Source: Chondrosia reniformis (Eukaryota > Porifera > Demospongiae > Chondrillida > Chondrillidae). Taken from it: a DNA stretch of 64,000 bases. Every line of letters starts with the position of its first letter. The first letter of the stretch is position 1. The notes under the pieces are model-generated. The model had not been told where the DNA came from, did not search any database, and worked only from the letters and a program-made list of their open reading frames with translations. The position numbers and the translations under genes were made by a program. The stretch covers positions 2,542,001 through 2,606,000 of the forward strand of contig OX359191.1 of NCBI GenBank assembly GCA_947172415.1, written 5' to 3'. Shown here one piece after another: positions 1 to 64,000 of the stretch.

Positions 1-1333
1 CTAGTTATAATTACTAGTTGCAAGCACTCGTTGTATGTATATACTAGTTATATGTACTAGTTATATCTACTAGATGTATGTACTAGTTGAAGGTACTAGC
101 TGTATGTACCAGTGGTATGTACTAGTTGTATGTTTACTTGTATGTACTAGTTGTGTGGTATTTACTAATTCTATGTGGATGTACTATCATTTATATGTAC
201 TAAATGTGTGAACTAGTTATATTTACTAGTTTAATGCACAAGTTGGATGTACTTCTTCCGTGTTAAAGTTGTATGTACTAGTTGTATGTACTAATGGTGT
301 TCACTAGTTATAGGTGCTAGTTAAATGTACTAGTTAAATGTACTAGTTGTAATCACTAGTTATAGATACTAGTTATATGTACTAGTTAAATGTACTAGTG
401 GTAATCACTAGTTATAGGTACTAGTTCTATGCACTAGCTGCATGTAGTAGGTGTTTGTACTAGTTGTATGAATTACTTATATATATAAGTTGTAAGTATT
501 AAGTATATGTGCTAGTTGTGATCACTAATTTTGGGTACTAGTTGTACGCACTCGTTATATGTACCAGTTGTTAGTACTAGTTTTATGTACCAATTGCATG
601 TACTACTTGTATGTAATAGTGTCATGTACTAGTTGTTCATACTAGTTGTTTATTATAGTTGTATGTACTAGTAATATGTACTGGTTTTATGTACTATTTA
701 TATGAACTAGTTGTATGTCCTAGTTTTATGTACTATTTGCATCTACTAGTTATGTAATAGTTTTATGTACTAGTTGTATGTTCTAGTTGTGTGTTCAAGT
801 TGTATGTACTAGTTCTTCATACTAGTTCTCTGTACTAGTTTTGTACTAGTTTAATTTAGTAGTTGTATGTACCAGTTGCATATACTAGTTGTATTTACTA
901 GTTGTAAGGACTAGTTGTATGTACAAGTTGCATGTACTAATTGTAGTACCAGTGGGGTAAGTACTAGTTGTATATACTAGTTGTATGAACTAGTTGTAAG
1001 TCCTAGTTGTATGTACTAGTTGTATGTAGCAGTTGTAGTTCTAGATTAATGTACTAGTTGTATGTAGTAGTTGTGGGTTGTAATGGCATGTACTGTTTAT
1101 ATATGTATGAACTAATTATATGCACTAGTTTTATATACTAGTTGTGTGTTCTAGTTGTATGTAATATTTGTATGTAATAGTTATATGTGCTAGTTGTGGT
1201 ACTAGTTGTGAGTATTGGTTGTATGTACTTATTGTATGTACTAGTTCTATGTACTAGTTGGAGTACTAGTTCTTAAAACTAGTTGTAAGTACAAATTGTA
1301 TGTCCTAGTTGTATGTACTAGTTGGATGTACGA
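1..1333 (+). repeat. 13-bp satellite, CTAGTTGTATGTA orientation
   Basis: Degenerate tandem array with unit CTAGTTGTATGTA, in which the palindromic hexamer ACTAGT recurs. Units vary by substitution and by small indels. The array starts outside the window and stops at about 1333, where sequence with hairpin-forming repeats begins. The same satellite reappears from 32.5 kb onward, so this is the left part of one repeat family that dominates the window. No gene is seen in it. Confidence 0.95.
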
Positions 1334-1339
1334 GTTGTA

Positions 1340-1475
1340 CTCTGTTAAAAAAGGTGGTGGGTTCAACCCACCAGAAGTGGTGGGTTTGACTTGTCCCTAT
1401 AAACCCACCAATTTGTGGTGGCTATAAACCATCATTTTACATTGGTGTGTGTTACACACCCGTTTTTTTACATTA
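1340..1475. repeat. Hairpin-forming repeats at edge of transposon remnant
   Basis: Immediately inside the satellite boundary the sequence has nested inverted repeats: GGTGGGTT facing AACCCACC, then TGGTGGGTTT facing AAACCCACCA across a loop of about 14 nt, then a GTGTGT/ACACAC pair. This looks like terminal or subterminal repeats of a DNA transposon. The matching right end is not found because the element is cut off at 6968 by the 250-bp satellite. Confidence 0.5.
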
Positions 1476-2018
1476 TTCATTGCTGGCACCGCCTCTAAAT
1501 AATCAACACAGTTTAATTGATTAATATGCTTGGATATTTCAAATAGCTCAATTAATTGTTAATATATCATTAAACATCCTAATACAACTTCAAAATTAAA
1601 TAAACCAAAATAAAAAGATGAATATTAAATAAGAAATAGAATAAGTCAATAAAAAGAATGGCTGCACGCATAAATAAATTAAAGTGATTGCAGTTCGGAA
1701 AATACTCTAGCAAAAGTGTTACCTTGCTTGGAAGGTTTAACCTTTAAAAAATATATTCTAAGAGTGAAATAATCTGTGTGCACTCTTGAGGATAGGTAAT
1801 GTTAAAAACATAATAAATGCCAAGTAATGCCACAACAATTTCCTCAGATCGCACTTCAAACAGTGGGATCTGATCTATTGAAATAAAACATTGGGTCTCA
1901 TGGCAGAGAAGGCACGGTGTTGGGGCTCTCTGCATTTTTGCCGCATCCTCCAATCCAAGGTTCTCCTATACAATAAATACAAGTATAATTTACAGCTATA
2001 TACTGGTTGCTATATTTT

Positions 2019-2064
2019 AGTTACAGTTACAGTTACGGTTACAGTTACAGTTACAGTTACAGTT
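2019..2064. repeat. Hexamer microsatellite (TTACAG)n
   Basis: About seven tandem copies of TTACAG with one G variant, inside an intron of the minus-strand pseudogene. It is followed by an A-rich stretch (about 2100-2180) built of GAAAAAAT-like words. Confidence 0.9.
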
Positions 2065-2320
2065 TAACTGTTAAAGTTAAACATAATAAAATAATTAAGT
2101 TTAAATGAAAGAAAAAATGAAAAAATGAAAAAAAAATTAAAAAAGAAAAAAGAAAAAAGATTAAAAAATGAAAAAAACATTTTCTTTTCTTCCTTTAAAA
2201 TTAAGTGTACAGACTTACTGGGACTTGTAGAAGCAAAAGATCAAGACTCCCATTGGATCTGGCTTTCCTTAAACATGTCCCAAGTAAATAGGCCAGAATC
2301 TTGAGACACTTGATTTCATC

Positions 2321-2344
2321 TATATATATATATATATATATATA
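2321..2344. repeat. (TA)n microsatellite
   Basis: Twelve uninterrupted TA dinucleotides in intronic sequence of the minus-strand pseudogene. Confidence 0.9.
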
Positions 2345-3718
2345 CGTATGACTGTAATAAAAGATATGTATGTAAGTATGCTCTTATGATATATGACTCC
2401 ATGTGATTTACCATTTTCCTCAGGACTAAGTTCAATTTTTTTCTCTCTACCTATCCCTCAACATGGGCAAGACTGTAGTATCAAGTTTGCCTTGCCACAT
2501 TAGTTGAAATTCATACAAAACCTGTATTACATATAGATATATATGTAGCACACAGCCAGGTGTATATACATTGCTATCTTAATTTACATATTCCTTTTCG
2601 CTTAGGTAAGGGTACCTATCTTGAATATCCAGTATGTCACCTGTTTTTTTTGAATTTCCTCCCTTCGAACTCTCCATTAAAGTTACATCAACTTCTTGAC
2701 AACATCTTTATCATGGCTTGCCTTAGCAAAATAGCTTTTAAGCATAGCCAGATTTTTTTCATTTGCTAGCTGATCTTCACAATGTAAATCCTTTTTTTTG
2801 AAAATATGTGAATATATTTAATAATTTACAAATTGATAAGTACATGTACATACTTATTTACTTACTATTTCAATCTTTAAAGGTTTCCTTTCTGTCACCT
2901 TCGCTAGTGGAACATGTCAACACTTCCGCAAATTTTCAAAAAAACTCGCTAACTAAGACTCTTTTTTAATTTATTCTATTTTACTTTAGAAACGTCGTAT
3001 CGTTAAACAAATTATATAGAATTGAAGCGCTATTCTTTCTTAATATTTTGGCTACAACAGCGTCACTATTGCAGGCTTAAAGGAGAAGGGAAGCGGCCGT
3101 AAGTGATAGGTGCCAAATCTGCAAAAACATTTTATCAGACAGTGGAAAATACGAAAATAGAATAAATGGTGACATCAATCTATGAAGGATAATGATATCT
3201 AACGATTGTATGTATACTCCTTTTAAATTCCCTTTAGTTTTTGAATTATAATCGAAAACGTGTTTTCTTACCTTAATCGGGCGCCTCTGGTACTTCATAT
3301 CTCAGTTAAACAAGGGAATATTCCAGGAGTATACATACAACTTTTAGACTGTTACTTACTGAGAGATTGATGTCAAAAAATGGTTTGATATACAATCCTC
3401 CACTGTCTGGTAATCGGTTTGTTTTCCATTTGTCTCTTCTCCTTCGAATAACGGTATTGTCATGTGACAGTCAGCCTAATACTGGTAGTTTTAGAATCAT
3501 ACAATGACGTCTTATGATGTTGCATATGCACCCAAATATTTGGTAACACGTTATACAAACATTTCCGAAGTTGATATGTCAAGTATGGCTTCTCGGTAGC
3601 GCCCCTTGATCGAAGTTTTTTGTTGTCGTAAGAGGTAAGTGGAAACAGTAAGCATATTGCATGTCCACTAATAATCTATGTAATTATCAATGGCGTGAAT
3701 GTATGAACAATTAACAAA

Positions 3719-3960
3719 GTATAATCAAAGAAAATAGAAGGTTTCGGTCACGTAAAGGCCTTACTTCCTCAGCTATTATACGACGTTAATAATAGCTGAT
3801 GAATTAAGGCTTACGTGACCGAAACGTTCTATTCTTCTTTTGATTAATAACGTAGTATAATCAAAAGAAAAACGTTCTATTCTTCTTTTGATTATTAGCG
3901 TAGTATAATCAAAAGAAAAATAGAACGTTTCGGTCACGAAGGCCTTTATTGGCCTTCCTC
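3719..3960. repeat. Foldback (hairpin) repeat element
   Basis: The words AATAGAACGTTTCGGTCACG and their reverse complement alternate three to four times, joined by GATTATTAACGTAGTATAATC-like palindromes. The segment can fold into several overlapping hairpins. It lies in an apparent intron of the minus-strand pseudogene and carries no reading frame. This is typical of a foldback MITE. Confidence 0.75.
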
Positions 3961-5097
3961 CGTCGTTGGCCTTCCTCCACTATACTATCATAAGTTTTCA
4001 CTATTGATAATTTAACATCGATAACGAGTAGTGATGCCTCGTGACGTTTCAGTGGCTGTTGCTCCACTTCACGCGCAGGTCACATGCTAGAGACACTTCC
4101 GCCTGGAATGTGACACCTCTGTAGGCGCTAATATAACGTTTACAAAAATTGGAAATTCGGAGACATGTTCCATATGCGTTTCTCTTTTTTGAGGCAGATC
4201 CCTCATCATCTACTCGATTATTATTAATTTTCCTTACTCCTCTGTTGTATTCTTTAAAGCGTGATCTTATAGCTTCAGAAACACCAGACTATATCACATC
4301 AGAAAAATTGCTTAAAGGAGAAGGCGTATATACACATGCACATTTGTACGTAATTAATTCTTAACTGAAAACATGCATTACATATCATTACATAATAAAA
4401 AAGATTATAACAGAAATTTCAATAAACTTACTGCAGGGTTATGGCCTGGTGTCTTTAGAGAAGGATATTTTGCTATAACTTGTAACGCAACCCTGTGCCT
4501 TTCCTCTTGTGTGGGGTGTCTTCAAAAGCTAAACATTGTTCGTGATACCCCACTAATCAATTCCCTAAAAGCCTTAACTGTGATGGTTTGCTTCTGAAGA
4601 AGCAAAGCTACCTCAAGAGGGAAATTTGGGAATGGAAATGGATCAGGTATTTCCTGGTCTTTATCATCAAGCACTATACATTTTCCCGCCTTTTCATTTG
4701 TAACATCTTTCAGTGGCATCTATACATATAAAAGAGAATGTTATATAATTAACAGGTATGACATATATACTTACAAATTTTATAATTAATAAAATAATGA
4801 AATATTATATAATACACACTCGTTAATATATGGAATATTGCAACTGGAACACATACATGAACATACACCTAGAAAGGCATGAATACTTCTTTTATAGGCA
4901 TGTGCAAAAAGAAATGTAAACAGCTAATATAGTTTCTATATTTTAAACCAGAGATGATGATCTGATCACCTTTGAGTCAGGACTATCCTTTTTATTCCAC
5001 TTATTTGGTTCCACTTAAGATTTTTGACCCTGCCTTAATGGTACAGCAGTAAATGTAAATATACTCGTTCCATTCTTCAGCAAAAATGCTGAAGAGT

Positions 5098-5240
5098 ACC
5101 TAAGTATGTATAGAATTCTAACGAATTAAGCCTTAATATTTTCTACGTATAATACCTTGGAAGTTGATCCAAATGACACCTAAGTACGTATAGAATTCTA
5201 ACGAATTAAGCCTTAATATTTTCTACGTATAATACCTTCC
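5098..5240. repeat. 80-bp tandem duplication
   Basis: The block from ACCTAAGTATGTATAG to AATACCTT at 5098-5158 recurs at 5178-5238 with very few changes. The duplicated block includes the probable 5' splice donor of the first exon of the minus-strand pseudogene, so two candidate donors lie 80 bp apart. Confidence 0.85.
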
Positions 5241-5342
5241 AAATAACGCTTCAAAAGCTGCTTTTAAATTATCTTCGATATTACCCTCTTCAGAAACGGA
5301 CACGGGTCTTTTTCTTTCTCCAAAAACTAGTAGAAGCTTCAT

Positions 5343-5527
5343 CGCTCTCTCACTCACTATTTTTCTCACTATAATCTTCAAACTCACTATTTTTCTCAAT
5401 ATAATTTCTATGGAGATGCATTCCCTGATTACATTTTGTATTATTAACACTTCGATGTAATAATGTTTGCATTATGCATGCAGAGCTGCACATTCACAAA
5501 TAATTTTATTTTCTAGCTCTGAAGGAA
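5343..5527. promoter_or_regulatory. Divergent intergenic region, putative shared promoter
   Basis: About 185 bp separate the ATG of the minus-strand gene (5342) from the first ATG of the plus-strand zinc-finger reading frame (5528). Two divergent genes this close would plausibly share a promoter. I see no clear TATA box or other element, so the call rests on geometry alone. Confidence 0.25.
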
Positions 5528-6968
5528 ATGTACGTGTGTCCCTATTGCAAGCTGTTTAAAGCTAAATTATTGCTCACAGTCCCAAAACCACCTTAGGATT
5601 CACGAGAGTGAACCAAGATTTTCAATAACATGTGGTATTAGCGGATGCAAGCAAGCATATTCCATCACGGAATCCCTTAAGAAACATCTTTATCGTAAGC
5701 ACAGGGACGTTCTTCAGCCAAACAACGAAGGATCTATTAGTAGATACGACAATAATGAATGGTATTGTTTTGAGGAAACCAGTGAAGAACGCCCAGATAT
5801 TTTTGTTGCTGAAGAGAGCCTAGGTCCAAAGAAACTTTTGATAGAGCTAAAACTTTATTTATTTTAAAGATTAGAGAGGAAAGACGATTACCTCAGGTTA
5901 GTTATATTTTCCTCATCAGTTTATCGATTTATTTCCCTGATAAAAATTATTTTACATGTGGGCCCATTTCATACATGTACGTATATCATAATTCTTACCT
6001 CATATACTTATTTGTATATGTATCTATATATAGGCTTGTTTTATTACACCCTGACAAACATCCACCCACAGTTTAGGTCAGGTTTACAGACCATTCAGCT
6101 GATTACTGCTGTAAAGCATACCTTCATCAAGAAGTATGGCATAGACACCATTTTGGAACCTTTTGTGTCTAGTGTAAAGAAATTAGAAGAGGTACATCTA
6201 CATCTAGAGCACATTTTAAGTATATGAATAACATTGAATTATATTATAAATAATTGAATAAAAATCCTTCTTACATATGCTATTAAATAAATATGCAGTT
6301 TCTTTTGTAACATGCAGGGCGTGGAATTCAAGATCAGTGGGATTACAAAGAAGTTGTTTGGTACAGTAGTTGCTGTGTCAGCAGATAACCTGACCAGTAA
6401 ATCATTGGGTGGATTCATTGGTTTGCAGTCTGCTAACAGGAAATGCAGGTTCTGTTTAGCAGTTGATGCAGATATTAATTCTAAGGTACATATATATGAC
6501 ATTACAAGTTGAATATATTCAACATGTACGTATGTACATGTGTATATATATTTAGTTTAATATTGTTGTTCATTCATTGTTCATAGTTCAGTACAGATGA
6601 GTTGCAAGCCAGGACTGTAACAAATCACTCTTAATACTGCAGTGCCCCGGCTTGGGGAGACGTTTTAAGGCATCACATTGCCACCACATATAGTGTATCT
6701 AGGGATTCCATATTGAATACCTTAGAGCACTTCCATGTAATTGATGGATTGCCACCAGATATAATGCACATTGTCCTAGAAGGAGCACTTCCCGTAGAGC
6801 TCAAGATGATGCTGAGTCAATTTATTGGTAATGGCTTCTTCACCTTGGATCAGCTCAATGCCAGAATCAAGGCCTTCCCCTATGGAGAAGAAGATAGGTC
6901 AAACAAGCCATCACAGATACTGCTAGCCAATCTCAAGACTACCGACACAAGTTTCAAGCAGTCATGGA
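5528..6968 (+). pseudogene. C2H2 zinc-finger / transposase-like gene, truncated
   Basis: Exon A (5528-5867) has two C2H2 fingers. The first is CPYC...HLRIH with a frameshift near 5590. The second is CGISGCKQAYS...HLYRKH. Exon B (6072-6191) and exon C (6318-6485, SADNLTSKSLGGF...CRFC) are bounded by AG and GT. Exon D starts at 6587 and contains GLPPDIMHIVLEGALPVELK and FTLDQLNARIKAFPYG. GLPPD-MH--LEG is, from memory, a signature of a Tnp2-like transposase family widespread in animals. The superfamily name is inference. The copy is dead: a frameshift in the first finger, a TAA at 6632 within exon D, and loss of its 3' half at 6968 where the 250-bp satellite takes over after KQS. Its divergent partner is at 1744-5342. 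Confidence 0.6.
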
Positions 6969-9900
6969 ATGGATACATATATATATTTGTAGAGTCAAAA
7001 GTGTGATATAAATAGGACTTCATTAACATCATATATTGGGTGAGCCTCGAGACCGATGATCTTACGGATGACATCATCTGGATACAGAGTGCGAGGATGC
7101 CCTGGTTCAATACCAGGCTGGGTCACCTGAAAAAAGAAAAAAACACAACTTATATATGTTCTATATATCTTATATATTATATAAGTATATTATATATCTT
7201 ATATATATATTATATATTTTATATATTACATATATAAGTATATTATATATCTTATATATATATTATATATCTTATATATTACATATATATGTAGAGTCAA
7301 AAGTGTGATATAAATAGGACTTCATTTACATCATATATTGGGTGACCCTCGTGACCGATGATCTAACGGATGACATTATCTGGATACAGAGTGCGAGGAT
7401 GCCCAGGTTCAATACCAGGTTGGGTCACCTGAAAAAAGAAAAAAACACACAACTTATATATGTTCTATATATCTTATATATTATATAAGTATACTATATA
7501 TCTTATATATATATTATAAATCTTATATATTACATACATATGTAGAGTCAAAAGTGTGATATAATTAGGACTTCATTAACATCATATATTGGGTGACCCT
7601 TGTGACCGATGATCTTACGGATGACATCATCTGGATACAGAGATCGAGGATGCCCTTGTTCAATACCAGGTTGGGTCACCTGAAAAAAGAAAAAAACATA
7701 CAACTTATATATGTTCTATATATCTTATATGTATGTTATATATCTTATATAATACATATATATGTAGAGTTAATAGTGTGATATAAATAGGACTTCATTA
7801 ACATCATATATTGGATGACCCTCCTGACCAATGATCTTACGGATGACATCATCTGGATACAGAGTGCGAGGATGCCCTGTTTCAATACCAGGTAGGGTCA
7901 CCTGAAAAAAGAAAAAAACCTACAACTTATATATGTTTTATATATCTTATATATTATATATATAGTATACATCTTATATGTACGTTATATATCTTATATA
8001 TTCCATATATATGTAAGGTCAAAAGTGTGATATAAATAGGACTTCATTAACATCATATATTGGGTGACGCTCGTGACCAATGATCTTACGGATGACATCA
8101 TCTGGATACAGAGTGCGAGGATGCCCTGTTTCAATGCCAGGTAGGGTCACCTGAAAAAAGAAAAAACCTACAACTTATATATGTTTTATATATCTTATAT
8201 ATTATATATATAGTATACATCTTATATGTACGTTATATATCTTATATATTCCATATATATGTAAGGTCAAAGGTGTGATATAAATAGGACTTCATTAACA
8301 TCATATATTGGGTGACCCTCATGACCGATGATCTTACGGATGACATCATCTGGATACAGAGATCGATGATGCCCTGGTTCAATCCCAGGCTGGGTCACCT
8401 GAAAAAAGAAAAAAACATACAACTTATATATGTTTTATATATCTTATATATTATATATATAGTATACATCTTATATGTACGTTATATATCTTATATATTC
8501 CATATATATGTAAGGTCAAAAGTGTGATATAAATAGGACTTCATTAACATCATATATTGGGTGACCCTTGTGACCGATGATCTTACGGATGACATCATCT
8601 GGATACAGAGATCGAGGATGCCCTTGTTCAATACCAGGTTGGGTCACCTGAAAAAAGAAAAAAACATACAACTTATATATGTTCTATATATCTTATATGT
8701 ATGTTATATATCTTATATAATACATATATATGTAGAGTTAATAGTGTGATATAAATAGGACTTCATTAACATCATATATTGGTTGACCCTCCTGACCAAT
8801 GATCTTACGGATGACATCATCTGGATACAGAGTGCGAGGATGCCCTGTTTCAATACCAGGTAGGGTCACCTGAAAAAAGAAAAAAACCTACAACTTATAT
8901 ATGTTTTATATATCTTATATATTATATATATAGTATACATCTTATATGTACGTTATATATCTTATATATTCCATATATATGTAAGGTCAAAAGTGTGATA
9001 TAAATAGGACTTCATTAACATCATATATTGGGTGACGCTCGTGACCAATGATCTTACGGATGACATCATCTGGATACAGAGTGCGAGGATGCCCTGTTTC
9101 AATGCCAGGTAGGGTCACCTGAAAAAAGAAAAAACCTACAACTTATATATGTTTTATATATCTTATATATTATATATATAGTATACATCTTATATGTACG
9201 TTATATATCTTATATATTCCATATATATGTAAGGTCAAAAGTGTGATATAAATAGGACTTCATTAACATCATATATTGGGTGACCCTCGTGACCAATGAT
9301 CTTACGGATGACATCATCTGGATACAGAGTGCGAGGATGCCCTGTTTCAATACAATGTAGGGTCACCTGAAAAAGAAAAAAACCTACAACTTATATATGT
9401 TTTATATATCTTATATATTATATATATAGTGTACATCTTATATGTACGTTATATATCTTATATATTCCATATATATGTAAGGTCAAAAGTGTGATATAAA
9501 TAGGACTTCATTAACATCATATATTGGGTGACCCTCATGACCGATGATCTTACGGATGACATCATCTGGATACACAGATCGAGGATGCCCTGGTTGAATA
9601 CCAGGCTGGGTGAGCTGAAAAAAGAAAAAACATACAACTTATATATGTTCTATATATCTTATATATTATATATATATATAGTATATATCTTATATGTATA
9701 TTATATATCTTATATATTCCATATATATGTAGGGTCAAAAGTGTGATATAAATAGGACTTCATTTATATCATATATTGGGTGACCCTCGTGACCGATGAT
9801 CTTACGGATGACATTATCTGGATACAGAGATCAAGGATGCCCTGGTTAAATACCAGGTTGGGTCACCTGAAAAAAGAAAAAAAACATACAACTTATATAT

Positions 9901-10235
9901 GTTCTATATATCTTATATCCTATATATATATATAGTATATATCTTATATGTATGTTATATATCTTATATATTACATATATATGTAGAGTAAAAAGTGTGA
10001 TATAAATAGGACTTCATTAACAAAATATATAGGGTGACCCTCGTGACCGAGGATCTTACGGATGACATCATCTGGATACAGAGATCGAGGAAGCCCTGGT
10101 TCAATACCAGGTTGGATCACCTGAAAAAAGAAAAAAAACATACAACTTATATATGTTCTATATATCTTATATATTATATATATATATAGAATATATCTTA
10201 TATGTATGTTATATATCTTATATATTACATATATA
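6969..10235 (+). repeat. ~250-bp tRNA-like satellite, block 1
   Basis: Tandem units of 240-250 bp. Each has (a) GTAGAGTCAAAAGTGTGATA followed by a short conserved stretch ending in CATCATATATTG, (b) an 89-nt tRNA-like module starting GGTGACCC and ending GGGTCACC, (c) an A-rich tract GAAAAAAGAAAAAAAC, and (d) about 100 bp of TATATA-rich spacer. The first unit abuts the broken transposase gene. Units at 7593 and 8561 are nearly identical (968 bp apart), indicating a four-unit higher-order repeat. Short reading frames in each unit (for example DLTDDIIWIQ) are by-products of the repeat. Confidence 0.95.
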
Positions 10236-10753
10236 CAGTGGAGTGCACCTAATTTGAATATCCAGGGAATCAGGAAAAATTTGAAATAACAGAAATTTTG
10301 AATTATCAGGATTATGTACAAAATAGTAAAGTGATATCTAAACACCAAATATACATTTGAAATATAATGAAAAAGAGAAAATTACGCAGCCAAGTAGCCG
10401 TAGCAATGTCCTTTTCCTTCTTTCCAGAAGGAGCGTTGTCCACGAGATCGATAATCTCTAGTTTTCGTTCCAGAATAAGTGATTGGTACCATGAACGTTG
10501 CAAAGCTAGAGAATAACACCGTACTGAGAATGATTAATGACGATTTAGCTAAAATTCTTAACCGTTAAAGGTGCAATTGCCACCTAAATAACTTTGAGCT
10601 CGCTTATTTGTGTTGAAATACTTCGTATTCTCTACGAAATAAACAAAAATTCCCTACGAAATTGATCTACTGGGACTATAAAGGGAACCGGAGTTCTATT
10701 CGAAATAGGCGAAATTTCGTCGACAATGGATTCGAATTAAGTGGACTGCACTG
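10236..10753 (-). mobile_element. Pogo-like MITE, copy 1
   Basis: 518-bp element with imperfect terminal inverted repeats (CAGTGGAGTGCAC against CAGTGCAGTCCAC) flanked by TA on both sides, as expected for the pogo/Tigger branch of Tc1/mariner. The minus strand near 10406-10490 reads ERKLEIIDLVDNAPSGKKEK, a CENP-B/pogo N-terminal helix-turn-helix fragment. No DDE catalytic domain is present, so the copy is non-autonomous. A second copy sits 1,531 bp downstream at the same place in the satellite unit. Confidence 0.8.
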
Positions 10754-10755
10754 TA

Positions 10756-11766
10756 TGTTGAGTTAAAAGTGCGATAAAATAGGACTTCATTAACATCATA
10801 TATTGGGTGACCCTCGTGACCAATGATCTTACGGATGACATCAACTGGATACAGAGTGCGAGGATGCCTTGGTTCAATACCAGGTTGGGTCACCTGAAAA
10901 AAGAAAAAAACATACAACTTATATATTTTCTTTATATCTCATATATTATATATATATAGTATATATCTTATATGTATGTTATATATCTTATATATTACAT
11001 ACATATGTAGAGTCAAAAGTGTGATATAAATAGGACTTCATTAACATCATATATTGGGTGACCCTCGTGACCGATGATCTTACGGATGACATCATCTGGA
11101 TACAGAGATTGAGGATGCACTGGTTCAATACCACTTGGAGTCACCTGAAAAAAGAAAACACATATTATTTATATATGTTCTATATATCTTATATATTATA
11201 TATATAGAGTATATATCTTATATGTATATTATATATCTTATATATTCCATATATATGTAGGGTCAAAAGTGTGATATAAATATGACTTCATTTATATCAT
11301 ATATTGGGTAACCCTCGTGACCGATGATCTTACGGATGACATTATCTGGATACAGAGATCAAGGATGCCCTGGTTAAATACCAGGTTGGGTCACCTGAAA
11401 AAAGAAAAAAAACATGCAACTTATATATGTTCTCTATATCTTATATCCTATATATATATATAGTATATATCTTATATGTATGTTATATATCTTATATATT
11501 ACATATATATATATGTAGAGTAAAAAGTGTGATATAAATAGGACTTCACTAACAAAATATATAAGGGACCCTCGTGACCGAGGATCTTACGGATGACATC
11601 ATCTGGATACAGAGATCGAGGAAGCCCTGGTTCAATACCAGGTTGGATCACCTGAAAAAAGAAAAAAAACATACAACTTATATATGTTCTATATATCTTA
11701 TATATTATATATATATATAGAATATATCTTATATGTATGTTATATATCTTATATATTACATATATA
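10756..11766 (+). repeat. ~250-bp tRNA-like satellite, block 2
   Basis: Four more units between the two pogo-like MITE copies. The MITE plus its flanking units is repeated with an offset of about 1.53 kb, so the array grew here by block duplication after the MITE inserted. Confidence 0.93.
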
Positions 11767-12290
11767 CAGTGGAGTGCACCTAATTTGAATATCCAGGGAA
11801 TCAGGAAAAATTTGAAATAACAGAAATTTTGAATTATCAGGATTATGTACAAAATAGTAAAGTGATATCTAAACACCAAATATACATTTGAAATATAATG
11901 AAAAAGAGAAAATTACGCAGCCAAGTAGCCGTAGCAATGTCCTTTTCCTTCTTTCCAGAAGGAGCGTTGTCCACGAGATCGATAATCTCTAGTTTTCGTT
12001 CCAGAATAAGTGATTGGTACCATGAACGTTGCAAAGCTAGAGAATAATACCGTACTGAGAATGATTAATGACGATTTAGCTAAAATTCTTAACCGTTAAA
12101 GGTGCAATTGCCTCCTAAATAACTTTGAGCTCGCTTATTTGTGTTGAAATACTACTGTATTCTCTATATACGAAATAAACGAAAATTCCCTACGAAATTG
12201 ATCTACTGGGACTATAAAGGGAACCGGAGTTCTATTCGAAATAGGCGAAATTTCGTCGACAATGGATTCGAATTAAGTGGACTGCCCTGT
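11767..12290 (-). mobile_element. Pogo-like MITE, copy 2
   Basis: 524-bp near-duplicate of the element at 10236, with the same terminal repeats, the same TA flanks and the same helix-turn-helix remnant on the minus strand. It differs by a few substitutions and a short insertion near 12153-12170. Identical placement within the satellite unit shows that it spread with the array and did not transpose independently. Confidence 0.8.
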
Positions 12291-12292
12291 AT

Positions 12293-13968
12293 GTTGAGTC
12301 AAAAGTGCGATAAAATAGGACTTCATTAACATCATATATTGGGTGACCTTCGTGACCGATGATCTTACGGATGACATCATCTGGATACAGAGTGCGAGGA
12401 TGCCTTGGTTCAATACCAGGTTGGGTCACCTGAAAAAAGAAAAAAAACATACAACTTATATATTTTCTTTATATCTTATATATTACATATATATAGTATA
12501 TATCTTATATGTATGTTATATAACTTATCTATTACATATATATGTAGAGTCAAAAGTGTGATATAAATAGGACTTCATTAACATCATATATTGGGTAACC
12601 CTCGTGACCGATGATCCTACGGATGACATCATCTGGATACAGAGTGCGAGAATGCCCTTGTTCAATACCAGGCTGGGTCACCTGAAAAAAGAAAAAAAAC
12701 ATACAACTTATATATGTTCTGTATATCTTATATATTATACATATAGTATATATTTGATTGTATATTATATATCTTATGTATTACATATATATGTAGAGTC
12801 AAAAGTGTGATATAAATTGGACTTCATTAACATCATATATTGGGTGACCCTCGTGACCGATGATCCTACGGATGACATCATCTGGATACAGAGTGCGAGA
12901 ATGCCCTGGTTCAATACCAGGATGGGACAGCTGAAAAAAGAAAAAACATACAACTTATATATGTTCTATACATCTTATATATTATATATATATATTATAT
13001 ATCTTATATGTATATTATATATCTTATATATTACATATATATGTAGAGTCAAAAGTGTGATATAAATAGGACTTCATTAACATCATATATTGGGTGACCC
13101 TCATGACCGATGATCTTACGGATGACATCATCTGGATACAGAGTGCGAGGATGCCCTGTTTCAATACCAGGTTGGGTCACCTGAAGAAAGAAAAAAAACA
13201 TACAACTTATATATGTTCAATATATCTTATATATTATATATACATATTATATATCTTATATGTATATTATATATCTTATATATTACATATATATGTAAAG
13301 TCAAAAGTGTGATATAAATTGGACTTAATTAACATCATATATTGGGTGACCCTCGTGACCGATGATCTTATGGATGACATCATCTTGATACAGAGATCGA
13401 GGATGCCCTGGTTCAATACCAGGTTGGGTCACCATAAAAAAGAAAAAAACATACTACTTATATATGTTCTATATAAATATAGTATATATCTTATATGTAT
13501 GTTATATATCTTATATATTACATACATATGTAGATTCAAAAGTGTGATATAAATAGGACTTCATTAACATCATATATTGGGTGACCCTCGTGACCGATGA
13601 TCTTATGGATGACATCATCTGGATACAGAGATCGAGGATGCACTGGTTCAATACCAGGTTGGGTCACCTGAAAAAAGAAAAAACATACAATTTATATATG
13701 TTCTATATATCTTATATATTATATATATATATTATATATCTTATATGTATATTATATATCTTATATATTACATATATATGTAGAGTCAAAAGTGTGATAT
13801 AAATAGGACTTCATTAACATTATATATTGGGTGACCCTCGTGACCGATGATCTTACGGATGACATCATCTGGATACAGAGATCGAGGATGCCCTGGTTCA
13901 ATATCAGGCTGGGTCAGCTGAAATAAGAAAAAACATACAACTTATATATGTTCTATATATCTTATATA
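12293..13968 (+). repeat. ~250-bp tRNA-like satellite, block 3
   Basis: About seven units with the standard layout, ending abruptly within the TATATA spacer at the 5' edge of a retroelement fragment. Confidence 0.93.
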
Positions 13969-14919
13969 ACTGATGCAATTGAAACCTGGAAATTTGGCCA
14001 TAACTGCCCCCACCCTCCTCCCCAGCAGAATGCAATCAAAAGGCTTGGGACATCCCAAGGGTTCAGAGTACTTTTGAAGCCATTCTTAGACTTCTTGCCA
14101 CCTCAACAAAGGAATCGGGGGCGTGGCTTAATACCCTACCAGTATCTTCATTGGGTCTGCGACTGGATGATAATTCCATCAGGATTGCTGTGGGTCTCCG
14201 CCTTGGTGCCCCTTTATGCAGAGTACACACTTGCCAGCTTTGCGGTGGTGAGGTGGATGAGCTAGCCCTGCATGGCCTTAGTTGTAATAGGAGTGCTGGT
14301 CGTCATCCTCGCCATTCAGCGATTAACGACATCCTCAAGAGAGGCCTTGCTTCCGCAGGAATCCCTTCGATTCTTGAGCCCCCAGGCCTTTCTAGGTGTG
14401 ATGGAAAAAGACCAGACGGTGTTACTGTAACACCCTGGAAGACAGGCCTAAACCTCATCTGGGATGCCCCATGTGTGGATACCTTTGCCGCCTCCCACAT
14501 CATACATGCTACAAGGGAGGCTAGAGCAGTTGCCAACCAAGCTGAGCTCAGGAAAAAGGCCAAATATAGCCTCCTCTCCAGATCAAACATCTTCCTCCCA
14601 TTCGCAGTTGAGACATCTGCAGCCTTTGGACAAGAGGCTCTTCTATTTTGCTCCGACTTAGCCAGAAGAATACGATCCAGAAACCAAGAAAACAATTCTT
14701 ATATGTTCCTGATACAACAACTATCTATTGCTATTCAAAGAGGCAACACTGCTGCAATCATGGGATCAGCCCAATGCAGCCTCTCTGAACTATTTGACAA
14801 TGACTCTATTTATTGACATAAAATTAGGTTAGTGGTTTATTGTTATTCAATGTATGGTTTAATAATAAGTGTTAACAGAATTACTCTTGTAACTGTAACG
14901 TTCTTTTACTAATGATTAA
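13969..14919 (+). mobile_element. 5'-truncated retroelement insertion
   Basis: A non-satellite block of about 950 bp splits the TATATA spacer of one unit. It holds the C-terminal part of a retroelement protein (14004-14816) and about 100 bp of non-coding tail. 5' truncation with a retained 3' end is typical of target-primed reverse transcription. No target-site duplication is obvious because the flanks are low-complexity TA. Confidence 0.7.
14004..14816 (+). pseudogene. Retroelement C-terminal region, zinc knuckle plus PD-(D/E)XK-like
   Basis: The frame is open from 14004 to the stop at 14814-14816, about 270 codons, with a TAA just upstream at 14001. Blocks in order: AWLNTLPVSSLGLRLDD, a knuckle-like HTCQLCGGEVDE...HGLSC, then KRPDGVT followed by LIWDAPCVDTFA, which looks like the PD...D core of a restriction-like endonuclease. 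The tail reads YMFLIQQLSIAIQRGN. From memory this matches the C-terminus of reverse transcriptase proteins abundant in sponges, cnidarians and insects. The reverse transcriptase domain is absent, so the fragment cannot be autonomous. The layout resembles the retroelement C-terminus at 31.6-32.2 kb, but the sequence is clearly a different subfamily. Confidence 0.7.
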
Positions 14920-16180
14920 TAATTTATATATTATATATATATATTATATATCTTATATGTATATTATATATCTTATATATTACATACATATGTAGAGTCA
15001 AAAGTGTGATATAAATAGGACTTCATTAACATCATATATTGGGTGACCTTCGTGACGGATGATCTTACGGATGACATCATCTGGATACAGAGATCGAGGA
15101 TGCCCTGGTTCAATACCAGGTTGGGTCACCTGAAAAAAACATACAACTTATATATGTTCTATATATCTTATATGTTATATATAAATATAGTATATATCTT
15201 ATATGTATGTTATATATCTTATATATTACATACATATGTAGAGTCAAAAGTGTGATATAAATAGAACTTCATTAACATCATATATTGGGTGAACCTTGTG
15301 ACCGTTGATCTTACGGATGACATCATCTGGATACAGAGTGCGAGGATGCCCTGGTTCAATACAAGACTGGGTCACCTGAAAAAGGAAAAAAAAACATACA
15401 ACTTATATATATTCTATATATCTTATATATTATATATATATAGTATATATCTTATATGTATGTTATATATCTTATAAATTACATATATATGTAGGGTCAA
15501 AAGTGTGATATAAATAGGACTTCATTAACATCATATATTGGGTGACCCTCGTGACCGATGATCTTACGGATGACATCATCTGGATACAGGGATCGAGGAT
15601 GCCCTGGTTCAATACCAGGTTGGGTCAGGTGAAGAAAGAAAAAACATACAACTTATATATGTTCTATATATCTTATATATTATATATATATATTATATAT
15701 CTTATATGTATATTATATATCTTATATATATATTACATATAATGTAGAGTTAAAAGTGTGATATAAATAGGACTTCATTAACATCAAATATTGGGTCACC
15801 CTCGTGACCGATGATCTTACGGATGATATCATCTGGATACAGAGTGCGAGGATGCCCTGGTTCAATACCAGGTTGGGTCACCTGAAAAAAGAAAAAATAC
15901 AACTTATATATGTTCTATATATCTTATATGTTATATATATAGTATATATCTTATATGTATGTTATATATCTTATATATTACATATATATATAGAGTCAAA
16001 AGTGTGATATAAATAGGACTTCATTAACAGCATATATTGGGTGACCCTCGTGATCGAAAATCTTACGGATGACATCATCTGGATACACAGATCGAGGATG
16101 CCCTGGTTCAATACCAAGCTGGTTCACCTGAAAAAAAAAAAAAATTAAAACTTATATATGTTCTATATATGTAATATATT
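14920..16180 (+). repeat. ~250-bp tRNA-like satellite, block 4
   Basis: Five units. The block from about 15040 onward reappears about 4.06 kb downstream (from about 19100) with the same unit variants in the same order. Confidence 0.93.
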
Positions 16181-17003
16181 ATTGGGGCGAGCCTGAGCGA
16201 GCCCCACCTAGTGAGTAGTATGGCTGGAAGCGCTATGTATGTATATATATATATATATATGTCTCCATACGTTCACCCGGTAAATTTTTGCTGTGGTTGC
16301 CCGCTACAATTTTATGGTTCGTCGAACATGTCTGCGCCCGCGATCGAGGTTTGGTATTTTCCCTGATTGACATCTACCTTTTCCACTTCACTGATTTTAA
16401 CTTCTGCCTGCCCTTTCCCACTCTCTCTCCTCAGTACTTCGAACTCTTTGTGAGGTGCCTCCTCTACCTTTGAGTGGCTTGAGCCGACCATTTCAAAGCG
16501 TTGCTCTCCATCCTTGAACTGCACAGGTGTCTCTTTCACTTGCCAGTTCACGAGAGCCACTGCAGTACGAGTGGCCTGTGATTTCTCCATTGAACTGCGC
16601 AATGCAGGGTCAAAAGCAACTACCCTGACTGTCTTCTTCCCATCTGTTACTCTTCCATGAAAGTACTTCACCTTCTCTGAGTTTCTGCTCACTTTGACTG
16701 GACTCAATTCAGTGACCACACCATGTACAGTCATACCATCTGAGCACTTTTCAATTTCAGAAACATCAACTTCTTCCAGTTTCCGCTTAATCCCTGCCAT
16801 TCTCAGACACACACAACTTCTTCACTCCTCGATTTACTCAGACTCCACATTACAAATTTTGCTCACCCTTTAACTATCCATGGTGCTAGCATGGCAGCCA
16901 GTAATTGTGTGTGGAAGACACTGGCTGCACAGTACCACCACAGTATTGGCATGTGCAGCGCTTAGCAAAGCTTGTCCCATAATGCTGTGCATTTGTCTAT
17001 TTT
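16181..17003 (-). mobile_element. Insertion carrying an OB-fold-like ORF, copy 1
   Basis: An 820-bp non-satellite block interrupts the TATATA spacer. The left edge has a hairpin (GGGGC facing GCCCC) followed by CTAG, then a (TA)n run near 16241-16260. The right edge rejoins the spacer after TTGTCTATTTTA. No terminal inverted repeats or target duplication are evident. The same block occurs at 20236-21055. An element that carries an RPA-like gene and lacks TIRs could be a Helitron-type fragment, but I see no Rep/helicase sequence and the CTAG is not placed as expected. Confidence 0.55.
16312..16800 (-). CDS. RPA/OB-fold-like protein, 162 aa, copy 1
   Basis: Intact reading frame starting at the ATG at 16800 (MAGIKRKLEEVDVSEIEK) and ending in a stop at 16312. 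The pattern TVHGVVTELSPVK...KYFHGRVTDGKKTVRVVAFDP followed by AVALVNWQVKETP resembles the strand layout of a nucleic-acid-binding OB fold, as in RPA-related proteins. It has no signal peptide, membrane segment or zinc motif. From memory, similar orphan OB-like ORFs recur in sponge and cnidarian repeats. No intron is evident. The flanking block is mobile-element-like, so this is probably element-borne. The frame is also intact in the second copy. Confidence 0.5.
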   Translation of the reverse strand: MAGIKRKLEEVDVSEIEKCSDGMTVHGVVTELSPVKVSRNSEKVKYFHGRVTDGKKTVRVVAFDPALRSSMEKSQATRTAVALVNWQVKETPVQFKDGEQRFEMVGSSHSKVEEAPHKEFEVLRRESGKGQAEVKISEVEKVDVNQGKYQTSIAGADMFDEP

Positions 17004-20000
17004 ATATATATAGTATATATCTTATATGTATGTTATATATCTTATATATTACATATATATGTAGAGTCAAAAGTGTGATATAAATAGGACTTCATTAACA
17101 TCATATATTGGGTGACCCTTGTGACCGATGATCTTACGGATGACATCATCTGGATACAGAGTGCGAGGATGCCCTGGTTCAATATCAGGTAGGGTCACCT
17201 GAAAAAAGAAAAAAACATAAAACTTATATATGTTCTATATATCTTATATCTTATATATATAGTATATATCTTATATGTATGTTATATATCTTATATATTA
17301 CATATATATGTAGAGTCAAAAGTGTGATATAAATAGGACTTCATTAACATCATATATTGGGTGACCCTCGTGACGGATGATCTTACGGATGACATCATCT
17401 GGATACAGAGACCGAGGATGCCCTGGTTCAATACCAGGCTGGGTCACCTGAAAAAAGAAAAAAACATAAAACTTATATATTTTCTATATATCTCATATAT
17501 TATATGTAAAGTATATATCTTATATGTATGTTATATATCTTATATATTACATACATATGTAGAGTCAAAAGTGTGATATAAATAGGACTTCATTAACATC
17601 ATATATTGGGTGACCCTCGTGACTGATGATCTTACGGATGACATCATCTGGATACAGAGTGCGAGGATGCCCTGGTTCAATACCAGGGAGGGTCACCTAA
17701 AAAAAGAGAAAAACATACAACTAATATATGTTCTATATATCTTATATATTATATTTATAGTATATATCTTATATGTATGTTATATATCTTATATATTACA
17801 TAAATATGTAGAGTCAAAAGTGTGATATAAATAGGACTTCATTAACATCATATATTGGGTGACCTTCGTGACCGATGATCTTACGGATGACATCATCTGG
17901 ATACAGAGATCGAGGATGCCCTGGTTCAATACCAGGCTGGGTCACCTGAAAAAAACATACAACTTATATATGTTCTATATATCTTATATGTTATATATAA
18001 ATATAGTATATATCTTATAGGTATGTTATATATCTTATATATTACATACATATGTAGAGTCAAAAGTGTGATATAAATAGGACTTCATTAACATCATATA
18101 TTGGGTGACCCTTGTGACCGTTGATCTTATGGATGACATCATCTGGATACAGAGTGCGAGGATGCCCTGGTTCAATACAAGACTGGGTCACCTGAAAAAG
18201 GAAAAAAAACAAACAACTTATATATATTCTATATATCTTATATATTATATATATATAGTATATATCTTATATGTATGTTATATATCATATAAATTACATA
18301 TATATGTAGGGTCAAAAGTGTGATATAAATAGGACTTCATTAACATCATATATTGGGTGACCCTCGTGACCGATGATCTTACGGATGACATCATCTGGAT
18401 ACAGGGATCGAGGATGCCCTGGTTCAATACCAGGTTGGGTCAGGTGAAGAAAGAAAAAACATACAACTTATATATGTTCTATATATCTTATATATTATAT
18501 ATATATATTATATATCTTATATGTATATTATATATCTTATATATTACATATATATGTAGAGTTAAAAGTGTGATATAAATAGGACTTCATTAACATCATA
18601 TATTGGGTGACCCTCGTGACGGATGATCTTACGGATGACATCATCTGGATACAGAGACCGAGGATGCCCTGGTTCAATACCAGGCTGGGTCACCTGAAAA
18701 AAGAAAAAAACATACAACTTATATATTTTCTATATATCTCATATATTATATATAAAGTATATATCTTATATGTATGTTATATATCTTATATATTACATAC
18801 ATATGTAGAGTCAAAAGTGTGATATAAATAGGACTTCATTAACATCATATATTGGGTGACCCTCGTGACTGATGATCTTACGGATGACATCATCTGGATA
18901 CAGAGTGCGAGGATGCCCTGGTTCAATACCAGGTTGGGTCACCTGAAAAAAGAAAATATACAACTTATATATGTTCTATATATCTTATATGTTATATATA
19001 TAGTATATATCTTATACGTATGTTATATATCTTATATATTACATATATATATAGAGTCAAAAGTGTGATATAAATAGGACTTCATTAACATCATATATTG
19101 GGTGACCTTCGTGACCGATGATCTTACGGATGACATCATCTGGATACAGAGATCGAGGATGCCCTGGTTCAATACCAGGTTGGGTCACCTGAAAAAAACA
19201 TACAACTTATATATGTTCTATATATCTTATATGTTATATATAAATATAGTATATATCTTATATGTATGTTATATATCTTATATATTACATACATATGTAG
19301 AGTCAAAAGTGTGATATAAATAGGACTTCATTAACATCATATATTGGGTGACCCTTGTGACCGTTGATCTTATGGATGACATCATCTGGATACAGAGTGC
19401 GAGGATGCCCTGGTTCAATACAAGACTGGGTCACCTGAAAAAGGAAAAAAAACAAACAACTTATATATATTCTATATATCTTATATATTATATATATATA
19501 GTATATATCTTATATGTATGTTATATATCATATAAATTACATATATATGTAGGGTCAAAAGTGTGATATAAATAGGACTTCATTAACATCATATATTGGG
19601 TGACCCTCGTGATCGAAGATCTTACGGATGACATCATCTGGATACAGGGATCGAGGATGCCCTGGTTCAATACCAGGTTGGGTCAGGTGAAGAAAGAAAA
19701 AACATACAACTTATATATGTTCTATATATCTTATATATTATATATATATATTATATATCTTATATGTATATTATATATCTTATATATTACATATAATGTA
19801 GAGTTAAAAGTGTGATATAAATAGGACTTCATTAACATCAAATATTGGGTCACCCTCGTGACCGATGATCTTACGGATGATATCATCTGGATACAGAGTG
19901 CGAGGATGCCCTGGTTCAATACCAGGTTGGGTCACCTGAAAAAAGAAAAAATACAACTTAAATATGTTCTATATATCTTATATGTTATATATATAGTATA

Positions 20001-20235
20001 TATCTTATACGTATGTTATATATCTTATATATTACATATATATATAGAGTCAAAAGTGTGATATAAATAGGACTTCATTAACATCATATATTGGGTGACC
20101 CTCGTGATCGAAGATCTTACGGATGACATCATCTGGATACACAGATCGAGGATGCCCTGGTTCAATACCAAGCTGGTTCACCTGAAAAAAGAAAAAAAAT
20201 TAAAACTTATATATGTTCTATATATGTAATATATT
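17004..20235 (+). repeat. ~250-bp tRNA-like satellite, block 5 with higher-order repeat
   Basis: Thirteen units. Units at 17361, 17610 and 18105 recur at 18607, 18856 and 19348, an offset of about 1,244 bp, so a five-unit higher-order repeat is present. Superimposed is the 4.06-kb duplication of the segment that includes the OB-fold insertion. Confidence 0.93.
18855..18943 (+). other. Representative tRNA-like module of the satellite
   Basis: Shown for one unit. GGTGACCC (18855-18862) is fully complementary to GGGTCACC (18936-18943), like an acceptor stem. CCTGG-TTCAATA-CCAGG (18917-18933) is a perfect T-arm with a 5-bp stem and 7-nt loop, and it contains GGTTCAATACC, close to the Pol III box B consensus. 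The upstream TGACTGATGATCTTACGG (TGACCGA in most units) weakly resembles box A of class II (Leu/Ser) tRNAs. Two extra T residues separate the T-arm from the acceptor-like strand, and no clear anticodon arm forms. I read it as a decayed tRNA-derived SINE head, not a functional tRNA gene. Confidence 0.55.
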
Positions 20236-21055
20236 ATTGGGACGAGCCTGAGCGAGCCCCACCTAGTGCGTAGTATGGCTGGAAGCGCTATGTATGTATA
20301 TATATATATATATATGTCTCCATACGTTCACCCGGTAAATTTTTGCTGTGGTTGCCCGCTACAATTTTATGGTTCGTCGAACGTGTCTTCGCCCGCGATC
20401 GAGGTTTGGTATTTTCCCTGATATACATCTACCTTTTCCACTTCACTGATTTTAACTTCTGCCTGCCCTTTCCCACTCTCTCTCCTCAGTACTTCGAACT
20501 CTTTGTGAGGTGCCTCCTCTACCTTTGAGTGGCTTGAGCCGACCATTTCAAAGCGTTGCTCTCCATCCTTGAACTGCACAGGTGTCTCTTTCACTTGCCA
20601 GTTCACGAGAGCCACTGCAGTACGAGTGGCCTGTGATTTCTCCATTGAACTGCGCAATGCAGGGTCAAAAGCAACTACCCTGACTGTCTTCTTCCCATCT
20701 GTTACTCTCCCATGAAAGTACTTCACCTTCTCTGAGTTTCTGCTCACTTTGACTGGACTCAATTCAGTGACCACACCATGTACAGTCATACCATCTGAGC
20801 ACTTTTCAATTTCAGAAACATCAACTTCTTCCAGTTTCCGCTTAATCCCTGCCATTCTCAGACACACACAACTTCTTCACTCCTCGATTTACTCAGACTC
20901 CACATTACAAATTTTGCTCACCCTGAAACTATCCATGGTGCTAGCATGGCAGCCAGTCATTGTGTGTGGAAGACACTGGCTGCACAGTACCACCACAGCA
21001 TTGGTATGTGCAGCGCTTAGCAAAGCTTGTCCCATAATGCTGTGCATTTGTCTAT
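20236..21055 (-). mobile_element. Insertion carrying an OB-fold-like ORF, copy 2
   Basis: Near-identical to the block at 16181-17003, offset about 4.06 kb, with the same flanks inside the satellite spacer. The shared flanking unit variants show that this is a segmental duplication of the array, not a second transposition. Confidence 0.6.
20367..20855 (-). CDS. RPA/OB-fold-like protein, 162 aa, copy 2
   Basis: Starts at the ATG at 20855 and stops at 20367, the same length as the ORF at 16312. The two proteins differ at only about three residues, all near the C-terminus (VDVYQG for VDVNQG, and AGEDTFDEP for AGADMFDEP). Both copies keep the frame, but the duplication looks recent, so intactness alone is weak evidence of selection. 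The function inferred from the OB-like pattern is single-stranded nucleic-acid binding. Confidence 0.5.
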   Translation of the reverse strand: MAGIKRKLEEVDVSEIEKCSDGMTVHGVVTELSPVKVSRNSEKVKYFHGRVTDGKKTVRVVAFDPALRSSMEKSQATRTAVALVNWQVKETPVQFKDGEQRFEMVGSSHSKVEEAPHKEFEVLRRESGKGQAEVKISEVEKVDVYQGKYQTSIAGEDTFDEP

Positions 21056-22592
21056 TTTATATATATAGTATATATCTTATATGTATGTTATATATCTTAT
21101 ATATTACATATATATGTAGAGTCAAAAGTGTGATATAAATAGGACTTCATTAACATCATATATTGGGTGACCCTTGTGACCGATGATCTTACGGATGACA
21201 TCATCTGGATACAGAGTGTGAGGATGCCCTGGTTCAATATCAGGTTGGGTCACCTGAAAAGAGAAAAAAAACATAAAACTTATATATGTTCTATATATCT
21301 TATATCTTATATATATAGTATATATCTTATATGTATGTTATATATCTTATATATTACATATATATGTAGATTCAAAAGTGTGATATAAATAGGACTTCAT
21401 TAACATCATATATTGGGTGACCCTCGTGACGGATGATCTTACGGATGACATCATCTGGATACAGAGACCGAGGATGCCCTGGTTCAATACCAGGCTGGGT
21501 CACCTGAAAAAAGAAAAAAACATACAACTTATATATTTTCTATATATCTCATATATTATATATAAAGTATATATCTTATATGTATGTTATATATCTTATA
21601 TATTACATACATATGTAGAGTCAAAAGTGTGATATAAATAGGACTTCATTAACATCATATATTGGGTGACCCTCGTGACTGATGATCTTACGGATGACAT
21701 CATCTGGATACAGAGTGCGAGGATGCCCTGGTTCAATACCAGGTAGGGTCACCTGAAAAAAGAGAAAAACATACAACTAATACATGTTCTATATATCTTA
21801 TATATTATATTTATAGTATATATCTTATATGTATGTTATATATCTTATATATTACATAAATATGTAGAGTCAAAAGTGTGATATAAATAGGACTTCATTA
21901 ACATCATATATTGGGTGACCTTCGTGACCGATGATCTTACGGATGACATCATCTGGATACAGAGATCGAGGATGCCCTGGTTCAATACCAGGCTTGGTCA
22001 CCTGAAAAAAGAAAAAATACACACAACTTATATATGTTCTAAATATCTTATATATTATATATATAGTATATATCAGATATGTATATTATATATATATCTT
22101 AAATATTACATATATATGTAGAGTCAAAAGTGTGATATAAATAGGACTTCATTAACATCATATATTGGGTGACCCTCGTGACCGATTATCTTACGGATGA
22201 CATCATCTGGATACAGAGTGCGAAGACACCCTGGTTCAATACCAGGTAGGGTCACCTGAAAAAAGAGAAAAACATAGAATTTATATATGTTCTATATATC
22301 TTATTTATTATATATATAGTATTTATATATCTTATATGCACGTTATATATCTTATATATCACATATATATGTAGAGTCAAAAGTGTGATATAAATAGGAC
22401 TTCATTAACATTATATATTGTGTGACCCTCGTGACCGATGATCTTACGGATGACATCATCTGGATACAGAGATCGAGTAGGCTCTGGTTCAATACCAGGC
22501 TGGGTCACCTCAAAAAAGAGAAAAAACATACAACTTATATATGTTCTATACATCTTATATATATTATATATATAGTATATATCTTATATGTA
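21056..22592 (+). repeat. ~250-bp tRNA-like satellite, block 6
   Basis: Six units of the standard layout. The first part continues the 4.06-kb duplication: units at 17361 and 17610 correspond to those at 21417 and 21666. The correspondence fades after about 21970. Confidence 0.93.
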
Positions 22593-22947
22593 CAGTAGAA
22601 CCTCGGTTATCCGAACCTCAATTAACTGGCTGCTCGGATTATCCGGACTCCAAGGTCGCATAATCTTATTAACGCCCATCGTTTTTTTGCGAAGTAATGG
22701 CTAGTTCGAGTGGCTCTGCAAAGAAAAGGAAGCGCTTAGTTCTTCCCCTAGAGAGCAAGATAGCTATACTGGAGCGACTGAAGGCTGGAGCCACCCAAGC
22801 CCAGCTTGCAGAGGAGTACGGGATCAGAAGTTCGACCGCTGGCGATATCAAAATTACATATTCATTAGGATGATTCACATATCCGGCCGTTGCACTTATC
22901 CGGCCATAGCTTGATCCCATTGAGGCCTGACAACGGAGGTTCTACTG
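22593..22947 (+). mobile_element. Pogo/Tigger-like MITE with HTH mini-ORF, copy 1
   Basis: 355-bp element beginning CAGTAGAACCTCGGTTATCC and ending in the inverted counterpart GGAGGTTCTACTG, flanked by TA duplications (22591-22592 and 22948-22949). Such termini are typical of pogo/Tigger/Jerky-type elements. It carries only the N-terminal helix-turn-helix coding part of a transposase. Confidence 0.85.
22697..22873 (+). CDS. CENP-B-type HTH fragment of pogo-like transposase, 58 aa
   Basis: ATG at 22697, stop TGA at 22871-22873. The product begins MASSSGSAKKRKRLVLP, then LESKIAILERLKAGATQAQL and AEEYGIRSSTAGDIK. This is the psq/CENP-B N-terminal helix-turn-helix that binds the transposon ends in pogo-like transposases. 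The basic KKRKR stretch could be a nuclear localisation signal. The DDE domain is missing: the frame ends after DIKITYSLG in non-homologous sequence. It could be a plain remnant of internal deletion or a small DNA-binding protein. Confidence 0.55.
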   Translation: MASSSGSAKKRKRLVLPLESKIAILERLKAGATQAQLAEEYGIRSSTAGDIKITYSLG

Positions 22948-22949
22948 TA

Positions 22950-24425
22950 TGTTATATATCTTATATATTACATATATATGTAGAGTCAAAAGTGTGATAT
23001 AATTAGGACTTCATTAACATCATATATTGGGTGACCCTCGTGACCGATGATCTTACGGATGACATCATCTGGATACAGAGTGCGAGGATGCCCTGTTTCA
23101 GTACCAGGTTGGGTCACCTGAAGAAAGAAAAAAACATAATGTTCTATATATCTTATATGTTATATATATATAGTATATATCTTATATGTATGTTATATAT
23201 CTTATATATTACATATATATGTAGAGTCAAAAGTGTGATATAACTAGGACTTCATTAACATCATATATTGGGTGACCCTAGTGACCAAGGATCTTACGGA
23301 TCACATCATCTGGATACAGAGTGCGAGGATGCCCTGGTTCAATACCAGGTTGGGTCACCTGAAAAAAGAGAAAAACATAAAACTTATATATGTTCTAAAT
23401 ATCTAATATATTATATATATAGTATATATCATATATGTATGTTATATATCTTATATATTACATAAATATGTAAATTCAAAAGTGTGATATAAATAGGACT
23501 TCATTAACATCATATATTGGGTGACCTTCGTGACCGATGATCTTATATACGGATGACATCATCTGGATACAGAGATCGAGGATGCCCTGGTTCAATACCA
23601 GGCTGGGTTACCTGAAAAAAGAAAAAAAACATACAACTTATATATGTTCTAAATATCTAATATATTATATATATAGTATATATCGGATATGTATATTATA
23701 TATCTTAAATATTACATATATATGTAGAGTCAAAAGTGTGATATAAATAGGACTTCATTAACATCCTATATTGGGTGACCCTCATGACCAATGATCTTAC
23801 GGATGACATCATCTGGATACAGAGATCGAGGATGCCCTGGTTCAATACCAGGCTGGGTCACCTGAAAAAAGAAAAATAGATACAACTTATATATGTTCTA
23901 TATATAGTATATATCTTATATGTATGTTATATATCTTATATATTACATATATATGTAGAGTCAAAAGTGTGATATAATTAGGACTTCATTAACATCATAT
24001 ATTTGGTGACCCTCGTGCCCGAGGATCTTACGGATGACATCATCTGGATAGAGAGTGCGAGGATGCCGTGGTTAAATACGAGGTTGGGTCACCTGAATAA
24101 AGAAAAAAACATACAACTTATATAGGTTCTATATATCTTATATATTATATATATAGTATATATCTTATATGTATGTTATATATCTTATATATTACATATA
24201 TATATATGTAGAGTCAAAAGTGTGATATAAATAGGACTTCATTAACATCATATATTGCCTGACCCTCGTGACCGATGATCTTACGGATGACATCATCTGG
24301 ATACAGAGTGCGAGGATGCCCTGGTTCAAATCAGGTTGGGTCACCTGAAAAAAGAAAAAAACATACAACTTATATATGTTCTATACATCTTATATATATT
24401 ATATATATAGTATATATCTTATATG
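22950..24425 (+). repeat. ~250-bp tRNA-like satellite, block 7
   Basis: Six units between the two HTH-bearing MITEs. They include more diverged variants, such as the unit near 24015 with a GATAGAGAG substitution. Confidence 0.93.
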
Positions 24426-24782
24426 TACAGTAGAACCTCGGTTATCCGAACCTCAATTAACCGGCTGCTTGGATTATCCGGACTCCAAGGTCACATAATC
24501 TTATTAACGCCCATCGTTTTTTTGCGAAGTAATGGCTAGTTCGAGTGGCTCTGCGAGGAAAAGGAAGCGCTTAGTTCTTCCCCTAGAGAGCAAGATATCT
24601 ATACTGGAGCGACTGAAGGCTGGAACCACCCAAGCACAGCTTGCGGAGGAGTACGGGATCAGAAGTTCGACCGCTGGCGATATCAAAATTACATATTCAT
24701 TAGGATGATTCACATATCCGGCTGTTTCACTTATCCGGCGATAGCTTGGTCCCACTGAGGCCTGATAACGGAGGTTCTACTG
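24426..24782 (+). mobile_element. Pogo/Tigger-like MITE with HTH mini-ORF, copy 2
   Basis: 357-bp near-duplicate of the element at 22593, with TA flanks at 24424-24425 and 24783-24784 and the same position in the satellite unit. The offset of about 1.83 kb indicates block duplication. Confidence 0.85.
24532..24708 (+). CDS. CENP-B-type HTH fragment, 58 aa, copy 2
   Basis: Same length and frame as the mini-ORF at 22697, ending at TGA 24706-24708. It has three conservative replacements (K to R in the basic stretch, A to S in the first helix, A to T before TQAQL). The frame is preserved in both copies, with no added stops or indels. Confidence 0.5.
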   Translation: MASSSGSARKRKRLVLPLESKISILERLKAGTTQAQLAEEYGIRSSTAGDIKITYSLG

Positions 24783-24784
24783 TA

Positions 24785-24970
24785 TGTTATATATCTTATA
24801 TATTACATATATATGTAGAGTCAAAAGTGTGATATAATTAGGACTTCATTAACATCATATATTGGGTGACCCTCTTGACCGATGATCTTACGGATGACAT
24901 CATCTGGATACAGAGTGCGAGGATGCCCTGTTTCAATACCAGGTTGGTTCACCTGAAGAAAAAAAAAACA
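24785..24970 (+). repeat. ~250-bp tRNA-like satellite, last unit of main array
   Basis: One unit whose A-rich tract runs into AT-rich sequence with an ATAAT microsatellite (about 24975-25015), where the array breaks off. Confidence 0.9.
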
Positions 24971-25015
24971 TAAATATAAATAAATAATATAATATAATAT
25001 AATATAATTAATTAA

Positions 25016-25761
25016 ATAATTCATATGGCTCCAAGAAAGGACCTAGAAACAAAATGAGCATATCATCATAAAGTTTAGGGTATAAAACTCATTTTAAATT
25101 AAGGGATTTTTAATTTAGGCCTCCGTTTGTTAGAAAACAGAGGACAAAGTCTGCATATAAAAGGCCATAGGACTATAGAAAACCTATGGGAAATTTATAT
25201 GCAAACAATGTGTTATATTGATAAAAAATTTCAATTTGTCAGATAACTGTGAAATCAACATATATCATGGTACATGTGTATAAGAAACGTCTGACGAAGT
25301 TTTGCTTAATTAAATGAGCAAAATAATCAAGATATAATGAAGAATTCAAAGTTACGATTGCGCAAGCTGGTGATGTATTATGATGTTCTTCTAATGCGTC
25401 ACCAACACCTTCGTATGTCGCTCCGTACACACATTTAGTGAATCATGTGACGTTGCGTAAACGTCACCGACTCGTTGCTAAAGAAGATCATCCTTCGAGA
25501 ACGGCTATGACAAGTCGACGCTCTCCTACGAGAAGGAGCTACCGAACAGGCGAGTTGTAGCGAAGGTTAGATAAAGCGTTTTTGTATACGTTCCCGTCAA
25601 GTTTGAGGCAGAGTTGTTCCTATATTGATGCGAAAGACTGGATTCGTTTGGTCGACCGTATTACTTTGGTAATTTAAGCTCTGTCTTCTCTTCTTACGTT
25701 ACCTGTTAATATTTTTACTTGTCCATGTGTAGGAATTAGGAGTGTTTGTTGCGATCATTAC
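25016..25761. other. Non-repetitive interval, no gene recognised
   Basis: About 745 bp of mixed-composition sequence between the satellite and a foldback element. Short frames on both strands have no recognisable domains. A small palindrome, GACGTTGCGTAAACGTC, lies at about 25450. I see no splice-bounded exon that I can support. Confidence 0.6.
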
Positions 25762-25929
25762 GAGAATAAAGCTTTGTTGAGTGTCAGCAACATGAATTTA
25801 CTAATTTCCTATTTATACTGAATTGTATTCCCACTCCTCATATATTGCTGATGCATGAAGACCTCTGGGTCGAAACGTCCAGAATTAGTAAATTCATATT
25901 GCTGACTTTCAACTAGGCTTTATTCTTAT
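25762..25929. mobile_element. Foldback MITE with ~45-bp inverted ends
   Basis: The left end (GAGAATAAAGC...GTCAGCAACATGAATT) and the right end are inverted copies over about 45 bp with several mismatches. The 80-bp centre contains CTGATG and GGTCGAAACGTCC. No reading frame is present. Confidence 0.75.
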
Positions 25930-26025
25930 CCATGTTAGTACGTTTTCCATGTGTACTACATACAGTAACGAAATTGCTTATAGCGAATGTCTATAAGTAT
26001 ATTGAAATACTTTGTTAGCTAATTA

Positions 26026-26205
26026 CACTCAAGTACACTACACAGTGCAAGTTACTAGCAAATATATAATATATTAAATTACAATCAAGTACTACACAGT
26101 ACAAGTTACAAATTTAAGAGATCCAAGTGACTATGTAATATTAAAATTACAATCAAGTACTAGCTACACAGTGCAAGTTACAAATTTAAAGAGATCCAAG
26201 TGACC
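26026..26205 (+). repeat. Short tandem repeat, ~65-bp unit
   Basis: The word string TTACAATCAAGTACTA...CACAGT-CAAGTTACAAATTTAA, followed by GAGATCCAAGTGAC, occurs twice (about 26081-26130 and 26148-26203). A more diverged partial copy lies at about 26026. The second copy is inside the left arm of the palindrome that follows. Confidence 0.75.
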
Positions 26206-27016
26206 CCTAGGATAATCAGTATTTTAAACAGTACAAGACTTTAGTCACACTAGTACTGTTGCAGGCTTTGAAATCCTCAACTACTGCATAGAGAGTAGTA
26301 GTTGATACAGATCATCCAATTGCAAGGTAGAACACATGGCCTACCAATTACCTTTTCACACCTTAGTATAGACTGAAGATGATGCATCTGCATGCCATAT
26401 ATCAACAAAGGCTCCAGTATTAAAGGGGTCTCAGCTAATAACCACAGCAGATTTGATTTGCCTTGTGAGGGAGCTAAGAACACCGACGGTTGGTTGCATG
26501 CATTGGCATAATCAACAGGGTAGAGACCATTTTGTAACTTGTACACAAGGGACATCATATACGTATATAAAGGCCTTGGCCTTTTATGTCCCTTGTGTAC
26601 AAGTTACAAAATGGTCTCTAACCCTGTTGATTATGCCAATGCATGCAACCAACCGTCGGTGTTCTTAGCTCCCTCACAAGGAAAATCAAATCTGCTGTGG
26701 TTATTAGCTGAGACCCCTTTAATACTGGAGCCTTTGTTGATATATGGCATGCAGATGCATCATCTTCAGTCTATACTAAGGTGTGAAAAGGTAATTGGTA
26801 GGCCATGTGTTCTACCTTGCAATTGGATGATCTGTATCAACTACTACTCTCTATGCAGTAGTTGAGGATTTCAAAGCCTGCAACAGTACTAGTGTGACTA
26901 AAGTCTTGTACTGTTTAAAATACTGATTATCCTAGGGGTCACTTGGATCTCTTTAAATTTGTAACTTGCACTGTGTAGCTAGTGCTTGATTGTAATTTTA
27001 ATATTACATAGTCACT
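26126..27016. repeat. Large near-perfect palindrome (inverted repeat)
   Basis: The left arm (26126 to about 26570) and right arm (about 26577 to 27016) are reverse complements over about 440 bp. I spot only a few differences: one indel, about two substitutions and a small insertion near the centre. The centre is about 26570-26580 around AAGGCCTTGGCC. Both arms carry the same open frame (containing PVDYANACNQPSVFLAPSQG), which I do not recognise and do not call as a gene. The right end joins the 250-bp satellite directly. Confidence 0.9.
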
Positions 27017-27510
27017 GTTATATATATATATAGTATATATCTTGTATGTATGTTATATATCTTATATATTACATATACATGTAGAGTCAAAAGTGTGATA
27101 TAAATAGGACTTCATTACCATCATATATTGTGTGACCCTAGTGACCGATGATCTTACAGATCACATCATCTGGGTACAGAGATCGAGGATGCCCTGGTTC
27201 AATACCAGGCTGGGTCACCTGAAAAAAGAAAAAAAACATACAACTTATATATGTTTTATTTACCTTATATATTATATATGTATGTTATATATCTTATATA
27301 ATACATATATATATATGTAGAGTCAAAAGTGTGATATAAATAGGACTTTATTAACATCATATATTTGGTGAACCTCGTGACCGATGATCTTACGGATGAC
27401 ATCATCTGGAGACAGAGTACGAAGATGCCCTGGTTCAATACCAGGCTGGGTCACCTAAAAAAAGAAAAAAAAACAGAACTTCTATATGTTCTATATATCT
27501 TTCGATTTTG
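27017..27510 (+). repeat. ~250-bp tRNA-like satellite, isolated pair of units
   Basis: Two diverged units beyond the palindrome, the end of this satellite in the window. The array stops in the TTCTATATATCTT spacer. Confidence 0.9.
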
Positions 27511-29610
27511 ATTTCCAAAATTTATGCTTTAAAGGCATTCCAAAGATTTTCGTATAATAAAAATGGCCGCCGAACTCGATTAAGTGGTCCCCGAAGCTCT
27601 ACGACCTATTACCGAGTTTAAATGTCCGACGATGTCCAAAATTTGTGCTATGAAGCCGTACCGAAGATTTTCGTATAATAATAATGGCCGCCAAACTCGA
27701 TTAAGGGTTCTCCGAAGCTCTCTGACATATCACCGAGTTTAAAATGGTCGCCGATTTCGAAAATATGGGCTATGAAGCCGTACCGAAGACCTTAAATAGG
27801 ATAAAAATAGCGCCAAAGTCGATTAAAGGGTCCCTGAAGCTCAACGGCCTATCACCGAGTTAAAAATGGCCGCCGATTTCGAAAATATGGGCTATGAAGC
27901 CGAACCGAAGACCTTTCCTAGTATATAAATTGCTGCCGAACTCGATTATAGGGTCCTCGAAGCTCTAGGACCCATCACCGAGTTAAAAATGGCCACCGAT
28001 TTCAAAAAATGGGCTATGAAGCCGTACCGAAGACCTTTCCTAGGATAAAAATGGCCGCCAAACTCGATTAAAAGTTCCCCAAAGCTCTACGACCTATCAC
28101 CGAGTTAAAAATGGCGGCCTATTTCGAAAATTTGTGCTATAAAGCCGTACCGAAAATTTTTGTAAAATAAAAATGGCCGCCGAACTCCATTAAGGGTTCC
28201 CGAAGCTTTACGACCTATCACTGAGTTAAAAATGGCCGCCGATTTCGAAAATATGGGCTATGAAGCCGTACCGAAGACCTTTCCTAGGATAAAAATGGCC
28301 GCCAAACTCGATTAAAAGTTCCCCAAAGCTCTACGACCTATCACCGAGTTAAAAATGGCGGCCTATTTCGAAAATTTGTGCTATGAAGCCGTACCGAAAA
28401 TTTTTATAAAATAAAAATGGCCACCGAACTCCATTACGGGTTCCCCGAAGCTTTACGACCTATCACCGAGTTAAAAATGGCCGCCGATTTTGAAAATATG
28501 GGTTATGAACCCGTACCGAAGACCTTTAACTAGTATAAAAATGGCCGCCGAACTCGATTACCTTCAAGGACCCCTTAATCGAGTTCGGCGACCATTTTTA
28601 TTATACGAAAATCTTCGGGACAGCTTCATAGCAAAAATTTTCAAAATTGGCGGCCATTTTTAACTCGGTGATAGGTCGTAGTGCTTTGGAGACCGCTTAA
28701 TCGAGCTAAGCGGCCATTTTTATTATGCGAAAATCTTTGTTACAGATTCATAGCACCTATTTTCGAAATTGGCGGCCATTTTTAACTTGGTGATAGGTCG
28801 TAGAGTTTCGGGGATCTTTAATCGAGTTCGGCGGCCATTTTTATACAAAGAAAGGACTTCGGTACGGCTTCATAGCCCATATTTTCAAAATCGGGGCTTT
28901 TTTAACTCGGTGATAGGTCGTAGAGCTTTAAGGACCCTTAATCGAGTTCGTCGGATATTTTTATAGTAGGAAAGGTCTTCAGTACGGCTTCATAGCCCAT
29001 ATTTTCGAAAGTGGCGGCCATTTTTAACTCGGTGATTGGTTGTAGAGCTTCGGGGACCCCTCAATCAAGCTCGGTGGCCATTTTTATTATTCGAAAATCT
29101 TTGTTATTGCTTTATAGCACCTATTTTCGAAATTGGCGGCCATTTTTAACTCGGTGAGGGCTCGTAGAGCTTCGGGGATCCTTTAATCGAGTTCAGCGGC
29201 CATTTTAATACTAGGAAAGGTCTTTGGTAGGGCTTCATAGCCCATATTTTTGACATCGGCAGCCATTTTTAACCCCGTGATAGGTGTAGAGCTTCGGGGA
29301 CCCCTTAATCGAGCTCCGCGGCCATTTTTATTATTCAAAAATCTTCGGTACGGCTTCATAGCACAAATATTCGAAATTGGCCGCCATTTTTAACTCTGTG
29401 ATAGGTTGTAGAGCTTCGGGGACCATTTAATCGAGTTCGGTGGCCATTTTTATCCTAGGAAAGGTCTTCGGTAGGGCTTCATAGCCCATATTTTCGAAAT
29501 CGGCGGCCATTTTTAACTCCGTGATAGGTTGTAGAGCTTTGGGGACCCCTTAATCGAGCTCGGCGGCCATTTTTATTATACGAAAATCTTCGGTACGGCT
29601 TCGTATTCAG
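27511..29610. repeat. 122-bp tandem array that inverts at its centre
   Basis: Unit of about 122 bp containing AAAATGGCCGCC, AACTCGATTAAGGG, CGAAGCTCTACGACC and TATGAAGCCGTACCGAAG. The last marker recurs at about 27651, 27773, 27895, 28017 and 28140. Units run forward to about 28565, then reverse-complement units run to about 29610, so the whole array is a 2.1-kb imperfect palindrome. Units diverge from each other at many positions. Open frames in it are repeat by-products. Confidence 0.92.
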
Positions 29611-29615
29611 AGGTA

Positions 29616-30298
29616 TTTGTGAATGTAGAAGATCATTTGCTTTCTTACATGCCAGCAAACAAAATGAACTTCAGATGGGGAGATTTGGACTGGGAAGAAG
29701 TTGATCAAGAGATAACAAAGTCATATGATGAAATTGTGCACTAGCACCAGAATCTGTTCAAGATTCCATCAGGCAAGCAAGGGAAGACCTTTGCTTCTGA
29801 GATGGCTGGCTTGTTCCAGTCATATGCAGATGGTTCAGCTACGGAGAAAATATCTCTGAAGGCTGCAATGGTGCTACCGGCTCTCTTACTCCAAAATCCT
29901 CACTTAACTTCCAAAACAAAGGACCACATCTACTGCATTGAGAGGAGATACCGATTGTGGAAGGAAGGAAACTTTGAGGCACTGCTTGAGGAGTGAAGAG
30001 TGATCCAACGAAGGCTTCAACCCACTATGAGAGCAAATAATCCACAGTTGGCAAGATGCTTTGCGGAGTGGATGGGTCAGGGCAAGATAAGAGAAGCAGT
30101 TCGTTCGATATCTGGTGGTAACACCAAAGTACTCCTATTGAATGATCAGGTGGATGAATATCGAACTGTGCGGGATGTATTGATGGAGAAACATCCTGCA
30201 GGAGAAGGTTTACTGTCTAAAATTCTGTAAGCACCAACCAGTAGGGGCGTCCATCCCATTATATTTAAAGAGATCACAGCATTGTCCATCATGGAAGC
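29616..30298 (+). pseudogene. Retroelement N-terminal region (pre-RT), degenerate
   Basis: One continuous frame with three in-frame stops: a TAG where relatives have Trp in EIVHW, a TGA after ALLEE, and a TAA after SKIL. Conserved blocks are LFQSYADGSA, ISLKAAMVLPALLLQNPH, LWKEGNFEALLEE and VRDVLMEKHPAGEG, then VHPIIF. From memory these precede the reverse transcriptase in a large cnidarian/sponge retroelement family whose C-terminal block (HK-AFRDAIALRYGW) appears downstream here. The frame is cut at SIMEA, where an inverted segment intervenes. It resumes at 31270 with EAVIHTDGSAGP, which fits the same protein. Confidence 0.7.
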
Positions 30299-30301
30299 AG
30301 C

Positions 30302-31265
30302 ACATACAACTAGTACATACAACTAGAAAGTAGTATATACCACTAATTCATAGGACGAGTACATAAAACTAGTGTATACAACTACTACATAAACAAGAAA
30401 GTAGTACATACATCTAGTATATACATACAACAGATACCAATATAATAATAATAATATATACAAAAAATAATGTATTGCCATAAATTTAAAATTGCAAGTC
30501 ACTGTTAACCCTTTTTAATATATACATTCATATACAATAAAGTCATAAATATTCAATGTTATGTCCACTACGGGTAACAATGGCAATCATTGTTGGATCT
30601 GGTGGTGGAGGCGTGGACGGTCTGGTAGCTCTGATAGCACTAATGGCAGATCTGAGAAGACTGAATGTGATTCTTTGTCTGATCCAGGTCATCACCTTCT
30701 AATAGGTGTTACCTCTTTTGCGGAAATCATGGATGCCAATTTTTTGAAAAAATGGATGCATGCTGCTGGTCATATACTCGTCTCCTCTCCTTCTCATGAT
30801 GCTGATACACTGTCTTGATTGACTTGTTTCTGTTACTGGACGCCAAGGGGTTAAACACCCTTACATCTAAAAATGCGTCTTGGTGTACATTCCAAAAACC
30901 AGTGCATTTCACATCCACTCTGCCCGCATCTTCAGTGTTGGCACACCTGCCCCTCAGCACTTCTCCTGTGAGTGGTTGCAGTATTGGCTCAGTTCGTACG
31001 TTGTGTGTGACCTCTGGTAGTAATGTGGCAGTGACGTCCCTAATCTCGTGACGTTTGATGACATGTCCACCCCTGCAGCAACTCAGAGCATGCTCAACTC
31101 CATTTGCCTTTCCACATACACACATATTGAGCATTCCTGTTGGTCGCCACCCATACCTCAATGCAATGGCATCACGGAAGGCTTCCTTGTGCAGGGAAAA
31201 ACCATGTTCTTTGCTGTTCTTCCTTGTTCTCAAACTGCACTGACTTGGCAAGTCTACCCTGCTCT
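30302..31265 (-). pseudogene. Inverted copy of the retroelement 3' end and its satellite flank
   Basis: Reverse-complement duplicate of about 31530-32592. On the minus strand it reads EHGFSLHKEAFRDAIALRYG, a knuckle CVCGKANGVEHALSC, RHEIRDVTATLL, then RVDVKCTGFW and FLDVRVFNPLASSN, a restriction-like endonuclease motif pair, ending after IFSKNWHP near 30727. It then includes the 3' untranslated part (about 30435-30726) and about 130 bp of inverted 13-bp satellite (30302-30430). Compared with the plus copy it lacks about 110 bp before EHGF. The main frame is open over about 180 codons. Confidence 0.75.
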
Positions 31266-32335
31266 GCATCATTCTGGCCTTCATTGGAAGCTGTGATACA
31301 CACAGACGGAAGTGCAGGCCCTCCAGGATTAGATGCCTCTGCATGGAAGAGGATGTGCAGCTCATTCCAGAAAGCCTCAATTGATCTTTGTTCAGCTATA
31401 GCCATGACAACAAAAAGGATTGCAAGTACTGTGGTAGATCCTGGGCCCCTACTTCGCTGACTGCTTGTCAACTTGTTGCTCTGGACAAGGGTCCAGGGGT
31501 ACGACCGATAGGGGTGGGGGAATGGCACTTGCCAAGTCAGTGCAGTTTGAGAACAAGGAATAACAGCAGAGAAAGGCTGAGGCAGTACAAAAAGAAGTGC
31601 GTGCTAACGAAAGAAAGGCGTTGTCTCTGGCAGAGCAGAAAGGGTCATCTTAATGGCTGAACACTCTCCCGGTGGAAGAACATGGTTTTTCCCTGCACAA
31701 GGAAGCCTTCCGCGATGCCATTGCATTGAGGTATGGGTGGCGACCAACAGGAATGCTCAATATGTGTGTATGTGGAAAGGCAAATGGAGTTGCGCATGCT
31801 CTGAGTTGCTGCAGGGGTGGACATGTCATCAAACGTCACAACGAGATTAAGAACGTCACTGCCACATTACTACAAGAGGTCGCACACAACGTACGAACTG
31901 AGCCAATACTGCAACCACTCACAGGAGAAGTGCTGAAGGGCAGGTGTGCCAACACTGAAGATGCGGGCAGAGTGGATGTGAAATGCACTGGTTTTTGGAA
32001 TGTACACCAAGACGCATTTTTAGATGTAAGGGTGTTTAACCCCTTGGCGTCCAGTAACAGAAACTGGCCAATCAAGACAGTGTATCAGCATCATGAGAAG
32101 GAGAGGAGACGAGTATATGACCAGCAGCATGCATCCATTTTTTCAAAAAATTGGCATCCATGATTTCCGCAAAAGAGGTAACACCTATTAGAAGGTGATG
32201 ACCTGGATCAGACAAAGAATCACATTCAGTCTTCTCAGATCTGCCATTAGTGCTATCAGAGCTACCAGACTGTCCACGCCTCCACCACCAGATCCAACAA
32301 TGATTGCCATTGTTACCCGTAGTGGACATAACATT
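31266..32335 (+). pseudogene. Retroelement RT fingers plus C-terminal domain, internally deleted
   Basis: In order: EAVIHTDGSAGPPGLDASAW, then after a frameshift ACQLVALDKGPGVRPIGVGE (fingers of a reverse transcriptase), then directly LAKSVQFENKE, so the catalytic palm is deleted. Next come ERKALSLAEQKGSS, an in-frame TAA, WLNTLPVEEHGF, HKEAFRDAIALRYGW, the knuckle CVCGKANGVAHALSC, RHNEIKN, RVDVKCTGFW...FLDVRVFNP (PD-(D/E)XK-like), and after a break TWIRQRITFSLLRSA near 32200-32240, which matches the usual end of this family. Further stops are present. It continues the N-terminal part at 29616-30298. Confidence 0.7.
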
Positions 32336-32439
32336 GAATATTTATGACTTTATTGTATATGAATGTATATATTAAAAAGGGTTAACAGTGACTTGCAATT
32401 TTAAATTTATGGCAATACATTATTTTATTGTATATTTTA

Positions 32440-33308
32440 TTATTATTATATTGGTATCTGTTGTATGTATATACTAGATGTATGTACTAGTTTCTTGTTT
32501 ATGTAGTAGTTGTATACACTAGTTTTATGTACTCGTCCTATGAACTAGTGGTATATACTACTTTCTAGTTGTATGTACTAGTTGTATGTGCTAGTTGTGT
32601 GTAGAAGTTGCATACACTACTCGTATGTACTAGTTGTATGAACTTGGTATATGAACTATTTATATGTGATAGTTATAGAAATATGTACTCGTTCTATGTA
32701 CTAGTTGTATTTGCTGTTGTATTTACTGTATGTACTAGTTTTTAGAACTACTTTAACGTACTAGTTGTATGTACTAGTTGCATGTACTTATTGTATGTGC
32801 TAATTGTATGTACTAGTTGTATGTACTAGTTGTTAGTACTACTTTAACGTACTAGTTGTATGTTCTTGTTGTATGTACTAGTATTAGTTATATTTACTAG
32901 TTGTAGGTACTAATTGTACGCAGTAGTTGTTTGTACTAGCTATATACTAGTTTTATGAAGTCGTTGTAGGTACTAGTTGTATGTATATAATAGTTGTATG
33001 TCATAGTCGCATGTACAAGTTATTTACCAGTTGTACTTACTAGTTGTTTGTATATACTAGTTGTACGTAGTAGCTATGTACTCATTGGATATACAATTTG
33101 TATGTTCTAGTATTATGTACTCATTCTATGAACTAGTTGTATGTACTAGTTTCTAGTTGTATGTACATACTTTTTGTATATACTATTTATATATACTAGT
33201 TATATGTGTATGTCCTGGTTATATGTAGTAGTTGTATGTACCAGTTGTATGTACTAGTTGCCAGTACAAGTTGTTTGTACTAGCTGTATTTACTAGTTAT
33301 AGTAGGTA
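32440..33308 (+). repeat. 13-bp satellite, CTAGTTGTATGTA orientation
   Basis: Between the two retroelement complexes. Its first 130-150 bp form part of the inverted duplication at 30302-32592. It ends at GTAGGTAC, where a 5'-truncated retrotransposon copy begins. Confidence 0.95.
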
Positions 33309-36110
33309 CAATGCTGCAATGCCAGACCATAAAACCACAAAGGTAGAGCTAACTACAAGAGTTAGTAGAATCCGAAGAGGTCAAAGTCTCTTGAGACTAA
33401 ACCTTGTGGAACCTTACTCGCGTGGTGTAGCCACCCTAACTGGGACTGTGGAGGAAGGTGTGAGGGCCCAGGGAACAGCTTCACCAAGTTCAGGCTGGGA
33501 CTGAACAAAATGGTGAGCTGTTTACAGGCCCTGTTGAAACTCCCACACATGATTATCCTAGTCTCAGGACAAGTGGCAATGATCACCTGATGCAACTTTT
33601 AGGCAAAGCCAAAGATGCCTGTCTCTGAAAGAAACCTGGAGATTTTGTTGATTGAAAACCCTGTGGGGCGGTGCGGTTCAACCATGTTGATACGGCACTG
33701 CTTCAGGAGGCCAATGATTGGGTGGAGAAAGAGTGACAGGAAGGCCCTGGTCGGCCTGGCACCTGAAATGCCTGGTCCACTCTGTTGCTATGGCTGTGAG
33801 GGGAAAAACAACCTACAAATCGCAGCCATGCAACCAGGGAAGGAAATCAGACAATCAGAAGGGTAGTTAGAGACAGAGAGGTCACATAAGTGACAAGAAG
33901 GCCAAAGGCCTTTGGATTAGAAGACTGCTTGCCTGGTTGGATGTGGAAATAGCGCGTCAACAGAATAATAATCCTATGACCAAACGCCAGAAAGTTCTCT
34001 GAAGAAAGCTTAGGAGGGAGTTCCATTCATTAAACCTGAATGTGCTGATCAGAGCTCGGGAACAGACACTGGGGAAACTCAGGGTCTGGACCCTACAAGA
34101 GCGAAGATGAGCTGAACGCAGGAAATTCCAGGAACAAAACCACCTTTGGAATACCCAAAGGAAATTTTGTATGAATGGCAATGTTCCAACCTCCAATGAA
34201 GCTCCCTCAATTGAGGTAGTAAGAGACGTTTGGACAAAGATTGTATAGGTTCTGTTGGTAAGGTTAACAAAGACAATTTAGGGGTGAAAGAATGGCTAAA
34301 TGAAACCAAAAACCTCTGAAGGTCCCAATAGCATTGATGAGACCAAACTGAGGAAAGCCTTGAAAAAGGCAAAAAGCTGGTCAGCCCCTGGGCCAGATGG
34401 CATCCACACTTTTTGGTTGAAAATAATCGCCTCTGCACAGTCTGCCTTGGCAGATGTACTACGGAGGGTGGTGAGCGGAGATCTGTCAGTCCCAGACTGG
34501 CTTACAAGGGGTCGCACTCTACTCATTCCCAAAAAGGGTGACCCGAAAAGTGCAGCCAACTACCGACCTATTGCATGCCTCAACACAATGTACAAGGCTG
34601 TCACAGCATACATTGCATCAGAACTACTCACTTACACCTACACTAATGATCTTTTGCCTATGGCCCAAAGGGCCATGAGAAAAGGGAGGTGGGGCTGTGT
34701 GGACTGTCTACTGCTGGATCAAACAATCGGTCTAGATGCCAAAATTACTGGCAAGCCACTTAGTGTGGCATGGATCGATTATGAGAAGGCATATGACAGA
34801 GTGCCTCACAAGTGGGTGATGTAGGTGCTAAAAACCATCAAGGGCCCAGGTTGGATCAGGAGGACTATAGAGCTCTTCTCCGAACACTGGGAGACTGTGC
34901 TTGAGTTGAGGATTGTGGGGAAGGTTGTTAGGAGCACCTCTGTTAAATATAACAGGGGACTCTTCCAAGGGGACTCCTTATTGCCACTCCTCTTTTGTCT
35001 GGCCATAGCTCCATATCCCAAGTTCTTAACAGAACCAAGGGATATACCCTCTGGCATGATGGGGAAAGGAACACCATGTCAAACTTATTGTACATGGATG
35101 ACATGACAGATCCCTTACAAAATAGTGTAAGAGAATGGAGGGGAGTGGCACGTGAGCTCCAGGAGGCTCAGACTGAAAGGTTAAAAAGTAACCTAGCCGA
35201 AAAGTCTCATCAGGGCTCATACCACAGACAAGTCACAAATAGGGAGTCTTATGTGTTGCTTTCTGAGGGGAGACGCGGACCTCAAACTGAGGCTCTTATT
35301 CTTGCAGCCCAATATGATGCGCTGCACACTAGGAGGTACCAAATTAGGATTCAGAGGAATTCTAGCCTCCTAATGTGCAGAGAATGTGGCAAGGCTATGG
35401 AAACGGTCAAACACATACTAAACATGTGTGAGCGAAAGGGATTTTCCCTCTACAAAGAGAGGAATGACCGGGCAATACTGATAGTGTTGTGGAGATTGTT
35501 GAAAGAATATGGATTCAAGCAGGAAGAGCCCTGGTACAAACTAGAAGTAAAACCAGTCTATGAGAATAGGTGTGTCAAAATCTTGTGGGATCCAAGCATC
35601 CCTACAGATGAAGAAATGACAGAAAGAAGGCCAGATTTAGTGGTTGAGGATCGGCTATGTAAGTCCATCTACATTATTGAGATGTCAGTTCCTACTGACA
35701 GCAATATTAATGGAAGATGGCAAGAGAAGTTCCAAAAGTACCAGAAGTTGGCGGCTGATATGAGGAAACAATTTAGGGGCTACCGAATTAAGGTAGTCCC
35801 GATGATATTTGGTGCATTGGGGACAGTCCATACGCTCCTGGAAGACCTTAGGGGAATTCCAAAGCTGTCAAAAAGTTCAGTAGAAGTGATGAGAGCCATG
35901 CAGAGAACTGTTCTCAGTTGGGCGGTGAGGATATTGAGGCGACATCTATCAGTTGAGGGATTGGGACCTGGACGAGAAATAGTCCTGTCCCAGTCCTAGC
36001 CTGTCGACCTCTGGAAATCAGTGGTTGATTGGTGTATGGAGGTACTCCCTCCTATTATGACGGTCAACTTTGGCCCGACGTGCACCTGTCTGTTGCTGCC
36101 GGAAGGCAGA
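33309..36110 (+). pseudogene. REL-type non-LTR retrotransposon, left copy (5'-truncated)
   Basis: Begins inside the SANT-like region (NAAMPDHKTTKV) and is riddled with stops up to about 34300. The reverse transcriptase part (34300-34824) has KSWSAPGPDGIH, TLLIPKKGDPKSAANYRPI and the motif A region IDYEKAYDRVPHKWVM, then TAG. FQGDSL and, in another frame, YMDD (motif C) follow. About 200 residues of thumb are missing after YMDD. The C-terminal frame (to 35999) has a knuckle CRECGKAMETVKHILNMC and RRPDLVVEDR...YIIEMSVPTD, the PD...E core of a restriction-like endonuclease as in R2-group elements. The 3' UTR is cut at 36110 by the inverted second copy. R2-group assignment is by architecture only. 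Confidence 0.8.
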
Positions 36111-38388
36111 CAAAAGAGGAGTGGGGATAGGGAGTCTCCTTGGAAGAGTCCCCTGTTATATTTACCAGGGGTGCTCCTAACCACCTTCCCCGCGGTCCTC
36201 AACTCAAGCACAGTAGCCCAGTGTTTGGAGAAGAGCTCTATAGACCTCCGGATCCAACCCGGGCACTTGATGGTTTTTAGCACCTTCATCACCCACTTGT
36301 GAGGGACTCTGTCATATGCCTTCTCATAATCGATCCATGCCACACTAAGTGGCTTGCCCATAATTTTGGCATCCAGACCGATTGATTGATCCAGCAGTAG
36401 ACAGTCCACACAGCCCCACCTCCCTTTTCTCATGGCTCGTTGAGCCATAGGTAAAAGATCATTAGTGTAGGTGTAAGTGAGTAATTCTGATGCAATGTAT
36501 GCTGTGACAGCCTTGTACATTGTGTTGAGACACGCAAAAGGTCGGTAGTTGGCCGCACTTTTCGGGTCACCCTTTTTGGGGATGAGTAGAGTGCGACCCC
36601 TTGTAAGCCAGTCTGGGACTGACAGATCTCCGCTCACCACCCTCCATAGTACATCTGCCAAGGCAGACTGTGCAGAGGGGAGTGCTTTCCACCAAAAAGT
36701 GTGGATGCCATCCGGCCCAGGGGCTGACCAGCTTTTTGCCTTTTTCAAGGCTTTCCTCAGTTTGGTCTCATCAATGCTATCGGGACCTTCAGAGGAGGTT
36801 CTACCCACCCTCTTTTTGGTTTCCTTTAGCCATTCTTTCACCCCTGGGTCGTCTTTGTTGACCTTACCAACAGTACCTACAATCTTTGTCCAAAAGTCTC
36901 TTACTACCTCAATTGAGGGAGCTTCATTGGAGGTTGGAACGTTACCATTCATCCGGAACTTCCTTTGGGTATTCCAAAGGTGGTTTTGTTCCTGGAATTT
37001 CCTGCGTTCAGCCGATCTTCGCTCTTGTAGGGTCCAGACCCTGAGTTTCCCCAGTGTCTGTTCCCGAGCTCTGATCAGCACATTCAGGTTTAATGAATGG
37101 AACTCCCTCCTAAGCTTTCTTCGGAGTACTTTCTGGCGTTTGGTCATAGGATTATTATTCTGTTGACGCGCTATTTCCACATCCAACCAGGCAAGCAGTC
37201 TTCTAAACCTAAGGCCTTTGGCCTCCCTGTCACTTATGTGACCTTCCTGTCTCTTACTTCCCTTCCGATTATCTGATTTCCTTCCCTAGTTGCATGGCTG
37301 CGATTCGTAGGTTGTTTTTCCCCTCACAGCCATAGCAACAGAGTAGACTAGGCAGTTCAGGTGCCAGGCCGACCTAGGGCCTTCCTGCCACTCTTTCTCC
37401 ACCCAATCATTGGCCTCCTGAAGCAGTGCCGTATCAACATGGTTGAACCGCACCGCCCCACAGGGTTTTCAATCAACAAAATCTCCAGGTTTCTTTCGGA
37501 GACAGGCATCTTTTGCTTTGCCTAAAAGTTGCATCAGATTATCATTGCCACTCGTCCTGGGTCTGGGATGATCATGTGCAGGAGTTTCAACAGGGACTGC
37601 AGGCTGCTCACCATTTTGTTCAGTCCCAGCCTGAACTTGGTGAAGCTCCTCCTGTCCCTGGGCTCCCACACCTTCCTCCACAGTCCCAGTTAGGGTGGCT
37701 ACACCACAAGAGTCAGGTTCCACAAGGTTTAGTCTCGAGAGACCTTGACCTCTGCGGATTCTACTAACTCTTGTAGTTAGCGCTACCTTTGTGGTTTTAT
37801 GGTCTGGCATTGCAGCATTCCAAGCCTGGTACAACCGCTCGGCGTACCCCTTTTCCATGGGCTTACTTTCTCGGTAGAGCTCCATGAGGATATTATCCCT
37901 CTGAAGGTTCCAGATCACCCCTTGGATCCTTCTCCTTCTAGAGGCACCTTGCGGTGCATCATTAACCAAATCTAAATCTCGGCTACCCGTTACTTGCAGT
38001 ACTCCGTCTCCTACCAAGCTCCTTTTGGCTTGGAAGGCAAGGGTTCGACCGGTCTGAGGCAAATGTGGGTATTTGCTCAGCCATTCCCGCTCTAAACGCT
38101 TCTGATAGCCACCTGTTTTGGGTTCAGATCGCTCAAAGCAATCAATTAGTGCCCTAACCATTTCCTCGGTCCATAGGGCTGGTTGGCCCGTCACGGGGAC
38201 CGAAGAAGGGTTATTACATTCAGGTACATCTACCGGTGAGGCACCAGTGGAATCGCCTATTCTGGTTGACCCAGGGTTTTCTTCACCACTGGTGCACCTA
38301 GGCCACAGCCTGTCTTGAAAATCATTATTCTCATGACGTAACGTAACCCAGTGTAACTGCCAGACGGGGGGTTAGCCCATACTGACAG
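36111..38388 (-). pseudogene. REL-type non-LTR retrotransposon, right copy (3'-truncated)
   Basis: The minus-strand frame is open from about 38370 with no upstream ATG. Two SANT/Myb-like modules: LWTEEMVRALIDCFERSEP to TLAFQAKRSL, and QRDNILMELYRESKP to NAAMPDHKTT. A linker rich in Pro and Gln ends in a TGA at 37469-37471, and a TAG follows near 37289. The frame then runs on through RRLLAWLDVEIARQQNNN to the reverse transcriptase: SWSAPGPDGIHTFWWK, LLIPKKGDPKSAANYRPF, motif A IDYEKAYDRVPHK and motif B FQGDSLSPLLFCL. It stops at 36111 against the left copy's 3' UTR, so motif C and the endonuclease are missing. Only two stops interrupt about 750 codons, far fewer than in the left copy. The 5' leader is a predicted ribozyme (38389-38510). 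Confidence 0.8.
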
Positions 38389-38510
38389 GGAGGCTGATTT
38401 AGCCACAGGATGCCACATGAGGGGCTAAGCACCCTGCTCCGTCGGGGGGTTGAACTGGACAATACCCATCCTCTTGTCAGCTCGGAACCACAGCCTCCAA
38501 TTCCCACGAC
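38389..38510 (-). ncRNA. HDV-like self-cleaving ribozyme at element 5' end
   Basis: Reading the minus strand from 38510 as nucleotide 1. P1 is 1-7 (GTCGTGG) with 64-70 (CCCCGAC), one T-C mismatch at nucleotide 5. P2 is 13-20 (GGAGGCTG) with 115-122 (CAGCCTCC), 8 perfect pairs. P3 is 22-25 (GGTT) with 60-63 (AACC). CC at 26-27 can form P1.1 with GG at 71-72. L3 carries an extra hairpin, 28-37 with 49-59. P4 is 75-82 (CAGGGTGC) with 98-105 (GCATCCTG). J4/2 is GGCTAAAT (107-114), matching the HDV-family GGC(U/G)AA with its catalytic C at 38402. The predicted cleavage site coincides with the junction to the satellite. R2 elements use such ribozymes to free their 5' ends. The fold is by hand. Activity of this mutated copy is uncertain. 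Confidence 0.75.
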
Positions 38511-38730
38511 TGTACTAGTTGTATGTACCCTTTATATGTACTAGTTAGAAGTTTGTGTCCTAGGTATATGTACTAGTTGTATGTATTAGTTATATGTACT
38601 AGCTGTATGCATTCGCTGTATGTACTAGTTGTATGAACTAGTAATGTGTACTGGTTGTATGTACTAGTTGTAAGTACTAGTTGTACGTACTAGTTGTATG
38701 TACTAGTTGCATGTACTAGTTATATGTAAA
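38511..38730 (+). repeat. 13-bp satellite segment
   Basis: About 17 degenerate CTAGTTGTATGTA units between the retrotransposon 5' end and a TIR-like element. Confidence 0.95.
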
Positions 38731-39729
38731 CAGGCGCTGTATGGCTGTTCCGCATTACAAGTTAATTTCTCAGCATAGCAATAACTAATGCCTTTCAAAA
38801 TTTATAGTTTAAGTCTTTATGGTTAGAATAATAGTCTTACAAATTTTAAAGGGTATAAAATAAATGTTTTCTTTGAAATTCTCCGCCGAATTAGCACCCA
38901 TTTACAACACTCATAAGGTTTGTGCTAAGTTCTTGGAAGAACACAGCCAATTTCTGTACATCATTGGAATCCTAATAAGTTAAACTAAAAATCTGTCGAC
39001 CTCAGTTTTAATACAGCCTTCCTTTCTTGAGATAATAAAGAAAATGTTACAATTAAGTGTAATAAACAAGCACAAATTTGGCCATAACTAATGAAGAAGG
39101 AATCAATACTGAGGCCGACAGTTTTGTATAGCAACACTTTCTGATCACTATGAAACCATCGGCGTTGTCCAACTGTTCTTCTAGTCTAAGCACACAACGA
39201 TTTTCTCCACAACAACACTTTGCCGACATTTTCGGCAGTTGTAATGATATTCATAAATACAGTTAAATAAATTCGTTGTCATTTAACACCTATCGTGTTT
39301 CATCTAATGCAAATAGAGTTAACAGTACTTTCGGAAGTGCAATAGTCAGCAATCATTGGCTGGGCGTACATATGCATATATTTACAGCTTTGGCTAAAGT
39401 GTTACTTTATTTCTCAAGTGAAAATCGCCTAAAATCGTTCTAAGAAATGCCAAGAAAAGCCAAAGCACTTCGTGGAAGTTTGACCTTCAATTGTGGATTT
39501 GCTCGCATTACTGCTTATTTTTTATTAACCAACAAAAGGTAAGTGTTTCGAATTGGGTGAATTGGGTATTACTAGGGAGTCTTTAAAACGCAGAATCTGT
39601 ATGGACTAACGCTGTATAACTCATTCACTCTAACGATTAAAAAACGAACGTTCTAAACTAATTAGCGATTGTTAGGTGGCCATCACTATAATGCAACCTT
39701 TACCTCAGGAACAGCCATAGGCTGCCAGT
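38731..39729. mobile_element. Putative ~1-kb non-autonomous TIR element
   Basis: The left end contains GGCGCTGTATGGCTGTTCC and the right end, reverse-complemented, contains GGCAGCCTATGGCTGTTCC. The shared core TATGGCTGTTC is identical and the outer bases partly match. Both ends sit against 13-bp satellite. The interior has no convincing reading frame. No clear target-site duplication is seen, so superfamily is undetermined. Confidence 0.5.
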
Positions 39730-41042
39730 GTACTAGTTACTAGTTGTATGAACTAGTTGTACTTACTAATTGTAAATACTAGTTGTATGTACAAGTTGTA
39801 TGTAATATATGGATGCACTATTTATATGTACTAGTTATATCTTTATGTAATAGTCTTATGTATTAGGAGTGTGTACTGGTTATATGTACTAGTTGCAAGT
39901 ACTAGTTGTATGTGGTGGTTGTATGTACTAGTTGTATGTACTAATTGTATATAATAGTTGTGTGTACTAGTTGTATGTTCTAGTTGTATTTCCTAGTTGT
40001 ATGTACTAGTTGTATGTACCAGTGTCAGGTACTAGTTGTATTTACTAGTTGTCTGTACTATTTATATGTACAAGTTATATGTGTATGTACTGGTTATCCT
40101 TACTGGTTCTTTGTACAATTTGTATCTACAAGTTGTATGTACTAGTTGTACGTACTAGTTGTATATTCTAGTTGTACGTACTAGTTGTATATTCTAGTTG
40201 TATCTACTAGTATTATATACTGGTTGTATGTTCTAATTGTATGTACAAAGTGTATGTACTAGTTGTATGTACTATTTGTATGTACTAGTTGCATATACTA
40301 GTTGCATGTTCTAGTTGTATGAACTATTTATATGTACAAGTTTTATATGTGTATGTTATATAGTTATCTGTACAAGTTGAATGTACAAGTTGTATGTAAT
40401 AGTTATATTTACTATTTGTATGTACTGGTTAAATGTACTTCTTGTACGTACTAGTTGTATGTATTATTTGTAAACACTAGTAATAGTGAACCAGTTATAA
40501 GTACTATTTGCTTGCACTGGTTGTATGTTGTAGACATATCTACTGGTTGTATTGGCTGTACTAGGTACTAGGTAGGTACTAGTTGTATGTACTAGATAAG
40601 AGTTGTATGTACTAGTTGTATGCACTATTTATATTTGCTAGGTATATGTCTATGTACTAGTTATATGTCCTAGTTGTTTTTACTAGTTGTATGTTCTAGA
40701 TGAATGTTCTAGTGGTATGTACTAATTGCATGTACTAGTTGTATGCACTAGTTTTACGTACTAGTTCTAGTTATATTTACTAGTTGTATGTACTAGTGGT
40801 ATGTAGCAGTTGTGTGTACTAGTTGTATTTACTATTGGTATGTACTATGTGTATGTACTATTTATAAGTACCAGTTATATGTGAATGTAGTAGTTATATG
40901 TTTGTGAACAAGTTATACGTACTAGTTGTATGCACTAGCTGTATGTACTAGTTGTTAGTACTACTTTAACGTACTAGTTGTATGTACTAGTTGTATGTAC
41001 TAATTGTATGTGCTAATAGATATACTTGTATGTACTAGTTAT
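39730..41042 (+). repeat. 13-bp satellite segment
   Basis: Degenerate CTAGTTGTATGTA array with occasional TGTATGTACTAGGT variants, up to an embedded gene fragment. Confidence 0.95.
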
Positions 41043-41283
41043 ATGAAAAATCTAAGATACCATTTTCCTACATGCTATATGCCTATTCTGTAAAAAGAGC
41101 CTATAGGGGAACTAAACCTAAAGAGAGCTTTAGATGAAGATACAGGAGTCTTTTCTTCCTTCTTTTCCCTTCTTTCATCTTCTTTTCCACTGGGTCAGAC
41201 AGCCGTTTCTCGGAATTCCACCCTTCATCAGTGATCCTGGGAGTCTTTGTCTTTTTCTTTATCTTGATCTTCTGTGAATCCTT
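41043..41283 (-). pseudogene. Unidentified gene fragment, copy 1
   Basis: A 241-bp block inserted in the satellite. The minus strand reads KDSQKIKIKKKTKTPRITDE, GWNSEKRLSDPVEKKMKEGK, then RRKKRLLYLHLKLSLGLVPL and a stop at about 41106, followed by about 60 bp ending TAGATTTTTCAT. Highly basic. I do not recognise the protein. The same frame is open in two other copies (47678 and 52608). Confidence 0.45.
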
Positions 41284-41877
41284 GTACTAGTACTAGTTAT
41301 ATTTGCTAGTTGTGGGTACTGGTTGTGTGTAGTAGTTGGATGTAGTGGTTGCGTGTACTAATTGTGTGTACTAGTTGTATGTAATAGTTTCTAGTTGTAT
41401 TTACTAGTTGTATGTACTAGTTACTAGTTGTATGAACTAGTTGTACGACCTAATTGTATATGCTAGTTGTATGAACTAGTTGTATGTATATACTATTTGT
41501 ATGTACTAGTTAAATGTACTAGTTTTTTGTATATATTAGTTGTATGTACCAGTTTCTAGTTGCCTGTACTAGTTTTATGGACTAGTTATAAGTACTATAT
41601 TGATGCACTATTAATATGTACGAGTTATATATTTTGTACTAGTTATATGTAGTAGGTGTATGTACTAGTTATATGTCCTAGTTGTTAGTCCTAGTTGTAT
41701 GGACTAGTTGAATGTACTAGTTGTATGTAATAATTGTATGTACTAGTTGTGTGTACTCTTTGGTATGGACTAGTTGTTTCTACTAGTTGCATGTACTAGT
41801 TGTATGTACTAATTCTATGTACTAGTTGTATGCCCTAGTTTTATGTACTAGTCCTAGTTATATTTACTAGTTGTAGG
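41284..41877 (+). repeat. 13-bp satellite segment
   Basis: Between the unidentified fragment and a third retrotransposon fragment. Contains CTAGTTACTAGTTGT phase slips. Confidence 0.95.
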
Positions 41878-42466
41878 GCTATGTAAGTCCATCTTCATTA
41901 TTGAGATGTCAGTTCCTACTGACAGCAATATTAATGGAAGATGGCAAGAGAAGTTCCAAAAGTACCAGAAGCTGTCCGTTGATATGAGGAAACAATTTAG
42001 GGGCTACCGAATTAAGGTAGTTCCGATGATAATTGGTGCTTTGGGGACAGTGGACACGCTCCTGGAAGACCTTAGAGGAATTCCAAAGCTGTCAAAAGGT
42101 GCAGTAGAAGTGATGAGACCGATGCAGAGAACTGTTCTCTGCTCAGCTGTGAGGATATTGAGGCGACATCTATCTGTTGAGGGATTGGGGCCTGAACGAT
42201 AAGTAGTCCTGTCCCAGTCCTTGCCTGTCGACCTCTGGAAAGTATTAGTCGATTTGTGTATGGAGGTACTCCCTCCTATTATGACGGTCAACTTTGGCCC
42301 GATGTGCACCTGTCTTCTGCTGCCAGAAGGAGGCAAAGCCGAGGCTTCTGGCTAAAAACCCAAAGAAGGTAAAACATAACTGACTGAGGGTTGTCCAAGC
42401 CAGATACTCCTTGCCTTAGTAAACTAATTCCAGAAGTAACAAGGTTCTCCATTAAGGTTTTTGTTG
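41878..42466 (+). pseudogene. REL-type non-LTR retrotransposon, 3' fragment
   Basis: A 5'-truncated copy that starts within the endonuclease domain (LCKSIFIIEMSVPTDSNING), runs in an open frame to the stop at about 42200 (SVEGLGPER), then gives the most complete 3' UTR of this family in the window, to about 42466. It is closely related to 35656-36110 of the left copy. The 5' truncation and preserved 3' end fit target-primed reverse transcription. Both sides are 13-bp satellite. Confidence 0.8.
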
Positions 42467-45400
42467 ATGTACTAGTTGTATGTAATAGTAGTAGGTACTA
42501 ATTACTAGTTGAATTTACTAGTTGTATGTTCTCATTGTAAGTACTAGTTATATGTACTACTTATATGAACTAGTTACATGCACTAGTTGCATGTACTAGT
42601 TATATGTACTAATTGTATATACTAGTTGTATGTACTAGTTGTAGTACTACTTTAATGTATTAGTTGTTTGTTCTAATTGAATGTACTGGTTTTATGAACT
42701 AGTTGTATGTTCTAGTTGTATGTGCCAGTTACTAGTTGTATGTACTAGTTTTATGTAGTAGTTGTATGTATTAGTAATAGTTATATTAACTAGTTGTAGG
42801 ACCTCGTTGTGTGTACAAGTTGTATGTACTGGTTGTATGTTTTAGTTGTATTTACCCATGAGTAGTTGTATGTACTGTTAGGATGTTATAGATGTACGTA
42901 CTAGTTGTATGTACTAGTTGTAGGTACTAGTTGTATGAACTAGGTGTTTTGTACTAGTACTAGCTAAATTTAACCGTTGTAGGTCCTAGTTGTGTGTGTA
43001 CTAGATGCATGTTCTAGTAACTAGTTATTTTGAATTGGCTGTCTGTACCATTTGTAAATACTAGTTTTATGTACTAGTTGTATGTACTTGTTGTATAGAG
43101 TAGATTAATGTACTAGTTGTATGTACTCGTAATAAATTGTATGTAGTAGTTGTATTTACTAGTTGTCAATTGTAGTAACTAGTTATATGTACTGGATGTA
43201 AGAACTAGTTGTATATACTAGTTTCATGTACTAGTTGTGTGTACTCGTTATAAATTGTATGTACATGGTGTATGTACTAGTTTTATGTATTAGTTGTATG
43301 TACTGTTTGTATGTTCTAGTTGTGTGTACTATTTGTATGTAATAGTTGTATTTAGTAGTTTTTTGTACTGGTTGCATGTGCTATAGGTATGTACTAGTTT
43401 TAAGTACTAGTTGTAGTAGTAGTTGCATGTACCAGTTGTATTTACTAGTTATATGAAATATTTCTATGTATTCGTTACTATTTGTATGTACTAGTTGTAT
43501 GTACTATATAGGTGTATGTACTATTTATAGGTACCAGTTATATGTGTATGTACTAGTTATATGTAGTAGTTGTGTTCTAATTATAGGTACTAGTTTTATG
43601 TACTAGTTGTCTTTTCTAGTTTATGTAGTAGTTATATGTACTAGTTGTAGGACCTAGTACTAGTAATAATAGGTACTAAGTAGGTACTAGTTGTATGTAT
43701 TAGTTGAATATAATAGTTGCATGTACTAATTGTATATACTAGTTATATGTACTTGTTACATGTACAAGTTATATATTAGTTGTATGTTCTAGTTGTATGT
43801 ACTAGTTGTATGAACTAGTGGTTTTTACTTGTACTGGTAATATTTACTAACTGTAGGTACTAGTTGAATGTACTCGTTGTATGTACTAGCACTAGTTATA
43901 TTTACTAGTTGTAGGTTATAGTTGTATGTACTAGTTGAATGTAATAGTTTTATGTACTAATTGTATGCACCAGTTGTATGTACTAGTTGTATGAACTAGT
44001 TATGCACCAGTTGGGTGCACAAGTTGTATGTATTAACTGTATGTATTAGTTATGTACTAGTTGTATGTACTAGTACTGGTAATATTTACTAATTGTAGGT
44101 ACTTTATAGTTTTATGCACTAGTTGTATGTACTAGTACAAATTATATTTACTAATTATAGGTATTAGTTGTATGTGCTAGTTGTATGTAAATAGGTGTAT
44201 GTACTAATTGTATGTAATAGTTGTATGTACTAGTTGTATTTACTAGTTGTATGAACAAGTTGTGTGTACTAGAACTAGTACTAGTTATATTTAGTAGTTG
44301 TACAAGTTGGAGGTCTAGTTTAATGTACTAGTTGTATGTACTTTTTATATGTACTAGTTATATGTGTATGTTTTAGTCATAGGTAAAAGTTGTAAGTGCA
44401 AGTTGTATGAACCAAGTTGTATGTACTAGTTGTATGTGCCAGTTGTATGTACCAGTTGTATGTAATAGTTTTATGAACTACCTGTAGGAACTTGTTGGTC
44501 ACACTAGTAGATTGTACTAGTTCTATGTACTAGTTTTTAGTTGTAAATACTAATGGTGTGTACTCGTTCTTTGTATTAGTTGTATAGTACAAGGTATACC
44601 TGGGACTAGGAATGAACTAGTTCTATGAACTAATTGTTGTTTGTGTGAACTAGTTTTCTGTACTAGTTGTATGTACTATATTTATGGACTAATTTTATGT
44701 GTATGTACTAGTATTATATAATAGTTATATGTATTAGTTTTATGTACTATGTGGATTCACTATTTATTTGAACTAGTTATAATTTTATGCATTAATTATA
44801 TGTAGTAGGTGTGTTTTCTAATTACATGTACTAGTTGAAAGTACTAGTTGTAGTTACTAGGTGTATGTACTAGAACTAGCTATATTTACTAGGTTTAGGC
44901 ACTAGTTGTATGTAGTAATTGTGTGTGTTAATTGTATGTACAAGTTCTGTGTACTAGTTGTATGTATATACTAGTTGTATGTACTAGCTATGTACTAGTT
45001 GTATGTTCTAGTTGTATGTATTAGATACTAGTTGTATGTACTAGTTGTATGTACTAGTTGTATTTACTATTTGTATGTACTATTTATATGTGTGTGTACT
45101 AGTTACATGTACTAGTTGTATGCGCTAGCTGTATGTACTAGTTGTATGTGGTAGGTGTATGTACTAGTTATATATGGTAGGTGTATGTACTGGTAATATG
45201 TCCTAGTTGTATGTACTAGTTGCATGCACTAGTTGTATGTCCTAGTTGTATGTACTAGTTGCATGCACTAGTTGTATGTACTAGTTGTATGTATATACCA
45301 AATGTATGTACTAGTTCAATGCACTAGTTTTATATATATATTAGTTGCATGTACTAGTTTCTAGTTGTATATACTATGTGCGTGTACTATTCAAAAGTTA

Positions 45401-45850
45401 TAGGTTTATGTATTAGTTATATGTAGTAGGTGTGTGTACTTGTTATATGTACTAGTTGAAAGTACTAGTTGTATGTGCTAATTGTATGTACACGTTCTGT
45501 GTATTAGTCGTATGTTTATACTAGTTGTATGTACTTGTTGTAGTTTCAAGTCCTAGTTATATTAGGGACAATAGAGGTGCTAGTTGTATGTACTAGATAC
45601 TAGTTGTAGATATTAGTTGTGTGTACTGGTTGTATTTATTGGTTGCATTTACTAGTTATATGTACTTGTTACTAGTTATTTGAACTAGTTGTATGTACTT
45701 GTTGTAGTACTAGTTGTATGTACTAGTTGTATGTACTAATTATATGTACCAATTATATGTACTACTTACTAGTTGTATGAAGTAGTTATACGTACTAATT
45801 GTAAATACTAGTTATATGTACTAGTTGTATGTATAGACTGGTTATATGTA
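42467..45850 (+). repeat. 13-bp satellite, longest forward block
   Basis: About 3.4 kb of CTAGTTGTATGTA units with frequent phase slips and occasional spacers (for example AGGTACTAGGTAGGTACTAG near 40560 and 43670-43690). No gene is seen. Confidence 0.95.
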
Positions 45851-45851
45851 C

Positions 45852-46130
45852 ATGAATGCCTCTGTCAAGTTACACTCGAACAACTTTGGACACACGTAGA
45901 ACCCCTCTGCTAAGCTACAATCGTACAACTTTAGACACGCTTAGAACCCCTCTGCTAAGCTATACACTCGAACAACTTTAGACAGACTTAGAACCCCTCT
46001 GCTAAGCTACACTCGAAAAACTTTAGACAGACTTAGAACGCCTCTGTCAAGTTACACTTGAACAACTTTAGACAGACTTAGAAGGCCTCTGTCAAGTTAC
46101 ACTCTAACCACTTTAGACAGATTTAGAACG
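45852..46130 (+). repeat. 45-bp tandem repeat, six copies
   Basis: Unit of about 45 bp containing CCTCTGCTAAGCTACACTCG, then AACAACTTTAGACAGACTTA and GAAC. CCTCTG starts at 45859, 45904, 45949, 45996, 46041 and 46086. The repeat lies exactly where the flanking 13-bp satellite changes strand. Confidence 0.9.
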
Positions 46131-46580
46131 TACAAATTTACAAACACATAGAACGTATCTGTTGAATATTTTTACAAAATCAGTCCTACCGGCTGCACAG
46201 GTAGAACTTCAATTACGATAACAACTTAGTATTGACAGATGTTACACAGATCGTAGACATTAGAACGTCTTTCTAGACTGACTTAGGCCTATACAGACGG
46301 AGTATTACAGTATTTACTTCAATTAAACGAGGATTCATAGATATTGACCAAACTTACTTGCATTTTTCATTACCCTTCTAATTGAAAGTACTTGGCGACT
46401 TCGTTGGGCTTCAATATGGCTATCTACTGGTATTCCAAATGATTTTGGAGGCTTAAGTGTCATGAACATGATAGAAAAGCTTCAGCTTCCTGACGGCAGC
46501 CATTTGCAAAAACGATGTATTTGACCTATAAATTAAGTGTTACAATAGTTGCGTATGAACTCGTATTATATCGACGTATA
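46131..46580. other. Non-satellite spacer at a satellite strand switch
   Basis: About 450 bp without tandem structure or recognisable coding. The satellite to its left reads CTAGTTGTATGTA and the satellite to its right reads TACATACAACTAG. Confidence 0.6.
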
Positions 46581-47677
46581 TTAGTACATAAATATGTAAC
46601 CAGTACATATGAATAGTGCATCCATATAGTATATATAACTAGTACATAAAGCTAGTACATGCAAATAGAAAATAGTACATACAACTAATATATACATAAA
46701 ACTAATACAATTAACTAATTCATACAACTATTATATACAAACAACTGGTTCATACAACTGGTATTTACAATAAGGTCGTACAACTAGTTCACACAACTAT
46801 TAACTAGTACATATAACCAGTACATACAACTAGTACACACAACTAGTTTATAAAACTAGTACATACAAGTAGTTCATACAACTAGTATTTACAATTAGTA
46901 TGTACAACTAGTTCATACAACTAGTAACTAGTACATACAACTAGTATATTCAACTAGTACATACAACTAGGACCAACAACTAGGATATATAACTAGTACA
47001 TACACCAACTACATATAACTAGTAAATACACATATACCTTGTAATTATAAATAGTACATACAGCTAGTACTTACAGCTAGTGCATTCAACTAGTATATAT
47101 AACTAGTTCACAAACATATAACTACTACATACATATAACTGGTACTTATACTAGAAACAACTAGAAACTAGTCCATAGAACTAGTGTATCCATAACACGA
47201 GTACATTTAACTAGTACAAAAAACTAGTATATACATAAAAGGAGTACATACAACTAGTACATAAAATTAGTAGGTACAACTAGTTCACACAACTAGTAAT
47301 TAGTACATATATCTAGAACATGTGACTATGACATACAACTAGTACATGCAACTAGTACATACAACTACTTCATACAACTAGTATATAGCTAATACAAACA
47401 ACTAGTGTACACATCTTGTACATACAATTGGTTCATATCTAGTACATGCAACTAGTACATACAACTAGTACATAAAACTAGTACATACAATGTGTACTTA
47501 AAACTAGTTTAAACAAACAACACAAATAGTATATAGAACGAGTTCCATCTTACTTCCTTGTATAACTTGTACCGGAACCTACAACTAGTTCAAAAAACTA
47601 GTACATACAACTGGTATATACAACTAGTATAAACATACAACTAGTACACAGAATGTGTACATAATAATACTAGTTAA
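46581..47677 (-). repeat. 13-bp satellite, reversed orientation (TACATACAACTAG)
   Basis: First part of a block of about 12 kb in which the satellite is on the opposite strand. Confidence 0.95.
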
Positions 47678-47833
47678 ATGACCCAGTGGAGAAGAAGATG
47701 AAAGAAGGGAAAAGAAGGAAGAAAAGACTACCGTATCTTCATCTAAAGCTCTCTTTAGGTTTAGTTCCCCTATAGGCTCTTTTTACAGAATAGGCATATA
47801 GCATGTAGGAAAATGGTATCTTAGATTTTTCAT
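47678..47833 (+). pseudogene. Unidentified gene fragment, copy 2 (shorter)
   Basis: Plus-strand copy of the fragment at 41043, shorter at its 5' side: DPVEKKMKEGKRRKKRLPYL, HLKLSLGLVPL, stop, then the same short tail. It is inverted relative to copies 1 and 3, just as the surrounding satellite is inverted relative to the one around copy 1. Confidence 0.4.
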
Positions 47834-48214
47834 ACAATTAGCACATACAACTAGTACTTTCAACTAGTACATAAAACAAGTACACACACCTACTACATAT
47901 AACAAGTTCACACACCTACTACATATAACTAATACATAAACATATAATTAGTATATATGAATCGTACATACACATAGTACATACAACTAGAAACTAGTAT
48001 ATACAACTGGTATATACATACAACTAGTACATATGACTAGTACATCCATATAGTACATAAAATTTGTAGGCACAACTAGTTCATAAAATTAGTACCTAGT
48101 AAATATAATTAGTACTGCGACTGATACAAACAACTGATACATACAACTAGTGCATGCAACTAGTACATACAAGTAAGACATATAACTAGTACTCCAACAT
48201 ATAACCAGTAAATA
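47834..48214 (-). repeat. 13-bp satellite, reversed orientation
   Basis: Short satellite stretch between the gene fragment and a unique spacer. Confidence 0.93.
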
Positions 48215-48535
48215 AACTATTGTAGGTATATAGATTACGCAAGTGTTAACGAAAAACGCAAAGTTTACGGAACATTCTCAGTGTTATACGAATTTTCAAA
48301 ATGGCCATCTAAAAGGAGAACTTATTTCCTTAGCGTTTTTGGTTGAACAGCATTTGCTGTTCTTGTTAACTTAAGCGAAGGTTAGTTAGATAATTTTACA
48401 ATTATTAAATGTGAAAATGGACCCTTAAAAGGTTAGACTAGGCAGTTTTTACTCTCGAGCCACAAAAGTGGTCATCGGGCGGTAAGGGGGGTAATGAATA
48501 TACGGTAACGCGGGCGGAAAAGGGTTAAAAATATT
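48215..48535. other. Unique spacer in satellite
   Basis: About 320 bp of non-satellite sequence, more GC-rich at its right end (GGGCGGTAAGGGGGG and ACGCGGGCGGAAAAGGG). No domain or element ends are recognised. Confidence 0.6.
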
Positions 48536-51500
48536 ACTGGTACAAATAAATGGTACATAAACATAGTACATACAAGTAGTTCATACAACTACGAGTACAT
48601 GAAACTAGGACCTATAACTAATACACATCTACTACATATAATTAATACATAAATATATAACTAGTACATATGAATAGTGCATCCATATAGTATATATAAC
48701 TAGAACATAAAACTAGTACATGTAACTAGAAACTAGTACATACAACTAATATATACATAAAAGTAGCACATTTAACTAGTTCATACAACTATTATATTAA
48801 AACAAATAGTTCATACAACTAGTATTTACAATTAGGTCGTACAACTAGTCCGCACAACTATTAACTAGTACATATAACCAGTACAGGCAACTAGTACATA
48901 CAACTAGTACATACAACTAGTTCATAAAACTAGTACATACAACTAGTTTATACAACTAGTATTTACAATTAGTACGTACAACTAGTTAATACAACTGGTG
49001 CATACAACTAGTGCATACAACTAGTGTATATAACTAGTTCACAAACATATAACGACTACATACATATAAGTGGTACTTATAAATAGTTCATACACATAGT
49101 ACATACAAATAGTAGATACAAACAGTACTTACATCTGCTACATATATGTAGTACCTACAACTAGTAAATATAAATAGAACTGTTTCATAAAACTAGTGCA
49201 TACAACTAGTACATCCATTTAGTACATTCAACTGGTACATCCTAAGAGTACACACAAATAGTACAGAGCACTAGTACATTCAACTAGTACATTCAACTAG
49301 AAAATACAACTAGTACAAACAACTAGGACATATAAATTGTACATACAAATATACCTAGGAATTATAAATAGTACATACAACTAGTACATAGAACGGGTAC
49401 ACAAAACTAGTACATACAACTAGAACATGCGACTATGACATACAATTAGTATATGCAACTAGTACATACAACTACTTCATAAAACTAGTAAATAGCTAGT
49501 ACAAACAACTAGTGCATACATCTTGTACATACAATTAGTACATACAACTACCAAATACAACTTGTTCATACAACTAGCACCTATAACTAGTAAATATAAC
49601 TAGTTTTAGTACATACAACAAGTAAATACAATTAGTACATACAACTACCATATACAGCTAGTACGTAAAAGTAGAACATATACCTAGTACATAAACATAT
49701 CAATAGTACATATAAATATTACATATACAACTAGTACAAATACACACAACTTGTACATACAACTAGTACATACAATTAGTATCTAGTATATACAACTAGC
49801 ACCTCCCTAGTGCCTAATATAACTAGGACTTGAACCTACAACTAATACATACAACTAGTGCATATAACTACTACATTTGATTGGTACATACAAATAGTAT
49901 CAAGTACATACAACTAGAATATACAGCTAGTACATACAACTAGTATATACAACCAATACATAAACAGGAAATTAGTACATACAACTAGTACATAGCTACT
50001 ACATACAACTAGTATATACATACAACTAGTGAATACAACTAATACATACAATTAGCACATACAACTATTCCACCTACTCCACACAACCAGTATTTGCAAC
50101 TAGTAAATATAACCAGTACTACCACATAGAACTGGTACATACAACTAATACGTTAAAGTAGTAATAACAACTAGTACATACAACTAATGCCTACTTAGTA
50201 CCTAATATAACTAGTACTAGAACCTACAACTAGTACATACAGCTAGCACATACACTTAGTGCAGGCAACTTGTACAAACAACTGTTACACACAACTACTA
50301 CATTTAACCAGTACATACACATATAACTAGTACATACAAAACGTACATACAACTAGTACATACAACTAGTACACACAACTAGAAACTAGTACATACACTT
50401 AAATCATAGAACAAGTGCATAATACTAGAACATACAACTTGTATATACAACTAGTATATACATAGCAACTTCATACAACTAGTATATACATACAACTAGT
50501 ACGTACAACCGGTCCATAACTAGTACATACAACTTGTACATAACTAGTACTAACAACCTGTACATAGTACGACTTCATAAAACTACCATATACAACAACT
50601 ACATAAACAACAAACTAGTATATAAATACAACTAGTACATAGCTAGAACGTACAATTAGTATATACATACAACTAGTACATACAACTAGTACAAACAATT
50701 AGTACATACAACAACTACATCCAACTACTACATACAACCAGTACTTACATCTAGTAAATATAACTAGGACTAGTACATAGAACTAGTATATACAACTAGT
50801 ACGTTAAAATAGTACTCACAACTAGTACATACAACTAATTCCTACTTAGTACCTATTATAACTAGTACTATAACCTACAAATAGTACATTCAATTAGTAC
50901 CTACAATTACTACTTTCAACTAGTACATCTAACAAGTACACAAATCTAGTACATATAACTGATACATATAAATATAATTAGTATATATGAATAGTACATA
51001 CATATAGTTCATACAACTAGAAACTAGTACATACAACTAGTATATATATAAAACTAGTACATTTAACTAGTACATACAACCGGTATATACTTACAACTAG
51101 TACATAATACTAGTACATACAAGTAGTATCTAGTACATACAACTAGCACCTCTATAGTCCCTAATATAACTAGGACTTGAAACTACAACAAGTACATACA
51201 ACTAGTATAAACATACGACTAATACAGAGAACGTGTACATACAATTAGCACATACAACTAGTACTTTCAACTAGTACATATAACAAGTACACACACCTAC
51301 TACATATAACTAATACATAAACCTATAACTTTTGAATAGTACACATACATAGTATATACAACTAGAAACTAGTACATGCAACTAGTATATATATAAAACT
51401 AGTGCAGTGAACTAGTACATACATTTGGTATATACATACAACTAGTATATACAACTAGTGCATGCAACTAGTACATACAACTAGGACATACAACTAGTGC

Positions 51501-52607
51501 ATGCAACTAGTCCATACAACTAGGACATATTACCAGTACATACACCTACCATATATAACTAGTACATACACCTACCACATACAACTAGTACATAAAGCTA
51601 GCGCATACAACTAGTACATGTAACTAGTACACACACATATAAATAGTACATACAAATAGTAATTACAATTAGTACATACAACTAGTGTATACAACTAGTA
51701 CATACAACTAGTATCTAATACATACAACTAGAACATACAACTAGTACATACAACTAGTATATACATACAACTAGTACACAGAACTTGTACATACAATTAA
51801 CACACACAATTACTACATACAATTAATACATACAACTAGTGCCTAAACCTAGTAAATATAGCTAGTTCTAGTACATACACCTAGTAACTACAACTAGTAC
51901 TTTCAACTAGTACATGTAATTAGAACACACCTACTACATATAATTTATGCATAAAATTATAACTAGTTCAAATAAATAGTGAATCCACATAGTACATAAA
52001 CCTAATACATATAACTATTATATAATACTAGTACATACACATAAGATTAGTCCATAAATATAGTACAGAAAACTAGTACAGAAAACTAGTTCACATAAAC
52101 AACAATTAGTTCATAGAACTAGTTCATTCCTAGTCCCTAGTATACCTTGTACTAGAACTTATAACTAATTCAAACATCTAGTACATACAACTAGTACATA
52201 CAACTAGTACATACCAAATAGTACACACACCTAGCACATACAATTAGTACATACAACTAGTTCATATAACGACTACATAATACTAGAACGTACAACTTGT
52301 ATATACAACTAGTGTATAGCTATTATTTATAACTAGTATATACCTACAGCTAGTACCTACAACTACTAAATATAACTAGGACTAGTACATAAAACTAGTG
52401 AATAGAACAAGTACATATAATTAGTACATACAACTAGTACATGAAACTAGTACATACAATTAGTACATACAACTAGTACATTCAACTAGTCAATAAAACA
52501 AAGAGCTAGGACATATAACTAGTACATACACCCACTACATACAACTAGTAAATACACATAATTTGTAATTATAAATAGTGCATACACCTACTACATATAA
52601 CTAGTAC
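48536..52607 (-). repeat. 13-bp satellite, reversed orientation
   Basis: About 4 kb of TACATACAACTAG units. A longer module containing AGTACCTA-TATAACTAGTAC-AGAACCTACAACTAG words recurs (near 50190, 50850, 51150, 52130), hinting at a higher-order unit of several hundred bp. No gene is seen. Confidence 0.95.
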
Positions 52608-52850
52608 ATGAAAAATCTAAGATACCATATTCCTACATGCTATATGCCTATTCTGTAAAAAGAGCCTATAGGGGAACTAAACCTAAAGAGAGCTTTAGAT
52701 GAAAATACAGCAGTCTTTTCTTCCTTCTTTTCCCTTCTTTCATCTTCTTCTCCACTGGATCAGACAACTGTTTCTGGGAATTCCACCCTTCATCAGTGAT
52801 CCTGGGAGTCTTGGTCTTTTTCTTTTTCTTGATCTTCTGTGAATCCTTGG
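52608..52850 (-). pseudogene. Unidentified gene fragment, copy 3
   Basis: Minus-strand frame ending at 52666: KDSQKIKKKKKTKTPRITDE, GWNSQKQLSDPVEKKMKEGK, RRKKRLLYFHLKLSLGLVPL. It is close to copy 1 with a handful of changes. The frame can be read upstream into satellite (MCQNVCA), so no genuine start is visible. Confidence 0.45.
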
Positions 52851-55507
52851 CACATACATTTTGGCACATACACTTTTACCTAATAATTATAAATAGTACA
52901 TACAACTAGTACACACAACTAGTACGTACAACTAGTATCTACTATATACAACTAGTACCTTCCTAGCATCTAGTATAACTAATACAAGAACCTACCACTT
53001 GTACATCCAACTAGTATATACAACTAGTATATACATACAACTAGTACATACAACTAGTACCTACAACTAGTAAAATATAACTAGTACTAGTCCATACAAC
53101 TAGTACATACAACTAGTACTTGCAACTAGTACATATTACTAGGACACACATCTACCATATATATATAACTAATACATAAAAATATAACTGGTACATATAA
53201 ATAGTACATAAACATAGTACATACAACTAGTACATACAACTAGTTCATACAACTAGTACATACAACTAGTTCATAAAACTAGAACATACAACTAGTTCAT
53301 ACAACTAGTATTTACAATTAGTACCTACAATTAGTTCATACAACTATTAACTAGTACATACAACTAGGACAAACAACTAGGACATAAAATTAGTACATAT
53401 ATCCACTACATATAGCTAGTAAATACACATATACCTAGTTATTATGAATAGTACATACAACTAGTACGTACAGCTAGTGCATACAACTAGTACATATAAC
53501 TAGTACACAAACATATAACCAGTGAATACACATATAATTGACACTTATAAATAGTACATACACATAGTACATACAACTAGTACATTCAACTATAAACTAG
53601 TACATACAACTAGTTCATAGAACGAGTAGATAATACTAGAACGTACAACTTGTATATACAACTAGTGCATAGCTATTATTTATAACTAGTATATACATAC
53701 AACTAGTACACACAACTGGCACATAATTAGTACATACAACTAGTATATACAAATAGAACAAACAATTAGTACATACCACTATTCCATACAACTTTTAGAT
53801 ACAGCTAGTACCTACAACTACTAAATATAACTAGGACTAGTACATAAAACTAGTGATTACAACTGGAAACTAGTACATACAACTAATATATATATAAAAT
53901 TAGTACATTTAACTAGTACATATAACTCGTATATACATACAACAAGTACACACAACTAGTTCATAAAATTAATAGATACAACAAGTAACTAGTACATATA
54001 ACTAATATGAGCGACTAGTTCATACAGCTAGTACACACAACTAGTACATACAACAAACTCATAAAACTAGTATATAGCTAGTAGAAAGAACTAGTGCATT
54101 TATCTTGTACATACAACTGGTTCATATCTAATACATGCAACTAGTGCATACAACTAGTACATAGAATTAGTACACACAACCAACTAATACAGCTAGTACA
54201 TGCAAGTAGTACATGAAATTATTAGGTCGAACTAGTTCATAAAACTAGTAACTAGTACATAAAACTAGTACATGCGACTAGTACATACAACTAGTACATA
54301 TAACTAGTACATACAACAGTTACACACTACTTATACATTCAACTAGTACAAATAACTACTACATTCGACTAGTAAATACAAAAAGTATTGAATACATACA
54401 ACTAGTACATACAACTAGTGCATACAATTAGTACACACGAATAGTACATACAGCTAGTTCATATAACTACTACATATAAACAGTACATAAAACTAGTTCA
54501 TTAAACTAGTTCATACAACTAGTACATGCAACAAGTATCTAGTATATACAACTAGAACCAACTCATAACATAGTATAAGTAGTACAAGATTCAACAACTG
54601 GTCCATACAAATAGTACAAACAACTAGTACATTCAACTAGACTCTTCAACTATTAACTAGTGCATACCACTAGTACATTCAAATGGGACATACGAATCGT
54701 ACTTGCAACTAATAAATACAACTAGTACCTACAACTAATACATATAACTGGAACTAGTACGTAAACCTGGTACATACAACTACTACTAACAACTAGTAAT
54801 GCGTACATACAACTAGTACATTGACCTAGTATGCACAACATGTACATGCAACTAGTACATGCAACTTGTATATACAATTAGTAAATAAAATTAATACATA
54901 TAACTAGTACATACAAATAGTAACGAAAACATACAACTAGTACATTGAACTACATACACCCAACTTGTACATACAACTAGTAAATAGTACAATCAGCTAG
55001 GACATACAACTGGTACATACAACTAGTACTTACAACTAGAACATACAACTAGAAACTAGTAAATACTACTAGTTCGTAGAAAGTGTACATAACACTATAT
55101 AGAACATACAACTTGAATATACATCTAGTACATAGCTAATATTAACAACTAGTATATACATACAACTATTACGTACAACTGGTACATAACTAGTACATAC
55201 AAATACTACATACAACTAGTACATACCAAATAGGACACACACCTAGAACATACACCTACTACATACAACTAGTACATACACATTTACCTAGTTAATATGA
55301 ATAGTACATACAACTAGTACATTCAACTAGAAACTAGTATATATATAACACTAGTACAATTAACCAGTACATAAAACTAGTATATACATTCAAAGAGTAC
55401 ATACAATTGGTATATAAAATTAGTAAGTACAACTAGTTCACACAACTAGTAACTAGTACATATAACTAGTAAATGCGACTATGACATACAACTAGTTAAT
55501 ACAACTA
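52851..55507 (-). repeat. 13-bp satellite, reversed orientation
   Basis: Continues the reversed block. The longer module with ACCTACAACTAGT and TATAACTAGTACTAG recurs here (near 52970 and 53090). Confidence 0.95.
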
Positions 55508-55705
55508 TCAAAGGCCACAGTTCCAAACACAATGGTCAAACAGACAAACTACAGCTTGCAAACCTCTTCTAAACCAAAAGGTGGTTTCCCACTGCTATAT
55601 CTTGTTTCGACTCCAGTAGACTTTTTTATGCCGTCAATTTCAAGGCCATATCTCGTAGAAAACATTTTTGCGCAAGCTTTACGTTGCATAACAAGAACAA
55701 GAACA
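55508..55705. other. Unique spacer in satellite
   Basis: About 200 bp of non-satellite sequence (CAAAGGCCACAGTTCC to GTTGCATAACAAGAAC). A short plus-strand frame (VKQTNYSLQTSSKPKGGFPL) crosses it, but I recognise no family. Confidence 0.5.
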
Positions 55706-58623
55706 ACTACATACAATTACTACATACAACCAGCACATACAGCTAGTACCTACAAGTGGTACATATACCTAGTACATAAACATATAAATAGTAGATATAA
55801 ATAGTACATACAACTAGTACAATTACACCCAACTGGTACATACAACTAGTACATACAATTAGTATCTAGTACATACAACTAGCACCTCCCTAGTACCTAG
55901 TATAACTAGGACTTGAACCTACAACTAGTAGTCACTAGTACATACAACTAATTCATACAACTGGTTCATATAAATACTACATTGGATTGGTACATACAAA
56001 TAGTATCGAGTACATACAACTAGCATATACAGCTAGTACATTCAACTAGTATATACACCCACTACATAAACAGGAAACTAGTACATACAACTAGTACATA
56101 GCTACTACACACAACTAGAATATACATACAACTAGTGCATACAACTAATACATACAATTAGTACATACAACTACTACATACAATCAGTACTTAAAACTAG
56201 TAAATATAACTAGTACTAGTGCATACAACTGGTACATACAACTAATACGTTAAAGTACTACTAACAACTAGTACATACAACTAATTCCTACTTAGTACCT
56301 AATATAACTAGTACTAGAACCTACAACTAGTACATACAGCTAGCGCATACACGTAGTATAGGCAACTTGTACATACAACTGTTACATACAACTACTGGAT
56401 ATAACCAGTACATACACATATAACTAGTATATAAAAATTGTATATACACCTAGTACATACAACAGGTAAATACAAAACGTACATACAACTAGTACATACA
56501 ACTAATACACATAACTAGAAACTAGTACATACACCTAGTTCATAGAACAAGTGCATAATACTAGAACATACAAATTGTATATACAACTAGTACATAGCAA
56601 ATACATACAACTAGTATATACATACAACTAGTACGTACAACTGGTACATAACTAGTACATACAACTTTAATATAACTAGTACATACATTTTGTACATACT
56701 ACGAGTTCATAAAACTAGCATATACAACTACTACATAAACAACAAACTAGCATATAAATACAACTAGTACATAGCTAGTTCTTACAATTAGTATATATAT
56801 ACAACTAGTACATACAACTAGTCCACACGATTAGTACATACAACTACTACATCCAACTACTACATACAACCGGTATCTACATCTAGTATATATAACTAGT
56901 ACTAGTACATTCAACTAGTACGTTAAAGTAGTACTAACAACTAGTACATACAACTAATTCCTACTTAGTAACCAGTATAATTACTACTAGAACCTACAAT
57001 TAGTTCATACAGCTAGCACAAACAACAAGTACCGGAAACTAGTACATACAACTGGTACATACAACTACTACATATAGCCAGTACATACACATATAACTAG
57101 TTTTAAAAATAATACATACAACTAGGACATAAAACTAGTACAAACAAAAAGTACATACAACTAGTATATACAACTAGAAACTAGTCCATACAACTAATTC
57201 ATAGAACGAGTACATAATACTTGAACATACAACTAGTAGATTCAACTCGTACATACAACTAGCACAAACAACTAGGACATATAACTAGTACATACACCTA
57301 CCACATATAACGAGTACATACACATATACCTAGAAAATATAAATAGTACATACAACTAGTACATACAACTAGTACAAACAACTAGTACAAACAACTAGTA
57401 CATATTACTAGTACACACACCTACTACATATAACTAATACATAAAAATATAACTAGTTCAAATAGATAGTGCATCCACATATTCCATACAACTGGTACAT
57501 AAAACTAGTAAAAACAACTTGAAACGAGTACATACAACTAGTATATATAATAAAATTAGTACATTTAACTAGTACATACAACTGGTATATACATACAACT
57601 AGTACATACAACTAGTATACTCAAGTAGTATATATAATTTGTAGGTACAACTAGTTCATAAAATTAGTAACTAGTAAATATAATTAGTACATGCGACTAG
57701 TACATACAACTAGGACATATAACTAATACATACAAGTACTACATATAACTATTTCATACACGAATACCTAGTAAATGTAAATAGTACTTACAACTAGTAC
57801 ATACAGGTAGCGCATACAACTAGTACATATCACTAGTACACAAATATATAAATAGTACATACAAATAGTAAGTACAACTAGTACATACAACTAGTAAGTA
57901 CAACCAGTATATACAACATGTATCTAGTACATTCAACTAAAACATACAACTAATACATAGCTAGTACATACACCTAGTATATACATACAACTATTACACA
58001 GAACTTGTACATACAATTAGCACATGCAGCTACTACATACAACTAATACATACAACTAGTACATAAAACTAGTAAATATAGCTAGTTCTAGTACATACAA
58101 CTAGTAAATACAACTAGTACTTTCAACTAGTACATATAACTAGTACACACACCTACTACATATAACTAATACATAAACATATAACTAGTTCAAATAGATG
58201 TTGCATCCACATAGTACATACAACTAGTACGTAAAACTACTAAATACAACTAGAAACTAGTATATACAACTAGTATATATATAAAATTAATACATTTAAC
58301 TAGTACAGACAACTGATATATACATACAACTAGTACATTCAACTAGTACATACAAGTATTACATAAAATTCGAAGGTACATCTAGTTCATACAACTTGTT
58401 TCTATTACATATAACTAGTTCTTGCGACTAGTACATGTAACATGTTCATAAATCTAGTATATAGCTAGTACAATGAACTAGTGCATAGATCTTGTACATA
58501 AAACTGGTTCATATCTAGTACATACAACTAGTACATAAAACTAGTACATACAACTAGTACGTACAACTAGGACACACAACTAGTATCTAGTCCATACAAC
58601 TAGAACATACAACTAGTACATAG
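55706..58623 (-). repeat. 13-bp satellite, reversed orientation, last part
   Basis: Ends at about 58623, where the unit flips directly to the CTAGTTGTATGTA strand with no spacer. Confidence 0.95.
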
Positions 58624-61243
58624 TAGTTATATGTTTGTGGACTAGTTAAATATACTAATTGTATGCACTAGCTGTATGTACTAGTTATATGTACTATTCA
58701 TAATTACAAGGTATATGTGTATTTACTAGTTATATGTAGTAAATGAATGAGCTAGTTATATGTCCTAGCTTTTTCTCCTAGTTGAATGGACTAATTGAAT
58801 GTACTAGTTGTATGTACTATTTGCATGTACTAGTTATTTACAGCTGTATTTAATAGTTGTATGTATAGACTAGTTGTTAATATTAGCTATATACTAGATG
58901 TATATTCAAGTTGTATGTTCTATATAGTATAATGTTCTCGTTCTATGAACTAGTAGTATTTACTAGTTTCTAGTTGTATGTACTAGTTGTAAGTACTAGT
59001 TGTAGGTACTATGTGTATGTACCAGTTGTTGATTCTTGTACTAGGTATACTATGTACTAAGTAGGTTCTAGTTGTATGGACTAGATACTTGTTGCATGTA
59101 CTAGTTGTATGAACTAGTTTTATAAACTAGTTGTGTGTATGGTTTATATGTACTAGTTATATATACTAGTTATATTTACTAGCTATATGCACTATTTGTG
59201 TGTACTAATTGTATTCACTAGTTGTATGTACTAGTTGTATGTACTCAATACTATTTATATGTACTAGTCAAATGGAGTAGTTATTTGTACTAGTTGAATG
59301 TAAAAGTAGTGTGTAAATGTTGTATGTACTAGTTGTATGTACTAGTTGTATGTACTAGTTGTATGTACTATGTGTATGAACCAGTTGTTGATTCTTGTAC
59401 TACTTATACTATGGACTAGGTAGGTTCTAGTTGTATGTACTAGATACCTGTTGCATGTACTAGTTGTATGAACTAGTTTTATGAACTAGTTCTGTGGAGT
59501 TTTTATATGTAATAGTTATATGTACCAGTTATATGTACTAGTTATATTTACTAGCTGTATGTACTATTTGTGTACTAATTGTATGCACTAGTTGTATGTA
59601 CTAGTTGTATGTACTCAATACTATTTATATGTACTAGTCAAATGGAGTAGTTATTTGTACTAGTTGAGTGTAAAAGTAGTGTGTAATTGTTGTATGTACT
59701 AGTTATATGTACTGGTTGTATGTACTATTTGTATGTACTAGTTGTACGTACTAGTTGTATGTACAATGTGTATGAACCAGTTGTTGATTCTTGTACTACT
59801 TATACTATGGACTAGGTAGGTTCTAATTGTATGCACTAGTTGTATGTACTAGTTGTATGTACTCAATACTATTTAAATGTACTAGTCAAATGGAGTAGTT
59901 ATTTGTACTAGTTGAATGTAAAAGTAGTGTGTAATTGTTGTATGTACTAGTTATATGTACTGGTTGTATGTACTAGTTGTATGTACTAGTTGTACGTACT
60001 AGTTGTATGTACTATGTGTATGAACCAGTTGTTGATTCTTGTACTACTTATACTATGGACTAGGTAGGTTCTAGTTGTATATACTAGATACTTGTTGCAT
60101 GTACTAGTTGTATGAACTAGTTTTATGAACTAGTTCTATGGAATTTTTATGTACTAGTTATATGTACCAGTTATATGTACTAGTTTTGTGTACTAGTAGT
60201 ATGTACTAGTTATATTTACTAGCTGTATGTACTTTTTGTGTACTAATTGTATGCACTAGTTGTATGTACTAGTTGTATGTACTCAATACTATTTGTATGC
60301 TCTAGTCGAAAAGAGTAGTTATTTGTACTAGTTGAATGTATAAGTAGTGTGTAATTGTTGTATGTACTAGTTATAGGTACTAGTTGTATGAACTATTTGT
60401 ATGTACTAGTTGTATGTACTAGTTGTATGTACTATTGCCTAACTGTATGTACTAGTTGTATATACTAGATGTTTGAACTAGTTTTAGGTTCTAGTACAAG
60501 TTATACTAGGTACTAGGAATGAACTAGTTCTATGAACTACTTGTTTGTTTGTGTAAACTAGTTTTCAGTACTAGTTGTATGTTCTCTATTTATCTACTAG
60601 TTATATGTGTATGTACTAGTCATAAGTAATAGTTATATGTACTAGTTATATTTACTAGTGGCATGTACTAGTTGTATGTTCTAGTAGTATATACTAGCTG
60701 TAGGTTCTGACCCTAATTATATTGGGTACTAGGGAGATACTAGTTGTATATACTACTTATATGTAGTAGTTGGATGTACTAGTTGGATGTACTACTTATA
60801 TGTACTCATTACATTTGTATGTACTGGGTGTATGTACTACTTGTTTGTACTAGATATATGTATTCTAGTTATACATACTATTTACATGTACTATATATAT
60901 GTGTATGTAATAGGTATATGTACTACTTGTATGTACTAGCTGTATTATCTGGTTGTATGTACTAATTCTATGTACTAGTTTTATGAACTAGTTGTATGTA
61001 CTAGATATGAACCAGTTGTATGAACAAGATGTATGCACAAGTTCTTTTACTAGCTATTTACCAGTTTTATGAACTAGTTTAATGTACTAGTTGTAAGTAC
61101 TAGTCGCATGTACTAGTTATATGTACTAATTACTAGTTGTTTGAACTAGTTGTACCTATTAATTTTATATACTAGTTGTATGTACTAGTTGTATGTTTAT
61201 ACCAGTTGCATGTACTAGTTAAATGTACTCTATTTTATATATT
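58624..61243 (+). repeat. 13-bp satellite, forward, with higher-order repeat
   Basis: Forward units. Between about 58960 and 60430 a longer module recurs: CCAGTTGTTGATTCTTGTAC, ACTATGGACTAGGTAGG and AGTCAAATGGAGTAGTTATT. The first marker lies near 59021, 59379, 59774 and 60021, so module length varies from about 250 to 390 bp. Confidence 0.95.
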
Positions 61244-61995
61244 TGTGGCAGTCGAGGTTAGAAACTCGACTTTATGTCAGTGGGTCGCAAATTAAGTTTT
61301 TTGCATTTTCGGAAAGAACTATTGGTCTATCTTCGCTGAAAGTTTCAAAGCAATACCTTCATTTACGGCAGAGCTAGAGCCTCAGAAGTACCCACGATTG
61401 GACTCCAGCCGTCTCTTTCCATATAATTTGCATATTAATAAGCTATAAAATGTCCGCCGCCACATTCACGGACTATCGGATTTCGTTCCAAAACAGCCCG
61501 ATCCTTCTTCGTATTTGGTAAGTTCCTTAGCAATTTACACCACACAGTATTATAAGCAGCATTCTAGAGCAAAAGATTGACAAGTAGGAAAACAATAGCT
61601 ATTATTGTTTTTAGTTAGCTAGCTAGCTAGCATTCACTAGCTACCTTATCCTTAAATAGTCTTACTGAGAACGCAAAGCAACGTGTACCAAAATGCATGC
61701 AGAAAATCATACTCCACTAGGTAGCTAATACAAGCAGCATAAACAACATGTAGCTACATCTGACAAACCATATAGCTAATGTCACATCTTTGAGTGAGCA
61801 TATCGTGGTCCAGGAACGTGAAATTGTCGTCGGTCAAAGACCAACAGACAGCCCTTTGACTGGACAACACCCTGCAAGTAGTCAAACACGACTTCTGAGG
61901 ACGCAAAAAGTCGAATACTAACGAAAACTTTGCACGCGCCGTTCTCAAAACTAATATTGCGACATAACGTCGAGTGTCTAACCTCGACTGCCACA
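61244..61995. mobile_element. Non-autonomous DNA transposon with 27-bp TIRs
   Basis: Begins TGTGGCAGTCGAGGTTAGA and ends with its reverse complement. The terminal repeats match over 27 bp with one mismatch (an A/C difference, then ACTCGAC). The interior of about 700 bp has no transposase. Open frames on the minus strand start within the TIR and look accidental. A GCTA repeat lies near 61617-61632. Both flanks are TATA-rich, so the target duplication is ambiguous. Confidence 0.8.
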
Positions 61996-62340
61996 TATAC
62001 TAGTTGTATGTACCTGTTTCTAGTTGGATTTACTAGTTTTATGTACTAGTTCTATGTACTCTGTGGATGCACTATTTATTTGAACTAGTTATATTTTTAT
62101 GTATTAGTTATATGTAGTAGGTGTGTGTACTAGTTATATGTACTAGTTAAAAGTACTAATTGTATGCATTAGTTGTATGTACTAGAACTAGCTATATTTA
62201 CTAATTTTAGGAAATAGTTGTATGTATTAGTTGTGTGTAGTAGTTGCATGTGCTAATTGTATATAAAAGTTCTGTGTACTAGTTGTATGTATATACTAGT
62301 TGCATGTACCAGCTAGGTACTATTTGTATGTTCTAATTGT
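61996..62340 (+). repeat. 13-bp satellite, forward
   Basis: Resumes after the TIR element and ends at the last strand switch at about 62340. Confidence 0.95.
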
Positions 62341-64000
62341 GTACATACAACTAGTTCATACAATTAGCACATAGAACTAGGACATAACTAGTATATATAA
62401 CTAGTCCATACAACTAGTACATAGAACAAGTACATACAACTAGTTCATACATCTACTTACTAGTAAATACAACTAGTCCATAAAACTAGTACATACAACT
62501 AGTACATAGCAATAGTACATAGCACTAATACAAGAAATTAGTACATACAACTAGTCCATACAACTAGATCTTACAACTAGTTCATACATCTAGTTACTAG
62601 TAAATACAACTAGTACAGACAACTAGTTCATACAACTAGTACATACAACTAGTACATACAACTAGTTCATACAATTAGCACATAGAACTAGGACATAACT
62701 AGTATATATAACTACATGCACCTAGTACATCCAACTAGTATATACAACTAGTAAATACAGATTATTACTAGTACATTCGACTAGAACATATTACTAGTAC
62801 ATACAACTAGATTACATACAACTTGTACATACAACAAGAAACTAGTACATGCAACTAGTGAACACAACTATATAGTACATACAACGAATCATATCACTCT
62901 ATACAACTAGGACATAGAGATAGTTACTGGTACATACAATTAGTACATACAACTAATACATAAAACTACTACGTATAACAATGACATATAACTAGTACCT
63001 ACAACTAGTATCTAGTACATAAAAATAGTACTTATAACTAGTACAAATAACCAGTACAAACACATATAACGAGTACTTTTAACTAGTACATACAACTAGA
63101 CTACATACAACTAGAAACTAGTAAATACAACTAGTACACAAAACTTGAACGTCCAACTAGTTACTAGTTCACACAACAAGTACTAGTACATAGTACATAC
63201 CACTAGTAAATACAACTAGTAAATATAACTAGTACATACAACAATTACACACAATTTGTACATACATCTGTACATATAACTAGAACATACAACTAGTATA
63301 TAAAACTAGTATCTAGTACATAAAACTAGAACTAACAACTAGTATATATAACTAGTACATACAACTACTTTTCATCTAGTTACTAGTAAATGCAACTAGT
63401 ACACACAACTAGTACATACAACTAGTAACTACAATTAGTAAATATAACTAGTACCAACAACAATTACACGCAACTAGAACATACAACTAGTAAATACAGT
63501 TTTTATTAGTACATACAACTAGTACATACAACTAGTACATATAACTAGTTACTAGTGTATACAAATAGTACATACAACTAGTACATACAGCTAATACATA
63601 TAACTAGTTAGTAGTACATACTACTAGTATATACGACTAGTTACAAAACATACAAGTAGTTACTGGTACATACAACTAGTTACTAGCACACCCAACTAGT
63701 ACTTAGAACTAGTACACACAACTGATAAATACAGATTGTTTTTAGTGCATTCAACTAGTACGTAAAACTTGTACGTACAATTAGTTACTGGTACATACAA
63801 CAAGTACACAGAGCTAGTACATATAACTAGTAACTACAACTAGTATATACAAATGCTATCTAAAACATAAAACTAGTACATACAACTAGTACTTACAATT
63901 TGTACAAACAACTAGTTCTTACATCTAGTTACTAGCAAATACAATTAGTACATAAAACTAGTACGTACAACTAGTAACTATAACTAATAAATATAATCAG
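62341..64000 (-). repeat. 13-bp satellite, reversed, to window end
   Basis: TACATACAACTAG units to the last base, so the array continues beyond the window. The junction at 62340 is immediate (ATTGTGTACATACAACTAG) with no spacer. Confidence 0.95.

Follow-up and report, generated by a model that had tools for sequence, protein, structure and literature searches.

We consider it quite probable, judging from the sequence, that the first 122 nucleotides of a non-LTR retrotransposon of the kidney sponge Chondrosia reniformis form an HDV-like self-cleaving ribozyme, which would release the RNA of the element at its first nucleotide, G1, from the longer transcript that contains it. The segment has the HDV architecture, it lies exactly at the 5' boundary of the element, it is less diverged among copies than the adjoining leader, and there is no excess of G in front of G1. 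Taken together, the exact start, the architecture, the lower divergence and the junctions without surplus G agree with a ribozyme that releases the RNA of the element. Against it count the mismatch U5-C66 in every row, the long L3, the lack of covariation and of a match in Rfam, and the loss of one of the two P1.1 pairs in part of the copies.

The Element and Its Copies

The window, that is, the whole stretch of 64,000 nucleotides that was analyzed, corresponds to positions 2,542,001-2,606,000 of OX359191.1, in a genome of 117,379,552 bases and 15 contigs. The element is a non-LTR retrotransposon of ~4.36 kb, and its copy in the window (nt 1-2404) is joined directly to an inverted and truncated second copy (Table 1). 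Throughout, the window position is obtained as 38511-n from element position n. A 23-base piece of the ribozyme segment was located at 196 genomic places with at most three mismatches (109 + 87), whereas the reversed control gave 0. Thirteen of the 20 fetched copies align in one piece over essentially the full ~4.36 kb, the remaining seven being partial, rearranged or masked.

Table 1. Window coordinates of the putative ribozyme, its strands and the retrotransposon copies
Feature	Window position	Strand	Element nt	Remark
HDV-like ribozyme fold (putative)	38389..38510	-	1-122	cleavage predicted immediately 5' of the G at 38510
P1, 5' strand GUCGUGG	38504..38510	-	1-7	U5 mismatched
P1, 3' strand CCCCGAC	38441..38447	-	64-70
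P2, 5' strand GGAGGCUG	38491..38498	-	13-20
P2, 3' strand CAGCCUCC	38389..38396	-	115-122
P3, 5' strand GGU	38487..38489	-	22-24
P3, 3' strand ACC	38448..38450	-	61-63
L3, 36 nt	38451..38486	-		U-CC (P1.1 side), 10-bp hairpin, then A
P1.1 GG (G71, G72)	38439..38440	-		with CC at 38484-38485 (C26, C27)
P4 stem-loop, 9 pairs	38405..38437	-	74-82/98-106	38437-38429 with 38413-38405
J4/2 GGCUAAAU	38397..38404	-	107-114	catalytic-type C109 at 38402
Leader hairpin CUGYCAG ... CUGGCAG	38357..38388	-		read in sequence; adjoins ribozyme, varies among copies
N-terminal protein region	37727..38194	-		prediction; two three-helix modules, possibly SANT/Myb-like
Retrotransposon (ribozyme, leader, N-terminal part, part of RT)	36107..38510	-	1-2404	3' side cut off
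Second copy of same element, inverted	33307..36106	+		5'-truncated, internal gap; bears CCHC knuckle and putative endonuclease motifs

Architecture of the Putative Ribozyme

As the sequence-only reading had proposed, all elements of the HDV fold are present on the minus strand in the right order, and the double pseudoknot is complete, with correct adjacency of the strands and one mismatch in P1. This helix consists of six pairs and the U5-C66 mismatch, P2 of eight perfect pairs, as claimed, and P3 of three pairs. P4, for which eight pairs had been claimed, is also there, with nine pairs that include two G-U. The strand J4/2 sits exactly between the 9-bp P4 and the 8-bp P2 and carries the expected catalytic-type cytidine, C109. 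The HDV antigenomic ribozyme shares with it GGCUAA in J4/2, a UCC that opens L3 and a GG that follows P1.

L3 is where the sponge fold departs from that model. A normal L3, as in the HDV antigenomic ribozyme, has 7-8 nt and is central to the active site, whereas that of the sponge has 36 nt and contains a hairpin (38483-38474 with 38462-38452, nt 28-37/49-59) with one bulged C, in addition to the mismatch in P1. The loop opens with U25, C26 and C27, and G28 comes directly after the CC; no base at the usual distance clearly corresponds to the conserved G of L3. What is unusual in the sponge fold is the size of L3, together with a mismatch in P1 that is fixed. We give roughly even chances to the specific proposal that a ribozyme with such an L3, in which a 10-bp hairpin separates the cytidines of P1.1 from P3, would free a satellite-dwelling RLE element in spite of its fixed mismatch.

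An alternative inner fold, compatible with the presence of a ribozyme, would form P3 from UUG/CAA (nt 49-51/59-61) and close a 7-nt L3, UCCAGUU, so that the extra 28 nt would move out of L3 and separate P2 from P3. Such a fold has a loop of normal size with a U, CC and a nearby G, and the P1.1 CC/GG pairing can still be read in the sequence, but P2 and P3 are not contiguous in it, the 10-bp hairpin is lost and the nested part gives up ~12.7 kcal/mol of stability (-24.0 against -36.7 kcal/mol). We think that it is rather unlikely, the inner fold being the less certain part of the reading.

Chance Expectation and Folding Energy

The frequency with which this drawing arises by chance was estimated with dinucleotide shuffles of the first 160 nt of the window copy; the descriptors were composed after the sequence had been seen, so the figures flatter the fold. 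The strict descriptor, which demands a minimum of 8 pairs in each of P2 and P4, together with GGCNAA, was found at the exact start in 0 of 419,758 shuffles, and the intermediate and loose descriptors in 3 and 112 of them, respectively. For the first 160 nt of L049, the copy with an open frame that serves as reference below, the loose descriptor fits 21 of 108,548 shuffles. In shuffles of the element body (2591 of them, 11.3 Mb) it had 135 starts, while its sole fit in the real L049 body is at nt 1 and its sole fit over the whole window, with both strands considered, is at 38510 on the minus strand.

The energy of folding is ordinary when pseudoknots are disallowed (z -0.41); the best structure of this kind reaches -42.3 kcal/mol and omits P2. 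In the HDV drawing the nested part comes to -36.7 kcal/mol even with the pairs of P1 left out of the sum, so that the pseudoknot would be competitive, on a rough estimate. The comparison of 37800-38900 with the covariance models of the Rfam HDV families, made without a positive control, gave no match, neither at the gathering threshold nor at E<=10. Covariance models leave out pseudoknots.

The 5' Boundary and Its Flanks

Fifty distinct places were fetched, 30 of them by ribozyme match, L049 and L050 from the same list and 18 from the RT list; three (L061, L066 and L068) have no match to nt 1-200, which leaves 47. The predicted cleavage site 5' of 38510 had been equated with the boundary between element and satellite in the window, and this boundary is shared by most of the matched places: the element starts at nt 1 in 43 of the 47 matched places, at nt 2 in two, at nt 4 in one and at nt 50 in one. 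The number of independent places is slightly below 47 because L011/L017 and L052/L053 share flanks. The choice by ribozyme match favors intact 5' ends, not the absence of homology upstream of them.

The main rival explanation for this exact 5' end is an internal promoter that starts at G1, with the HDV-like drawing being a coincidence or else a structured leader for translation or protein binding. A fixed start site would also yield a fixed 5' end, and the ordinary pseudoknot-free energy, the lack of covariation and the lack of an Rfam match would suit it as well. Yet a promoter would not explain the architecture, with the strict drawing absent from all the shuffles and J4/2 placed precisely between P4 and P2. 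A promoter-set start might also leave a cap-derived G, as inferred from other LINEs, but the base preceding G1 is G in only 5 of 43 cases (hand count), and therefore there is no excess of such a G. We consider the internal promoter improbable.

In the mechanism based on a ribozyme, the element would be transcribed within a longer RNA that starts in neighboring DNA, often the 13-bp satellite. The ribozyme would then fold and cut just 5' of G1, giving an element RNA that begins with a 5'-OH and could be both the messenger and the template in target-primed reverse transcription. New copies would begin exactly at G1 because the reverse transcriptase would run off at the cut end.

Upstream repeats of at least 10 bases abut G1 in six of the 13 full-length copies. 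Those of L039, L043, L049 and L050 look like target duplications, the 10-15 bp in front of G1 being found again at the 3' end or directly beyond it; those of L035 and L038 may reflect the periodicity of the satellite. The other seven have no such repeat in a search that sees only junctions without extra bases.

Parts of the 5' end are repeated in some flanks. In L023 (reverse strand, offset 1462-1500) 19 nt of the element 5' end stand twice directly before the full start, and L058 (reverse strand, near offset 381) has ~23 nt of its own 5' end in the same place, as if the reverse transcriptase had restarted at the 5' end of the template. A shorter GTCGT lies ahead of G1 in L044 and L045. Upstream of nt 1 in L044 (C6:7718364-7726363, a locus in which 3537 bases read N) there is the 3' end of another copy, then four A, GTCGT and the next G1; a ribozyme would separate the two units of this head-to-tail pair.

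The 13-bp satellite, TACTAGTTGTATG, occupies window positions 1-1339 and about 38515-38720 and is also found genome-wide. A 22-base piece of it has 13,104 exact occurrences on both strands, the first forward match on contig C1 being at 3.86 Mb among the matches listed. Long tandem arrays with units of ~249 bp and TATATA-rich stretches extend over window positions 7481-22593, also among the matches listed. By a rough measure, the 13-bp satellite is present at a level of at least 0.21 in both flanks of 10 of the 13 full-length copies, and the element may thus prefer it. The copies that were read lie in satellite or other DNA and none was recognized in rDNA, the rRNA search having covered the window.

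Conservation among Copies

Divergence was counted against L049 in 13 copies chosen by RT. Differences amount to 81/1584 (5.1%) in nt 1-122, 108/993 (10.9%) in nt 123-200 and 134/1601 in nt 201-330, where 35 come from L057 beside a deletion. With L057 set aside by hand subtraction, the values are 74/1463 (5.1%), 102/916 (11.1%) and 99/1484 (6.7%), respectively. The ribozyme segment is therefore about half as diverged as the adjoining leader and modestly less than the start of the coding region.

In the helices 92.9% of the cells are paired, compared to 35.7-48.1% in versions slid along the sequence. Compensatory changes, which the sequence-only reading had proposed to test for in other copies, did not exceed the controls: one cell is changed on both sides, whereas shuffles have 0.7 on average and slid versions 0-4, among copies with too little independent divergence. 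The sequence UAAAU at element nt 110-114 is invariant across the 27 distinct rows, and C109 is kept in 26 of them, L065 having A. The C27-G71 pair of P1.1 is lost in 8 of the 27 through change of G71, at a CpG.

The P1 mismatch had been taken as possible decay after insertion. None of the 27 distinct rows, the open-frame L049 included, has a pair at 5/66, so the mismatch is not decay of the window copy. The same observation favors another explanation, namely that an ancestral HDV-like ribozyme has by now become slow or inactive and that copies spread through what cleavage is left. There is a precedent in the R2 element of the horseshoe crab, in which all sequenced junctions have a P1 mismatch and cleavage in vitro was absent (passages of PMC3774820). 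However, the 5' ends are exact at nearly all the matched places, as described above, and 9 of the 119 RT matches fall in a 1317-codon open frame, stop-free over the matched part, which suggests recent activity. We judge this explanation unlikely.

Coding Frame and Class of the Element

The element has a single open frame with a LINE-type RT, which in L049 spans 1317 codons (nt 140-4090); in the window the frame runs downwards from position 38371 on the minus strand. The leader hairpin lies around this start: its position 126 is C or T, the pairing with G being kept through wobble, and its loop contains a second GGCTAA that includes a stop codon ahead of the open frame. In L049 no in-frame ATG appears before codon 71. 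Since this codon is already within the first of the helical modules, the start of translation may not require an AUG. Concerning the two SANT/Myb-like N-terminal modules of the sequence-only reading, two three-helix modules are indeed predicted, but their SANT/Myb identity is only weakly indicated. Variable numbers of ZF and Myb motifs are described for all early-branching LINEs (part of PMC5678591).

The L049 product matches RVT_1 (Pfam, E 2.3e-29), and no endonuclease family, APE included, was found among its Pfam matches at E<=10. Only five PDB entries match it at E<=1, of which three are named R2 and two reverse transcriptase-like protein (best 1.7e-22); among these five there is no reference for other RLE clades. 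The product also has a CCHC knuckle, CRECGKAMETVKHILNMC, which fits the spacing CX2-3CX7-8HX4C before the endonuclease that has been described for RLE LINEs, although the knuckle is present in APE LINEs too (part of PMC5678591). Hence, the knuckle does not separate RLE from APE. RPD-X14-E followed by KFQKYQK was read in the same product, and the former may be a PD-(D/E)XK-type endonuclease motif. The RT, CCHC and RPD-X14-E motifs point to an RLE-type non-LTR retrotransposon, an assignment that is only probable because RT and PDB matches and motifs are its basis and the knuckle is shared with APE LINEs.

The RT is ~29% identical to that of a solved R2, and with an R2 query other RT loci of the genome score higher (best 113.3 bits) than the element (best 79.5 bits). 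The RT active site has YMDD, which we take as a hint of the R4 clade and no more.

Comparison with Known Ribozymes

HDV-like ribozymes of R2, R4, R6, SART, RTE and Baggins were reportedly described by Ruminski et al. in 2011. Among RLE elements, the R2 and R4 clades carry such ribozymes, and cleavage at the 5' junction is documented for R4, Dong, L1 and RTE elements, Dong having been assayed behind TAA repeats and found to cleave (passages of PMC3774820). The probable RLE type of the sponge element thus speaks for the ribozyme. The suggestion that the sponge case extends the trait to a new kind of element does not hold, since 5'-junction ribozymes of the R4 clade are already published in that source. 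In the R4 clade (Ascaris R4, Bombyx Dong), as in the sponge element, the cleavage or predicted cleavage is exactly at the 5' junction. The sponge case differs in its host and in its usual surroundings of 13-bp satellite, as well as in its 36-nt L3, no enlarged L3 being mentioned in the text passages on the R4 clade.

The ribozymes of R2 elements from Drosophila and others share with the sponge one the same helices, the 5' position and the catalytic C in J4/2. Most of them cut inside the upstream 28S sequence (passages of PMC3774820), whereas the sponge cut is predicted at the element boundary, and the identity of the RTs is only ~29%, as given above. Mismatches in P1 are uncommon in HDV-like ribozymes and one has been linked to absent cleavage, while mismatches at the top of P1 occur in about a quarter of R2 ribozymes (same passages). 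Ribozymes of the drz-Agam-2 type resemble the sponge one in having an extra structured domain on the core, but it is located in J1/2 and not in L3 (part of PMC4908430). No HDV-like ribozyme from a sponge was found in the open-access literature, as represented by titles and the beginnings of abstracts, with subscription journals outside this scope.

Conclusions

The sponge element is a multi-copy retrotransposon whose 5' end is exactly where an HDV-like ribozyme fold begins. If the proposed location of the extra domain is true, L3 joins the positions, such as J1/2, at which the HDV-like family tolerates new domains. An enlarged L3 that is real and active would mean that natural ribozymes can accept a hairpin in the most constrained loop of the fold, and it would bear on both the evolution and the engineering of this fold.
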